Assembly: GCA_030650395.1 (NCBI GenBank)
Contig: JAUSDY010000014.1
Location: forward strand, 1 to 50,013
DNA: 50,013 nt
Reading direction: 5' to 3'
Source: Acidobacteriota bacterium
GTDB taxonomy: Bacteria; Acidobacteriota; Vicinamibacteria; Vicinamibacterales; UBA2999
The notes under the pieces are model-generated. The model had not been told where the DNA came from. It made no database searches and saw nothing but the letters and a program-made list of their open reading frames with translations. Made by a program: the position numbers and the translations under genes. Below, one piece after another: positions 1 through 50,013 of this stretch; the first letter of the stretch is position 1; every line of letters begins with the position of its first letter.

Positions 1-1268
1 AGCGAGATCTCGAGCCAGCCGGAGAGGTCCTGAATCAGGTAACCGGCAACGGCTGCGATGAACGCCAGGATCAGCCAGCGCTCGCGTCGCTCATGGGTGG
101 CGAGCCACCCGCGCACCAGAACGATCAGCACGGCAGCGATCAATGCCAGGTAGGCCAACAGGCCCGGAATTCCGGTCGTGGCAGCCGCGTGAAGGTAGCC
201 GTTGTGAACCATGGTGGGCAACACATCGGGCGTGAGCCGCTCGCTCTCAGCCGAACGATAGCGCGGATACACGACAGAGAAATTCTCGAGGCCGACACCA
301 GTGACCGGATGATCACGCACCATCTGGATTGCCGCCGCATAGGTATTGAAGCGGTCGAGGAGGGTACGATCGGTCTCTGCCGCAGGGGCACCGGTCAGAC
401 GTTCACGACTCTGGACCACCTGTCGGTACCCGGCCGCCAACGCGATCGTCAGGATAACGACGACGCCGAGAACCGCCCAACGGCTGATACGCTGTCGCTG
501 TTCCCATGCAACCCCGGACAGGACGAGCAACAACGCCGCCGCGCTCGCCGCCAGCGGACCGCGGCTCAGCGTGCTGATCGAACCCGCGAGCAGGATTGCC
601 AGGGCCACTGCCCACGCCACCTGTTCACCAGCCCTCCGGGCGAGCAATAAAAACACCAGGGCAAACGGCAGGGCGAGGCCCAGCACGGCAGCCAGCACAA
701 CCGGGTTGCCGATGGTCGACGCGGGTCGCTGGCCCGGCCAGGTGATGGGGTCCCAACCGGCGAATTGAACCAGCGCGTATGAGGCGGCCAATACCATCGC
801 CGCCACCAGACACTTCGCCAGTCGTTCGATATCAGAAACGCCGAACCGTGACGAGGCCGCGATCAGGAAGAACGACAGTGCCAGGAGTTGAGTCCAGAGA
901 CCGTTGTATCGGCCATGGGCGCCGTGCAGCGCGGTGGGCGGGTGCACCGCCGTCAGCGTGCTCAGCACCCACCACAGACCAAGCGCCGCGGCGGCCACAG
1001 GCACCGCGCGTGGCAGCCGCCGAGTCCCGTCCCGGGTAAAGCGGACCAGCCAGACGCCCGCGAGGATCGACGCAAAGATCCGGATGATGAGTAGCTTCGG
1101 AAGCGAGAACTGGGCCTCGAGGCGCGTGCTGAAGACGAGCGTCACCAAAAACACAAATGCGGCGTATGCGCCCATCTCGAGCGTGCGCCACTGGGCCGTC
1201 GCCTGTTGGGGCACCGGCCCCTGGCGGTTCCTACCCCTTCTGCTGGCCCCGAGCAATCGATCCGTCAT
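1..1268 (-). CDS. O-antigen ligase / Wzy-type polymerase family protein (partial, C-terminus off the left edge)
   Basis: The minus strand is open from ATG at 1268 to the window edge (422 codons, no stop), so the C-terminus is missing. The translation is a polytopic membrane protein with many hydrophobic segments. It has the Wzy_C/O-antigen ligase signature: an extracytoplasmic loop with RFNTYAAAIQMVRDHPVTG and GLENF, then a conserved histidine region HNGYLHAAATTGIPGL followed by further membrane segments. Proteins of this family join or polymerise undecaprenyl-linked glycans on the periplasmic face of the inner membrane; members acting on glycoproteins are also known, so the substrate is open. 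No convincing Shine-Dalgarno precedes the ATG. It is transcribed leftwards, away from the degraded region at 1269-2677, and fits the sugar-polymer theme of the window. Family call is firm; ligase versus polymerase is not decidable from sequence. Confidence 0.88.
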   Translation of the reverse strand, partial: MTDRLLGASRRGRNRQGPVPQQATAQWRTLEMGAYAAFVFLVTLVFSTRLEAQFSLPKLLIIRIFASILAGVWLVRFTRDGTRRLPRAVPVAAAALGLWWVLSTLTAVHPPTALHGAHGRYNGLWTQLLALSFFLIAASSRFGVSDIERLAKCLVAAMVLAASYALVQFAGWDPITWPGQRPASTIGNPVVLAAVLGLALPFALVFLLLARRAGEQVAWAVALAILLAGSISTLSRGPLAASAAALLLVLSGVAWEQRQRISRWAVLGVVVILTIALAAGYRQVVQSRERLTGAPAAETDRTLLDRFNTYAAAIQMVRDHPVTGVGLENFSVVYPRYRSAESERLTPDVLPTMVHNGYLHAAATTGIPGLLAYLALIAAVLIVLVRGWLATHERRERWLILAFIAAVAGYLIQDLSGWLEIS

Positions 1269-1514
1269 AAGACGATGAGCGCCGTGCCGTCGAGCCTTAG
1301 CCAAAGAGTTAAGAGGGATGGTCAACTGGACTCCCGCAAACGCCCTTGCTCGAACGTCTGGCGCACCAGTCTAGCCCGGTCTTGACCGCATCCAGCCGCA
1401 CAAGGTTGGCGTCCCCAACCAGGACCCAAGCCTTACTGCCTGGCGCGAGCGTGCGGCGTCACATATTTTGGCGTTACTCGCTGGTGTCGAGTAGCAAGAC
1501 AGCCGGCCCCGCTA

Positions 1515-1610
1515 CGCGACGAGGGGTTGCTTGGAGCAAAAAGCGTTGGGCCCAGCTCATGAAGCGCCATGTAAGCTCACCGCTTTTTCTCCAATCAACC
1601 CCTCGTCGCG
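1515..1610. repeat. Long imperfect inverted repeat (about 30-bp arms, 35-bp loop)
   Basis: The arms are 1515-1545 and 1581-1610. Reverse-complementing the right arm gives the left arm with one mismatch and one extra base on the left. Both arms begin with CGCGACGAGGGGTTG and end with AAAAAGCG. The spacer is 1546-1580. The right arm runs into a separate 12-bp palindrome at 1607-1618. The structure could be a miniature inverted-repeat element, a recombination hairpin or a structured RNA. The ends do not match the integron attC core consensus. Confidence 0.75.
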
Positions 1611-1783
1611 TTAACGCGCCCTCCGGCTGCGGATTCGCGTAGGGCACCGATGCGCGGGCGAGACGCGGAGAGGTCTCCCGGCGTAAGCGTCTTGCCGTCC
1701 TTGGCGCGTCCATAGCTGAGGCGATTAATGCGGCGAGGGAGATTTGACCGCCGCGGACAGATCGCGCTCGCCGCACTGGAACA

Positions 1784-1789
1784 TATAAT
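1784..1789 (+). promoter_or_regulatory. Putative -10 box (TATAAT) before the damaged membrane protein gene
   Basis: A perfect TATAAT lies 17 nt upstream of the ATG at 1807 in otherwise GC-rich sequence. No good -35 hexamer is seen at the usual 16-18 nt spacing; a TTGACC at 1744-1749 is too far away. The predicted leader would be about 10 nt with no clear ribosome binding site. Confidence 0.5.
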
Positions 1790-1806
1790 CGGGTCCGGGC
1801 GCGTTC

Positions 1807-2520
1807 ATGATCGGACAAACGTCCTCACCTAACCGACGATTGGGATCGCTGGCGCTTGCGGCGGTCTTTGTCGCGGCAACGGCGGTCACGGCGCTCGATT
1901 ACGGCCTGGGCCCGGGCGACGACTCGCTGCTCGCCCGTCGCGACATCCACCGCGGCATTCTCGGTCACACAACCAGGGCGCCCGATCGGTATCGGGTGCT
2001 GGCGCCGGCCCTCATCGAAGTTCCGACGCGGTTGCTGTCGCGATTCATGCCGTACGACGCCGCCTACGACCGCGCTTCGGTGGTGTTCTACCTGCTTGCG
2101 ATGGCCGCGTTGGTGGGGACGCAGTATGCGTATCTGAGGGTCTGGTTTACCGCCGAGCAGGCCCTCGTCGGCGTGCTGCTGGTCGCATGCACGCTTCGCA
2201 TCACGATCCGCCGCACGACTACGCGCCCTCGTCGTACCTCGAGCCCAGCTTCTTCGCGCTCGGACTGCTGGCGATCCTGCACGGGCCGGCGCGGCTGGTT
2301 CGCATTACTTGTCGCGATTGCGACCTTGAATCGTGAGACCGCGATCTTCCTGATCGCGATCTTCGCCGTCACCCAGCCCGTGACAACAGACACCATCAAG
2401 GCCGTCACCGCCTACTTCGCTATCTGGCTGCTGATTTTCGTGGGGCTTCGTTTCCTCGGCGGTGATGCCGAGCGCTACTGGACACTCGACCGCGTCTTCC
2501 GGACCATGATGCGGAAGTGA
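1807..2520 (+). pseudogene. Polytopic membrane protein gene, internally frameshifted and 3'-truncated
   Basis: The frame opening at 1807 gives a membrane protein with hydrophobic segments and an extracytoplasmic YRVLAPALIE motif, like bacterial DUF/GT87-type integral membrane proteins. Between about 2200 and 2295 this frame becomes an Arg/Ser/Thr-rich nonsense stretch. The neighbouring frame in the same interval, read from 2205, gives sensible protein (DPPHDYAPSSYLEPSFFALG, then LLAILHGPA), after which the first frame resumes with LVAIATLNRETAIF. This points to two compensating indels about 95 nt apart. The gene then stops at 2520 shortly after RYWTLDRVFRT, well before the further membrane segments such proteins usually carry, and it runs straight into a hairpin array. 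I infer a decaying gene. Sequencing or assembly error could explain the indels but not the short C-terminus. Confidence 0.65.
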
Positions 2521-2527
2521 CATGGGT

Positions 2528-2560
2528 GTGGCCTCTGCAAGATAGCAATGCGGAGGCCAC
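2528..2560. terminator. Hairpin just after the truncated gene
   Basis: GTGGCCTC (2528-2535) pairs with GAGGCCAC (2553-2560), with a few further weak pairs inside, 8 nt after the TGA at 2518-2520. There is no T-run, so it is at best a weak intrinsic terminator. It may instead be the first member of the hairpin array that follows. Confidence 0.4.
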
Positions 2561-2565
2561 TCAAG

Positions 2566-2670
2566 ACTCGGGCGCTACGCGCCCTCGTGGGAGTCGCTCG
2601 TTTAGCTCGCTCCTACGACTCGCGGCTTCGCCGCATCGTGGGACTCGGGCCTTCGGCCCTCGTTGGGGAC
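2566..2670. repeat. Array of short palindromes with conserved spacers
   Basis: Four units of roughly 25-35 bp follow each other. Each has a spacer like GACTCG, a different small palindrome, then TCGTGGGA. The palindromes are GGGCGCTACGCGCCC, a degenerate one around GCTCGTTTAGCTCGC, GCGGCTTCGCCGC and GGGCCTTCGGCCC. The spacers are conserved while the stems change by compensating pairs. The array ends just before the stop of the minus-strand gene at 2678. Confidence 0.75.
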
Positions 2671-2677
2671 TGCGTGA

Positions 2678-3007
2678 CTAGCCGCGTTTCTCCTTCATCA
2701 CAACTTGTTCCATCGAAGCCGCAGCCACCCATCCGGTCATGCTGTGCGAGGAACCAAGCTCGAATAGCTTGGTGCCCAATCGCCCGAAAAACTGCTGTGG
2801 TGTCTCGTTACGGGGATCCCATCCGGCAGGCCAGCCATGCTGGCGATGGCGCTCCGTAAATGCCGCGCCGTCCCCGACGATGAGGTCCGGCGAAACCTCC
2901 GTGATGTCGAAAACGGTGTTCTGCAGGCAGTCACCCTCGAAGTGGTAAGCATGCCAGAAATCCCTACGAGGCGCGCAGCGCCGAGTCCTACTCAAATCGG
3001 CCGCCAT
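2678..3007 (-). CDS. Hypothetical protein, 109 aa, second gene of a pair
   Basis: ATG at 3007 follows directly on the TGA (3010-3008) of the upstream gene in the same reading frame. The product is soluble-looking and mixed in charge, with FWHAYHFEGDCLQNTVFDIT near residue 17 and a C-terminus ending VVMKEKRG. I do not recognise the family. Codon choice, with G/C at most third positions, looks like a real gene. Because stop and start abut in frame, translation could be coupled, or the two could once have been a single reading frame. No signal peptide or membrane segment is seen. Confidence 0.5.
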   Translation of the reverse strand: MAADLSRTRRCAPRRDFWHAYHFEGDCLQNTVFDITEVSPDLIVGDGAAFTERHRQHGWPAGWDPRNETPQQFFGRLGTKLFELGSSHSMTGWVAAASMEQVVMKEKRG

Positions 3008-3424
3008 TCATGACCCGGTCACGCGGCGGTAGGCCTTCAGCAAGCGGGTCAATTGCGGCCTCTCCAGGACCAGCCGCTTAGTGAGGCCCCAGGGGCTGCG
3101 GCCCTTCTGGTACTTGAAGTCGATCCAGTGTCCCTGCGGGCGCGAATGCCGGAACGTGTCCCACAACATTGGCAGGTAATCACCATCCGGGCCAATCCCC
3201 ACGATGTGCCTGACACTAATGCGCTCAGGGCTGCCGCGCTGAAACCGGTAGGTGATCCGCAGCGATCGGCGCTTGCACTTGCAGGTGCGACGCAGCAGTT
3301 GCTGATCCCATCCGCTCGGTGCGAGTTCGTCCCAGATGAAGGCGGCAACACTGCGTGACTCACACACCGTCAACCACGGCGGTCTGTCGCCACACGCCGT
3401 ACATTGCCACCAGTACTTGGCCAT
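3008..3424 (-). CDS. Hypothetical protein, 138 aa, with possible zinc-binding cysteines
   Basis: The N-terminus carries CTACGDRPPWLTVC, and CKCKRRS follows near residue 48, so several Cys pairs could bind zinc. The middle has a conserved-looking stretch HIVGIGPDGDYLPMLWDTF followed by WIDFKYQKGRSPWGL. I do not know the function. The start ATG at 3424 lies 34 bp after the stop of the BRCT-TPR gene, so the two may be co-transcribed. The stop TGA touches the next ATG in the same frame. Confidence 0.55.
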   Translation of the reverse strand: MAKYWWQCTACGDRPPWLTVCESRSVAAFIWDELAPSGWDQQLLRRTCKCKRRSLRITYRFQRGSPERISVRHIVGIGPDGDYLPMLWDTFRHSRPQGHWIDFKYQKGRSPWGLTKRLVLERPQLTRLLKAYRRVTGS

Positions 3425-3458
3425 TAAGCCTGCTCACGAGTGGCCGTCGCCACGAGTC

Positions 3459-4628
3459 CTAGTCCGAGAATTCTTTGGCGAGCTCGACCCACTCGCCCTG
3501 CGGAGCGAGGCGCTCGTAGGCGCGCCAGTGAGTTCGCGCCTCACCGGAGCGGCCCATCTTCTCTAACGTCACCGCCAGATAGAAGTGCGCGTCGGCGTAG
3601 CTGTTGTTGAGCGCGAGCGCTTCGAGGTAGGACGCTTCGGCCTCGACGTAGCGGCCGTGATCGTGGTGGATGTTTCCGAGATTGAAGTGCGACTCGAAGT
3701 AGTTGGCGTCGAGCAGGATCGCGCGCTCGTAGAGCGCCTGCGCCTCGGCCAGCTCGTCGCGTGAATAGCGGATGTTGGCGAGGTTGATCAGCGCTGCCAC
3801 CAGGTCGGGGTCTTCATCGAGCGCGCGGCGATAGGCCTTGGCGGCCTCTTCCATCCGCTCCGGCGTGCCGTCGTCCAGCAACGACCCCATCAGAAAATAC
3901 TGCTCGGCGCCGGACAGCTCCCGGGCGCTGCCGGGACCGCGGTCGCTGGTGAACGCCTGCGGATTCGGGCCAATGCTGTCGGCTCGCGGCTTCAGCGTGA
4001 TGATGCGTGCGGGTTGGGCGTCGAGGCGGAAGTCGAACGCCAATTGGCCGACCCGCGACGCCTGCAGATCCCGAAGGATGGCGCGGAACGACAGGCCCTT
4101 CGCCAGCTCGCCGGAGAGCTGCCGCAGCGCGGTGAGATCGGTGAAACTAAAAAACGTGTCGGCGTTGTTCTTGAACGCCGGCTTGATGAATCCCCACTTC
4201 TCCAGGTAATGGAGGTGGTCGACACGTAGCGCCGGATACATCGTCAGGATGTCGCGCTGGCCGTAATGCTGGGTGCGGCGCTCGGCGATGGCGGGCTGGC
4301 CGGTGAGCCGGCAGAACTCGTCCTCGCTCAGCACCTTGATGCGGCCGGGCGTCTCGGCGTTGATCTGCGCGACACGGCGGAGCTTCTGGTTCTGCGTGCT
4401 GGTGTCGTCGAGCAGCGCCGACAGATCCGGCGCACCGCCGGGATAGCTCTCGGCGCCGACGATCAGCAACGTGGTGCGGACCGTGACATCCTCGTCGCAG
4501 CCACCGCCGAGCTCTTCGACGATCGCGCAGGCGTCCTTGCGTCCGAACGACCACAGTTTTCCAGTGAAGACAACGGTCTCACCTTTGAACGGGAGGCCGC
4601 GAGGCGGATCGAATGGCAACTCAGACAT
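3459..4628 (-). CDS. BRCT - MerR-like - TPR fusion protein
   Basis: The 389-residue protein has three parts. Residues about 12-60 form a BRCT domain like that at the end of NAD+-dependent DNA ligase: GETVVFTGKLWSFGRKDA, an ELGG turn and TTLLIVGA. Residues about 120-200 look like a MerR-type helix-turn-helix, with ILTMYPALRVDHLHYLEKWG and a helix-rich FTDLTALRQLSGELAKG region. Residues about 240-389 hold four TPR repeats. BRCT domains bind phosphopeptides or DNA ends and TPRs bind proteins, so a scaffold or regulator is likely; no enzyme active site is seen. It lies 51 bp downstream of the glycosyltransferase gene at 4680-6248 on the same strand, though a TTATCG box about 13 nt before the ATG could give it its own promoter. 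I have seen this type of fusion annotated only as a TPR protein. Confidence 0.82.
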   Translation of the reverse strand: MSELPFDPPRGLPFKGETVVFTGKLWSFGRKDACAIVEELGGGCDEDVTVRTTLLIVGAESYPGGAPDLSALLDDTSTQNQKLRRVAQINAETPGRIKVLSEDEFCRLTGQPAIAERRTQHYGQRDILTMYPALRVDHLHYLEKWGFIKPAFKNNADTFFSFTDLTALRQLSGELAKGLSFRAILRDLQASRVGQLAFDFRLDAQPARIITLKPRADSIGPNPQAFTSDRGPGSARELSGAEQYFLMGSLLDDGTPERMEEAAKAYRRALDEDPDLVAALINLANIRYSRDELAEAQALYERAILLDANYFESHFNLGNIHHDHGRYVEAEASYLEALALNNSYADAHFYLAVTLEKMGRSGEARTHWRAYERLAPQGEWVELAKEFSD

Positions 4629-4679
4629 CGATCGACCACAACGATAACAGAATCGAACCCTGCCGTGCGCGACGCGCGC

Positions 4680-6248
4680 TCACGGCGCCCCGCCTTTGCG
4701 ATAGACGACAAAGGAGGGCGATCCCGTGGGCTCGGTAATGGTCGACACCTGGATCCAGCCGTGGCGACCGAGCGCGGGCAACCACGGCTCCCCCGGCATC
4801 GCGATCAGCGCGGATCCAGGTTCGGCCGACCGAGGATCGAAGGTGTCGCCGTCCAGCGAGACGGGCGGCGCGCCAGTGGGAAGGTGCCACACATGAGCGT
4901 AGAAGCGCCAATAGTCCTCCGCATAGGGGATTCGCCGACTGAGCAGCACCGGACCGGCGGGCTGAATTCGTACCGCTTCTGCCAGCGCAGCCCGGAGGTT
5001 GCCGCCGTACCATGTGCTGGACGTGTCGCGGTACGGGCCGATGTAGTCACGGTAGAACCCCCAGAACTGAAAGGGAATCGCCAGCACCAAGCCGACGGCG
5101 ACCCACCGCCACGCTCGCCCGCGCGCGGACCAGAGGGTGGTGAGCCCATAGGTTGCTACCAGCACGCCGAACGGCAACGCGAACAGTGCGCGATACCGAT
5201 TGAGATCCATCGTGCCGGTCAGGACCGCGGCCAGCGGCGCGGTCGCGAACCCGATCAGAACGATGCGCTCGAAGCCACCGGTCCGACTGAGCCGATAAAT
5301 TCCGATGGGCAAGAGCACGGCGAACACGATCGGAAACAATCCGGCCCGCCGGGTCGAATTCGTCATGCTGGTATCGCCTGACAGGAACAGGAACTCAGGG
5401 TTGAAGTAGTACCACCACTCAGCCAGGCGGAGCTTGACGCCCGCCAGCGAGAACAGCGTCGAGAGGCCCGGCGCCTGATCGGCGCCGTCGCTGCCAACGC
5501 GGTAGGCACGGATCAACTCGGCATACCGCTCGGGATGCGCGACCTGCCATAACAGGAGCGGGATGAGCGTGACTGCGAAGCCTGCCACGGCCCAGCCGAA
5601 CCACCGCGGGGAACGCCGTTCGGCAAGATACAGCCCCGTGAGCAGGAGATACACCGGCATCATCACCAGCCCCGCCAGGTAGCCATAGATGCCGAGACCG
5701 AGTGCCGCCGTGCCCGCCATCAGAACGCGTCCGTCGGCGCGCTCCTGAAAACGCTGAAGGCTGATCAGCCACAGCATCACGAACGGCAAGGGGTAGAGCA
5801 CGCTCAGCGCCATGCGGCTGAAGATGAAGTGGCCGGGCGACAACGCGAGCATGCCGGCCGCGGCGAGAGCTACGGCGTCGCTCTTGAAGAGCGTTCGGGC
5901 CAGTACCAGCATCAGCAAGACGTTCAGCACGCCGACGAGCGCGGTGGGCAGACGGACGGCCGCCTCGGACAGCGGCAGCACCAGGAGCGCCAGCGCGGTC
6001 GCGTAAATCATCATCGGATCCCGCCCGGCGGTAAACGCGGGTTCCGAAAAGTAGACGGGCAGAAACCGGCCGTTGAGATCGCGCCCGTCGTGCGCCACCG
6101 AGATGGCTTGAAGTGAAAACTTTATCTCGTCGTGGACCAGGTAGATCGGGGCAAACGACAGGCGCGTCGCATAAACAGCCGCCGTCGCGGCCACCACTAG
6201 CACCACTGCGGCGACCCGAATCCTGCGGGTGACGGTCGTCATCACCAT
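4680..6248 (-). CDS. Membrane glycosyltransferase, GT39/ArnT-like
   Basis: The 522-residue protein has about a dozen hydrophobic segments and a soluble C-terminal periplasmic domain from about residue 410. After the first membrane segment comes an acidic motif in the first periplasmic loop (FAPIYLVHDEIKFSLQAIS), as in GT39/GT83 enzymes, where an acidic residue in that loop is catalytic. These enzymes transfer a sugar from a polyprenyl phosphate carrier to lipid A, protein or polymer in the periplasm. The acceptor is unknown here. The ATG at 6248 is chosen over the later ATG of MVMTT because a GACGAT box sits exactly 6 nt upstream, matching the leaderless pattern seen elsewhere in the window. 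Confidence 0.85.
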   Translation of the reverse strand: MVMTTVTRRIRVAAVVLVVAATAAVYATRLSFAPIYLVHDEIKFSLQAISVAHDGRDLNGRFLPVYFSEPAFTAGRDPMMIYATALALLVLPLSEAAVRLPTALVGVLNVLLMLVLARTLFKSDAVALAAAGMLALSPGHFIFSRMALSVLYPLPFVMLWLISLQRFQERADGRVLMAGTAALGLGIYGYLAGLVMMPVYLLLTGLYLAERRSPRWFGWAVAGFAVTLIPLLLWQVAHPERYAELIRAYRVGSDGADQAPGLSTLFSLAGVKLRLAEWWYYFNPEFLFLSGDTSMTNSTRRAGLFPIVFAVLLPIGIYRLSRTGGFERIVLIGFATAPLAAVLTGTMDLNRYRALFALPFGVLVATYGLTTLWSARGRAWRWVAVGLVLAIPFQFWGFYRDYIGPYRDTSSTWYGGNLRAALAEAVRIQPAGPVLLSRRIPYAEDYWRFYAHVWHLPTGAPPVSLDGDTFDPRSAEPGSALIAMPGEPWLPALGRHGWIQVSTITEPTGSPSFVVYRKGGAP

Positions 6249-6315
6249 CGTGGCATCGTCACCGATGTCCTTGGTCTGACAGCCACGACATGCGATCGGG
6301 TAACACGCACTCAGC

Positions 6316-9300
6316 TTATACGTGAACCAGCTCGGCCTCGGCCTGATCGAGGACGTGCTCGAACCACAGGTTCGAGATTTTTTCCTGGACGCTGTTCTGC
6401 CGGAGTCGCGCCTGCAGGTTGTCGAAGTCGACCCGATCGAGCTCCTGGTCCTGGTTGTAGCAGGAGAAGATGAACTCTTCGCGGCCGGTCTCGGGATCGA
6501 CGTGACGCTGCAGGCACTGCGCGCACACTTCTTTCATCATGCACTGCATCGGCGAGTTGATGCTGCCGATGCCGACGTGGTTCGGCGACAGGTAGGGCTG
6601 GAGCGCGCCGTGCCGCACGAGGCGGACCGCGTTCATCATGCGGTCCGAGCCGATGGCGATGATCCGCGACACCTCGGCCAGCGGCACCGCCTGCGCGCAA
6701 AGCTTGCCTTCCGCGTACGCGACCATGGCCTGGACGATGTTGCCGCGGAAGTGCGCGTCCTGCGGACGGTGGGGCTCGATCGCCTCGCCCATGTCGGTGG
6801 ACCAAATCACCTGGTCGGTGGACGATTCGATCTCTTCGCGCTTGAAGAGATCCGCGCCGTTCCTGTAGCCGGCGAAGTAAATCACGCGGCTGCCGCATGC
6901 CTTCATCGCCTTGGCGATCGAAAACAGCACGGCGTTGCCCAGGCCGCCGCCCGCGAGCAGCACCGCGGCACGCTCCGGAATTGCCGTCGGTGTGCCGGTC
7001 GGCCCCATCACCACCACCGGCTCGCCGGGCTTCAAGTAGGCGCACAGCCGGCTCGACACGCCCATCTCGAGGGTGATGAGCGACAGCAGCCCGCGTCCTC
7101 GATCGACCCACGCGCCGGTCAGCGCGATCCCTTCCATCAGCATCGAGACGACGTGGCCGTCGAGGCGGATGTGCGGGCTGAGATGCTCGAAATTCTGGAG
7201 CCGATAGAACTGTCCGGGATGAAAGTGCCGTGCCGCGGCGGGAGCGCGGACGATCACTTCGATGATGGTCGGGGTCAGCCTGACCACGCGCTCGACCCTG
7301 GCGAGCAGCTGATCGTCGAGCCGCCCCACCATCGCCTGCCACGCGCGCTCACGCGCCGGCTGCGCCGCCGGATCCAGCGTCGCAATCTCGTCGGCGAACA
7401 ATTCGACCACGCGGGGATAGCCGTCTTTCGCCGACGCCATCGCCTTGACGACGTTGCCGTTGTAGCGGGGGTGGTTGTCGCCGTAATAGGTGACGAATTT
7501 GCCGTCGGTGTTGTGAGAGGTGAAGAATCCGTTGGGGTCCGGTTCGAGCTGAAAGGCGCCCGCGGCAACAGCGGAACTAAAGTTCCGCTCTACCTGTCCG
7601 GCCTGCGCCGGCACTGCCTTGAACCCTTTAAAAAACTTCTGCCTGTTGTCCAAGCTGAACGAACCGGGGTGTTCTTTTTCGTAGGTGATGTTCGGCACTG
7701 TGCCCGCGGCCACGAGCACGGTTCTCGCCGGCAGCTCCGCCCTCGATCCGTCCGCGCGGGTGAAGACCATCGCCTTGACGTGCCCGAAGTCGTCGGGCAC
7801 GGCTTCGATCGGGTTCATGTTCTCGGTCACCGCGATGCCCTCTTCGAGCGCCTTGGCGACCTCTTCGTGATTCAACCGGTACGCCGGCGCGTCTTGCAGA
7901 CGCTTGCGATACGCCAGCGTGACCCCGCCCCAGGATCGGAGCATCGCGATGAAGTCGGGCTTCTCATCCGCGGCGCCGGCACGCTTTCGTTCCGCGCGCA
8001 CCGCGCGGCCGTGCCCCAGGAACTCGTCGAGGATGCCCTGCTCTTCCGCATCCATGGTGCCGCGGACGCGTTCTTCACCGAGGTCGCGCACCAGCGCCTC
8101 GTAGCGATTGAGCGTCTTCTCGACCTGGATCGGGTAATACGCCATCAACTCCGTGGCGGTGTCCACGCCCGTCAGGCCGCCGCCGATCACCACCGCAGGC
8201 AGCCGCGCCTGCAGGTTCGACAGCGCGTCTCTCTTGAACGCGCCGGTGAGCTGCAGCGCCATCAGGAAGTCGCTGGCCTTGCGAATGCCGCGGATCAGAT
8301 TGTTCTTGATGTCGATGATCGTCGGCCGCCCCGCGCCGGCGGCAATGGCGACGTGATCGATGCCGTTCGCCCACACCTCGTCCAGCGGCAGCGCGCCGCC
8401 AAAGCGGACGCCGCCGTAGATCTTGAGCTTGTCGCGGCGGGCGAGCGTCAGGTGGATCAGCGTGAGGAAGTTCTTGTCCCACCGCACCGTGATGCCGTAC
8501 TCCGACACGCCGCCGAAGCCTTCGAGCACGCGCTCGTCGGTCGGCCGATAGATCTCGCTCCAGTTCTGAATCGGCCGCGGCGCAGCGCCATTGCCCCCCG
8601 TGAGATCCTCGGGCAGCGGCTCGATCTTGAGGCCGTCAATCGCGACCACGCCGAAGCCTTCGTTCACCAGGTAGTGCGACAGCGTGTAGCCGGCCGGGCC
8701 GAGCCCCACCACCAGCACGTTCTTGCCGTGGTACTCGAGCGCGTACGGACGGTTGACGTTGAGCGGGTTCCAGCGCGTCAGCAAGCCGTAGATCTCGACG
8801 CCCCACGGCATGTTCAGCACGTCGGTCAGCACGCCGGTTTCGATCTGCGGAATGTTGACTGGCTCCTGCTTCTGGTAAATGCAGGCCTTCATACAGTCGT
8901 TGCAGATGCGGTGGCCGGTGCCGGGGCACATCGGGTTGTCGACGGTGACGATGGCCAGGGCGCCGATGGCGTCGCCGCGCTTGCGCACGGTGTGCATCTC
9001 GGAGATCTTCTCGTCGAGCGGGCACCCCGCCAACTGAATGCCGAGCGGGTTGGTGACGACCGTGCCTGCCTTGTCGCGAATGCCCTTCGAGCAGGTGTCC
9101 TTGTCGCGCTCGTGGCAGAGCACGCAGTAATGGATTTCGCTCAGCACCTCGCGCTGGGTGTAGCGCTCGTCGGTGAGCTTGAAGCCCTCGCGGCGGCGCA
9201 ATTTCTCGTCAGGGCCGATGATCTGCTCAGGCATTGCTGGATCCGGCCGCTGGATCTGCACGAGGTGGTCGTAATCGAGATTTTCGGGGAAGCGGAAGAC

Positions 9301-9933
9301 CACCCAGCCGCGGTAGCGCGGGGCATGGACGTGCGCGGCGCACCAGCGCTTGAGCGACTCGATTTCGTCGGCGACACCAGCTTTGTCCGCGACTTCGCGA
9401 TCGAGTAGTGAGCAGCCGTACGCAGCGAGCGCGATCTCGGCCTCCGGCGTGGGCTGAAGCCCACGCCCTCCGAACGCTCGTGACGCATCGGACGTTCGGA
9501 GGGCCGGGGCTTTAGCCCCGGCCTCGACGATCGCATGGTCTTCCGCGGTGGCCGTGACGTGGGCGCCGCCTTTGAGCAGCGGCAATGCCCGGCGGCGGAC
9601 GAAGTCGATCTTGAAGCGGAACAGGACATCGTAGGCACGCGTCGCCTGGACCAGCGATTCGGCCTCCGCGCCAACGCCGAACAACCTGGTGACGAAGCGG
9701 CTGAGATGCGGCGCCATCGCGACAATCAGGTTGCCGCGCGCCACGGCGCCGAGCGTGCCCGGCGAGATGCGATGCTGATCCCACTGCGCCCACAGCTCCG
9801 GCTCCGCCGCCTTCGCCTCGTCGACGAATGCGCGATAGAGCTCGCGCAGCCGTGCCGGTCGATGCAGGTCGGCGAACGAGAATCCGGGGATTCCCAGAGA
9901 CGTATCAGGAGAGGTTCCGGATGACATTTCCAA
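6316..9933 (-). CDS. Multidomain Fe-S/FAD/NAD(P) oxidoreductase (GltD-like + PyrK/FNR-like)
   Basis: Of 1205 residues, 1-260 are of unknown fold. Residues about 268-370 form a cysteine-rich Fe-S region (CVLCHERDKDTCSKG, CPLDEK, HRICNDCMKACIYQ) like the N-terminus of glutamate synthase small subunits. A Rossmann FAD site lies near 406 (VLVVGLGPAGYTLSHY) and a second dinucleotide site near 578 (VVIGGGLTGVDTATELM). From about 905 there is a ferredoxin-NADP reductase/PyrK-type module: FHPGQFYRLQN for flavin, AVLLAGGGLGNAVLF for NAD(P), and a C-terminal Cys cluster CMMKEVCAQC plus a later Cys for a 2Fe-2S centre. The order resembles a fused NADPH/ferredoxin electron-transfer enzyme, perhaps bifurcating; the substrate is unknown. 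The reading frame opens at TTG 9933, with an in-frame ATG at 9927; a perfect TATAAT ends 6 nt before the TTG. Residues about 137-163 come from an inserted palindromic repeat. Confidence 0.85.
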   Translation of the reverse strand: MEMSSGTSPDTSLGIPGFSFADLHRPARLRELYRAFVDEAKAAEPELWAQWDQHRISPGTLGAVARGNLIVAMAPHLSRFVTRLFGVGAEAESLVQATRAYDVLFRFKIDFVRRRALPLLKGGAHVTATAEDHAIVEAGAKAPALRTSDASRAFGGRGLQPTPEAEIALAAYGCSLLDREVADKAGVADEIESLKRWCAAHVHAPRYRGWVVFRFPENLDYDHLVQIQRPDPAMPEQIIGPDEKLRRREGFKLTDERYTQREVLSEIHYCVLCHERDKDTCSKGIRDKAGTVVTNPLGIQLAGCPLDEKISEMHTVRKRGDAIGALAIVTVDNPMCPGTGHRICNDCMKACIYQKQEPVNIPQIETGVLTDVLNMPWGVEIYGLLTRWNPLNVNRPYALEYHGKNVLVVGLGPAGYTLSHYLVNEGFGVVAIDGLKIEPLPEDLTGGNGAAPRPIQNWSEIYRPTDERVLEGFGGVSEYGITVRWDKNFLTLIHLTLARRDKLKIYGGVRFGGALPLDEVWANGIDHVAIAAGAGRPTIIDIKNNLIRGIRKASDFLMALQLTGAFKRDALSNLQARLPAVVIGGGLTGVDTATELMAYYPIQVEKTLNRYEALVRDLGEERVRGTMDAEEQGILDEFLGHGRAVRAERKRAGAADEKPDFIAMLRSWGGVTLAYRKRLQDAPAYRLNHEEVAKALEEGIAVTENMNPIEAVPDDFGHVKAMVFTRADGSRAELPARTVLVAAGTVPNITYEKEHPGSFSLDNRQKFFKGFKAVPAQAGQVERNFSSAVAAGAFQLEPDPNGFFTSHNTDGKFVTYYGDNHPRYNGNVVKAMASAKDGYPRVVELFADEIATLDPAAQPARERAWQAMVGRLDDQLLARVERVVRLTPTIIEVIVRAPAAARHFHPGQFYRLQNFEHLSPHIRLDGHVVSMLMEGIALTGAWVDRGRGLLSLITLEMGVSSRLCAYLKPGEPVVVMGPTGTPTAIPERAAVLLAGGGLGNAVLFSIAKAMKACGSRVIYFAGYRNGADLFKREEIESSTDQVIWSTDMGEAIEPHRPQDAHFRGNIVQAMVAYAEGKLCAQAVPLAEVSRIIAIGSDRMMNAVRLVRHGALQPYLSPNHVGIGSINSPMQCMMKEVCAQCLQRHVDPETGREEFIFSCYNQDQELDRVDFDNLQARLRQNSVQEKISNLWFEHVLDQAEAELVHV
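9446..9523. repeat. Palindromic REP-like element inserted in frame inside the oxidoreductase gene
   Basis: Three stem-loops follow each other: GGCGTGGGCTGAAGCCCACG (start 9446), a longer stem with CTCCGAACG and CGTTCGGAG arms (about 9469-9499), and one with arms GGCCGGGGCT and AGCCCCGGCC (9502-9523). The block is 78 bp, a multiple of three, and has no stop on the coding strand, so it adds about 26 residues (AKAPALRTSDASRAFGGRG, then LQPTPEAE). The GGGCTNAAGCCC type is a familiar dispersed intergenic palindrome in GC-rich soil bacteria. Confidence 0.85.
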
Positions 9934-9939
9934 CTCTCA

Positions 9940-9945
9940 ATTATA
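9940..9945 (-). promoter_or_regulatory. -10 box TATAAT, 6 nt before the oxidoreductase start
   Basis: The minus strand reads TATAAT-TGAGAG-TTG. With a normal -10 to +1 distance, transcription would begin at or within a base or two of the start codon, giving a leaderless mRNA. No clear -35 is seen. The thiS promoter region lies immediately upstream on the other strand, with TACGAT at 9964-9969. Confidence 0.65.
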
Positions 9946-9998
9946 TGTGATTCACCCATGTGGTACGATCGGGACCAGACGCCATGACGCGTCACCTC

Positions 9999-10199
9999 AT
10001 GATGATCAAATTGAACGGCGATCCGCACCAGCTCGCACAGCCGCTGAGCGTTTCCGCGTTGCTGGCACAGCTCGAGATTGACGCGCGGCGTGTCGCCGTC
10101 GAGCTCAATCTCGCCGTCGTGAAGAAAGCCGCGTACGACTCCTCGCTCATCACAGACGGTGATGAAGTGGAGATCGTGAACTTCGTCGGTGGCGGCTAA
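9999..10199 (+). CDS. thiS: ThiS sulfur carrier protein
   Basis: The product is a short ubiquitin-fold protein of 66 residues starting MMIKLNGDP and ending in the GG tail (NFVGGG) that is adenylated by ThiF and thiocarboxylated. It then donates sulfur to the thiazole ring made by ThiG, whose gene follows 40 bp downstream. ATG at 9999 or 10002 gives the usual family length. An upstream in-frame ATG at 9984 lies 14 nt after a TACGAT -10-like box (9964-9969) and would add MTRHL, so the exact start is uncertain. No TPP riboswitch is recognisable in the short upstream region shared with the divergent oxidoreductase gene. Confidence 0.9.
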   Translation: MMIKLNGDPHQLAQPLSVSALLAQLEIDARRVAVELNLAVVKKAAYDSSLITDGDEVEIVNFVGGG

Positions 10200-10203
10200 T
10201 CTC

Positions 10204-10231
10204 AGTTAACAGTTAAGAGTTAACAGTTAAG
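10204..10231. repeat. Perfect tandem 14-bp repeat between thiS and thiG
   Basis: The unit AGTTAACAGTTAAG occurs twice in a row, filling most of the 40-bp gap. The same AGTTAAC/CAGTT words build the larger array just after thiG at 11012-11074, so the two are probably of one origin. Confidence 0.9.
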
Positions 10232-10239
10232 AACTACGA

Positions 10240-11010
10240 ATGAGTGACTTGGTTATCGCGGGACGGACGTTTCGCTCGCGGCTGATCGTCGGCACGGGCA
10301 AGTACCCGTCGCACGCGATCATGAAGGCGTGTCACGAGGCGTCGGGCGCCGACATGGTGACGGTGGCGGTGCGCCGCGTCGACATCTCGCGCAAGACCGA
10401 GTCGCTGCTCGACTACATCGACACTTCGAAGATCTTCCTGCTGCCTAACACGGCCGCTTGCTTCACGGCCGCCGACGCCATTCGCACCGCCCATCTCGGC
10501 CGCGAGGCGGGGATGTCCAACTGGGTCAAGCTCGAAGTCATCGGCGACGAGCAGACGCTCTTCCCCGACAACGAAGGCCTGCTCGAGGCCACCCGCGTGC
10601 TGGTGAAAGACGGCTTTGTGGTGCTGCCCTACACCAATGACGATCCGGTGATGTGCCGCAAGCTGGCCGATGCGGGCGCGGCCGCGGTGATGCCGCTGGG
10701 CGCGCCGATCGGCTCGGGGCTCGGCATCCAGAATCCCAACAACATCCGGATCATCCGCGAACAAGCCAAAGTGCCGGTGATCGTCGACGCCGGCGTGGGC
10801 ACGGCGTCCGACGCCGCGGTGGCGATGGAGCTCGGCGCCGACGCGGTGCTGATGAACACCGCGATCGCCGGCGCCACCGATCCGGTGATGATGGCGCGCG
10901 CGATGAAGCTGGCGGTTGAAGCGGGACGGCTGGCGTACCTGGCCGGCAGGATTCCGAGAAAACTCTACGCGTCGGCGAGCAGCCCGCTACAGGGGGTCGT
11001 CGGCAGCTAA
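10240..11010 (+). CDS. thiG: ThiG thiazole synthase
   Basis: ThiG condenses deoxyxylulose 5-phosphate, dehydroglycine (or iminoglycine) and the ThiS thiocarboxylate into the thiazole moiety of thiamine, in the cytoplasm. The 256-residue TIM-barrel protein matches the family length. It starts [19 protein letters not shown], carries the Schiff-base lysine region WVKLEVIGD, the LPYTNDDPV segment, the [11 protein letters not shown] phosphate loop and the barrel end [17 protein letters not shown]. It follows thiS in an evident two-gene unit. No other thiamine gene is present in the window. The start ATG at 10240 lies just after the 14-bp tandem repeat. Confidence 0.97.
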
Positions 11011-11011
11011 G

Positions 11012-11074
11012 CAGTTGCCAGTTGCCAGTTAACAGTTGCCAGTCTTGTTAACTGGAAACTGGAAACTGTTAACT
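11012..11074. repeat. Mirrored array of CAGTT(G/A)-type short repeats between convergent thiG and rfbC
   Basis: The left half is built of CAGTTGC, CAGTTGC, CAGTTAA, CAGTTGC words. The right half, after TCTTG, is built of TTAACTGG, AAACTGG, AAACTGTT, AACTG, largely the reverse complement of the left. The block can fold into a long imperfect hairpin between two convergent genes and may act as a two-way terminator. The rfbC stop codon (11069-11071) lies inside it. Confidence 0.85.
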
Positions 11075-11596
11075 GACTAAAGGCCAGGCCGCGTCGTTCT
11101 CTGAAATCACCAAAGGCTCGAACGGCCACGTGATGCCGAAGGTGGGGTCGTTCCAGCGCACGCCGGACTCGGCCTGCGGCTGCCACGGCGTCGACGCGTG
11201 GTAATAGGCCTCGGTACCGTCGGTCAGCGTGATGTATCCGTGCGCGAGGCCTTTCGGCACGTAGAACATGCGGCGGTTGTCGGCGCTCAGCTCCACCGCT
11301 TCCCACTGCCGATAGGCCTTCGAGTCCGGCCGCAGGTCGACGATCACATCGAGCAGCGCGCCGCGCGTGCAGCGGATGATCTTGACCTGTTCGTGCGGAG
11401 CGTTCTGAAAATGCATGCCGCGCAGGGTGCCGCGCTTGTGGTTCCACGCCAGGTTGCACTGCGCGAGCGAGGGGTCGAGGCCGCGCTTGGTGAACTCGCC
11501 GGGCAGCCACGTCATCGCGAAGAACCCGCGGTCGTCGTGGATCGCCGTCACATCGATGATCCAGGCGCCGGGGATTCGCGACTCGGTGAACTTCAT
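11069..11596 (-). CDS. rfbC: dTDP-4-dehydrorhamnose 3,5-epimerase family protein
   Basis: The 175-residue cupin matches RmlC in length and motifs: GFFAMTWLPGEF, CNLAWNHKRGTLRGMHFQ with the catalytic His of the RGMHFQ turn, GALLDVIVDLRPDS, and FYVPKGLAHGYITLTD. RmlC epimerises C3 and C5 of dTDP-4-keto-6-deoxyglucose on the way to dTDP-rhamnose; related enzymes make other deoxysugars. rmlA, rmlB and rmlD are not in this window, so another deoxysugar product is possible. It lies 34 bp downstream of the UDP-sugar dehydrogenase gene, the gap being filled by a palindromic repeat. Its stop codon is within the repeat array at 11012-11074. Confidence 0.9.
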   Translation of the reverse strand: MKFTESRIPGAWIIDVTAIHDDRGFFAMTWLPGEFTKRGLDPSLAQCNLAWNHKRGTLRGMHFQNAPHEQVKIIRCTRGALLDVIVDLRPDSKAYRQWEAVELSADNRRMFYVPKGLAHGYITLTDGTEAYYHASTPWQPQAESGVRWNDPTFGITWPFEPLVISENDAAWPLVS

Positions 11597-11607
11597 GCGG
11601 GATGCCC

Positions 11608-11635
11608 AGGCGGGTCTGAAAGACCCGCCTCTACA
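11608..11635. repeat. Palindromic repeat that supplies the dehydrogenase stop codon
   Basis: AGGCGGGTCT and AGACCCGCCT (11608-11630) form a 10-bp stem around GAA, followed by CTACAGG. On the minus strand this reads CCTGTAGAGGCGGGTC, and its TAG (11633-11631) is the stop of the upstream dehydrogenase. The CTGTAGAGGCGGGTC form is a common dispersed intergenic palindrome in GC-rich soil bacteria. Confidence 0.8.
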
Positions 11636-12923
11636 GGCGGAAGAGCGTGTCTTTCTTCACGCCCTTGAGCGCGTTGCGGGTGTCGACCAGGAGCGGGAAG
11701 CGATCCACCATCGCGGCGTAATTGAACACCTTATGGTCGGTGATGATGACGCCGCAGTCGATCCCCTTGTGCATCTGCTGCTCGTCGACCGTCTTGAGGT
11801 CGAGCGAGGCATGCTTGAACGCGGGCACGTAGGGATCGGTGTAGCTCACGCTCGCGCCGCGGTGCGCCAGCAGCTCCAGCACCTCGAGCGCTGGCGACTC
11901 GCGCAGATCGTTGACGTCGCGCTTGTAGGCGACGCCGATGATGTGGACCTTCGAGCCGTTGAGTGATTTCTTCTGGGAGTTGAGCGCATCGATGATGCGT
12001 TGCACCACGAACTCCGGCATGGCGCCGTTGACGCTGCCCGCGAGCTCGATGAAGCGCGCCTCGAAGTTGTACTGGCGGGCCTTCCACGACAGGTAGAACG
12101 GGTCGATCGGAATGCAGTGCCCGCCCAGGCCGGGGCCGGGATAGAACGGCATGAAGCCGAACGGCTTGGTTTTCGCCGCGTCGATCACTTCCCACACGTC
12201 GAGGTTCATGCGGTGGCACATCAGCGCCAGCTCGTTGACCAGGCCGATGTTGACGGCGCGGAAGGTGTTCTCGAGCAGCTTCACCATTTCGGCCACGCTC
12301 GGCGAGCTCACCGGCACGACCTTGTCCATCACCTGCTCGTAGAACGCGACGGCCACCCTGGTGCTGTCTTCGTTGATGCCGCCGACGACTTTCGGAATGT
12401 TCCTGGTCTGGTATTGCGGGTTGCCGGGGTCAACGCGCTCGGGCGAAAAGGCGAGGTAGAAATCGACGCCCGGCTTGAAGCCCTTGGCCGCCAGCGCCGG
12501 CTGCACCACTTCCACCGTCGTCCCCGGGTAGGTCGTCGACTCCAGGATGATCAGCTGGCCCTTCCGGAGGATCGCCGCCGTCGCGTCGACGGCTTGCACC
12601 ACATACGTCATGTCCGGATCTTTGGTCTTGCGCAGCGGCGTCGGCACGCAGATGTCGATGATGTCGGCCGCGGCCAGCGCCTTCGGATCGGTCGTGGCCG
12701 TGAACTTGCCGCTCTTCACCACTTCGGCGAGGTGTTCGGCGGGCACGTCCGGGATATAGCTCTTGCCCGCCGCCAACTGGGCGACCTTGCCGGCATCGAC
12801 GTCGAATCCGATCACCGAGAATCCGGCGCGGGCAAACTCCACGGCCAGCGGCAGGCCCACATAGCCCAGCCCGATGACGCCCAACGTCGCCTGCTTCGAC
12901 TCGATCTTCTTCAATAATTCCAT
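11631..12923 (-). CDS. UDP-sugar 6-dehydrogenase (WbpA/WecC/TviB-type nucleotide sugar dehydrogenase)
   Basis: This 430-residue enzyme would oxidise C6 of a UDP-hexose or UDP-HexNAc to the uronic acid with two NAD+. The N-terminal Rossmann site is LGVIGLGYVGLPLAVEFARAG at about 14-34. FSPERVDPGN and VVGGINEDS mark the WbpA/TviB branch. The catalytic Cys is in GPGLGGHCIPIDPFYLSW at about 265, with the Lys of the AKTKPFGF region nearby. The C-terminal UDP-binding domain holds VAYKRDVNDLRESPALEVLE. The presence of NINEDS-type and SPERVDPG motifs makes a UDP-GlcNAc or UDP-GalNAc substrate more likely than UDP-glucose. It lies between the DegT aminotransferase and rfbC on the same strand. Confidence 0.92.
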   Translation of the reverse strand: MELLKKIESKQATLGVIGLGYVGLPLAVEFARAGFSVIGFDVDAGKVAQLAAGKSYIPDVPAEHLAEVVKSGKFTATTDPKALAAADIIDICVPTPLRKTKDPDMTYVVQAVDATAAILRKGQLIILESTTYPGTTVEVVQPALAAKGFKPGVDFYLAFSPERVDPGNPQYQTRNIPKVVGGINEDSTRVAVAFYEQVMDKVVPVSSPSVAEMVKLLENTFRAVNIGLVNELALMCHRMNLDVWEVIDAAKTKPFGFMPFYPGPGLGGHCIPIDPFYLSWKARQYNFEARFIELAGSVNGAMPEFVVQRIIDALNSQKKSLNGSKVHIIGVAYKRDVNDLRESPALEVLELLAHRGASVSYTDPYVPAFKHASLDLKTVDEQQMHKGIDCGVIITDHKVFNYAAMVDRFPLLVDTRNALKGVKKDTLFRL

Positions 12924-13012
12924 GCATCTACCAGAGAGAGTGGGGCGGGACTGTAGTGGAGCGTATCAACTCGTCCTCAAGGGCCGAGCGTACACTCCAC
13001 GAGTCGCGCCGG

Positions 13013-14119
13013 CTACGAATAAAAACCGCGAATGGCGCCGACGACGGCGGCTTGCTGTGCTTCGGTCAGCTCCGGGTAGATCGGCAGCGCCAGCGATTGC
13101 CGCGCTGCAGCCTCGGCGACCGGGAACGCACCGGCCTTGTAGCCAAGGCCGGCAAAGCACGCTTGCAGGTGGAACGGCACCGGGTAATACACCTCGGTGC
13201 CAATGCCGGCGGCGTCGAGGTGCGCGCGGAGACGATCCCGCTCCGGCGCGCGAATGACGAACTGATTATAGATGTGCGTGCGGTCTGGGGCTTCCACCGG
13301 CATGGTGACGGGCAGCCCGGCGTCAGCGAAGAGGGCGCGATAGCGGGTGGCGTTGGTGCGTCGAGCGTCGCTCCAGCCGGAGAGGTACGGCAGCTTGACG
13401 CGGAGCACGGCCGCTTGCAGCGCGTCGATGCGGAAATTCGCGCCGACCAGGTGATGATAGTACTTGGGTTCCATCCCATGGTTGCGAATCAGCCGCAAGC
13501 GGCGCGCCAGGTCGTCGCTCGTCGATGTCACGAGGCCGCCGTCGCCAAATCCGCCGAGGTTCTTGCTGGGGAAAAACGAGAAGCAACCGATGGCGCCCCA
13601 GCTCCCGACGGCACGGCCGCGATACGCAGCGCCAATCGCCTGGGCGGCGTCTTCGATCACGGCGATCTGTCGCGGTCCCGCGGCGGCCAGAATGGGCGCC
13701 AGCTCCGCGGCTTGCCCGAAGAGATGCACGGGAATGATCGCCTTGGTCGCAGGGGTAATCGCGGCGAGGGTGGCCTGGGGATCGAGGTTGAACGTGTCGG
13801 CTTCCACGTCCACGAGCACCGGGCGCGCCCCGACGCGCACGACCGCTCCGGCCGTCGCGAAGAACGAGTAGGTGGGCGTGATCACTTCGTCACCGGGCCC
13901 GATCTGCAGGGCCATCAGCGCGGCGACGAGGGCATCGGTGCCCGACGACATGCCGATGGCGTGTGGGGTGTTCAGGTACGCGGACAGCTCGCGCTCGAGG
14001 CCTTCCACTTCGGGGCCGCCGATGAAGCGCTGGCTGTCACACACGCGGGTCACGGCCTCCAGCAGGGACTGCCGCAGCGGCGCGTAGTGTGCCTGGAGGT
14101 CGAGAAGAGGGACGCTCAC
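13013..14119 (-). CDS. DegT/DnrJ/EryC1/StrS-family sugar aminotransferase
   Basis: This PLP enzyme family transfers an amino group to a keto sugar nucleotide. The product has GMSSGTDALVAALMAL near the N-terminus, the cofactor Asp region IAVIEDAAQAIGA, and the PLP lysine in CFSFFPSKNLGGFGDGG. It pairs naturally with the UDP-sugar dehydrogenase downstream, as in WbpA/WbpE-type routes to amino-uronic sugars. The GTG at 14119 gives the usual MSVPLLDL start; ATGs at 14125, 14137 and 14158 are in frame upstream and cannot be excluded. An 89-bp gap separates it from the dehydrogenase. It is divergent from the FAD oxidoreductase at 14257, with a REP-like element between. Confidence 0.92.
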   Translation of the reverse strand: MSVPLLDLQAHYAPLRQSLLEAVTRVCDSQRFIGGPEVEGLERELSAYLNTPHAIGMSSGTDALVAALMALQIGPGDEVITPTYSFFATAGAVVRVGARPVLVDVEADTFNLDPQATLAAITPATKAIIPVHLFGQAAELAPILAAAGPRQIAVIEDAAQAIGAAYRGRAVGSWGAIGCFSFFPSKNLGGFGDGGLVTSTSDDLARRLRLIRNHGMEPKYYHHLVGANFRIDALQAAVLRVKLPYLSGWSDARRTNATRYRALFADAGLPVTMPVEAPDRTHIYNQFVIRAPERDRLRAHLDAAGIGTEVYYPVPFHLQACFAGLGYKAGAFPVAEAAARQSLALPIYPELTEAQQAAVVGAIRGFYS

Positions 14120-14188
14120 AAACATCTCATGGTACATGCCTCGCGCTGCCGTGTGCAAGCAGACGATGACGCTCGGCGTGCCAGGGCG

Positions 14189-14237
14189 CTCGACCTTCGA
14201 CGATGCTCAGGTCGACCCTGAGGCTCTCGAAGGGTCG
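14189..14237. repeat. REP-like palindrome between divergent genes
   Basis: The block reads CGACCTTCGA, a short loop, CTCAGG, TCGAC, CCTGAG, a short loop, TCGAAGGGTCG, so inner and outer arms pair. The CCTTCGA...CTCAGG / CCTGAG...TCGAAGG pattern is a very widespread dispersed repeat in GC-rich bacteria. It ends 8 nt before the -10 box of the downstream oxidoreductase gene. Confidence 0.8.
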
Positions 14238-14244
14238 TTGCGAA

Positions 14245-14250
14245 TATCAT
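14245..14250 (+). promoter_or_regulatory. -10 box TATCAT, 6 nt before the LhgO-like start
   Basis: The sequence TATCAT-GATCGC-ATG places the predicted +1 on the ATG at 14257. This supports that start over the in-frame start at 14203, which would read through the REP-like palindrome. Confidence 0.65.
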
Positions 14251-14256
14251 GATCGC

Positions 14257-15354
14257 ATGATCGAAGTGGATGTCGCCGTCGTCGGCGGAGGCGTCACGGG
14301 CCTCGCGTCGGCGCTCGCGCTGGCGGAACGCGGCGCCTCGGTGTGCCTGCTGGAACGCGAGGCCAAACCCGGGCGCGCCACCAGCACGCACAACAGCGGG
14401 GTGATTCACGCCGGCATCTACTATCCGCAAGGCTCGCTCAAGGCCCGGCTGTGCGTAGAGGGACGCGATCGGCTGTATGCGTTCTGCCGGCAACACGCGG
14501 TACCGCACGCGCGGTGCGGCAAGCTGATCGTCGCGGCCGACCATCACGAAATCGAAGCGCTGGACACGCTCCGACAGATGGCCCACGCCAACGGCGTCAC
14601 CTCGGTCGTCGACGCCGATGCGGATTTCATCCGATCGCGCGAGCCGAATGTTCGCGGCGTCGCGGGGCTATGGTCTCCGGACACCGGCATCGTGGAGGCC
14701 GAAGCGTTGGTGAAGGCCCTCGAACACCTTTGCAAACAACGCGACGTCGCGGTCGTTGTCGGCAGCCCCCTCGTGGGCGCTGAACCTGTGGCCGGCGGTG
14801 TGGAATTGGTGACGCCGCACGAGCGGTTTGTGGCGGGCACCGTCGTGAACGCCGCGGGCCTCTATGCGGACGAAGTGTCGGCGTCGCTTGGTGCGAGCCG
14901 CTTCCAGATTTATCCCTGCCGCGGCGAGTACGCGGAATTGGCGCCGTCGAAACGGCACATGGTGAACGGCCTCGTCTATCCGCTGCCCCATGCCTCTGGC
15001 GCCGGCTTGGGCGTTCACCTCGCCAAGACCACCTGGGGCACGGTCACGCTCGGCCCGACGATCCGCTACCAGGATTCGAAAGACGACTATGAAAGCGGCC
15101 GCCTGGCGCTCGAAGATTTTGTCGAGCCCGCGCGACAGCTGCTGCCGTGGGTGACGCTCGCCGATCTGCAGCCTGGCGGCAGCGGCATCCGCGCGAAGCT
15201 GCAGGGCCCGGGTCAAACAGTTGCGGATTTCATGATCGAGCGGGACGCGACCAATCCCGTCGTCATCCAGGCTTCGGGCATCGACTCGCCGGGCCTGACG
15301 TCGTGCCTGGCGGTGGGAGATCGCGTGGCGCGGATTTGGGCGGACGATCAATAG
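14257..15354 (+). CDS. FAD-dependent oxidoreductase, L-2-hydroxyglutarate dehydrogenase (LhgO)-like
   Basis: The 365-residue protein has the FAD Rossmann motif at its very start (VDVAVVGGGVTGLASALALAERG) and the THNSGVIHAGIYYPQGSLKA stretch typical of LhgO and L2HGDH. Near the C-terminus are QPGGSGIRAKL and ASGIDSPGLTSCLAVG. LhgO oxidises L-2-hydroxyglutarate to 2-oxoglutarate and passes electrons to the quinone pool. The DAO superfamily is broad, so the substrate is inferred. The start at ATG 14257 gives a glycine-rich N-terminus of normal length and has a well-spaced -10 box. The 3' end overlaps the convergent methyltransferase gene by 7 bp. Confidence 0.88.
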   Translation: MIEVDVAVVGGGVTGLASALALAERGASVCLLEREAKPGRATSTHNSGVIHAGIYYPQGSLKARLCVEGRDRLYAFCRQHAVPHARCGKLIVAADHHEIEALDTLRQMAHANGVTSVVDADADFIRSREPNVRGVAGLWSPDTGIVEAEALVKALEHLCKQRDVAVVVGSPLVGAEPVAGGVELVTPHERFVAGTVVNAAGLYADEVSASLGASRFQIYPCRGEYAELAPSKRHMVNGLVYPLPHASGAGLGVHLAKTTWGTVTLGPTIRYQDSKDDYESGRLALEDFVEPARQLLPWVTLADLQPGGSGIRAKLQGPGQTVADFMIERDATNPVVIQASGIDSPGLTSCLAVGDRVARIWADDQ

Positions 15355-16181
15355 CCTGTCCGTCTCTGCGACGGTAATTTTTCAGCCCAAATCATCCACC
15401 CGCGCGAACGGGCCGAGCGCCGCACGCGGCACCCCGCTTGTTCCACCAGCTGCCTCGCACCCGCTTCCGAATAACGCATCTCGACGGGCGCCGCAAATCG
15501 ATCGTAAAGATCGGGGATCAGGCTGCAAACGGTGGGGTTCTGGGTGATGGGGTATGGAAAGCTTGCCGCCCACCGGAAATACCGTGAGGGGAGCGTGCAT
15601 CCGAGATACACGACCGGGGCCGCCACGGCGCAGAATCGGCGGATGGTCGCCGGAGAGCGACGACTGATCAATCCACGAACGCTATTGACCGCGCTCAGTG
15701 CGAGACGCCAAGACAGCGACCGGTTGCTGAAATCTTCATATACGTAAAGTAGCAGGGTCGCACCGGGCTTGAGCGCGCGCGCAATCTCCCGGACGGCGAG
15801 CGATGGATCGTCGGTATGGTGAACGACGCCGTAGCTGTAAGCGCCGTCGAAGCAAGAGTCTGAAAATGGCAGTGCGAGCAGGTTGCCCTGGATCAACCTC
15901 GCGCATTCCGAGCCCGCAATCCTCGCCGCGGTCGCGCGGATGCCGCCCGCACTCAGTTCCAAGCCGACGGCATCGCACCCATCACTCAGCACCACCGACG
16001 CGAGATCGACGCCCTCGCCACAGCCGGCGTCGAGCACGCGCCCGCGGAAGGCGGGGGCGCCAAGCGCGGTCCTCATGGCGTGAAGGTGATACTCGACCGG
16101 GACCGTCACCGGAGGCGGAAGTCCACCGGCGACCCACCCAAAGCCAAAGCGCTCACTTGTCGCTTGAGTCTGATCGGTCAC
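15348..16181 (-). CDS. Class I SAM-dependent methyltransferase
   Basis: The 277-residue protein has SAM motif I at about 49-57 (VLDAGCGEGVDLAS), an acidic residue after the second strand (AVGLELSAGGIRA), and the motif LALPFSDSCFDGAYSYGVVHH followed by ALKPGATLLLYVYEDF. These define the Methyltransf_11/25 type. The C-terminal part (IPDLYDRFAAPVEMRYSEAG) is like methyltransferases found in polysaccharide and lipid gene clusters. The substrate is unknown. The start is GTG at 16181; a TATAAT box ends 11 nt upstream, implying a leader of only a few bases. Confidence 0.87.
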   Translation of the reverse strand: MTDQTQATSERFGFGWVAGGLPPPVTVPVEYHLHAMRTALGAPAFRGRVLDAGCGEGVDLASVVLSDGCDAVGLELSAGGIRATAARIAGSECARLIQGNLLALPFSDSCFDGAYSYGVVHHTDDPSLAVREIARALKPGATLLLYVYEDFSNRSLSWRLALSAVNSVRGLISRRSPATIRRFCAVAAPVVYLGCTLPSRYFRWAASFPYPITQNPTVCSLIPDLYDRFAAPVEMRYSEAGARQLVEQAGCRVRRSARSRGWMIWAEKLPSQRRTGY

Positions 16182-16192
16182 GGGTGGCCGAC

Positions 16193-16198
16193 ATTATA
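16193..16198 (-). promoter_or_regulatory. -10 box TATAAT upstream of the methyltransferase gene
   Basis: On the minus strand, TATAAT is followed by 11 nt and the GTG start. The predicted leader is about 4-5 nt, too short for a Shine-Dalgarno site. Confidence 0.6.
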
Positions 16199-16260
16199 GC
16201 GCGACACCGCCTGCCACGCTGACGGGGCACGGCACGCGGTCGCCGGGCGAGTGCAGTAGG

Positions 16261-17379
16261 ATGAAGGCGAGTCCGGCGAGCGCGATGACCCCACGGTTCC
16301 GAATCGGAGCAATCGTTCTTGGTTTGCTGGCGGCGCTGGCGGGCGTTGAGTTGATGCTCCGCGCGATGAACGTGGGATTTGGTAACTCTCCCATGGAATC
16401 GGATCCGTTTCTCCATCACGTCCACCCCAAAAACTACACGTTCGTTCAACAGCATCCGTCGGGTGAGCTCGGCGGGTTCGTGATCCAGTACGACGCGGAA
16501 GGGCGCGTGGTCCGAGGAGGCGCGTCGGCCCCGCGCTCCATTGATCACGGCGAGCGCCCCTGCCGCGTGGCCTTGATGGGTGACTCGTTCACTGAAGGCG
16601 GACAGGTTCCATTCGAGCAGTCCTTCGCCGGGTTACTGGAACAGGCTGGTCGCCGTTGCGAGGTCCGGAATTACGGCGTCAGGTCGTACAGCCCGGCCAT
16701 CTATCTGGTGCAGTGGACGCGCGAAGTTCAAGACTGGCATCCGACGCATGTCTTCGTGCTGCTCTTTGGCAACGACGTTCGCGAGGACGTGAGGTATCTC
16801 CAGACCGCGGTCATGGACGCGGATGGCTGGCCCGTCGCCATTCGGGGACCGCGGGACGGCTGGCTGTTCGCCCATCTTCGGCGATCGTTCGTGGCGCGGT
16901 TCGTCCGCATGGTCACTCAGCGCGCCACCTGGGTCTGGCAGCACTACGGCGAGGACCAATGGACCATCGGGGGAGTGGTCGAAGAAAACCCGGAGTGGAG
17001 CGGTCCCACGCCAGGGCTCGTCAGCGAACTGAACAGGCGCGTGCACGCCGCCGGAGCCCAGCTGGTTGTCATGGCCGTGCCGTCGCGTTACCAATTAATG
17101 GGCGACGGCAAGATCAAGGTGTCGGGTGACTTCCACCAAACCTTGCAGTCATGGTCGGGTGCACAGGCCATCCAGTTCCTGGACCTGTACTCGGCGTTCG
17201 AACGGGCGGCCCGTGCCGGGATCCCGGTATTTTTCCTACAGGATATTCATTTCACCGACGAAGGCCATGCGCTTGTCGCGGCGATGATTGCGCGCGCCTT
17301 TCCGGATCTCTTCGAGAACGGCCTCGTCAGCACCAGTGCGTCAGTTCGAGCGGCCTTCGGTGAGGGCGGCGCTCGATAG
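16261..17379 (+). CDS. Membrane-anchored SGNH/GDSL hydrolase-like protein
   Basis: The 372-residue protein has an N-terminal membrane anchor (IGAIVLGLLAALAGVELMLRA). The SGNH block I follows at about 108 (VALMGDSFTEGGQVPF), then block III-like LLFGNDVREDV near 165, and block V near 330 (FLQDIHFTDEGHALVAA), giving the Ser/Asp/His set. SGNH enzymes of this kind act as acyl esterases or acyltransferases on polysaccharides (AlgX/AlgJ-like or DUF4886-like in layout). It lies convergent to an OafA-type acyltransferase gene, and both could act on one acylated glycan. ATG 16261 is used; ATG 16285 is a possible alternative. The tail after about residue 355 looks unstructured. Confidence 0.82.
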   Translation: MKASPASAMTPRFRIGAIVLGLLAALAGVELMLRAMNVGFGNSPMESDPFLHHVHPKNYTFVQQHPSGELGGFVIQYDAEGRVVRGGASAPRSIDHGERPCRVALMGDSFTEGGQVPFEQSFAGLLEQAGRRCEVRNYGVRSYSPAIYLVQWTREVQDWHPTHVFVLLFGNDVREDVRYLQTAVMDADGWPVAIRGPRDGWLFAHLRRSFVARFVRMVTQRATWVWQHYGEDQWTIGGVVEENPEWSGPTPGLVSELNRRVHAAGAQLVVMAVPSRYQLMGDGKIKVSGDFHQTLQSWSGAQAIQFLDLYSAFERAARAGIPVFFLQDIHFTDEGHALVAAMIARAFPDLFENGLVSTSASVRAAFGEGGAR

Positions 17380-17450
17380 CCAAGCCCCGTCCGTGCCATA
17401 CAGACGGCCGTGTCGGCTATAGCCGTGCTTCGTTGGCACACCCGTGACGG

Positions 17451-19385
17451 TCAACGCGCGATGAGAGCGGAGCGTAGGGCGATCTCTGCCACGTACACGG
17501 AGCCGCGGGGCGTCAGGTGTCCCATGTCGAAGGCTACCAATTCCGGCGGGCTGGTCCCCGGCACGGCCGCCACACATCCGCCGGCGTTACACAGGCGCTC
17601 AATGAGCGACACATATCGCGGCAAGGAGGACTCCCTGAACTGCGTCGCGAGTCGTCTGTCCAGTGCCAACACGTCGGCGTTCAGACCGTAGCTGACCCGA
17701 TCGTACGAGCGTCCCCAGTACTGACTCGTCACGACCAGCGGCAGGGAAGGCGCCCACTGCGGCGACGGCCCGATCAACACCACGTCCTTCGCGCCCAGCG
17801 CGCGTACCCGAGCGGTCAACCCAGCCCAGTCGGTTTCTTCGTGCGCGCCGATTTGCGCGAGAACGACTAGCTCTGGCTTGAGCCGGGCGATGGCCGCCAG
17901 GGCATAGTTGTTGGCGCGCTGGCACCGGCCCCCGGGAACGTCGAGGTCCACCGGAACCACACTAGGGCGACAGTGCGACGTGGCCACCTGAGCGAGGCGG
18001 GTGTCTCCGGGAAGCACGCTCCTGATGCCGAGCGATAGCGCCTGCGCGAAGGAATCACCCCAGAGCAAGGCCGTGCGGCGTGTGCCGGATTGGGTGCACA
18101 CGGGATCGATCGCTTCCCTCGCCCGGTCGGTGCCCCACTCCATGAAATCGCACTCCCGCCGGTACGCATCCGCGATGCCGTGCTTCCGGATGTCGTCGTA
18201 GTATTGAACGAAGGAGGCCTTGTCGGTTCTGTTGATGGCGCGCCCGATTAGCCCCTCTGAACGATACGTAAAATAGCCGGCCGCAAAGAGCGCCGCCATC
18301 GACACGCAGAGGGCCGGCACCACCAGGCGGCCGCCCGCACCGAAGCGAATGGGCCTCTCGATTACTTTGTATGTGAGCCAGGCGAGCACGACTGAGGCGC
18401 CAACCGCGGCGATGCGAAGCCCCAGAGAGGGCGCTTCGGCGTTAAGGATCCGCGCGAACGACAACAGCGGCCAGTGCCACAGATACAGCGGATAGCTGAT
18501 GAGGCCGATCCACACCATGACACGGTGGCCGAGAATCTTCCGGTTCACCCACGCGTCCGGGCCAGCGGCAAGCAACAGCCACGCACCGCTTACGGGCAGT
18601 AACGCCCATAGTCCAGGGAAGTGCCGGCTCCGATCGAGCGCCACGACGGTGCCGAGCACGACGACCAACCCGGCCATCGCCGTGCGATCGCGCCAAACCG
18701 CGTCCGCCCGGAGCCTGTCATGGAAAGCATGGAGGCGGCGCGAGACCGAGCTTGGGTCCGCCGCGACACACGCGAGGACGCTGCCGCTCATCAGCTCCCA
18801 GAATCGAGTGACGGGTGAGTAGAACGTGCCGACCAGATCGCGGCGGATGCCTTCGAGATTGAAGAACATGGACGTGGCCACGGCCAAGCCCGTCAGGAGC
18901 AGCAGGTTGAGCCGGAGCCACCAGACCACATACGCCGCCAACGGCCAGATCAGATAGAACTGCTCTTCGACGCCAAGCGACCACAAGTGCAGGAGCGGCT
19001 TGGTTTCCGCGGCGTTGTCAAAGTAACCGGACTCGTTCCAGAACGCGAAGTTCGAGACGAAGCCGGCCGCCGCCGCGATGTGCTTGCCAAGTTGCATGAA
19101 CGGATCGCCCAACAGCAGGAACCAGCCGCACGCATAACACACAGCGAGCACCAGGACGAGGGCCGGGAAGATGCGCTTGATGCGTCGTGCGTAGAACCCT
19201 GTGAAGGTGAAACGGCCGGTCCGGAGCCCCTCGAAGATGATGCCGGAAATCAAATAGCCTGAGATGACGAAGAACACGTCCACGCCGACGAACCCTCCGC
19301 GGACCCACTCGGGAAACGCGTGAAAGCCAATGACCGCGAGCACGGCGACCGCGCGAAGTCCGTCGATGTCGGAGCGGTAGGTCAT
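17451..19385 (-). CDS. OafA/YrhL-type acyltransferase with C-terminal SGNH domain
   Basis: The 644-residue protein begins with an acyltransferase-3 domain: YRSDIDGLRAVAVLAVIGFH with the conserved His, then GGFVGVDVFFVISGYLISGI, and about ten membrane segments up to residue 360. The C-terminal SGNH domain carries LLWGDSFAQALSLG near 465 and the DxxH block as FDMGHLTPRG near 620. Such proteins move acetyl or longer acyl groups from cytoplasmic acyl-CoA through the membrane part onto periplasmic sugars through the SGNH part. The start ATG at 19385 overlaps the TGA of the 45-codon gene upstream, so it belongs to the 21968-17451 operon. It ends 71 bp from the convergent SGNH hydrolase gene; a CGGCTATAGCCG palindrome lies between. 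Confidence 0.92.
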   Translation of the reverse strand: MTYRSDIDGLRAVAVLAVIGFHAFPEWVRGGFVGVDVFFVISGYLISGIIFEGLRTGRFTFTGFYARRIKRIFPALVLVLAVCYACGWFLLLGDPFMQLGKHIAAAAGFVSNFAFWNESGYFDNAAETKPLLHLWSLGVEEQFYLIWPLAAYVVWWLRLNLLLLTGLAVATSMFFNLEGIRRDLVGTFYSPVTRFWELMSGSVLACVAADPSSVSRRLHAFHDRLRADAVWRDRTAMAGLVVVLGTVVALDRSRHFPGLWALLPVSGAWLLLAAGPDAWVNRKILGHRVMVWIGLISYPLYLWHWPLLSFARILNAEAPSLGLRIAAVGASVVLAWLTYKVIERPIRFGAGGRLVVPALCVSMAALFAAGYFTYRSEGLIGRAINRTDKASFVQYYDDIRKHGIADAYRRECDFMEWGTDRAREAIDPVCTQSGTRRTALLWGDSFAQALSLGIRSVLPGDTRLAQVATSHCRPSVVPVDLDVPGGRCQRANNYALAAIARLKPELVVLAQIGAHEETDWAGLTARVRALGAKDVVLIGPSPQWAPSLPLVVTSQYWGRSYDRVSYGLNADVLALDRRLATQFRESSLPRYVSLIERLCNAGGCVAAVPGTSPPELVAFDMGHLTPRGSVYVAEIALRSALIAR

Positions 19386-19519
19386 CGTGCCAAGCTCCGA
19401 TACGCGGTCAGTAGAAGACCCACGGGCAGGAGCTCGCCATACAGGAACCGCGTGCGCCGCATATACGGCTCCCACATGTCGGCGCCAGCACGGCGACTCG
19501 ACGCGTCGGGCTCACTCAC
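19382..19519 (-). CDS. Small hypothetical protein, 45 aa, inside the glycan operon
   Basis: Its GTG start (19519-19517) overlaps the stop of the upstream GT1-like gene as GTGA, and its TGA overlaps the ATG of the acyltransferase as ATGA, so it exactly bridges the two genes. The product is MSEPDASSRRAGADMWEPYM followed by RRTRFLYGELLPVGLLLTAY and RSLAR: a polar N-terminus, an Arg cluster, one short hydrophobic stretch and a basic end. Third codon positions are mostly G/C, as in neighbouring genes. It may be a small membrane-associated accessory protein of the acyltransferase. I do not recognise it. Support is from the two-sided overlap and frame continuity only. Confidence 0.65.
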   Translation of the reverse strand: MSEPDASSRRAGADMWEPYMRRTRFLYGELLPVGLLLTAYRSLAR

Positions 19520-20589
19520 GCGCCCGCTCCCTGCGGACCGGACGCGAACGCGGCGCGCCCAGTCAAACGAACGAGCACGCGCGCGACATGCGCGGCGGGT
19601 TCAACCTCCTGCACGTAGTAGTCGTGGTTGGCCGTCCGCATCGACGCAGCCAGTCCGGCATCTTCGAGGAGGCGCTGGCAGGCCTCGATGCATGCCTCCG
19701 GCGTTTCGAACGCCAGGTAGTGGCGGCCGGCCTCGATCGGTGTCGGCAGCTCGTAGCGCAGCGGGACAGATACCAGGCATTGAGACGCCGCAAACGTCTC
19801 GCCCAACTTGAAGGCCAGCGAGTGCTCGACGCCACGCGTGTAGACGCTGATGAGGCATCGCTTCTTGATCGCAAGATATTCGGCATACCGGGACGAGTGC
19901 GGCGTTACATCGTCGGGATACCGATCCAAGGCGAGCGGCGTCGGTACCAGGCCGCCGACGAATCGATCGCCGAAGGCACGCCGCAGTGCGCGCACGATGG
20001 CCACCCGTCCCGAATTGAGCGGCTCCACCTCTCCACCCGGCACCTCCTGACTGGTCCAGAGGCGTGTTTGGAAGGCCACGCACGGTTCGACCGGCACGTC
20101 GGGCCGCTGCTCGAAAGTCGCAGTCGGTGGCGTCGACAGGTACTGCCGCAACCGTTGCAGCCCGTGGCGGCCGGTCAGCGCGAGCGGCGCGCCAATGGTG
20201 CCTAACAGGCGGAACGTGCTGGATCCGCTCCGGCATCCGTAGTTCAAACCAAACGGCAGCACTTTGGCCGCGAGCTCTCGAGGCAGCGCCTCGAGCTCGG
20301 GCGGATAAAATGCGCGCTTCACGTACCAGTCCACGCGATCGATAATGGGGCGCGACACGCCCTCACCGTCCCGCAAGTCGATCGCGACGCGCATGGGCGC
20401 GGCGTCCTCCACGTCGAAGCAGACCACGACCGGATCCGCCGCCAGCCAACGATCGGCCTTCGCGCGGGGCCATCGATAGCGAAGGGCAATCGCGCCGCGC
20501 GCGGCCAACGAACAGAAACCCGTGAGCAGGAGCGACGTATGAATCAGATCATGAGTGGGACCGACGAAGAGGACGATCCGCGGCGTCAT
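19516..20589 (-). CDS. Glycosyltransferase-like protein (GT1/GT-B type C-terminal region)
   Basis: Starting at ATG 20589 (which overlaps the upstream TGA as ATGA), the protein has 357 residues. MTPRIVLFVGPTHDLIHTSL looks like the first strand of a GT-B fold. The C-terminal half has VYTRGVEHSLAFKLGETFAA, CLVSVPLRYELP, HYLAFETPEACIEACQRLL and NHDYYVQEVEPAAHVARVL. This resembles the nucleotide-sugar half of CgeB-like or group 1 glycosyltransferases, where a Glu near the GxxE/KLGE site binds the donor ribose. Donor and acceptor are unknown. A longer open frame reaches back to 20904, but that part is antisense-like, low-complexity sequence within the upstream gene. It ends in a GTGA overlap with the 45-codon gene. 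Confidence 0.68.
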   Translation of the reverse strand: MTPRIVLFVGPTHDLIHTSLLLTGFCSLAARGAIALRYRWPRAKADRWLAADPVVVCFDVEDAAPMRVAIDLRDGEGVSRPIIDRVDWYVKRAFYPPELEALPRELAAKVLPFGLNYGCRSGSSTFRLLGTIGAPLALTGRHGLQRLRQYLSTPPTATFEQRPDVPVEPCVAFQTRLWTSQEVPGGEVEPLNSGRVAIVRALRRAFGDRFVGGLVPTPLALDRYPDDVTPHSSRYAEYLAIKKRCLISVYTRGVEHSLAFKLGETFAASQCLVSVPLRYELPTPIEAGRHYLAFETPEACIEACQRLLEDAGLAASMRTANHDYYVQEVEPAAHVARVLVRLTGRAAFASGPQGAGA

Positions 20590-21968
20590 TGATGCATCCG
20601 CGACGACAGGGCGAAGATCAGCCACGCCGTCCACCCCCAAAGGAGAAACCCGCACACGGCCGCGAGCAACCACCGTGTCCTCCGCCGCAGAACAGCCTGC
20701 GCTTCGTGCGGAGCGATGACCAAGAGGGTGGCGCCGAGAATCAAGATCGGATCGAAGACGAACGAATACCGGGGTTTCGCAATGGCCACAAGGCACAGCC
20801 CTACGCTGCCGGCGATCGTGCTCAAGAACACGAGGCCGAGGCCGCGATTCAAATGCAGGAGGCTCGCCAAGCCGATGACACCCGCAAACAGCACGACGGC
20901 CCACTGGAGATTCGCCGTCAGCAGAAGGGCTAGCGAGACGGGCGAAAAGATGCCTGCCGCACGCTCCCCACCGGCCAGCTCCAGGACGTCGGTCTTGGGC
21001 GCGAACACGCGTGCAAGGCGCCCGATCGCGCGTTGCGCGAACACGTCAGGGTGGGCCGAAATCCACGCCAGGGCTTCGCGCTGCAACTCTTGAGGCGACA
21101 GGGCCGGATACGCCAGATCGCCGCTAAAAAACTGCCGCCGAAATTCGATCTGGTCGAGGGTGGCGCGCGGGCGGAACAAATTCAGGTCCTCCGCATACAC
21201 CTCGCGATTCCCGATGTAGAGGTTGTAGGCCGCATTGCGTGAGACGGTGAACTCGCCTGCTCGGATCCAGTTCCCGGTCATCACGGCACCGACGACGGTG
21301 GCGCCCACCAGGAAGAAAACGAGGCCGCGTCGAAGCTCCGCGGTCCGCATCCGAGAAAGCGTGGCGGCCGGCAGCAGGACGAGGAGCGGAAGAAGGCTCG
21401 GGCGCGTCAGTATCAGCGTGCCGATGAGCGCCCCGGCGGTCGCAAAGGCCGCCGTCCCCGCGGCGGGCCTCGTCAGCAGCACGAGGACCAGGAGGACCTG
21501 CAGCAGCGCTGGTGTCTCGGACGTCGCAAACTGTGCGTGAGAGATCGCCGGCAGGTATATCGCATACCCGACGGTCGCGAGCGTCGTGTAGCGAGCCGCC
21601 CGCTCGGGCACTCCGCCGAGCACGGCGTGCGCGATCCGGCCCGCGAGAGCGCGAACCGCGAGGACACACCCGATGTCGAGCGCGATCCAGAGCAGCCGGA
21701 TCGCCTTGACCGACGCCTCCGGGTACGGCCATTTGACGAACGCGATCAGCCAACCCGTCAGCGGCGGCCAGAATAGATCCTGGTGGCCCGTGACAGCCAG
21801 CGCGGAGCCCGCCTGGAAATAGCCGTCTTCGTCTGAGGCGAAGCGGGACTCGGGCACCACGATCCATGCGGCAAGTCGGAGCGCCACGGCGAGCCCAACG
21901 GGCCAGAGCGCCGTCCGCGTTCGGAAAGCGGGCAGCCTGTCCTCTACCGCGCGGCCCCTCCGAACCAT
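20586..21968 (-). CDS. Membrane glycosyltransferase, GT39/GT83-like
   Basis: The 460-residue polytopic protein begins with a membrane segment followed by the acidic first-loop motif ESRFASDEDGYFQAGSALA, which holds the DE residues typical of lipid-phosphosugar-dependent GT-C enzymes. Twelve or so hydrophobic segments follow, with a periplasmic loop containing YNLYIGNREVYAEDLNLFRP and another with WISAHPDVFAQRAIGRLARVF. The last segment ends near WGWTAWLIFALSSRMHQ. It would transfer a sugar from a polyprenyl phosphate donor on the periplasmic side. It heads an operon with the GT1-like gene, the 45-codon gene and the acyltransferase. Its ATG is exactly 6 nt after a TATACT box. Confidence 0.87.
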   Translation of the reverse strand: MVRRGRAVEDRLPAFRTRTALWPVGLAVALRLAAWIVVPESRFASDEDGYFQAGSALAVTGHQDLFWPPLTGWLIAFVKWPYPEASVKAIRLLWIALDIGCVLAVRALAGRIAHAVLGGVPERAARYTTLATVGYAIYLPAISHAQFATSETPALLQVLLVLVLLTRPAAGTAAFATAGALIGTLILTRPSLLPLLVLLPAATLSRMRTAELRRGLVFFLVGATVVGAVMTGNWIRAGEFTVSRNAAYNLYIGNREVYAEDLNLFRPRATLDQIEFRRQFFSGDLAYPALSPQELQREALAWISAHPDVFAQRAIGRLARVFAPKTDVLELAGGERAAGIFSPVSLALLLTANLQWAVVLFAGVIGLASLLHLNRGLGLVFLSTIAGSVGLCLVAIAKPRYSFVFDPILILGATLLVIAPHEAQAVLRRRTRWLLAAVCGFLLWGWTAWLIFALSSRMHQ

Positions 21969-21969
21969 C

Positions 21970-21989
21970 GCGGTAGTATACCTGCCGGT
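21970..21989 (-). promoter_or_regulatory. Promoter element, first copy of a 20-nt repeat, with TATACT 6 nt before the start codon
   Basis: The plus strand reads GCGGTAGTATACCTGCCGGT, identical to 35009-35028. On the minus strand it is an extended -10 (GGTATACT) followed by ACCGCG and the ATG at 21968. Transcription starting at the normal distance would give a leaderless mRNA. The shared flank CCGGCAGG could be an activator or extended promoter element replacing a -35. Confidence 0.7.
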
Positions 21990-21990
21990 C

Positions 21991-22002
21991 GCGGGCGCCC
22001 GC
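21991..22002. terminator. GC-rich palindrome after the tandem glycosyltransferase pair
   Basis: GCGGGCGCCCGC is a perfect 12-nt palindrome lying 8 nt after the stop (22011) of the minus-strand gene and upstream of the next promoter. It has almost no loop and no T-run, so a terminator role is weak. Confidence 0.3.
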
Positions 22003-22010
22003 GCCCGCCC

Positions 22011-24110
22011 TTACGTCGTGCCTGGCGGCTGGGGCGCGGGGTGTGGAGATCTGGAGCGCGGGTCGAGCCTGACCAACAGCGACGCGGCGCACACCGCGAG
22101 CGCCACCGTGACGGGGATCAGGTGTATCGAGAAGCGACCGGGATACGAGGTGCCACGAGTGACGAGGGCACTCGAGACGCCGGCCGCGCAGAACACGACG
22201 AGGTTCAACGGCAGGCGCGCGAACCTGCCGACCCGGAACACACCAAGTACCGCGGCCGCGACGCCCAGGAGGATGGGCACGGCGCGCACGTCGAACCGCG
22301 GTGGATCGTTCATGGTGAGGTGCATCATGACGCTCGAGATCAGAGACATCGCGAGGCCCTCGCCCGCCTTCCATACCGTGTTGACGCTCGTCGACGTGCC
22401 AAACAACATGCTGTAGACACTGGTGTAGTACCACGTGCGCAGTGTGAACAAGTGAAGGCCCACACTGAGGGCGCCGAGCACGCCCGCGAGCACCGGCCGC
22501 GAGAGGCGCCTTGACCACATCGCCGGCCGAAACAGATCACCAATCGGTTGCCGCATCGGCAACGCAAACGCCGCCACCGCCAGCGCCATGGGCAGGTTGT
22601 TGAGCCGTGTATAGAAACCGAGCGTGGCCAGCACCCCCGCGGCAAGGGCCGCCGGCCAATACCCGCCGCGTCCGCGCAACGCGAAGAGGGCCGCGCCATA
22701 CAGAAAGCCCGCGGATGTGAACTCGGACATGCCGCGGCCAAACAGATACCAGCCCGGCCCCAGCGTGAAAACGGCGAGCGTGGTGACGGCGGCCACGATG
22801 CCCCACCGAAAGCCGGCGAACCGGCGCGTGACGTGAAATGCGAAGGCGGCACCGGTCAGCGCGGCGCCGGCGTCCCAGAACAGTTCTCCGACGCTCGAGT
22901 CGCCGAAGATCATGTGCAGGCCGCCGGCCACCCATCGATACAGCGGCTGGAACCAGAAGGTCTCCTGACCCCCCTCCAGCCAGAAGCCCTGCAGGTAGAT
23001 TCGATAGGCGAAGCGCTGGAACATCCACCAGTCGTCGCCGCTCGAGTACCAGGTGAAGAGTCCGGCCCGGTGGACGCCCATCACGACAAACAGGGTGAGG
23101 AATGGCAAGCCGACGAGCAGGGACCATCCGAACAGATTCTGCCATCGACGTGGGAGCTTGATCGCAGCCGCGCCGATCAGCAGCAGGGGAATCGCACGCA
23201 GCAAGGCGTCCCGGCCCGACAGCGTGAGCAATGCCACGAGCGATGCGAGTCCGGCGGCGTATCCGATCACGGCCATGCTCTGTGCGCGACGCGCAATCGC
23301 CATGAGCGCGCACAGCACCAGCCCGGTGATCAGCGCCGCGGGAACCAGGCGTCCCCACGGGCGAAACCACCTGTCCATTCGCGACGGCGGTTCGATCGTG
23401 GCCGTGGTGGCACTCCACACATTCGCGCCGTTCCACTGCGGCGCCAGGCTCCAGTGGGTGTTGCGAAGATCACCGCGAATCAGTATTCGGTGGAGGCCTA
23501 CGCCGATCGGCACTCCGGCTTCCAGATCCGGTTTCGCGAAGTCGATGCCGTCGATCGTCCCAGTTGTCTCGATGTCTTCGCCCGCGAGGATCCGCAGAAC
23601 GCCCGGCTGTTTCGCATCGATGAAGCCGTCGAGATCCAACCGGGAAGTCGCGCCGGGCGGCCGATCCCCTGGCCTCACCGGATCCCGAAAGTTGGCCGGT
23701 GGAAGGTTATAGAACCAGGCCGGAAAGCGTTCGAGCTCTGGATAGTCGCTGGTCATGATCGCCGAGCACTTCGGTGTCGGCGACCTCCAATCGGCCCGGA
23801 CGTCCCAACTGTGCGGCACCGTGACGCCTTCGACGAACAGCGGCACGGGTGACGTAAACCTCAGGCACCACCCGTCCTGGACCAGCGCCACGCTGGTTCC
23901 GGCCTTCCAGAGCAGTAACACGATCACGAGGGCGCGGGCGGCCGGTTGATGTAGAAACCGCGCGTACGCCACGACGAGCCACGCAAGCAACACGCCGATC
24001 ACGGCGGCCTCGAGCGGCGCGTCGAGCGGTACGCCGTCAAGTGGGCCCGCAAGGCGCCCGGGCCATAGGACCGCGATCGCCGCGAGGCTCGCCCACACCA
24101 CGGTGTTCAT
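22011..24110 (-). CDS. Large integral membrane protein with a PA14-like lumenal region (paralog 1)
   Basis: The protein has 699 residues from ATG 24110, which overlaps the stop of its upstream paralog as ATGA and has AAGG four bases before it. Two or three N-terminal membrane segments are followed by an extracytoplasmic domain of about 180 residues (from WCLRFTSPVPLF to QWNGANVW) that looks like a beta-sandwich similar to PA14. Ten or more membrane segments follow from about residue 240. Conserved loops include GLFTWYSSGDDWWMFQRFAY, TFWFQPLYRWVAGGLHMIF, GDSSVGELFWDAG and FYTRLNNLPMAL. The SGDD motif after a membrane segment recalls the catalytic acidic pair of GT-C glycosyltransferases. I infer a polyprenyl-phosphosugar glycosyltransferase; it is not a close match to a named family. 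The open frame extends upstream to 25115 but only as antisense-like noise within the paralog. Confidence 0.78.
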   Translation of the reverse strand: MNTVVWASLAAIAVLWPGRLAGPLDGVPLDAPLEAAVIGVLLAWLVVAYARFLHQPAARALVIVLLLWKAGTSVALVQDGWCLRFTSPVPLFVEGVTVPHSWDVRADWRSPTPKCSAIMTSDYPELERFPAWFYNLPPANFRDPVRPGDRPPGATSRLDLDGFIDAKQPGVLRILAGEDIETTGTIDGIDFAKPDLEAGVPIGVGLHRILIRGDLRNTHWSLAPQWNGANVWSATTATIEPPSRMDRWFRPWGRLVPAALITGLVLCALMAIARRAQSMAVIGYAAGLASLVALLTLSGRDALLRAIPLLLIGAAAIKLPRRWQNLFGWSLLVGLPFLTLFVVMGVHRAGLFTWYSSGDDWWMFQRFAYRIYLQGFWLEGGQETFWFQPLYRWVAGGLHMIFGDSSVGELFWDAGAALTGAAFAFHVTRRFAGFRWGIVAAVTTLAVFTLGPGWYLFGRGMSEFTSAGFLYGAALFALRGRGGYWPAALAAGVLATLGFYTRLNNLPMALAVAAFALPMRQPIGDLFRPAMWSRRLSRPVLAGVLGALSVGLHLFTLRTWYYTSVYSMLFGTSTSVNTVWKAGEGLAMSLISSVMMHLTMNDPPRFDVRAVPILLGVAAAVLGVFRVGRFARLPLNLVVFCAAGVSSALVTRGTSYPGRFSIHLIPVTVALAVCAASLLVRLDPRSRSPHPAPQPPGTT

Positions 24111-26188
24111 CGGGCCTTGGACCTGACGAGAGGGCGGCGTTGACGGCCGAGGAGAAGCGAGATGGCGCAGGCGGCCAGTGCGACGGCGACGGGAATCAAG
24201 TGGACAGAGAATCGTCCTGGATAGGCACTGCTCCTGGCCACGAGCGCGCCGGATACGCCTGCGAGACAGAGGCCCACCGCGTTCAACGGCAGCCGCGAAA
24301 ACGGGCGAACGCGCAAGAGGCCGAGCAGCGCGGCGAGCACACCCGCGATCAGCGGGAGCGCGCGCAGATCGAACCGCGGCGGATCGTTCATCGTCAACAC
24401 CATCATCACGCTGCCGGCGAGATTCTGTGCGGCCGTGAGCCCTTCGGCGGTGGCCTGCCACACCGATAGCGTACCGGCCTGCGTTCCATAAAGCATGCTC
24501 GGTATGCCCGTGTAGTACCACGTGCGCGCCGTGAACAACCACAGCCCCAACGCGATCGTCCCGAGCACGCCGGCCAGAACGCTCTTCGAGACACGCGGCC
24601 ACCACAGGCCGGGGCGGAACACGTCGCCGATCGGCTGGCGCACCGGCAGGGCAAACGCCGCAATCGCCACGACCATCGGAAGATTGTTCAACCGCGTATA
24701 AAAAGCCAGCGTGGCGAACACCCCGGCCGCGAGGATCGCAGGCCACGATCCGTGACGTCCGCGAAGCGCCCACAACGCCGCGGCGTAGATCAAGCCTGCC
24801 GAGGTGATCTCCGACAGGCCGCGTCCGAAAAGGTACCACGCGGGCCCAAGCGTCATCATCGCGATGGTCACCACCGAGGACGCGATCGCCCATCGAAAGC
24901 CGGCCATTGTGCGGGTCACGTGAAAGGCAAAGCACGCGCCCATCAGCACGCAAGCCGCATCCCAGAACAGCTCCCCGACACTCGAGTCCCCGAACACCAT
25001 ATGGAGGCCGCCGGCGATCCACCGGTAGAGCGGCTGAAACCAGAACGTCGGCTGGCCGCCCTCGAGCCAGTACCCCTGCATGACGATGCGATAGGCGAAG
25101 CGCTGAAACACCCACCAGTCGTCACCGCTCGTGTACCAGGTGAACAACCCGGCCTGCGGCACGCCGACCGCGATGATCAGGGCCAGGAATGGAATGCCCA
25201 CAAGCAGTGACATTCCGAAAAGGTTTTGCAGCCGGCGCGGCATCCGGATCGCGGTCACGGCCAGAAGCAGCAAGGGCGCCGTTCTCACCGCGGTATTGTG
25301 GCCCGTCACGGTTGACGCGGCCATCAGCGCCGACAGCGTCGCGGTCACGCCGAGGGCGACGGCACTGCGGGCACGGCGCGCGATGGCGATCAGCAGGGTG
25401 GACAGAAGCAGCACGATGAGAATCGCCGGTACGAATCGTCCCCACGGCCTCACCCACAGGTCCAACGATGACGGCGCCGACATCGTTGCCACGGATGCGC
25501 GCCAGAGATCGGCTCCGTTCCACTCCGGCAACAAGCTCCACCGGGATCCGACGAGATGCCCTTCGACCGACACTTGGTGCAGCCCGGGTTGCAGCGTGAC
25601 GCCGGCCGCTGCATCCTCATTCTGGCCGTCAATCCGCAGCCGCGTGGTCACGTCCGGTCCGGCGATCACTCGCAATATGCCGGCCTCGTTCACGTGCAGA
25701 AATCCTTCGACGTCGAGGCGCAGCGTCACATGCGGCGGCCGGTCGGTGTCTTCGGCGGGCTGACCGATCGCGACCGGCGGCAAGTTGTAGAACCAGAGCG
25801 GAAAGCGTTCGATGGAGGCATAGCCGGTGGTCATCACGGCCGAACACCGCGGCTCGGGCGAGCGCCAGTCGGCCCGGATGTCCCAGCTATGCGGCACCTG
25901 GCCCATGTCGCGGTAGAGGGGCACGGGCGAGGTGAACCGCAGACACCAGCCATCCTGCGCCAGGCTCGCGGCCGTTGCCGCCTTCCAGACGAGGAGCGTG
26001 AGGATCAGTCCGCGAACGACAGACTGCGCGAGGATCTTGGCTTGGATGGAGACAAGGGCCGCGAGAACGAGGCCGAGCAGGACTGCCTCGATCGCTGTAT
26101 CCAGGGGCGCGCCGTCGAGCGGACCGGCGAGTCGCGAGGGCCAGAGAACGGCCACCCCGAAAAGGCCGCCCCACAGCGCGGTTTTCAA
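24107..26188 (-). CDS. Large integral membrane protein with a PA14-like lumenal region (paralog 2)
   Basis: The protein has 693 residues and is colinear with the next gene over its full length: WCLRFTSPVPLYRDMGQVPH, GLFTWYTSGDDWWVFQRFAY, TFWFQPLYRWIAGGLHMVF, GDSSVGELFWDAA and MNDPPRFDLRALPL all recur. A tandem duplication is therefore clear. I choose TTG at 26188 because AGGAG stands 6 nt upstream and the N-terminus MKTALWGGLFGVAVLWPSRL then aligns with MNTVVWASLAAIAVLWPGRL of the paralog; a GTG at 26221 is possible. The likely role is the same as for its partner: an inner-membrane GT-C enzyme using a lipid-linked sugar. The ATGA overlap shows co-translation. Confidence 0.78.
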   Translation of the reverse strand: MKTALWGGLFGVAVLWPSRLAGPLDGAPLDTAIEAVLLGLVLAALVSIQAKILAQSVVRGLILTLLVWKAATAASLAQDGWCLRFTSPVPLYRDMGQVPHSWDIRADWRSPEPRCSAVMTTGYASIERFPLWFYNLPPVAIGQPAEDTDRPPHVTLRLDVEGFLHVNEAGILRVIAGPDVTTRLRIDGQNEDAAAGVTLQPGLHQVSVEGHLVGSRWSLLPEWNGADLWRASVATMSAPSSLDLWVRPWGRFVPAILIVLLLSTLLIAIARRARSAVALGVTATLSALMAASTVTGHNTAVRTAPLLLLAVTAIRMPRRLQNLFGMSLLVGIPFLALIIAVGVPQAGLFTWYTSGDDWWVFQRFAYRIVMQGYWLEGGQPTFWFQPLYRWIAGGLHMVFGDSSVGELFWDAACVLMGACFAFHVTRTMAGFRWAIASSVVTIAMMTLGPAWYLFGRGLSEITSAGLIYAAALWALRGRHGSWPAILAAGVFATLAFYTRLNNLPMVVAIAAFALPVRQPIGDVFRPGLWWPRVSKSVLAGVLGTIALGLWLFTARTWYYTGIPSMLYGTQAGTLSVWQATAEGLTAAQNLAGSVMMVLTMNDPPRFDLRALPLIAGVLAALLGLLRVRPFSRLPLNAVGLCLAGVSGALVARSSAYPGRFSVHLIPVAVALAACAISLLLGRQRRPLVRSKAR

Positions 26189-26230
26189 CGGCGTCTCCTG
26201 CCGGTTGTGGGCGGGGGGCACCGCCGCAGT

Positions 26231-27217
26231 TTAGGCGATCAGCTGGCCGGATTTGATCCGCGCGAGGTCGGCGTCCACCATCATGTGGACCAGGCCCTTG
26301 AAGTCCACGCTGGGCTCCCAGCCCAGTTCCTTCCTGGCTTTCGCCGGGCTGCCAATCAGGTGATCGACTTCCGCGGGCCTGAGAAACGCTGAATCCACGC
26401 TGACATGCTTCCGCCAGTCGAGTCCGGCGTGGGCGAACGCCACCTCGACAAGCTCCTTCACCGAGTGCGCCTCACCGGTGGCGATCACGTAGTCGTCCGG
26501 AGTGTCCTGCTGGAGCATGAGCCACATGGCGCGAACGTAGTCTCCGGAAAAACCCCAGTCACGGCACGCATCGAGGTTGCCCAGCTTGAGCGTATCGGTC
26601 AGACCCAGCTTGATGCGCGCGACGCCGTCGGTCACCTTGCGGGTCACAAACTCGATACCGCGCCGGGGCGATTCGTGGTTGAACAGGATGCCCGACACGG
26701 CGAACAGGTCGTAGCTTTCGCGATAGTTGACGGTGATGTAATGGCCGAAGACTTTCGAGACGCCGTATGGGCTGCGCGGATAAAACGGTGTCATCTCGGT
26801 CTGTGGCACTTCGCGCACGCGCCCGTACATCTCGCTGGAAGAGGCCTGGTAGAACCGGATCTTGGTGTTCACGCTGCGAACGGCCTCGAGGGCGCGCGTG
26901 ACGCCCTGCGCGTTGTACTCGCCGGTGAGCATCGGCTGATCCCACGAGGCGGGCACGAACGACATCGCGCCGAGGTTGTAGAACTCATCGGGCTGCGCCC
27001 GCTCGACCGCCTTGATGAGCGACAGCTGATCGAGCAGGTCGGCCTGCAACAGCGTCACCTTGTTCAGCAGGTGTTGAATGCGCCAGACGTTGGGCGCGCT
27101 CAGCCGGCGAATCACGCCAAAAACCTCGTACCCCTTGTCGAGGAGCAACTCCGCGAGATAAGAGCCGTCTTGCCCGGTGATACCCGTGATGAGTGCGCGT
27201 TTGCGGATAGGCACCAC
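26231..27217 (-). CDS. gmd: GDP-mannose 4,6-dehydratase
   Basis: Gmd converts GDP-D-mannose to GDP-4-keto-6-deoxymannose, the precursor of GDP-fucose, GDP-rhamnose and others. The 328 residues start with the NADP site [20 protein letters not shown], then carry the [17 protein letters not shown] region, the active-site SSSEMYG segment, the YxxxK pair in [15 protein letters not shown], and [19 protein letters not shown], all typical of Gmd. No GDP-fucose synthase or RmD reductase is in the window. The start is taken as GTG 27217, 6 nt after a TAGAAT box that overlaps the stop codon of the symporter gene; a second GTG follows directly. Confidence 0.96.
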
Positions 27218-27223
27218 CCTTCG

Positions 27224-27229
27224 ATTCTA
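27224..27229 (-). promoter_or_regulatory. -10 box TAGAAT, 6 nt before the gmd start and overlapping the symporter stop
   Basis: On the minus strand the symporter ends ...GGG-TAG, and this TAG opens the hexamer TAGAAT, followed by CGAAGG and GTG. It suggests a separate leaderless gmd transcript inside the symporter-gmd unit. Confidence 0.5.
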
Positions 27230-28801
27230 CCCCAGGTGTTTCGGGTCCGGTCGCATGACGGCCCGCCATGTCAGGTTGCGACCGGGATAGGTGGACGCAG
27301 CGGGCCACGCAAGCGCCAGCAGGTACCCGACAGCCAGTGTGGCGGCAAGGCCGAAGGTTGAGGGCCAGAGAAAACCGATCGTACTGTGGTACGCCACGTA
27401 GTACGACGCAAACGCTCCGGCCACCCCTCCGGCCAACACGGCTTCGCTCCGCGCCCGTGTGCTGAACATCGCGAGGATATAGATGCCAAACAGCGGGCCG
27501 GTGAACGCGTTGATCAACTTGTTGGCGATCTCGAGCAGCGACCCGATGCGCGACACGTTGATCGCCAGGATGGTTCCAAGCCCGCCAAAGAAGACGGTGA
27601 ACAGGCGGGACGCGCGCAGCTGAGTGCGCTCCTCTGCTTCCGTATGCTGCCCGCGCCGCACTTCGCGGCCCAGCCAGACGCGGTTGTACAGGTCGACGAC
27701 GGCGACCGAACTGCATGAGTTGATCGCGGAGTTGAGGCTGGACATCGATGCGGCGGCGATCGCGGCGATGACGAGACCCACCGCGCCCGCCGGAAACGCC
27801 AGCGACATGAAATAGGGAAGCAGCTTGTCGGTCTGGTACTCCGACGGCAGCGCGTGCCGCTGGAAATATGCAAACAGCGCGAGGCCGACAAACGATAGGC
27901 CGATCGTCCATAGCGCGTCGCCTGCGGCATTGATCACGAACGCCTGCCGCGCCTCCTTGATCGATCGCGTCGTCCGCAGGCGCTGAACCATGACCTGGTC
28001 GCTGGTGTACTGTGCCGCGCGCCCGACGACCAGCGCGACCATCAACGCGACGACCGTCATCGGTTGCGTGAAGAAGCTCGTGAATTGATCGATTCCGCCG
28101 GCTGCGGCCGGATCGGTCAGTGGCGGCCAGAAATCCAGCTTTCCGCCGGACGCGGCGACGGTCCAGATCTCGGAAAGGCCTCCTGGCACGCTGGCCCACA
28201 CCACCCAGACCGTGGCAATCAGGCCGCCGAACATCACGAAGAACTGCACGACGTCGGTCCAGATCACGCCCTGGATGCCGCCCATCATCGTCGTGATCGT
28301 CACGAGCACGCCGATGACGATCGTCATCGTGTTGATGTCGACTTGCCCGCCCGTGACGGCATTGATGGCAAGGCTGGGGACGTACATGGCCGTGGCCATC
28401 CAGCCCAGACGCCACAGGATGAAGATGCCGGCGGCAAGCGTCCGGACGCGAACGTCGAAGCGTGCCTCGAGATACTCGTACACCGTGTAGAAATCGAGCC
28501 GGTGATAAAACGGGAACACCACCTTCGCGACCCAGGGGTAGATGGCCACCCAGGAGAAAATCCCCAGGACCAGCATGAAGCCGTACTTGATCGTCGAGGA
28601 CGGCTGCATCAGGTAGTCCATGCCGCTGTTGAGCGCGGCCATCAGCGACAACCCCACTGGCAACCAGCCCATGCTGCGATCGGCGAGCAGGTATTGGTCG
28701 AGGCTGGTCTGGCGCCGGGAGAAATAGACGCCAATGCCGGCCATGGCGACCAGATACACGGCCACGATGATCCAGTCGATCAGGTGAAAGGACGATTCCA
28801 T
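27227..28801 (-). CDS. Sodium:solute symporter family (SSS) transporter
   Basis: The 524-residue protein has about 13 membrane helices and SSS landmarks: IDWIIVAVYLVAMAGIGVYF at the start, SLDQYLLADRSMGWLPVGLS, GVIWTDVVQFFVMFGG, and the sodium-site helix around AASMSSLNSAINSCSSVAVV near residue 350. It would import a sugar, sialic acid, amino acid or organic anion with Na+. The substrate cannot be named; the setting suggests a sugar or glycan breakdown product. ATG 28801 is chosen because it gives a standard SSS N-terminus; an in-frame ATG at 28834 would add 11 residues. It is divergent from the 28845 operon and is followed by gmd. Confidence 0.93.
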   Translation of the reverse strand: MESSFHLIDWIIVAVYLVAMAGIGVYFSRRQTSLDQYLLADRSMGWLPVGLSLMAALNSGMDYLMQPSSTIKYGFMLVLGIFSWVAIYPWVAKVVFPFYHRLDFYTVYEYLEARFDVRVRTLAAGIFILWRLGWMATAMYVPSLAINAVTGGQVDINTMTIVIGVLVTITTMMGGIQGVIWTDVVQFFVMFGGLIATVWVVWASVPGGLSEIWTVAASGGKLDFWPPLTDPAAAGGIDQFTSFFTQPMTVVALMVALVVGRAAQYTSDQVMVQRLRTTRSIKEARQAFVINAAGDALWTIGLSFVGLALFAYFQRHALPSEYQTDKLLPYFMSLAFPAGAVGLVIAAIAAASMSSLNSAINSCSSVAVVDLYNRVWLGREVRRGQHTEAEERTQLRASRLFTVFFGGLGTILAINVSRIGSLLEIANKLINAFTGPLFGIYILAMFSTRARSEAVLAGGVAGAFASYYVAYHSTIGFLWPSTFGLAATLAVGYLLALAWPAASTYPGRNLTWRAVMRPDPKHLG

Positions 28802-28844
28802 GGCGAGCCATAGAATGGCATAGACTCGTCCCATTCTGAGTGCG
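28802..28844. promoter_or_regulatory. Divergent intergenic region with inverted repeat AGAATGG / CCATTCT
   Basis: Only 43 bp separate the two start codons. Inside, AGAATGG (near 28813) and CCATTCT (near 28831) form an inverted repeat. The right arm gives CATTCT-GAGTGCG-ATG for the plus gene (7 nt spacing) and the left arm gives CATTCT about 10 nt before the minus ATG. A symmetric pair of -10 boxes is plausible but the matches are weak. Confidence 0.4.
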
Positions 28845-30917
28845 ATGAGTGTTGCGACTCGAGGCCGGTACGCCAGTCTGCTGATCTGGACGGCCTACGT
28901 CATCGTTCCCACTGATGCCGGCGGACTGATTCACGGCGTTCCACTCGGCCCGATTGATGCGTTCGCGCTGCTGATCATCGCGTGGCTGGCGGCATATGGC
29001 GGGCGGTTGTCCGGCGCGGCGATCGTCGCCACGATGCTGGGGGTCAGCCTCGTGGCATCGGCGTCGATCCCCGGCACGGGCGGCTTTCGGGCGCGATATT
29101 TCGCCAATGCCGATGCGACCGGGCCGCATGAACGCAGCACCGAGTACCCGGATAGTCCATTTACCCGGCTGGACGATCGTCTCGACTTCGCGCCTGGGGG
29201 CCCGGAGTTCCCTCTGGCCTTCTTCAACGACAACGGGCCGTTCAATTTCTACAGGGCGGGCGAGCCGCGTCGACGCCAGCTCGAATTCGCCGCGAGGTGG
29301 AGCGGCTCTTGGTGGGTCGCCGAGGGAACGCATTCCCTGTACGTGGACGCGCCCCAGTCGGCCGCGCAAGTGTTCGTCGACGGCGCCACCGTGGTGTCGG
29401 TCTCGCCCGAGGCGGGAGCTGGCAGCGCTGACATTTCGCTCGCCGGTGGCTGGCATCGTCTTGACGTGACGTTTTCGTCTCCTTACGGGGCACCGCGGCG
29501 GTTTTCGGCGGGAGAGCTGCAGGGCGGCCAACGGAGACCGTTCGATTCGACGTCCGTCGTGACGCGGCAGGTCCGCGGTTGGCAGATGACGGTGACGCGC
29601 GTGCTGCGGGTGGTCAAGACCGGCGTGGACGCCGGTGCGCTGGCATGGCTGGCGTGGTTGTGCGCCGTGAGCATCCGGCAGCGAATCGGCGCTCTGCGAC
29701 AGGATGCCCCCGCACCGGCACGGCGAGCGCAGGCGCTTTCCCTTCTGGTGATCGTCGCAGCGGTGGAGGCGTGGGTGTTCGCCTGGCCTTGGTCCCGTCA
29801 GGTGATGCTCCTGAACGGCGGCGATGACCCGATGACGTACGAGGGGTACTCGCGCGACATTCTGCTCAACGGGCTACTGATGAACGGCAACCTGCCGCTC
29901 GGACAAGGTGAGCCGTTTTACTACCAGGCCTTCTATCCGTACTTTCTCGCTGCGGTCCACGGGGTCTTCGGCGAGGGCATGTTCGGGGTCATGCTCGTGC
30001 AGCGCCTGCTCGTCGTATTCGTAATCTGGAGGCTCGTGGAGATGGCTGCCGAACTCGGTGGGAACGAGGTTTGGCCTGCGGCGCTCGGCTGCGCTACCTT
30101 CTTTGCCTGCTGGAAATTCTGGCCAATCGCCGCCGACCTGTTGAACGAGTCGTTGTACGTGCCGTTGCTGGTGGCGTGGACGGCGTCCCTCATACGAGCG
30201 TGTCGAGCGCCCACAACGGCACGGGCTATCGGAGCGGGCTTGTTGGGTGGATTCACGGCCATCACGAGGTCCACCGCCTTGCTCGCCTGGGTGGCCGTGT
30301 TTCCAGCGTGCTGGGCGGCGTGGAAGCGCGCCGCCAATCGTCGCGTGCTCCTGGGCGCCCCGGTCCTGTGCTCCTTCGGAATTTTTTCCCTGATCACCGT
30401 ACGAAACTGGATCGTGGCCGGTCAATTCGCGCCGACGTCCACCGAACTGGGCGTTACCCTGCTGGGCGGCAATGAGCTGCCCGAGGGAGTGACCATTGAC
30501 CTCAGCGCTCGAGGTGCGCTCTACGAGCGGCTGGGACTCCACTCATTCACTGCCCAGGTCATCGAGTACGCGATCACGGCGCCAGGATCATTTGCGCTCA
30601 ATCTTGGGCGCAAGGCCCTGTTCGTACTCGGATTCTTTGAAGCGTACGCGCCCGGCTGGGGGTATTCGCCTGTGTACATCGCGGTCTGGGTCACGGCGGT
30701 TGCGGGCTTGGTGTTCGCGATTCGAACCGGCCAGACGCCTGCCATTCCTCTGATAGTGCCGGCGCTGATCGCGATCACTCAATTCGCGGCGCTGGTGGTC
30801 GTGTACCCCAAGGGCGAGCGATTGATCCTGCCGGTATACATCCTCTTAGTGCCGTATTCCTCGATAGCCGTCTACCGCATAACACGAGCGATGGTGCAGA
30901 ATTCGAGCCACTCGTGA
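28845..30917 (+). CDS. Membrane glycosyltransferase with a PA14-like extracytoplasmic domain
   Basis: The 690-residue protein has three N-terminal membrane segments, then a soluble region of about 170 residues (FRARYFANADATGPHERST to RRFSAGELQGG). This has the PA14 look: an opening strand, GTHSLYVDAPQSAAQVFVDG and GWHRLDVTFSSPYG. From about 290 a GT-C-like membrane domain follows, with NGGDDPMTYEGYSRDILLNG carrying the acidic pair after a membrane segment, and FYYQAFYPYFLAAVHGVFGE. It probably glycosylates a periplasmic acceptor, with the PA14 part binding glycan. It opens a four-gene operon; its stop overlaps the next GTG as GTGA. Confidence 0.8.
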   Translation: MSVATRGRYASLLIWTAYVIVPTDAGGLIHGVPLGPIDAFALLIIAWLAAYGGRLSGAAIVATMLGVSLVASASIPGTGGFRARYFANADATGPHERSTEYPDSPFTRLDDRLDFAPGGPEFPLAFFNDNGPFNFYRAGEPRRRQLEFAARWSGSWWVAEGTHSLYVDAPQSAAQVFVDGATVVSVSPEAGAGSADISLAGGWHRLDVTFSSPYGAPRRFSAGELQGGQRRPFDSTSVVTRQVRGWQMTVTRVLRVVKTGVDAGALAWLAWLCAVSIRQRIGALRQDAPAPARRAQALSLLVIVAAVEAWVFAWPWSRQVMLLNGGDDPMTYEGYSRDILLNGLLMNGNLPLGQGEPFYYQAFYPYFLAAVHGVFGEGMFGVMLVQRLLVVFVIWRLVEMAAELGGNEVWPAALGCATFFACWKFWPIAADLLNESLYVPLLVAWTASLIRACRAPTTARAIGAGLLGGFTAITRSTALLAWVAVFPACWAAWKRAANRRVLLGAPVLCSFGIFSLITVRNWIVAGQFAPTSTELGVTLLGGNELPEGVTIDLSARGALYERLGLHSFTAQVIEYAITAPGSFALNLGRKALFVLGFFEAYAPGWGYSPVYIAVWVTAVAGLVFAIRTGQTPAIPLIVPALIAITQFAALVVVYPKGERLILPVYILLVPYSSIAVYRITRAMVQNSSHS

Positions 30918-32311
30918 GCAAACTTCTGTTGAGCACGGGCGCCGGACTCACGCTGGGCCTTCTCTACACGGCATCTCCGCTCTCGATGTGGGTCCTCGCC
31001 GCGGCGGCCGCGCTGCTGGTGCTCGCAGGCCGCGGCTTGTCCCAATCCGAGCGCCGCCTGCTCGTGACCATTCTCGCAACCGGTCTTGCCGCGCGGCTCT
31101 TCGTGATCGCCGGACTCGTCGTGCTCGGCCTGCCGTCGCACAGCGACCTGAGCGTGGGCGCGCTGGCTGGCGACGATGCGTACTACCTTGGACGGGCGCT
31201 TCGCGCGCGCGACATCATCCTGGGATTCACCGAAGGCAAGTACGACTACTTCGTGGTCACCGACGAGTATGGGAGGACGAGCTACCTGGGCTTCTTGACG
31301 GTCATCCAGGTGATCTTCGGCCCCACACCTTTCAGCATGCGGTTACTGAACGCGCTCTTCTTCGTGACGGGCTCGACGCTCCTGTTTCGCATGGCACGAC
31401 AGGCCTTCGGGCCTGCCCCGGCGTTTGCCGGTCTCGTCGTGCTGCTATTTCTGCCGTCGCTTCTCTTCTCGTCGATTTCGATCCTGAAAGAGTCTCTGTA
31501 TTTTCTGTGCTCGGCCCTCCTGCTGGTCTGCTGTGTCCGCCTGTTCAAGGCCCGGAACGTGGTCAGGGCGGGCATGCTGATCGTTATCGCCGGCGCCAGC
31601 CTCTGGTTGCTGGACGATCTGCGCCGCGGCGCGGTGATGCTTGCGGGCTCAGGCATTGCCGTCGGACTGGCCCTTCGCTTTGTTGCCGCGACCCGTCGGC
31701 GCCTGGCCGCGGCGGCAACAGCCGTGCTGCTCGCGGCAGTTGTCGGGCTCTCGCAGCCGCCGATGCGCGCGCGTGTCCTGGATGGAGTGGTGTCCGCCGC
31801 CAAGATGCACGGGGGACACGTCTTTACCGTGGGCCACGCCTACAAGCTGCTCGACGGGGATTTCTACATGAATCCCGCGGCGCCCAGTTCGTGGCCATTG
31901 ACTCTGACGGAGCCACAGGCCGCGCGATTCCTGATCCGCGCCGCCGTCAGTTTTCTGGTGACACCGTTGCCATGGGAGATGAGGTCATTCGGCGAACTCG
32001 CGTACTTACCGGAGCACCTCTTGTGGTATCTGCTGATCGCGGCGCTGCCGGCGGGCCTCGTGGCTGGATGGAAACGCGACCCGCTCGTCACCGCGCTCAT
32101 CATCGGCTACGTCGTGCCCACCGCGGGCGCGTTGGCGTTGACCAATGGTAATGTCGGAACGCTGCTCCGGCTTCGCGGGCTCGTGACGCCCTACCTGATC
32201 TGGGTCGGCGTGCTCGGCGTGCTGGCCATGGTGGAAACGGTGCTCGCCGCGCGTCGCCGTGCATCGGAGAGCGGTAAGAACGAGTGGATGATGGAAAGGC
32301 CGACGGCATGA
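30914..32311 (+). CDS. Polytopic membrane protein, GT39/GT83-like
   Basis: The 465-residue protein starts at GTG 30914 inside a GTGA overlap. About eleven hydrophobic segments are seen. The first extracytoplasmic loop has LAGDDAYYLGRALRARDIIL, with the DD pair typical of GT-C enzymes, and YDYFVVTDEYGRTSYLGFL follows. A later helix has SSISILKESLYFL, and the C-terminus is short and cytoplasmic. Enzymes of this type take sugar from polyprenyl phosphate. The substrate is unknown. The ATGA overlap with the next gene indicates tight coupling. Confidence 0.75.
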   Translation: MSKLLLSTGAGLTLGLLYTASPLSMWVLAAAAALLVLAGRGLSQSERRLLVTILATGLAARLFVIAGLVVLGLPSHSDLSVGALAGDDAYYLGRALRARDIILGFTEGKYDYFVVTDEYGRTSYLGFLTVIQVIFGPTPFSMRLLNALFFVTGSTLLFRMARQAFGPAPAFAGLVVLLFLPSLLFSSISILKESLYFLCSALLLVCCVRLFKARNVVRAGMLIVIAGASLWLLDDLRRGAVMLAGSGIAVGLALRFVAATRRRLAAAATAVLLAAVVGLSQPPMRARVLDGVVSAAKMHGGHVFTVGHAYKLLDGDFYMNPAAPSSWPLTLTEPQAARFLIRAAVSFLVTPLPWEMRSFGELAYLPEHLLWYLLIAALPAGLVAGWKRDPLVTALIIGYVVPTAGALALTNGNVGTLLRLRGLVTPYLIWVGVLGVLAMVETVLAARRRASESGKNEWMMERPTA

Positions 32312-33375
32312 CCATCGTAGACAACCGCGGGCGGCTGTTTGGCCGCATCAACCTCGTCGATGCGACCGTCCTCATCTTTTTGATCGTCTTGATTCCCGTG
32401 GCGTATGGCACGTTCCTGCTCTTTCGGCCCGCGTCCCCGCGCATCGACTCGGTCTCGCTGACCGATCTCTCCAAGGAGGAGTTTCGGGTCGCCAACGGCG
32501 CCCTGCTCAGCGCCAAGCTGAAGGTCAAGGGCACTGGCTTTAACCCGCTCTTGCGGGCCTCGATCGGGAACACGCCAGCGATGGGCTTCGTGTTCGAGAA
32601 TCCGAACTCGGCCGATGTGCTCGTGGGCGAAGTGCCGATGGGCACGCACGATCTAGTCCTGTTCGATGGCGTGCAGGAGGTCGCAAGGGCGGTTGGCGCG
32701 GTGACGATACACGACACCGTTGGGACCATCGTCCGCACGGTGGGCTGGTTCACAGGTCTCGACTCCGCGGCGGTCAAGACACTTCAGGTGGGCTTTGCCT
32801 CTCCCAAAGAGACCCGTGCCGCCTTTGAAATCGTGGCGATCGGGCCCCCGCAGCCGGCCCGTTCGCGAATCCAGTTCGGCAACTCGGCCGTGGACATGCC
32901 CCTCGAGGGCTACCTCGAACGAGAAGCGGTCCTCACCGTCCGCTGCGACTCGCCGGGTCCAGCGTGCAGTGTGGGCGGAGTGCGGCTGCGCGAGCTCTCG
33001 CCGATCGCCGTCACACTGGCGGGAGGCCTGGGTTACGAGATCCAGGAAATCCTGCCGATGAGCGATCCCGCCCGAGGTCGGGTGCACGTGCGGTTCACGG
33101 GTCCCCATGTGGCGATGATGAAGGCCGGTGATCGCGACGCCTTCCTGGACCCGCGCGCAGCGCGTCTGACGGAAGTCGCCGCGCGAGACGGGACCGCGGT
33201 CACCGCGACCGTGGAAATGGGGCTGGACAATTCTCGGGAAGGCTGGCGCTATCGAGGGCAGGTGTTACGGCCGGGCGCGTTATTCCACATCACGACCGAT
33301 CGCTATGAAGCCAATGGCCTCGTGGTTAGTATCGATGTAGCCGAGGCGTCGGCCCAATCGGGCAAGACACCATGA
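32308..33375 (+). CDS. DUF4330-like single-pass protein with beta-rich domains
   Basis: The start at ATG 32308 lies in the ATGA overlap. The 355-residue product begins with TIVDNRGRLFGRINLVDATV and a membrane segment (LIFLIVLIPVAYGTFLLF), the layout of DUF4330 proteins. After the membrane come IPT/TIG-like sequence (IDSVSLTDLSKEEF to ASIGNTPAMGF) and further beta-rich regions with repeated VxVxFxGPH-type strands. No catalytic motif is seen. It is probably an envelope-anchored partner of the glycosyltransferases encoded before it, for example in anchoring or exporting the product. Confidence 0.7.
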   Translation: MTIVDNRGRLFGRINLVDATVLIFLIVLIPVAYGTFLLFRPASPRIDSVSLTDLSKEEFRVANGALLSAKLKVKGTGFNPLLRASIGNTPAMGFVFENPNSADVLVGEVPMGTHDLVLFDGVQEVARAVGAVTIHDTVGTIVRTVGWFTGLDSAAVKTLQVGFASPKETRAAFEIVAIGPPQPARSRIQFGNSAVDMPLEGYLEREAVLTVRCDSPGPACSVGGVRLRELSPIAVTLAGGLGYEIQEILPMSDPARGRVHVRFTGPHVAMMKAGDRDAFLDPRAARLTEVAARDGTAVTATVEMGLDNSREGWRYRGQVLRPGALFHITTDRYEANGLVVSIDVAEASAQSGKTP

Positions 33376-33776
33376 GCGATCACGAGTTTCGCGCGGTGCG
33401 AGAGACGGCCACCGAGAGCCGGCTGTGGCTGGCCATGTCTGCCTCGGCGCGGCACTGGTCGGCGGCATGGACCGACGCGACCGCGACGCGTCTTGTGAGG
33501 CGAGTCGCCATGTCGACCGCCGATTGGAGCGTCGCTGATCGCGTGCGTTACGGCGCCGTGGCGGTCGTGTGGGCCGCCCTTGGACACCTCGGTTGTCTCG
33601 CGTTGTTCCCGGCCTACGTCGCGCCGGGACTTCCGAAGGCGCCTATCGTAGCCATTGCGCTCGTAGCGGCGGTGGTCGCCGCGGCGCCGGAACCGTTCGT
33701 AAAGGCTTGGAGCGAATCAAGACTCGGCCGTGTCGGCCGGCGGTTTACCGCGCAGGTTCAGAACAACGACGCGTAA
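33372..33776 (+). CDS. Small membrane protein, 134 aa, unknown function
   Basis: The ATG at 33372 overlaps the upstream TGA (ATGA). After a polar, Ala/Thr/Arg-rich N-terminal 55 residues come two hydrophobic stretches (YGAVAVVWAALGHLGCLALF and IVAIALVAAVVAA) and a basic tail. I do not recognise it. It is the last gene of the plus-strand operon and its 3' end overlaps the convergent gene at 33758 by 19 bp. Confidence 0.6.
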   Translation: MSDHEFRAVRETATESRLWLAMSASARHWSAAWTDATATRLVRRVAMSTADWSVADRVRYGAVAVVWAALGHLGCLALFPAYVAPGLPKAPIVAIALVAAVVAAAPEPFVKAWSESRLGRVGRRFTAQVQNNDA

Positions 33777-35008
33777 CTCAACGTCGCGTCCTGGAGCCAG
33801 ACGACCCATCGCGACACCCACTTGCCAATGGGTACGTTGGTCTGCGACGACGCCAGGCGATCGTTGTTGAGGGTATTCGTATCGAGTAGGACGACCCGGT
33901 TTGGATCGAGATACACACCGGAGGGCGGCGCGGGGCTCTCGAACTCGAAGTCCCGCGACGGCGGCCGCCCATCCCACCGTGTGTCGACCTGCTGCCCATC
34001 GGCGAACTCTACCCGTAGTTCGATCGCATCCCCCGAGTAGTAGCTGCCACGCGGCGCCCGCGACGCGCCGCTGAAGACGCCGTTTCCGAGCCGCGCGGCT
34101 GTCACCTTGGTAACCACACAGGGCGCGCTCGAGCAAGGCGCGATCGAGATGGAGGCGACGGCATAGTCGACGGGGCGGGTGGCATCAAGCGCGGCCTCGA
34201 ACAGCCATGACAAGTCCTGCCCAGCAGCCGTGCCGATCCCCTCGAGCAGTTGGGCGAGGGACATTGAACCTGAGGGCGCGCGCCGCGCCGACTCGAACAG
34301 GGCACCTTGCAGGGCGGGCCATCCGATGTACCGCTCGAGGCTTCCGAACGCGAGCGCCACCCTGATGGCAGCCAGGTCGAGCGATGCGGGAAGCCGGCGC
34401 GCGGAGACGGGCCAGTCGCGCATCGCGCCTCCGCGCAGAAACTCGGGACGTCCCAATCCGGAGGTCCAACGGCTCATCCGCAACAACGGGAATTCCCACG
34501 GCACTGCTCCGCCAAAAAAGCGAACGGCGTCGGCGCTGTGACCAGGGTTGAGAAACGCGAAATCGAATAACCGCTCGACCACGCGGCTCTGCAGGTACCA
34601 CGCGATGCCGTTCACCACTGGCAGCGCTTCGCGATTCTCCGCCGGCCCAGACCACCACAATTGAGCCAGGCCATACGACACCTGTGACTCGATGTCCATC
34701 GTCGATGGGACCGGCCGCCAAGGTATATCGACGATCATGCTCCGCGAGTCGGAAAGCGTCTGACGATCGGCGATGACGATGTGTCGATCGGGGACCGGAC
34801 CGAGCCACTCCGACAAACGCGCGAGGGATTCGTTCGCGGCGTTGTCGATGCGACGCCGATGCTGTTCGTGTTGAGGGCTGAGCCGGATCTCCACGATCGA
34901 TTCGGCCCGCGGGTCCTGAGCTCGAAGGGATGTGGGATCGCCGGCGGAGGCAGCCACGATCGCCACGGCGAACCACAGTGCGCGACCGCCGCGGGCCCTC
35001 CGACGCAT
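33758..35008 (-). CDS. Secreted protein resembling an inactive M1-type peptidase (cassette copy 1)
   Basis: The start ATG at 35008 gives a signal peptide (MRRRARGGRALWFAVAIVA, cleavage probably near SLRAQ) and a 416-residue product. The middle resembles the gluzincin domain of M1 aminopeptidases, but where HExxH(x18)E is expected the protein has SQVSYGLAQLWWSG and then VVNGIAWYLQSRVVERL, with no zinc ligands. Its paralog at 37640-38953 shares the layout LSEWxGxxP, LERYIGWPALQ, GQDLSWLFEAALDATRPVDY, a DTRWDGRxP strand and a C-terminal VWLQDATLSYASL. I infer a non-catalytic periplasmic binding or scaffold protein. It shares an 18-bp divergent promoter with the propeller gene at 35027. Confidence 0.72.
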   Translation of the reverse strand: MRRRARGGRALWFAVAIVAASAGDPTSLRAQDPRAESIVEIRLSPQHEQHRRRIDNAANESLARLSEWLGPVPDRHIVIADRQTLSDSRSMIVDIPWRPVPSTMDIESQVSYGLAQLWWSGPAENREALPVVNGIAWYLQSRVVERLFDFAFLNPGHSADAVRFFGGAVPWEFPLLRMSRWTSGLGRPEFLRGGAMRDWPVSARRLPASLDLAAIRVALAFGSLERYIGWPALQGALFESARRAPSGSMSLAQLLEGIGTAAGQDLSWLFEAALDATRPVDYAVASISIAPCSSAPCVVTKVTAARLGNGVFSGASRAPRGSYYSGDAIELRVEFADGQQVDTRWDGRPPSRDFEFESPAPPSGVYLDPNRVVLLDTNTLNNDRLASSQTNVPIGKWVSRWVVWLQDATLSYASLF

Positions 35009-35028
35009 GCGGTAGTATACCTGCCGGT
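35009..35028. promoter_or_regulatory. Bidirectional promoter element, second copy of the 20-nt repeat
   Basis: GCGGTAGTATACCTGCCGGT fills the gap between two divergent start codons. On the minus strand TATACT (35019-35014) is 5 nt before the ATG at 35008. On the plus strand TATACC (35016-35021) is 5 nt before the GTG at 35027. The two -10 boxes overlap on the same TATA core, so both genes could be transcribed leaderless from one symmetric element. Confidence 0.7.
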
Positions 35029-36691
35029 GTTCCGCTCTCCTTTCGGCGTCACGCGTCGAGCGTTCTTGAAAGCGGCGGCCGGGGGTATGGCGGTGCCTGC
35101 GCTCGCGCGCGCCCAAACGTCCGCGCATCGAGAGACCCTCTACAACGGCATCACGCTCTCTTCGCCGTGGCCTCCCGTGCGCGGGCAGTTGTCGGACACG
35201 CCTCAACGGCCACCCTACCTGGCGTCGCCTCCCGAGGTCATCAACATCGACGTCGGCCGCCAGTTGTTCGTGGATGATTTCCTCGTCGAGGAATCGGCGC
35301 TTCACCGGACGTTTCACCAGGCGACCTATCACCCGGACAACCCGTTGCTCTCTCCGGAGCGCGACTGGGAGCTGCGCGATCCTCACGCCGCGCTGACAGG
35401 CACACCCCCGAGCCCATCGGCAATGGTGTTTAGCGACGGCGTGTTCTTCGATCCGGCTGAACGCGTTTTCAAGATGTGGTACATGTCCGGCTACCAACAG
35501 GACACCGCCCTCGCGCTCTCGGCCGACGGCATCACGTGGGAGCGTCCGAACCTAGACGTCGTTCGCGGCACGAACATCGTTTCCCGGCGACAGCGGGATT
35601 CGAACACGGTCTGGCTGGATCTCGACACGCGCGATGCGAACGCGCGCTACAAGATGGCGGGCTACGACCTGGGGCTCAAGGCGCTCCGCCTGCACGTGTC
35701 GCGTGACGGCGTTCACTGGCGGGAGGTGGGGGTCAGCGGCCCGTGCGGCGACCGCAGCACGTTTTTCTACAACCCGTTCAGGAAGGTCTGGGTCTTCAGT
35801 CTGCGACGGGACGAGAACGGCATGAACCGGTCACGGCGGTATGTCGAGTCCCGCGACTTCGCGTGGACGAGGTGGACCGCGAGCGATCCCGTGTTATGGA
35901 CGGGCGCCGACACCGCCGACCTCGCGCGGCCGGAGATGGCGACGGTTCCGAGGCAGCTCTACAACCTCGACGCCGTGGCGTACGAGAGCGTCCTGCTCGG
36001 CCTGTTCAGCATCTACAGAGGCGAGCGGCCCGACCGCGAAAAACCGATCGATCTGTGCGTGGCCTTCAGCCGCGATGGGTTCCACTGGTCGCGCCTCTCC
36101 CGCGAGCCGTTCATCCCCGTGTCGGAACGCCAGGGCGACTGGAACTGGGCCAACGTGCAATCGGCGGGTGGCGGGTGCGTGCTCGTCGGCGATCGTCTCC
36201 ACTTTTACGTGAGCGGCCGTCAGGGTATTCCCGGCACGGCCCTGCCCGGTATCTGCAGCACGGGCCTTGCCACGCTGAGACGCGACGGCTTTGCATCGAT
36301 GAGCGACACGTGGCCTTCCGGTACCCCGCGCCAGATTGGCAATCGCGCCGGTTTGACGACACGGCCGATCAAATTTTCAGGCCGTTACCTGTTCGTGAAT
36401 GCCGATGTTGATGGAGAGCTGAAGGTGGACGTGATCGATAAGAACGGGCGGGCGATCGAGGCCTTCTCGGCTGACCGGTGCATCCCGGTAACGGGCCACG
36501 CCACCCGCCTTCCCGTGCAGTGGAAGGGTGGCGTGACGTTAGAGGAGCTGTCCGGGCAGGAGGTCCGTTTCCGCTTCAACCTGACGCGCGCGCGGCTGTA
36601 CTCGTTCTGGGTGAGCCCGTCGCCGAGGGGTGAGAGCCGGGGATATGTCGCGGCCGGAGGGCCCGCCTACCGAAGCCACTACGACGGCTGA
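35027..36691 (+). CDS. Secreted five-bladed-propeller, GH32/GH43-like protein (cassette copy 1)
   Basis: GTG 35027 is the only plausible start close to the Tat-like signal peptide VTRRAFLKAAAGGMAVPALA (twin Arg then FLK). The mature part of about 520 residues has repeated propeller blades: NIDVGRQLFVDDFLVEE, AMVFSDGVFFDPAERVFKMW, LALSADGITWERPNLD, TVWLDLDTRDANARYKM, LHVSRDGVHWREVG, VAFSRDGFHWSRL, WNWANVQSAGGGCVLVGD and STGLATLRRDGFASM. A C-terminal beta-sandwich with LYSFWVSPSPRGESRGYV follows. The S/DGxxW blade pattern and acidic residues fit glycoside hydrolase family 32/43 relatives, but I cannot assign the catalytic acids. It may process or bind glycan outside the membrane. Folded export by Tat suggests a bound metal or cofactor. 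Confidence 0.78.
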   Translation: MFRSPFGVTRRAFLKAAAGGMAVPALARAQTSAHRETLYNGITLSSPWPPVRGQLSDTPQRPPYLASPPEVINIDVGRQLFVDDFLVEESALHRTFHQATYHPDNPLLSPERDWELRDPHAALTGTPPSPSAMVFSDGVFFDPAERVFKMWYMSGYQQDTALALSADGITWERPNLDVVRGTNIVSRRQRDSNTVWLDLDTRDANARYKMAGYDLGLKALRLHVSRDGVHWREVGVSGPCGDRSTFFYNPFRKVWVFSLRRDENGMNRSRRYVESRDFAWTRWTASDPVLWTGADTADLARPEMATVPRQLYNLDAVAYESVLLGLFSIYRGERPDREKPIDLCVAFSRDGFHWSRLSREPFIPVSERQGDWNWANVQSAGGGCVLVGDRLHFYVSGRQGIPGTALPGICSTGLATLRRDGFASMSDTWPSGTPRQIGNRAGLTTRPIKFSGRYLFVNADVDGELKVDVIDKNGRAIEAFSADRCIPVTGHATRLPVQWKGGVTLEELSGQEVRFRFNLTRARLYSFWVSPSPRGESRGYVAAGGPAYRSHYDG

Positions 36692-37623
36692 CCGCGAAGG
36701 GACTTGAACAGCAGCAGTTCGGACGCGGCGAACGTCAGACGGATCACGAGCCTTGCCACGATGTAGGCTTGGCCGATCACCACACCCCTCCAGCCGCCAA
36801 CCCGCGAGCCGCCGTAGATCTCCCCGGTCCCGTACAACACCAGAAGACCGACGAACAGCATGCCCGTCATCAGGTACAGGGCCAGGACGGTCCAGAGATG
36901 GCGCCGAATGAAGCCGACACCCGTGGCGAATGCGTCACGGATCGCAAGCGGTCCCGTGACGACCAGACCCACCCGCGTGTAGTCCGCGGCAAGGCTTACC
37001 AGCACCAGCAGAGACCCGAATACGAGATACAAGCCCACGCGAACGAAGAACGCCGTGCGCTCGCTGCCGGTGTTCGAGGCCAGCGCGTCGTAGATGGGAC
37101 CAAACAGCGCGGCGTGAACGGTGAAGTAGAGCGCGAGCTGGACAAGAGCGGCCGTGGCGCTGACAAGCACAAAACGCGGAGCGTGCGCGAAGGCCGCCGA
37201 GAAAAACTCGCGGACTGAAAGGCTTCGGCCGATGTTGAACCGGTGGAGGATGGCGCCCCAGAGCCATGCCCAGATCAGTCCCGTCAGGAGCACGGGGCCG
37301 GCAAGCGCCCGCGGGCGGCGGCTCCCGTCGAGCATCGCGCTCAGGTTGTCGAGAGGGGCGGCGAAGCCAATCACGGTTGGCGTAAATGTCGCGGCCAGGC
37401 CGCCCGCGTGCGCGCGGAACTCGGCCCACCAATCCGCGTCGATTTCGCCAGAGCCGAGCGCGATCGGCGGCTGGTTGGCAAGCCCGTCCTGCAGCCTCGC
37501 GCCCAGAACAACGCCGAACGGGATTGCCGCGGCCAGCGTCACGGCCACGACCGCCGCCACCAGAATCGGCGCGCGCAGCACCGCCCCAAGGCCGCCGCCG
37601 AGCGATCGAACCGCGCGCATCAT
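36679..37623 (-). CDS. Integral membrane protein, unknown function (314 aa)
   Basis: Six to eight hydrophobic stretches are seen, starting GAVLRAPILVAAVVAVTLAA, with a loop carrying ADWWAEFRAHAGGLAATF and a C-terminal amphipathic region AYIVARLVIRLTFAASELLL. It resembles uncharacterised membrane proteins of the DUF4013/YihY-like style but not closely. It is 16 bp downstream of the M1-like gene at 37640, so it is probably co-transcribed with copy 2 of the cassette. A purine-rich GAGAGGAACGAG stands before the ATG. The 3' end overlaps the convergent propeller gene by 13 bp. Confidence 0.72.
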   Translation of the reverse strand: MMRAVRSLGGGLGAVLRAPILVAAVVAVTLAAAIPFGVVLGARLQDGLANQPPIALGSGEIDADWWAEFRAHAGGLAATFTPTVIGFAAPLDNLSAMLDGSRRPRALAGPVLLTGLIWAWLWGAILHRFNIGRSLSVREFFSAAFAHAPRFVLVSATAALVQLALYFTVHAALFGPIYDALASNTGSERTAFFVRVGLYLVFGSLLVLVSLAADYTRVGLVVTGPLAIRDAFATGVGFIRRHLWTVLALYLMTGMLFVGLLVLYGTGEIYGGSRVGGWRGVVIGQAYIVARLVIRLTFAASELLLFKSLRGQPS

Positions 37624-37639
37624 TCGCGACTCGTTCCTC

Positions 37640-38953
37640 TCATACCAGGGCGGAATAGGTCAACACGAGATCCTGAAGCCACATGAGCCAACTGAGGGTC
37701 TCACGGACGCCGTTCACGTGAACGCCGCGGCGCAGGGTGCGCCTGTTGTTGGACGTGTCGGCGTCGAGCAGGAGCATCGCGTCCGGATCCACGCTGGCCA
37801 GGATTGCGGGAGATGCACTGAGGTAATCCAGATCGACAGCAGGGTCGCGGCCGTCCCACCACTCGCGCACGTCCGTGCCGTCTTCGAACCGGATCGACAC
37901 CTCCAGCGATCGCGCCCGCGACGCCTCACGCGGCTCGACCGTGCCTGCGAACACGGCGTCTCCGAATCGCCTGAGCTTCACCTCGGTCCGGTATCGGGAC
38001 CCCTCCGGCACGCTGCTGAAATGCTCGATACCGTAGTCAAAGCGGGCGGGAAACCGAAACGCCTCGGCGAAGAACCACGACAGGTCGCGCCCTCTCTGCT
38101 CGCTCAGCACCGTCGCGAGACCGCCGGGCGTGCCCGTTCCTGCTCGAAACCGTTCGCGATATGCCTCGAGGCCCTGTTGCATCGCCGGCCAGCCGATGTA
38201 GCGCTCCAGCGAAACGAGCGCCGTGGCCGTCCGCTCCGCTTCGTTGCCGTCGCGTCCGACCCACCGCCGCCAAGGCGCATCGACTGGACGCTGCAGTTCA
38301 TCGAAGCGCCGAAGGCTCGGTCGGGCGTCGGGAGCCGCCGGCGACAAGGGCAGCGAGCGGATCGCAAACGGCATGAAGCCGCCGAAATAGCGGGCCGACC
38401 AGTAGTGGCGGCCCTTGAGCTCCGCATCGATGGCGCGCGCGCCCGAATATTGGACCAGGCCTTCTTCAAACCAACCGCGGGCGGGATCAGCAGGGATCAC
38501 GCCGAACCAGTACTGACGTGCGATCGCGCCGATCAGCGTTCGCTCGACCGACGCGTCCCGTTCGAGGGACATCCACCGGGTACTGGTCACGACTGTGCCA
38601 GGGTACGACGCACCGACCCACGGCGAATGCCAGGGCGCGTCGATGACGGTGAGTTGCGCAAAAGGAAAGGCGCCGTACCATTCGCTGAGCCGCCTGAGCG
38701 CGGCGCGCGTGCTATCGACGAGGCGTTGAGCCTGATCTTCGGGACCGGGCTTGAGCAGGAAGCGGAGTTCGACGGGCGGAATGGCCGGAATGACTTCGCG
38801 CTTGTAGAACTCCTGCCGCAGGGTCAACCCCATCGCGAGGGCCGCCACTGCTGAAGGGACGACCTCTGGGGCTTGCCGCGCGGCCACGGCCACGGATGCC
38901 AGCGCCACCACGATCATCCGCACCAGCGCGCGCTGGACTCGTCTGCTCCACAC
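37640..38953 (-). CDS. Secreted protein resembling an inactive M1-type peptidase (cassette copy 2)
   Basis: The 437-residue product is paralogous to the gene at 33758-35008. GTG 38953 gives a signal peptide (basic RRVQRALVR, hydrophobic MIVVALASVAVAA) and lies 6 nt after TATACA. This copy is closer to M1 peptidases: LSEWYGAFPFAQLTVIDAPW, then IGAIARQYWFGVIPADPARG and WFEEGLVQYSGARAI. M1 enzymes have HExxHQWFG and a W(L/F)NEGxA Glu; here the second Glu is kept but both zinc His are gone (AIARQYWFG). This copy therefore shows how the family lost catalysis. The C-terminal region ends MWLQDLVLTYSALV, matching copy 1. Confidence 0.78.
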   Translation of the reverse strand: MWSRRVQRALVRMIVVALASVAVAARQAPEVVPSAVAALAMGLTLRQEFYKREVIPAIPPVELRFLLKPGPEDQAQRLVDSTRAALRRLSEWYGAFPFAQLTVIDAPWHSPWVGASYPGTVVTSTRWMSLERDASVERTLIGAIARQYWFGVIPADPARGWFEEGLVQYSGARAIDAELKGRHYWSARYFGGFMPFAIRSLPLSPAAPDARPSLRRFDELQRPVDAPWRRWVGRDGNEAERTATALVSLERYIGWPAMQQGLEAYRERFRAGTGTPGGLATVLSEQRGRDLSWFFAEAFRFPARFDYGIEHFSSVPEGSRYRTEVKLRRFGDAVFAGTVEPREASRARSLEVSIRFEDGTDVREWWDGRDPAVDLDYLSASPAILASVDPDAMLLLDADTSNNRRTLRRGVHVNGVRETLSWLMWLQDLVLTYSALV

Positions 38954-38959
38954 CGCGCG

Positions 38960-38965
38960 TGTATA
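38960..38965 (-). promoter_or_regulatory. -10 box TATACA, 6 nt before the M1-like GTG start
   Basis: The minus strand reads TATACA-CGCGCG-GTG. The position mirrors that of TATACT at cassette copy 1 (5 nt). TACTAT three bases upstream is an alternative hexamer with 9-nt spacing. Confidence 0.55.
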
Positions 38966-39010
38966 GTACAACAGCGGGCGGGCCGCCCCGCCCCCTATCC
39001 CTGCCACCTC

Positions 39011-40690
39011 TTGATAACCAGACGAACGTTCATTCGCGGCGCCATGTCGGGCGCCATCTTGTGGCCGCCCGGCTCGTGGGAGTTCGCGCGCGCCGCGTTT
39101 GCGCCCGAGGTCCTGTACAACGGCATCACGCTGGGCTCGCCTTGGCCGCCGCGGCTCAAGTATCCCGACGAGCATCCAATCCTGCCGGCGTACCTGGCCG
39201 ATCCGCCGGCCGTGATTCCGATCGACGTGGGGCGCCAGCTGTTCGTGGACGACTTCCTGATCGAAGACACGACGCTCGCCCGCACGTTTCATCGCGCGGT
39301 CTACCACCCCGCAAATCCGATTCTCCGGCCGGAGAAGCCCTGGGAGCTCCGTGACGAGGTCGCGGAGCGAACGAAGAACCCGACCAATCCCGCGGCCATG
39401 GTGTTCAGCGATGGTGTGTTCTTCGATCCCCGCGAGCGTGTGTTCAAGATGTGGTACATGGCCGGTTACGGCATGTTCACGTGCCTGGCCACATCGTCCG
39501 ATGGTGTGTTCTGGCGGCGTCCCGAGTTCGACGTCGTTCCCGGCACCAACATCGTGAGCCAGGCCGTGCGCGACTCAAGCACCGTGTGGCTTGACCTCCA
39601 CGAGCCCGATCCGAAACGCCGGTACAAGATGTCGGTGTGGTACGACCACGCCCTCGTGCTCTCGGTGTCGCCAGACGGCATTCATTGGACGGAGATCGGC
39701 ACCACGGGCCGCACCGGGGATCGCTCCACGTTCTTCCACAACCCGTTTCGCAACGTCTGGGTCTACAGCCTTCGCGCCAACCAGTTCGAGTCGTCTATCA
39801 GCGGGCGGTACCGGAAATACTGGGAGTCTGCTGAATTCAGCGCCTCGCCGACCTGGAGGCCGCAGGATCCGGCCGCGTGGATCAAGGCGGACTCGCGCGA
39901 TTTCGCCAGGCCCGATGTCGCCACGCGTCCTGAGCTTTATAACCTTGATTGCGTGGCGTACGAGAGCGTGATGCTCGGCCTGTTCTCGGTCTGGCGCGGG
40001 GAAACCGGCGCCCGCGAAAAGGTGAACGAGATCACCCTTGGCTTCAGCCGTGACGGCTTTCACTGGCATCGACCGGATCGCGCCTCGTTCATTCCCGTGT
40101 CTGAAGAGTCGGGCAGCTGGAATTGGGCGAACGTCCAGTCAGCGGGTGGGTGTTGCCTGGTCGTCGGCGACGCGCTGTATTTCTACGTGAGCGGCCGCCA
40201 GGGACGTCCCGGGACCGAAGCGCCCGGGGTCTGCAGCACCGGCCTCGCCACACTGAGACGCGACGGCTTCGCATCCATGGACTGGCGGCCGGATCAGGCG
40301 CGCGTGATCAAGCAAGGCAAGACAGCGTCGTCGACCGGCATGCTCACGACGCGGCCCATTCGCTTTTCGGGACAGCACCTGTTCGTCAACGCCGATCTTG
40401 GCGGTGGCGATCTGCGCGTCGAGGTGCTCGACCGTTCCGGACGCACGCTTGTTCCATTCACTCGCGATGCATGCGCGCCCGTGACCGGCAATGGCACCCG
40501 CCTTCCGGTGTCGTGGGCGAAAGGATCGATCGGCGACCTCGCGGGGCAGGAGGTGCGCCTGCGTTTCTCGCTCACCCACGGCCGCGTGTACGCGTTCTGG
40601 GTCAGTCCGTCAGCCGCGGGAGAAAGCCGCGGATACCCGGCCGGCGGCGGTCCTGAGTTCCAGGGGCCTGTGGACGGCGGGACGCGCTGA
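39011..40690 (+). CDS. Secreted five-bladed-propeller, GH32/GH43-like protein (cassette copy 2)
   Basis: TTG 39011 is taken as start because it directly precedes a Tat-like ITRRTFIRGAMSGAILW; the frame upstream is antisense to the M1-like gene. The 559-residue product is colinear with the copy at 35027: PIDVGRQLFVDDFLIEDTTL, AMVFSDGVFFDPRERVFKMW, WLDLHEPDPKRRYKM, TFFHNPFRNVWVYSLRA, LGFSRDGFHWHRPD, WNWANVQSAGGCCLVVGD, STGLATLRRDGFASM and YAFWVSPSAAGESRGYP. One difference is an extra segment around AERTKNPTNPAAM. It is probably a glycan-active or glycan-binding exoprotein. Its TGA overlaps the ATG of the next glycosyltransferase (TGATG), which ties the propeller to a membrane glycosyltransferase. 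Confidence 0.76.
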   Translation: MITRRTFIRGAMSGAILWPPGSWEFARAAFAPEVLYNGITLGSPWPPRLKYPDEHPILPAYLADPPAVIPIDVGRQLFVDDFLIEDTTLARTFHRAVYHPANPILRPEKPWELRDEVAERTKNPTNPAAMVFSDGVFFDPRERVFKMWYMAGYGMFTCLATSSDGVFWRRPEFDVVPGTNIVSQAVRDSSTVWLDLHEPDPKRRYKMSVWYDHALVLSVSPDGIHWTEIGTTGRTGDRSTFFHNPFRNVWVYSLRANQFESSISGRYRKYWESAEFSASPTWRPQDPAAWIKADSRDFARPDVATRPELYNLDCVAYESVMLGLFSVWRGETGAREKVNEITLGFSRDGFHWHRPDRASFIPVSEESGSWNWANVQSAGGCCLVVGDALYFYVSGRQGRPGTEAPGVCSTGLATLRRDGFASMDWRPDQARVIKQGKTASSTGMLTTRPIRFSGQHLFVNADLGGGDLRVEVLDRSGRTLVPFTRDACAPVTGNGTRLPVSWAKGSIGDLAGQEVRLRFSLTHGRVYAFWVSPSAAGESRGYPAGGGPEFQGPVDGGTR

Positions 40691-42675
40691 TGCGCCGGGG
40701 CCTGGAGCGGCTGCTCGACTCGACGCGCACGGTCTACCTCGCGTCGGCCGTGTCGCTGGCGCTTGGCCTCTTCTTCATCTTCGTGTGGGCGCCACACCCG
40801 TGGAGTTGGCAGGGCATCGACGCGTACCACGAACTTGCGCGGGCGATAACGCGAGGCGACGGCTTCCCGACGACAGACGTGCCGTGGGGTTACGCGTACT
40901 TCGCGGCCGCTTTCTATTACGTGTTCGGTGAGCATGTGTGGATCCCGCTCGTGGCGCAGGTGATCCTCAACGCGACCGTCCCGGTGATGCTCTATCACCT
41001 GGTCCGGCCGTTGTCGACACAGCGGACGGCGGTCCTGGCGGCGGCCATTGTCGGCGTGTTCTCGTTCAACACCGTATACGCGTCCACGCAAGTGTCCGAC
41101 ACGATCTGCACGGTGATGTTCCTCGCCGCCCTGCTCTGCTTTGCGCGCGGCTATCGCACGGGCCGCCTCGGCCCATTCGTGCTGAGCGGGCTGCTGTTGG
41201 GGATCGTTCCGCAGTTCCGTCCCAACATGGTGATCTTCCCGGCCCTGATGATCCTCGTGTACCTCATCCTTCGCCCCCGCACGTGGCGCAAGGTGGCCCA
41301 CATGGCGGTGTTCGCCGCATTGGTGGCATCGGTCCAGACGCCGTGGATCGTCCGCAACTACCAGCTCACGGGCCTGTTTCTTCCCACGAGCACGCACGGC
41401 GGCGTTCAACTGTGGTACGGCACGCTCCAGGTCGGGCCTTACCTCGAGAGCCGCGCCCACAATCCGCGCTTCAACTTCGAATCGGCCGCCTTCGACTATA
41501 CGAGCCTCGCGGCGCGGCCCATCCTCATCAGCGCCGAGTATCGGGACTGCTCAGATCGGTCGGGCGGGTTGGCTGACCTGGTGTACTGGACCGGCCGCGA
41601 CCCGCGGCATCGCCGCGTCAAGCCTCTCTGGCGCGAAGGCGGGCGGATCGGCTTCGAGCTGCCGCCGCAGCCGATACCAACAACGCTCTACTACTACTTC
41701 GAGCAGTCCTGGCCCGCCGCGAATGGCGAACCCGCCGCGACCTTCGTGACCCCGTTCGAGGGTGAAGCGAATCCGTTCGTATCGTTTGTCTCCGACGATC
41801 ACCTCGGCGATCTCGATCGGCGCGGCGATCTGCTCGACATCTTCGACGTGACGCGGCTCCTCAGCCACATGGCGTGGGGCGATCCGGTGCAGCACGCCGA
41901 ACGGCTGGACTTCAATCACGATGGCCGTCTCGACGACCAGGACCTCGAACAGGCCGTGACCCTGCTGTTACCCGAGGCGCCTCCGCGTCTTGACGGTTCC
42001 CGGTTGACCCGTTTCGAGCGAAGCGAGACGGCAGCGACCCTGCACCTCGTAGACGGGTCGTACGTGTCGGTACCTCGCTCCTTCTCTGGACGCCAGACCG
42101 ACCTCGACCTCAACGGCACGCTCGCCGGCGCGCTGGTGTCGAAGCGGCGGACGTTCACGTCGATTGCCTATCCCCATCGGCGGCCCGGCCCTGGCGAGTG
42201 CAGCTTCGCCGAAAACGTCAAGCTGAACGACACTTTCTACCGGAGCGAGCCCCACATGATGCAGCGCTACATGGCGTTGGCGCTCGACAACATCTCGCGA
42301 GATCCCGTCGGGTTTGCCAAGGCGTCAGCCTACCGGATGTTGCGCTTGTTCATCATTCGAGGGACGGACGACCCCTCCACGACCCAACAGTTCCGGTGGA
42401 GCCAGGTGGCGTACGGCGCCGGGCAGCTGCTGTCGACGGTGTACTTGCTGGTTTTTCTTTCCGGCGCGGTGATCGCCTGGCGGCAGCGCTCCGCCCTCGT
42501 CTTGTTCCTTCTGCCGATTGTGTACGTGCCGCTGACGATCTGCTTCGTGCTCACGAACATGCGCTACACCGTCACGGTGCAGCCGCTCATGTTCGTGTTC
42601 GTGGCGGTGGCGGGGATTGCGGTGCTGAGGCTGGACTCGTCGTCAGACGAGCGGCGCGGTGTGGGGGCGAACTAA
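40690..42675 (+). CDS. Membrane glycosyltransferase (GT39-like) with an inserted EF-hand/dockerin-like domain
   Basis: The 661-residue protein has an N-terminal membrane segment followed by WQGIDAYHELARAITRGDGF, the acidic first-loop motif of GT-C enzymes. About nine membrane segments are seen up to residue 230. A soluble insert of about 300 residues follows, then three C-terminal membrane segments from about 585. The insert contains LLDIFDVTRLLSHMAWG and LDFNHDGRLDDQDLEQAV, which match dockerin/EF-hand calcium loops (D-x-N-x-D-G-x-L-x-x-x-D). A Ca2+-dependent docking site on a periplasmic loop of a glycosyltransferase is unusual. Its ATG shares a base with the stop of the propeller gene (TGATG). 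Confidence 0.8.
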   Translation: MRRGLERLLDSTRTVYLASAVSLALGLFFIFVWAPHPWSWQGIDAYHELARAITRGDGFPTTDVPWGYAYFAAAFYYVFGEHVWIPLVAQVILNATVPVMLYHLVRPLSTQRTAVLAAAIVGVFSFNTVYASTQVSDTICTVMFLAALLCFARGYRTGRLGPFVLSGLLLGIVPQFRPNMVIFPALMILVYLILRPRTWRKVAHMAVFAALVASVQTPWIVRNYQLTGLFLPTSTHGGVQLWYGTLQVGPYLESRAHNPRFNFESAAFDYTSLAARPILISAEYRDCSDRSGGLADLVYWTGRDPRHRRVKPLWREGGRIGFELPPQPIPTTLYYYFEQSWPAANGEPAATFVTPFEGEANPFVSFVSDDHLGDLDRRGDLLDIFDVTRLLSHMAWGDPVQHAERLDFNHDGRLDDQDLEQAVTLLLPEAPPRLDGSRLTRFERSETAATLHLVDGSYVSVPRSFSGRQTDLDLNGTLAGALVSKRRTFTSIAYPHRRPGPGECSFAENVKLNDTFYRSEPHMMQRYMALALDNISRDPVGFAKASAYRMLRLFIIRGTDDPSTTQQFRWSQVAYGAGQLLSTVYLLVFLSGAVIAWRQRSALVLFLLPIVYVPLTICFVLTNMRYTVTVQPLMFVFVAVAGIAVLRLDSSSDERRGVGAN

Positions 42676-42816
42676 GACGATTCTCACAAATTCATGACAC
42701 AGAACCACCGAAACACGGAAGCACAGAAGACAGAATTCTGGGTGGTGGTCAGTTTTGATGAGGGGTGACAGAACTGCACTCAAGATAGCATGTCCAGCCA
42801 TGCGATGCTGGGTTCT

Positions 42817-43044
42817 ATGCCCAAGCGCTCACGCAAGCCCTCGGTTGATCCCAATGTGGCCGCCTTCAATGTGCTGGAACGAATCAGGGAGTTGGACGCC
42901 GAACCGAAAAAGAACCCTGCAGCCGTCGCCCTTGGACGCTTGGGAGGGCTTAAGGGCGGCAAAGCTAGGGCCGCCCAAATGACGAAAAAGGAACGAAGCG
43001 TAAGCGCTAAGAAGGCTGCTGAGGCAAGATGGAAACGCGCCTAA
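42817..43044 (+). CDS. Small basic KGG-type protein, about 75 aa
   Basis: The product is highly charged: PKRSRKPSVDPNVAAFNVLE then the motif ALGRLGGLKGGKARAAQ and a C-terminal SAKKAAEARWKRA. Proteins with GGLKGGKARA and KKAAxARW are widespread short hypotheticals, thought to bind nucleic acid. The start could be ATG 42817 or ATG 42790 or 42802; 42817 gives the basic MPKRS start common in the family. It lies alone between convergent long genes, about 140 bp after the glycosyltransferase gene, and codon use is less GC-biased than in its neighbours, which hints at horizontal origin. Confidence 0.6.
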   Translation: MPKRSRKPSVDPNVAAFNVLERIRELDAEPKKNPAAVALGRLGGLKGGKARAAQMTKKERSVSAKKAAEARWKRA

Positions 43045-43284
43045 GTCTCTGATGTACAACAGCTTGAATCACATCAAACAATGTTATTTATTGACATAAC
43101 AGACTCAATGACCCGATTCTAGTTCCGTAGATCCCATCAAGCCGAGAAGCGTTCCATGCCTCGATTCCCGGATGCTCGCGTCAGTCTATGCGCGAGCACC
43201 CAGATGTGCGACGTGGCCTCCAGTGTCTGGCGAGATGAGTCGCGATCACATCGCATAGGCCGATAACCATGGGATTCGGGTCAG
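43045..43284. other. Intergenic region with an AT-rich patch and an orphan promoter-like sequence
   Basis: No gene is seen. Around 43065-43115 the sequence is AT-rich against the window background. It contains TTGACA followed 18 nt later by GATTCT, a fair -35/-10 pair on the plus strand with no plus-strand gene downstream. It may be a remnant of transferred DNA linked to the small KGG gene. Confidence 0.4.
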
Positions 43285-46200
43285 TCACCGCGCTGACCGC
43301 GGAACCGGCGTCAGTAGAAACGCGTGAGTTTCACCGGCAACAATTCCGGAGCCTATAATCTGACCGCGATCGTTAATCGCAGTGGCTGACAGCAGCCTCC
43401 AGCCAGCATCGGCGGGAATCAGCGCGTTCAGATCAAAACTTTCACCTCCGCTGTACAGCGTCGGGAACGGGAGAGTGTCCGCGCTTGATGTATCCAACCC
43501 AAGACGCCCGGCGGCATTGTTGATCGCGATGAGGGCGCCGAGCGGCGCCGGCAATCTCGTCACCACACCTCCGCTCCCGAGAACGTTTCCCGTCATGGTC
43601 TGACCAGCGTTATTGATTCGGCTGAGACCGATCGCGATCTGACCGGCGTCGTTGATCTGCGGACGGAGCGCGTCGTTGCCCAGGGGGCCGAGGTCCGTCA
43701 TGACACCGCCGTCAGAGACGAAGGCGTGAAGAGTCTGGGCCATGTCCGTCGAAACGCCGACGACTTGCCCCCAGGCATTCATGCCCCAGGCGGAACTGTA
43801 CCCACCACCGAGATCTCCGAGGTCGGTGGAGACACCGTCGCTGTATACGAATGCGTGAATTCCGTCGCTGAAGGCCACTTGTCCGGCATCGTTCACGAGA
43901 ACCGGCGGATTCAAAACATCTGTACAGCAGGGTCCGAGGACAGTGGCGATACCACCCCCAGACAGCAACGCCTGGCCCTGGTCAGCGCCCGCAATGTGCC
44001 CCGCGCTGTTGATCGAATAGCGACCACTGCCAAATCCAAGGTCGGTCATCACGCCGTCTCTGTACAGGAACGTTCCCGTCCCATCTTTCCTCCCGACCAC
44101 GTCACCGGCCGCGTTGATTGCGTGGGGGCCGTAGCCCGCTCGGGGATCTTCCTGCACACCCAAATCAGTGATCGCGAAGATGCCTTCTTCGACGAGTTGA
44201 ACGACGGAGCTGCCGACGGGCTGCCCGTCGTGGCTTGCCGAGATGACGTGCGGGCTGTCGGCCAGCGTCAGCATCGCGCCTCCGAACGTCGCGGCGCACA
44301 CCGCGTTCCGGCACACAATCGGGGCCGTCCCGAGCAGGGTCGAGCCGTCCAAGAAATCGACGCTGCCGCTTGCGATGGATTCGCCGACCGACACGGTGGC
44401 CGTGAAGATGGGCGGCTGGGTCGTGAGCGCGGGATTGTGAGACGTGGTCAGCGCCAAGACCTGAACGGTGTCGCTGGTCGCGAGGAGAGTGTACGAATCG
44501 TTCACGAACCACCGGACGTTACACGTCCCGGTTTTCGGTGGCGCGGCGAAGGTCAGCGTCGCTCCCGTTAAGCCTACAGCCGGCGGCGTCCTGGACCCGT
44601 TTAAATACTTCCAGTCGATGAACGAGACGTGCGAAACGGCCGCTGGACAAAACAGTCCCACCCAGTCGCGCGCATGGCCGGGCCCGTTACCGACCGTGAC
44701 CGTCAGTGTTCCGCCCGGATTAACCGTGAGGGGGGCCACCGCCAGCGTGGGGCCCGTGACCGTCACCGTCGCGCTCGTGGCGAGTTTCGTGAATCCGTTG
44801 TTGGCAAACAACCGGGCGTTACACGTGGTCCCGCCCGCTATCGGCGCGGTGAACGTGACCGCTGCGCCGCTCAGGCCGGTCGTTGGCGGCGTTTTCGCGT
44901 TGCTCAGATACTTCCAGTCGGTGTAGCCCCCGTCCGCGCCCGTCGCCGGACAGTACAGGCCCACCCAGTCGAAGACGTTCCCCGGTCCATTCGCCACCGT
45001 GAAGGTCATCGTCCCGCCCGCTGCGACCGTCGTCGACGACACGGTCACCGTCGGCCCCGGGGCGGGCAGCCCGACCGTCAGCGTCAGGCTGTTGGACGGC
45101 CCGCCACCCGGCGCCGGGTTCAGCACCGTAATCGGGGGGTTCGCGCCCGGCGTCGCGACGTCGGCCGACGGGATCGCGGCGGTCACCCGCGTGGCCGACA
45201 CGAACGTCGTCGTCCGCGCCGCGCCGTTTACCTGCACGACCGACGTGGACACGAAGTTCGTCCCGGTCACCGTCAGCGTGAACGCCACACTCCCCGCCGG
45301 CACCGTGCCCGGAGTCAACGTCGTGAGCGTCGGCACCGGGTTGATGACGGTGACCGTCGCGCTCGTGGCGAGTTTCGTGAACCCATTGTTAGCAAACAAC
45401 CGCGCGTCACACGTGGTCCCGCCCGCCGTCGGCGCGGTGAACGTGACCACTGCGCCGGTCAGGCCGGTCGCTGGCGGCGTTCTCGCGTTGCTCAGATACT
45501 TCCAGTCGGTGAAGCCACCGTCCGCGCCCGTCGCCGGACAGTACAGGCCCACCCAGTCGAAGACGTTCCCCGGTCCATTCGCCACCGTGAAGGTCATCGT
45601 TCCGCCCGTGGCAACGATCGTACTGTTCACCGCGAGCAAAGGACAGGTCGACGTCGTCAACGTGACGTCCGCTCCGTAGTTGGTGCCGCCCGAGTTGGTG
45701 CCCTTCGCCCGGAAGTGATACAGCTGGCCGCATGACAGCGTCGGCGACGCAGAGATCCCTTGAGCGTTCGACCCGGTCAACGTCTGTGCCGACACCGAAC
45801 TCCCATAGGCGGTCGTCGTCCCATAATCGAAGCTCGTAGTGGTCGACGCGCCGTTCGGGTTCACCGTGCCGTTCAGTGTGGCCCCATCCCGCCCGATGCC
45901 GCTTGCCGCACCCGTCGTCACCGTCGGCGGGACCGCGGCGCCCGTTCCGGAGACCGTGAAAGTATTGGTCCCACTGGTCTGGTCTGCGTTGACCGTCGCC
46001 GTCCCGCTATAGCTGGTCGCGGCCGTTGGGGCAAACGTCACCGTGACCGCTTGCGTGCCGCCAGGCGGAATCACGCCAGACCAGTTACCGCCAAACCCCG
46101 TCGGATAGCTGATGCTGCTGACCGTGAGAGAGGCGTTTCCTGTGCTGTAGATCAGCAGCGTGGCGGACGCAGATGAGCCTAAGGGAACGCTACCCCAGAC

Positions 46201-49200
46201 CATCTGGCTTGTGCTCAACGAAATGATTCGAGTGACGGCCGTCCCGCCTTGGTTGACCGTGAACCCGCTGCCGGCGATCGTCGCGGTCCCCGACCGGGAC
46301 GACGTGGAGGTGTTTTGCGCCCACGACACCGTCACCGCACTCGATCCGGTCCCGCTCGTCGGCGACACCGTGATCCAGGACCCGTTCCCCGACGCCGTCC
46401 AACTCCCGCCCGCGCAGCCGGCTGGCGACCCGGTGACCGTGACGCTCTGCGACCCCGCCCCGGAGGTGGGACTCGCCGAGGTCGGACCGATCGAGAAGCT
46501 CGTGCAGGCCGGGGTCGAAGCGCTCGGGCGGAAAGCCGCCACCACCTGCGATGTGCCATCGAGTGCGCGCGCGTTGTCCTCGGTGACCGTGCCCGCCGGC
46601 GTGGCGAAGGCCGGGAAGTTACGCAAGGGCGTCGAGAAGACCGTCCGCTTCGTGCAGGCGCCGCCCGGGCACGTGTAGGCCATCACGGTTCGTCCCACGC
46701 CGTCGAAGCCGTAGCCGTACGCGTAGTTGAAAGCGGGCAAGCTACTGGCGTTCGCCCGATCGTGATGCAACCCCATGTTGTGGCCAATCTCATGTGCCAG
46801 GGTGAGGTTCGCATTGGCGCACGTGATGTCCACCACGTTGAACGCCCACGACGCGAACCCGCTGTTGACCGCCGAAGGTCCCATCAGCCAGCCGGCGCCG
46901 CAGAAACTGGGCCGGCTCACGAGCAGCGTCACCACGTCAGCTCCATAGGTGTCTCGGAGCGTGTGTGCAGAGTCCATGAACCCTTCGCCGTTTGTTGTAA
47001 GACGCTCGAGATCGGTCGAACCCTGAGGGCTTTCCGTGTAGGCGATTTCGGCTCTATGCACAAGTCTGAAACGGTGAATCACGTTCGCGTTTGCCAATGC
47101 GGTATTCGCGTTGTTCACCGCGCCGACCAGCTCGGCCTCGATCGCCGCCGTCCCGCCCATCTGCGTCCGCGCGGCTGGCGTGTACACGATCAGCAGGTCG
47201 ACCATTCGATCGACGGTCGTCCCGCCCTGGGTGACCGTGAACCCGCTGCCGGCAATCGTCGCGGTCCCCGACCGGGACGACGTGGAAGTGTTCTGCGCCC
47301 ACGACACCGTCACCGCACTCGATCCGGTCCCGCTCGTCGGCGACACCGTGATCCAGGAGCCGTTCCCGGACGCCGTCCAACTCCCGCCCGCGCAGCCGGC
47401 TGGCGACCCGGTGACCGTGACGCTCTGCGACCCCGCCCCGGAGGTGGGACTCGCCGAGGTCGGACTGATCGAGAAACTGGTGCAGGTCGACGGGGTCGCC
47501 CCGCTCTGATTGACCGTAAAACTACTGCCGGCGATCGTCGCGGTCCCCGACCGTGACGACGCGGAGGTGTTCTGCGCCCACGAGACCGTCACCGCATTCG
47601 ATCCGCTGCCGCTCGTCGGCGACACCGTGATCCAGGAGCCGTTCCCCGACGCCGTCCAACTCCCGCCCGTGCAGCCGGCTGGCGACCCGGTGACCGTGAC
47701 GCTCTGCGACCCCGCCCCGGAGGTGGGACTCGCCGAGGTCGGACCGATCGAGAAACTCGTGCAGATCGTGGTCGGAGCGCTTATCGTAATTTGTCTCGTT
47801 GCAGTATTGTTGCCGTCGTTACTTTCGCTGACGGCTCCGAGGTCATCAGCAAAAGCTCCAAAGTAATAAGTGCCGGGGGACAGGGAGGAAGGAATAGTCA
47901 TCGAGTAAGAGCAAGTCTGCTGCCATCCCGACAAGAGTGCAGACATACCACAAGTCAGAACCAACGTATCGCTTGTCGTGATCGTTGCATCGGTTGAAAA
48001 ATAGAATCCCAGCCTATAGGCTCCAGCACTTGCTGTGCCTTGGTTGGCCACCGTAGCGGAGATTGAAATCTGCCCACCGATGGTGCCTGTGGAAGGAGCG
48101 GTCAGCGCGGTCACTACGAGATCGGGCAATGTGGAAGTCGTGCAGGTCGACACCTCCGAGAGCAAAGAAGTGTACGGGAGAGTCGGACTGGCCGAACACG
48201 AGAGCGGATTGGTCACACCGGCAAAGTCAACCCATTCAGATTGGCCGGAAGCCGAGAACTGCTTCTGAAAGTGGAGATGGGCGGCTGTGCTAGACCCGGT
48301 GTTCCCTTGGTTCCCGAGCCACAAACCAGCGCACGCCGTTCCCCCCAACTCAACCCGTAAACTGTACTCTTGCAGGTGAGCATATCTGGTCCAGGAGCCA
48401 TCTGCGTGCTGCAGGACGACATAGTTCCCCCAGCCTGAGCCACCTGGGGTGAGGCTTCCTTCCTTGAGCACCACGAGACCAGTTGCGGCCGCCATGACGT
48501 GGGCACCCAGCGAGTTCGACATGTCGTACGCGTACTTTGAAGTGGTGTAGTGGCTATACAGCCCACAGTTTCCGGGTGCAGGATATGCCTCTCCACCCTG
48601 CGTAACCCTCAGCCTGGCTAGTGGCAGGTTGAATCCCGCAACGGACGCTTGCACATCGCTCAGGCTGGTTATTGGCACGTTGAATTCCGCAACGGACACC
48701 TGCGTATCAGGATCTCGCCCAGCCATGCCAATCGCAGCGGAGAGGTCGTATCTACGCCCGGCCCAATCTATGAAGGCGAGTCTGGACGAACCTTGCGGAC
48801 TCAGAAGCCGAACTACTATGCCGTCGACGAGGACATTCACGAGTACCCCGTCGCACAGGTACTGTGGTTGTGGCTGAGGCACCCCATCTTCTGGAGTGCG
48901 GCGAGCGAACAAGGCCCCTGAGCCCAGCAGGCTGGTGCCCCTGACTTCCATCTGCCCTCCTGGCGAAAGCAGACGGAAACGTGTCTTGACCACCGCGTCT
49001 GCACCGCTTGCCAGCGCCGCCGGCAACCTCGACGAGTTGGACAGCACTACGTCGAGGTCAGAAAGCATTAGCGAAGAACCTGGTCGGCCAAGTCCGAGTC
49101 CGGCTAGCCCACGCAACGCTTTCGTGGGCAGTTCGAGCGAGCCCACGTCCGCTAAGATCAGTTCCCCCATCTGTCCAGGAACGTAACTCTCGTCGGCGCG

Positions 49201-49725
49201 CAGATAATAGAGCCGTTCGCCCGAAGCATCCCATTCGATCCACTCAGCGATGACGCGATCCTCTGCCGCCGCAGCAAGCGTCTCTTGAGTATCGAGGTTC
49301 GTGACCTCGACGCCGAAATGATCACCCGCCGTGTAGGCGACAGCCACTTCGGATTCGGCAATCGGCGACCAAGCGGCACTGATGACGACGCGATCTGTGA
49401 TCTTCTGAGCCACATGCGACACGAGGTCCTCGACATACAACTCGCCTGACGGTGCCCCGCCTTTGAGCGGCGAGTAGAGCAGTCGACGGTTGTCTCCGGA
49501 CACTCCAAACACCTTGAACACGGGTCGGGATGTCTGGAGGAGCCGGATGAGTGGTTCGCGCGCGCCTCCAGTGTGGAGCACGAAGGCTCGCCCTTCGACC
49601 GCACCATAGTGGGAATTCTCCCCAACAGTAGGTTGGGTTTGCGTGGATTCGCCGGAGTTGGAGGCGACAACTACGACGGCAACCGACAGCGCGCCGAGTA
49701 GGGCACCGATCAGTCGTTTGGACAT
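43285..49725 (-). CDS. Giant secreted mosaic protein with M23 and metzincin (M12-type) peptidase domains
   Basis: The product has 2146 residues. ATG 49725 with AGG five bases upstream is preferred to GTG 49731. Order (approximate): signal peptide 1-25; TolB/WD-like propeller 55-200; beta region; M23 domain 385-525 with YAYDMSNSLGAHVMAAATG and HLHFQ (His 483, 485); CARDB 530-640; two BACON domains 653-835; metzincin 838-1065 with HEIGHNMGLHH (His 978, 982, 988; Glu 979) and Met-turn VMAYTC; a third BACON to 1160; HYDIN/ASPM-type Ig 1166-1265; FN3-like to 1362; a repeated NGPGNVFDWVGLYCPAT-type domain at about 1362, 1553 and 1656; IPT/TIG 1460-1550; Ig-like to 1846; HAF repeats 1847-2146 (AINAAGDVVG, MNAWGQVVGVS, INDRGQIIGSG). 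It probably degrades or binds wall peptides and foreign proteins. Two different peptidase folds in one chain are unusual. Confidence 0.88.
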   Translation of the reverse strand: MSKRLIGALLGALSVAVVVVASNSGESTQTQPTVGENSHYGAVEGRAFVLHTGGAREPLIRLLQTSRPVFKVFGVSGDNRRLLYSPLKGGAPSGELYVEDLVSHVAQKITDRVVISAAWSPIAESEVAVAYTAGDHFGVEVTNLDTQETLAAAAEDRVIAEWIEWDASGERLYYLRADESYVPGQMGELILADVGSLELPTKALRGLAGLGLGRPGSSLMLSDLDVVLSNSSRLPAALASGADAVVKTRFRLLSPGGQMEVRGTSLLGSGALFARRTPEDGVPQPQPQYLCDGVLVNVLVDGIVVRLLSPQGSSRLAFIDWAGRRYDLSAAIGMAGRDPDTQVSVAEFNVPITSLSDVQASVAGFNLPLARLRVTQGGEAYPAPGNCGLYSHYTTSKYAYDMSNSLGAHVMAAATGLVVLKEGSLTPGGSGWGNYVVLQHADGSWTRYAHLQEYSLRVELGGTACAGLWLGNQGNTGSSTAAHLHFQKQFSASGQSEWVDFAGVTNPLSCSASPTLPYTSLLSEVSTCTTSTLPDLVVTALTAPSTGTIGGQISISATVANQGTASAGAYRLGFYFSTDATITTSDTLVLTCGMSALLSGWQQTCSYSMTIPSSLSPGTYYFGAFADDLGAVSESNDGNNTATRQITISAPTTICTSFSIGPTSASPTSGAGSQSVTVTGSPAGCTGGSWTASGNGSWITVSPTSGSGSNAVTVSWAQNTSASSRSGTATIAGSSFTVNQSGATPSTCTSFSISPTSASPTSGAGSQSVTVTGSPAGCAGGSWTASGNGSWITVSPTSGTGSSAVTVSWAQNTSTSSRSGTATIAGSGFTVTQGGTTVDRMVDLLIVYTPAARTQMGGTAAIEAELVGAVNNANTALANANVIHRFRLVHRAEIAYTESPQGSTDLERLTTNGEGFMDSAHTLRDTYGADVVTLLVSRPSFCGAGWLMGPSAVNSGFASWAFNVVDITCANANLTLAHEIGHNMGLHHDRANASSLPAFNYAYGYGFDGVGRTVMAYTCPGGACTKRTVFSTPLRNFPAFATPAGTVTEDNARALDGTSQVVAAFRPSASTPACTSFSIGPTSASPTSGAGSQSVTVTGSPAGCAGGSWTASGNGSWITVSPTSGTGSSAVTVSWAQNTSTSSRSGTATIAGSGFTVNQGGTAVTRIISLSTSQMVWGSVPLGSSASATLLIYSTGNASLTVSSISYPTGFGGNWSGVIPPGGTQAVTVTFAPTAATSYSGTATVNADQTSGTNTFTVSGTGAAVPPTVTTGAASGIGRDGATLNGTVNPNGASTTTSFDYGTTTAYGSSVSAQTLTGSNAQGISASPTLSCGQLYHFRAKGTNSGGTNYGADVTLTTSTCPLLAVNSTIVATGGTMTFTVANGPGNVFDWVGLYCPATGADGGFTDWKYLSNARTPPATGLTGAVVTFTAPTAGGTTCDARLFANNGFTKLATSATVTVINPVPTLTTLTPGTVPAGSVAFTLTVTGTNFVSTSVVQVNGAARTTTFVSATRVTAAIPSADVATPGANPPITVLNPAPGGGPSNSLTLTVGLPAPGPTVTVSSTTVAAGGTMTFTVANGPGNVFDWVGLYCPATGADGGYTDWKYLSNAKTPPTTGLSGAAVTFTAPIAGGTTCNARLFANNGFTKLATSATVTVTGPTLAVAPLTVNPGGTLTVTVGNGPGHARDWVGLFCPAAVSHVSFIDWKYLNGSRTPPAVGLTGATLTFAAPPKTGTCNVRWFVNDSYTLLATSDTVQVLALTTSHNPALTTQPPIFTATVSVGESIASGSVDFLDGSTLLGTAPIVCRNAVCAATFGGAMLTLADSPHVISASHDGQPVGSSVVQLVEEGIFAITDLGVQEDPRAGYGPHAINAAGDVVGRKDGTGTFLYRDGVMTDLGFGSGRYSINSAGHIAGADQGQALLSGGGIATVLGPCCTDVLNPPVLVNDAGQVAFSDGIHAFVYSDGVSTDLGDLGGGYSSAWGMNAWGQVVGVSTDMAQTLHAFVSDGGVMTDLGPLGNDALRPQINDAGQIAIGLSRINNAGQTMTGNVLGSGGVVTRLPAPLGALIAINNAAGRLGLDTSSADTLPFPTLYSGGESFDLNALIPADAGWRLLSATAINDRGQIIGSGIVAGETHAFLLTPVPRSAR
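44460..45640 (-). repeat. Three copies of a WVGLYCPAT-type repeat domain within the giant gene
   Basis: Repeats near 45640-45345, 45065-44765 and 44755-44460 encode NGPGNVFDWVGLYCPATGAD, WKYLSN, FANNGFTKLATSATVTV and close variants. The first two are nearly identical over long stretches at the DNA level; the third is more diverged (GHARDWVGLFCPAAVSH). The IPT/TIG domain separates the first and second. Confidence 0.8.
46240..47775 (-). repeat. Three near-identical BACON-domain repeats flanking the metzincin domain
   Basis: Copies lie at about 47775-47515, 47505-47220 and 46515-46240. They encode CTSFSIGPTSASPTSGAGSQ, SVTVTGSPAGC, GSWTASGNGSWITVSPTSG and SRSGTATIAGS with few changes, and are nearly identical at the DNA level. 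Copies two and three bracket the metzincin region, so recombination between them would remove or duplicate that domain in frame. Confidence 0.85.
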
Positions 49726-49815
49726 ACGCACCTCATGGAATGTCGACGCTGGGCGAAAAGTACGCCAGATAACGGACTATTCCATTCGGCCAGACAGGGA
49801 ATCATCGGCGCATCT

Positions 49816-50013
49816 TCACTGCGGTGAACGCGGAAGGGGCGTATCAGTACTGAGCCCCCAAGTGCCCGACAGCGTACTCATGTAGCTGGCCGACGACAGC
49901 GCCGAATACCACGTCCCGCTCGACGGCCGGAACACCGTCAGGTCCACCTTGCCGTCCCCGTCGTAGTCGCCCACCACCGGCACATCCGTGCTGAGACCCC
50001 AGGTGTTCGCCAT
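49816..50013 (-). CDS. FG-GAP/VCBS-repeat protein (C-terminal end only)
   Basis: The frame is open from the right edge to a stop at 49816 and codes for VVGDYDGDGKVDLTVFRPSS followed by GTWYSALSSASY and a second GTWGLSTDTP stretch. The DxDGDGxxDLxVFRPS pattern is the calcium-binding FG-GAP/VCBS repeat common at the end of secreted bacterial proteins. The ATG at the very edge is probably internal. It lies 90 bp upstream of the giant peptidase gene on the same strand. Confidence 0.75.
   Translation of the reverse strand: MANTWGLSTDVPVVGDYDGDGKVDLTVFRPSSGTWYSALSSASYMSTLSGTWGLSTDTPLPRSPQ

Follow-up and report, generated by a model that had tools for sequence, protein, structure and literature searches.

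The window analysed here, a stretch of 50,013 nucleotides from an Acidobacteriota bacterium of the order Vicinamibacterales, contains two head-to-head gene pairs, in each of which an M1-like gene faces a gene for a twin-arginine propeller protein; pair 1 occupies positions 33758-36691 and pair 2 positions 37640-40690. M1-like a (33758..35011, minus strand) and M1-like b (37640..38953, minus strand) are pseudopeptidases with signal-like N-termini and a WxxWL tail. Propeller a (35027..36691, plus strand), assigned by its RR motif and its homology to propeller b, has a twin-arginine signal, a propeller and a C-terminal beta domain, and the same order of parts is predicted for propeller b (39011..40690, plus strand), whose propeller is five-bladed according to an AlphaFold2 model and to structure and profile matches. 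Between the pairs lies a gene for an integral membrane protein with six hydrophobic segments by hydropathy (36679..37623, minus strand). The 15-base gap separating the start codons of pair a contains a symmetric -10-like box, TAGTATA (35013..35019), and the gap between the divergent genes of pair b contains a similar box, TATAGTA (38962..38968). The first-pass annotation had described two divergent pairs with a membrane-protein gene between them, and every gene lies where it was placed. It had also put membrane glycosyltransferases on both sides, which holds on the right, where a PMT_2-type GT-C glycosyltransferase (40690..42675, plus strand; PMT_2 E 1.7e-15) adjoins propeller b, its start codon overlapping the propeller stop. 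On the left, the adjoining gene instead encodes a DUF4330 protein with one hydrophobic segment (32284..33375, plus strand; Pfam DUF4330 E 1.2e-7), and a GT-C-like membrane glycosyltransferase (30914..32311, plus strand), with nine hydrophobic segments by hydropathy and a PMT_2 match under the cut-off (E 2.1e-4), stands behind it. The DUF4330 gene is a recurrent neighbour: the cassette loci of G003, G004, G438, G440 and G446 have homologs of it. The cassette's other glycan-type neighbours in the window include sugar-nucleotide, acyltransferase and glycosyltransferase genes.

The M1-like proteins of the cassette are truncated pseudopeptidase relatives of full-length M1 peptidases. By Pfam alone the assignment is weak (E 0.013 for one protein, no match for the other), but homology with a full-length M1 peptidase that the same genome encodes is clear: a cassette M1-like shares 32% identity with the C96 M1 peptidase across 380 residues, and that genome's full-length relative scores 48.1 bits against a Pfam cut-off of 27.7 (PF01433). 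Thirteen cassette M1-likes were compared (eight rows plus five rows from f5, a second family of the order), leaving out M1 matches with short open frames (G431, G033, G501, G449, G467 and G446 C189). None has HExxH with a Glu some 18 residues on, and neither His of that motif is kept in any of them, whereas in a control set of 38 fetched M1 rows from outside the cassette, 36 have both HExxH and the distant Glu. In M1-like a the residues at the zinc and catalytic positions are Y,G,Q,N; M1-like b has GAIAR at the HExxH position and keeps the Glu ligand position, and the B protein of G003 retains Glu at the second HExxH position. The second His is replaced by Arg in 11 of the 13, ten of which carry Asp or Glu at the position of the third ligand; the two proteins that lack this Arg have Asn there. 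The GxMEN exopeptidase motif is absent from the 13 rows (the region is missing in G007 A, and G446 has a lone Glu in the column), and the N-terminal M1 domain is missing as well. The WxxWL tail is kept in all 11 rows with a readable C-terminus; the M1-like of G446 is readable only in part. None of the tails of M1-like a, M1-like b and the C96 peptidase reached the threshold for a membrane span in a hydropathy scan. Because the AlphaFold2 model of M1-like b, built on a four-row alignment, was unusable (pLDDT 44.4), the fold of this protein is argued from sequence. In trees with full-length M1s, a fully supported branch separates the cassette M1-likes from these. The lost zinc ligands rule out that they are active peptidases, and their origin by recent duplication from the full-length M1 of the genus itself is not supported, since they stand outside that clade, though on long branches.

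The propeller proteins are predicted Tat substrates, with twin-arginine signals in both window copies (TRRAFLK and TRRTFIR) and an RR motif in five of five f5 proteins; the Pfam TAT_signal match is weak (E 0.97 for propeller a). The AlphaFold2 model of propeller b is of moderate confidence (pLDDT 64.5) and forms a five-bladed propeller, which matches 6n1a best (Z 20.5 over 288 residues) and mannoside phosphorylases at Z 17-19, the fold relatives as a whole lying at Z 16-20 with 8-15% identity. Profile matches to solved structures point the same way, at E 6e-8 and 7e-7 to mannoside phosphorylases and 4.6e-5 to 6n1a. No Pfam or NCBIfam family was found for the propellers, and no Pfam glycosidase family came above its curated cut-off for the window copies; a GH32N match occurs in 2 of 22 propeller relatives (best E 0.0027). 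Six residues, Asp133, Arg186, Asp187, Asp236, Tyr316 and Glu317 (numbering from 39014), are invariant in ten genus rows wherever covered, and all six are kept in a Gramella relative and in five of five f5 rows. On the model and these matches, the propeller is distantly related to the five-bladed mannoside phosphorylases, GH43 and GH32 enzymes, and is probably a periplasmic glycan-editing enzyme.

The head-to-head pair is not an oddity of one genome. Of the 14 close-relative propeller genes whose upstream DNA is readable, 12, from two families of the order, face a short M1-like gene, and 10 of the 11 genomes that carry a close propeller have an M1-like. The exception is G001, whose contig ends inside the propeller gene and which gave no cassette M1-like; no cassette-type M1-like match was found in the genus members that lack the propeller (G002, G005 and G008). 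Two pairs are broken: in G006 A the propeller is faced by a different membrane protein, and this genome, which is 80% complete, yielded no M1-like a, while in G003 A the M1-like lies ~6.6 kb away, beyond other genes. A cassette restricted to the genus was ruled out when an order-wide search gave five f5 genomes. Beyond the order, more distant propellers were surveyed at 10 loci, leaving out G515 and G493, and none of these gave an M1 or membrane-protein match. Among close relatives the two families occur mostly together, and the arrangement goes beyond chance, since it recurs in further genomes of the genus as well as in the second family.

Co-inheritance of the M1-like and the propeller is also seen in their trees, where all well-supported splits resolved in both agree. 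Groups A and B have full support in the propeller tree and the M1 tree alike, and the split of G450 and G438 from G448 and G440 within f5 is starred in both; f5 as a single group reaches only 74/42 in the propeller tree. Differences are found inside A, where M1 trees join the window with G003 (99/60, 87/87) and propeller trees join G007 with G003 (85/88, 80/75), none of these starred. G004 groups with A in three M1 trees (100/96, 99/96, 96/94) and is unplaced in the propeller trees; an initial propeller tree that included far outgroups had poor resolution, and the trees give no resolution for the branching order of A, B, f5 and the full-length M1s. The earlier idea that both members diverged in parallel stands as matched inheritance and fails as equal pace: propellers a and b are 58-60% identical and M1-likes a and b 28-31%, so their rates differ.

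Across the order, the full-length M1 peptidase to which the truncated M1-likes are related and a membrane protein of the same kind as that at 36679-37623 form a gene pair of their own, and the window protein is thus of the partner type of this order-wide pair. It has no Pfam or NCBIfam family, and no match to it was found in the five f5 loci. In two members of the genus, G002 and G006, the HExxH...E site is lost even in the M1 of the order-wide pair, which may therefore have a non-proteolytic role.

The glycan context of the cassette is supported by its neighbours and by co-occurrence with GT-C genes. All 11 genomes that have a close propeller carry homologs of the right-hand glycosyltransferase at 44% identity or more, vs 3 of 151 others of the order (Fisher p 1e-14, kinship ignored); the homologs lie directly downstream of a propeller in three of the 11, within ~6 kb in four, and farther away or on another contig in four. 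Homologs of the left GT-C-like gene, at 49% identity or more, occur in 6 of the 11 (window included) and in none of the 151 others.

The dead M1-like peptidase, paired with a propeller that is predicted to be exported, is probably a non-catalytic partner in the making or trimming of a surface glycan. It descends from an M1 peptidase, with the N-terminal M1 domain and zinc site lost and the C-terminal domain and a conserved aromatic tail kept. The GT-C glycosyltransferases would build a glycan at the periplasmic side of the membrane, and the propeller, probably an active enzyme of the mannoside-phosphorylase/GH43/GH32 superfamily, would trim or remodel this envelope glycan, with the M1-like most likely holding or positioning it near the glycosyltransferases. 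Tandem duplication of the unit in the window's genus would then have given two specialised pairs, A and B, the membrane-protein partner accompanying the B copy. As a whole, this reading, of a pseudopeptidase partner and a periplasmic glycan-editing propeller acting as a two-protein unit in a surface-glycan locus, is tentative and falls a little short of an even chance; the M1-like tails, which stayed below the hydropathy threshold for a membrane span, lower its likelihood. The lost zinc ligands, the homology, the conserved head-to-head order, the co-inheritance and the co-occurrence with the GT-C gene are observed, whereas export, enzyme activity, substrate, interaction and tethering are inferred. 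A bolder version, which we regard as doubtful, would have a bacterial M1 pseudopeptidase family, derived from the order-wide pair of M1 and membrane protein and with its zinc site turned into an Arg-acid pair, control a Tat-exported glycan-editing enzyme and couple it to GT-C transferases, in what would be an envelope glycan assembly unit of a new kind.

The order of the genes might instead reflect transcription only, a symmetric promoter coupling a pseudopeptidase and a propeller that act separately in the same surface-glycan locus. Divergent neighbours that share a promoter need not interact, and according to the accessible portions of PMC12825309 and PMC10268837, bidirectional promoters are widespread in prokaryotes. 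The intergenic gap has a -10-like box (TATAGTA or TAGTATA) in seven of nine genus cases and, with a permissive pattern list, TAGAAT or TACAAT in five of five f5 cases; in G006 A the box persists even though the M1-like has been replaced. A promoter alone, however, does not require that the M1-like accompany nearly every close propeller, be absent from the three propeller-less genus members and agree with the propeller in the trees, and we consider this explanation unlikely. That the M1-likes are decaying pseudogenes carried beside a useful propeller is very improbable: the frames are intact in two families, both copies are full-length in the window's genome, dN is lower than dS, and the tail and the Arg/acid pattern at the old zinc site are conserved. 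This is so even though the M1-likes evolve faster than the propellers (between window b and G007 b, dN is 0.49 with a dS of 1.32, near saturation, vs a dN of 0.23 for the propellers), and A copies are shortened (G007, 302 aa), displaced (G003) or not found (G006).

The propeller might also be a catabolic enzyme for scavenged glycans, with incidental biosynthetic neighbours. Several relatives would suit such a role: the Gramella propeller, 35% identical, lies beside SusC/SusD and two alpha-L-fucosidases, and others adjoin a GH3 enzyme (G155), outer-membrane barrels (G093, G358) or a GH99-type gene (G117), or have a sulfatase some 5 kb off (G321). Yet the distant relatives in G106 and G357 have unrelated neighbours, no SusC/SusD or glycosidase family was found among the window genes scanned, and every genome with a close propeller has the GT-C homolog, which makes scavenging improbable. 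The cassette points to an undescribed step of surface-glycan assembly in Acidobacteriota, as well as to an order-wide M1 pair whose membrane protein has no family name that we found. Literature searches, limited to the texts accessible, brought up no account of either this pair or a bacterial M1 pseudopeptidase.

Among known systems, polysaccharide-utilisation loci with SusC/SusD contain the Gramella relative, whereas in the window the cassette is surrounded by glycosyltransferase and acyltransferase genes, and none of the genes scanned encodes SusC/SusD. The cassette propellers have the propeller fold and weak but significant profile matches in common with mannoside phosphorylases (GH130), GH43, GH32 and the GalNAc deacetylase 6n1a. 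They differ from these in their extra C-terminal beta domain, low identity and lack of a Pfam family above cut-off, and their conserved Asp, Arg, Tyr and Glu are known from sequence. With M1 metallopeptidases (PF01433) the M1-likes share homology across the catalytic-domain region, and differ in having neither the N-terminal domain nor GxMEN nor HExxH. Metallopeptidase pseudoenzymes are mainly eukaryotic in the available part of PMC11266112, and the cassette offers a clean test of a dead peptidase fold turned partner. In that part, M1-type relatives such as Tma108 are treated as inactive or non-canonical; Tma108 is a yeast protein, associated with nascent chains and printed with HExxH, whereas the cassette proteins come from bacteria, begin with a signal-like N-terminus and have a propeller as their pair. 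The same source tabulates FtsHi5 (M41) with WAAGR, in which Arg stands at the second His, the same substitution as in 11 of the 13 cassette M1-likes.

The genes described here form a surface-glycan locus with a co-inherited pair, an M1 pseudopeptidase and a glycosidase-like propeller. Reading of the ORFs in the window upheld the first-pass annotation that an M1-like gene and a propeller gene stand head-to-head twice, with a membrane-protein gene between the two pairs. In pair a, the M1-like gene (33758-35011, minus strand) faces the propeller gene (35027-36691, plus strand), and in pair b the M1-like gene (37640-38953, minus strand) faces the propeller gene (39011-40690, plus strand); the start codons of these genes, 15 bases apart in pair a, are our own choice and are GTG or TTG in three of the four. 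The membrane-protein gene (36679-37623, minus strand) lies immediately after M1-like b, while a PMT_2 transferase gene (40690-42675), to the right of pair b, overlaps the propeller stop. The left flank holds a DUF4330 gene and a gene resembling membrane glycosyltransferases of the GT-C type. Based on Pfam matches, some of them below cut-off, the wider window encodes an AT3-SGNH acyltransferase, an AlgX/SGNH-type protein, GDP-mannose 4,6-dehydratase, UDP-glucose/GDP-mannose dehydrogenase and more glycosyltransferase-like proteins, and it is these acyltransferase, sugar-nucleotide and glycosyltransferase-like genes that mark a surface-glycan neighbourhood. The window also contains, on the minus strand at 43285-49731, a repetitive, secreted-looking ORF of 2148 aa with near-identical repeats and a metallopeptidase-like motif, HEIGHNMGLHHD.

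Across the order, the propeller profile matches 14 of 162 genomes. The 11 with E values no higher than 3e-200 comprise six genomes of the window's genus (G000, G001, G003, G004, G006 and G007) and five, each of a different genus, from f5, the second family with the cassette. Ten close propeller genes from the genus and five from f5 give a total of 15. This count leaves out a 180-base piece with which G003 contig C95 begins; we take it to be the end of the propeller gene on contig C35, since C95 overlaps the C35 end by 127 exact bases. As the G001 gene is cut by a contig edge before its upstream region, 14 genes were scored for pairing, and an M1-like gene faces the propeller in 12 (genus, 7/9; f5, 5/5). 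As for the exceptions, which belong to group A (the cassette lineage of pair a; pair b belongs to group B), the M1-like gene of G003 lies ~6.6 kb away with other genes between, and the propeller of G006 is faced by another membrane protein. Genus members without the propeller (G002, G005 and G008) have full-length M1 matches only, except for one G005 match at a contig edge, which adjoins a membrane protein, and all ten loci with more distant propellers, from outside the order, lack an M1 or membrane-protein match. The M1-like protein and the propeller very probably form a co-inherited pair.

The proposal that both members diverged in parallel stands for the splits that are well supported in both gene trees; inside group A, the two trees differ, at nodes that are not well supported. 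The propeller trees recover groups A and B each at 100/100 and the M1-like trees at 100/99, and the f5 split of G450 and G438 vs G448 and G440 is well supported in both. The f5 sequences form a single group at 100/100 in the M1 tree, from which the only partly readable G446 protein was excluded, but at 74/42 in the propeller tree. G004, which has a single cassette, groups with A in three M1 trees (100/96, 99/96 and 96/94), and the propeller trees leave it unplaced; the gene trees contain several long branches, and composition differs among some rows. M1-like proteins evolve faster than propellers: between the window's pair b and that of G007, dN is 0.49 for the M1-like gene and 0.23 for the propeller, with dS near saturation (1.32 and 1.15, respectively).

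The cassette is also linked to GT-C glycosyltransferases. Homologs of the right-hand GT-C gene (≥44 % identity) occur in 14 of 162 genomes, i.e. 11/11 close-propeller genomes vs 3/151 others (G008, G013 and G451; Fisher p 1e-14, shared ancestry ignored). The homolog is directly downstream of the propeller in three of the 11 (the window, G006 and G007), ~6 kb or less away in four, all f5, and more distant or on a different contig in four. The left-hand GT-C-like gene (≥49 % identity) is found in 6/11 close-propeller genomes and 0/151 others, or in 23/162 genomes in all when weaker, commoner matches are included. Within the gap between the divergent genes, TAGTATA or TATAGTA is present in 7/9 genus cases and, by a permissive pattern list, TAGAAT or TACAAT in 5/5 f5 cases. 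The two 7-mers occur three times combined in the window, twice inside cassette gaps, with ~0.15 expected of each; these boxes fit a putative shared symmetric promoter. The remaining TAGTATA (21974-21980), just upstream of the start of a minus-strand ORF (20586-21968), is positioned like the cassette boxes.

M1-likes a and b are barely detected by Pfam; M1-like b is 32 % identical over 380 residues to a full-length M1 peptidase (686 aa counted from the start codon) encoded on C96, another contig of the window's genome. In alignment to the C96 protein, 8/8 cassette M1-likes of the genus lack both HExxH histidines and GxMEN, with that of G003 B retaining Glu at the second HExxH position, and the five from f5 likewise lack both histidines, so that HExxH is kept in 0/13. 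By comparison, HExxH and the distant Glu are intact in 36 of 38 fetched non-cassette M1 rows, a control set that leaves out fragmentary and the weakest matches. Both control exceptions are full-length proteins of the window's genus: G002 (C51, L082:8960-11020; 68 % identity to the C96 protein) reads QGAGR, and G006 (C41, L080; 62 % identity) reads QGAGH with the third-ligand Glu changed to Lys. The cassette M1-likes have almost certainly lost the zinc site. Arg replaces the second histidine in 11/13, where the third-ligand position is Asp or Glu in ten and Asn in one (G440); Asn also occupies that position in the non-Arg proteins, window a and G007 A. The Arg and acidic residue could form a salt bridge in place of zinc, although by shared descent these rows are not independent. 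A WxxWL tail motif is present in 11/11 cassette M1-likes with a readable C-terminus, and a hydropathy scan scored no membrane span in the tail.

An M1 gene beside a membrane-protein gene is an order-wide arrangement, exemplified by L032:7345-10442 and relatives, in which a full-length M1 peptidase gene precedes that of a multi-pass membrane protein without a Pfam family. The C96 M1 gene is itself followed by a membrane-protein gene of the cassette type (35 % identical). Among 60 genomes searched, the window's own included, 41 gave 48 membrane-protein matches, and 40 of these are immediately preceded, at a distance of 600 bases or less, by a co-directional M1-type match; cassette copies account for five matches (four paired), and 36 of the 43 outside cassettes are paired. 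The membrane-protein tree splits cassette from other members at 99/99. In G002, the M1 gene is apart from its membrane-protein gene (C43, L083:1215-2204), which still adjoins the 333-aa Rossmann-type gene that adjoins the M1/membrane-protein pair in the window's genome.

Propeller matches (E 1e-8 or better) extend to 32 of 396 genomes of the phylum sample. The neighbours of a Gramella relative are SusC/SusD and two fucosidases, and those of others include outer-membrane barrels, GH3, a GH99-type gene and a sulfatase, or, for some, genes of no evident glycan role. An Opitutaceae contig (L024) carries a TonB-plug gene and two propeller relatives, one of which, at the contig edge, shows 51 % identity over 240 residues. 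With residues numbered from 39014, Asp133, Arg186, Asp187, Asp236, Tyr316 and Glu317 do not vary among the ten genus rows where covered, the Gramella row and 5/5 f5 rows, and are variable in more distant rows; such invariant polar residues in close propellers suggest an active enzyme. Somewhat tentatively, the M1-like protein may act as a partner and the propeller as an editing enzyme. The propeller matches no Pfam glycosidase family at or above its cut-off. A profile built from 22 relatives and searched against solved structures matched mannoside phosphorylases (E 6e-8 and 7e-7), which we take to be of family GH130, the F. plautii GalNAc deacetylase 6n1a (E 4.6e-5) and a sucrose-6-phosphate hydrolase (E 7e-4). 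The AlphaFold2 model (pLDDT 64.5) likewise resembles 6n1a (Z 20.5 over 288 residues), mannoside phosphorylases (Z 17-19) and GH43 enzymes (Z 16-18).
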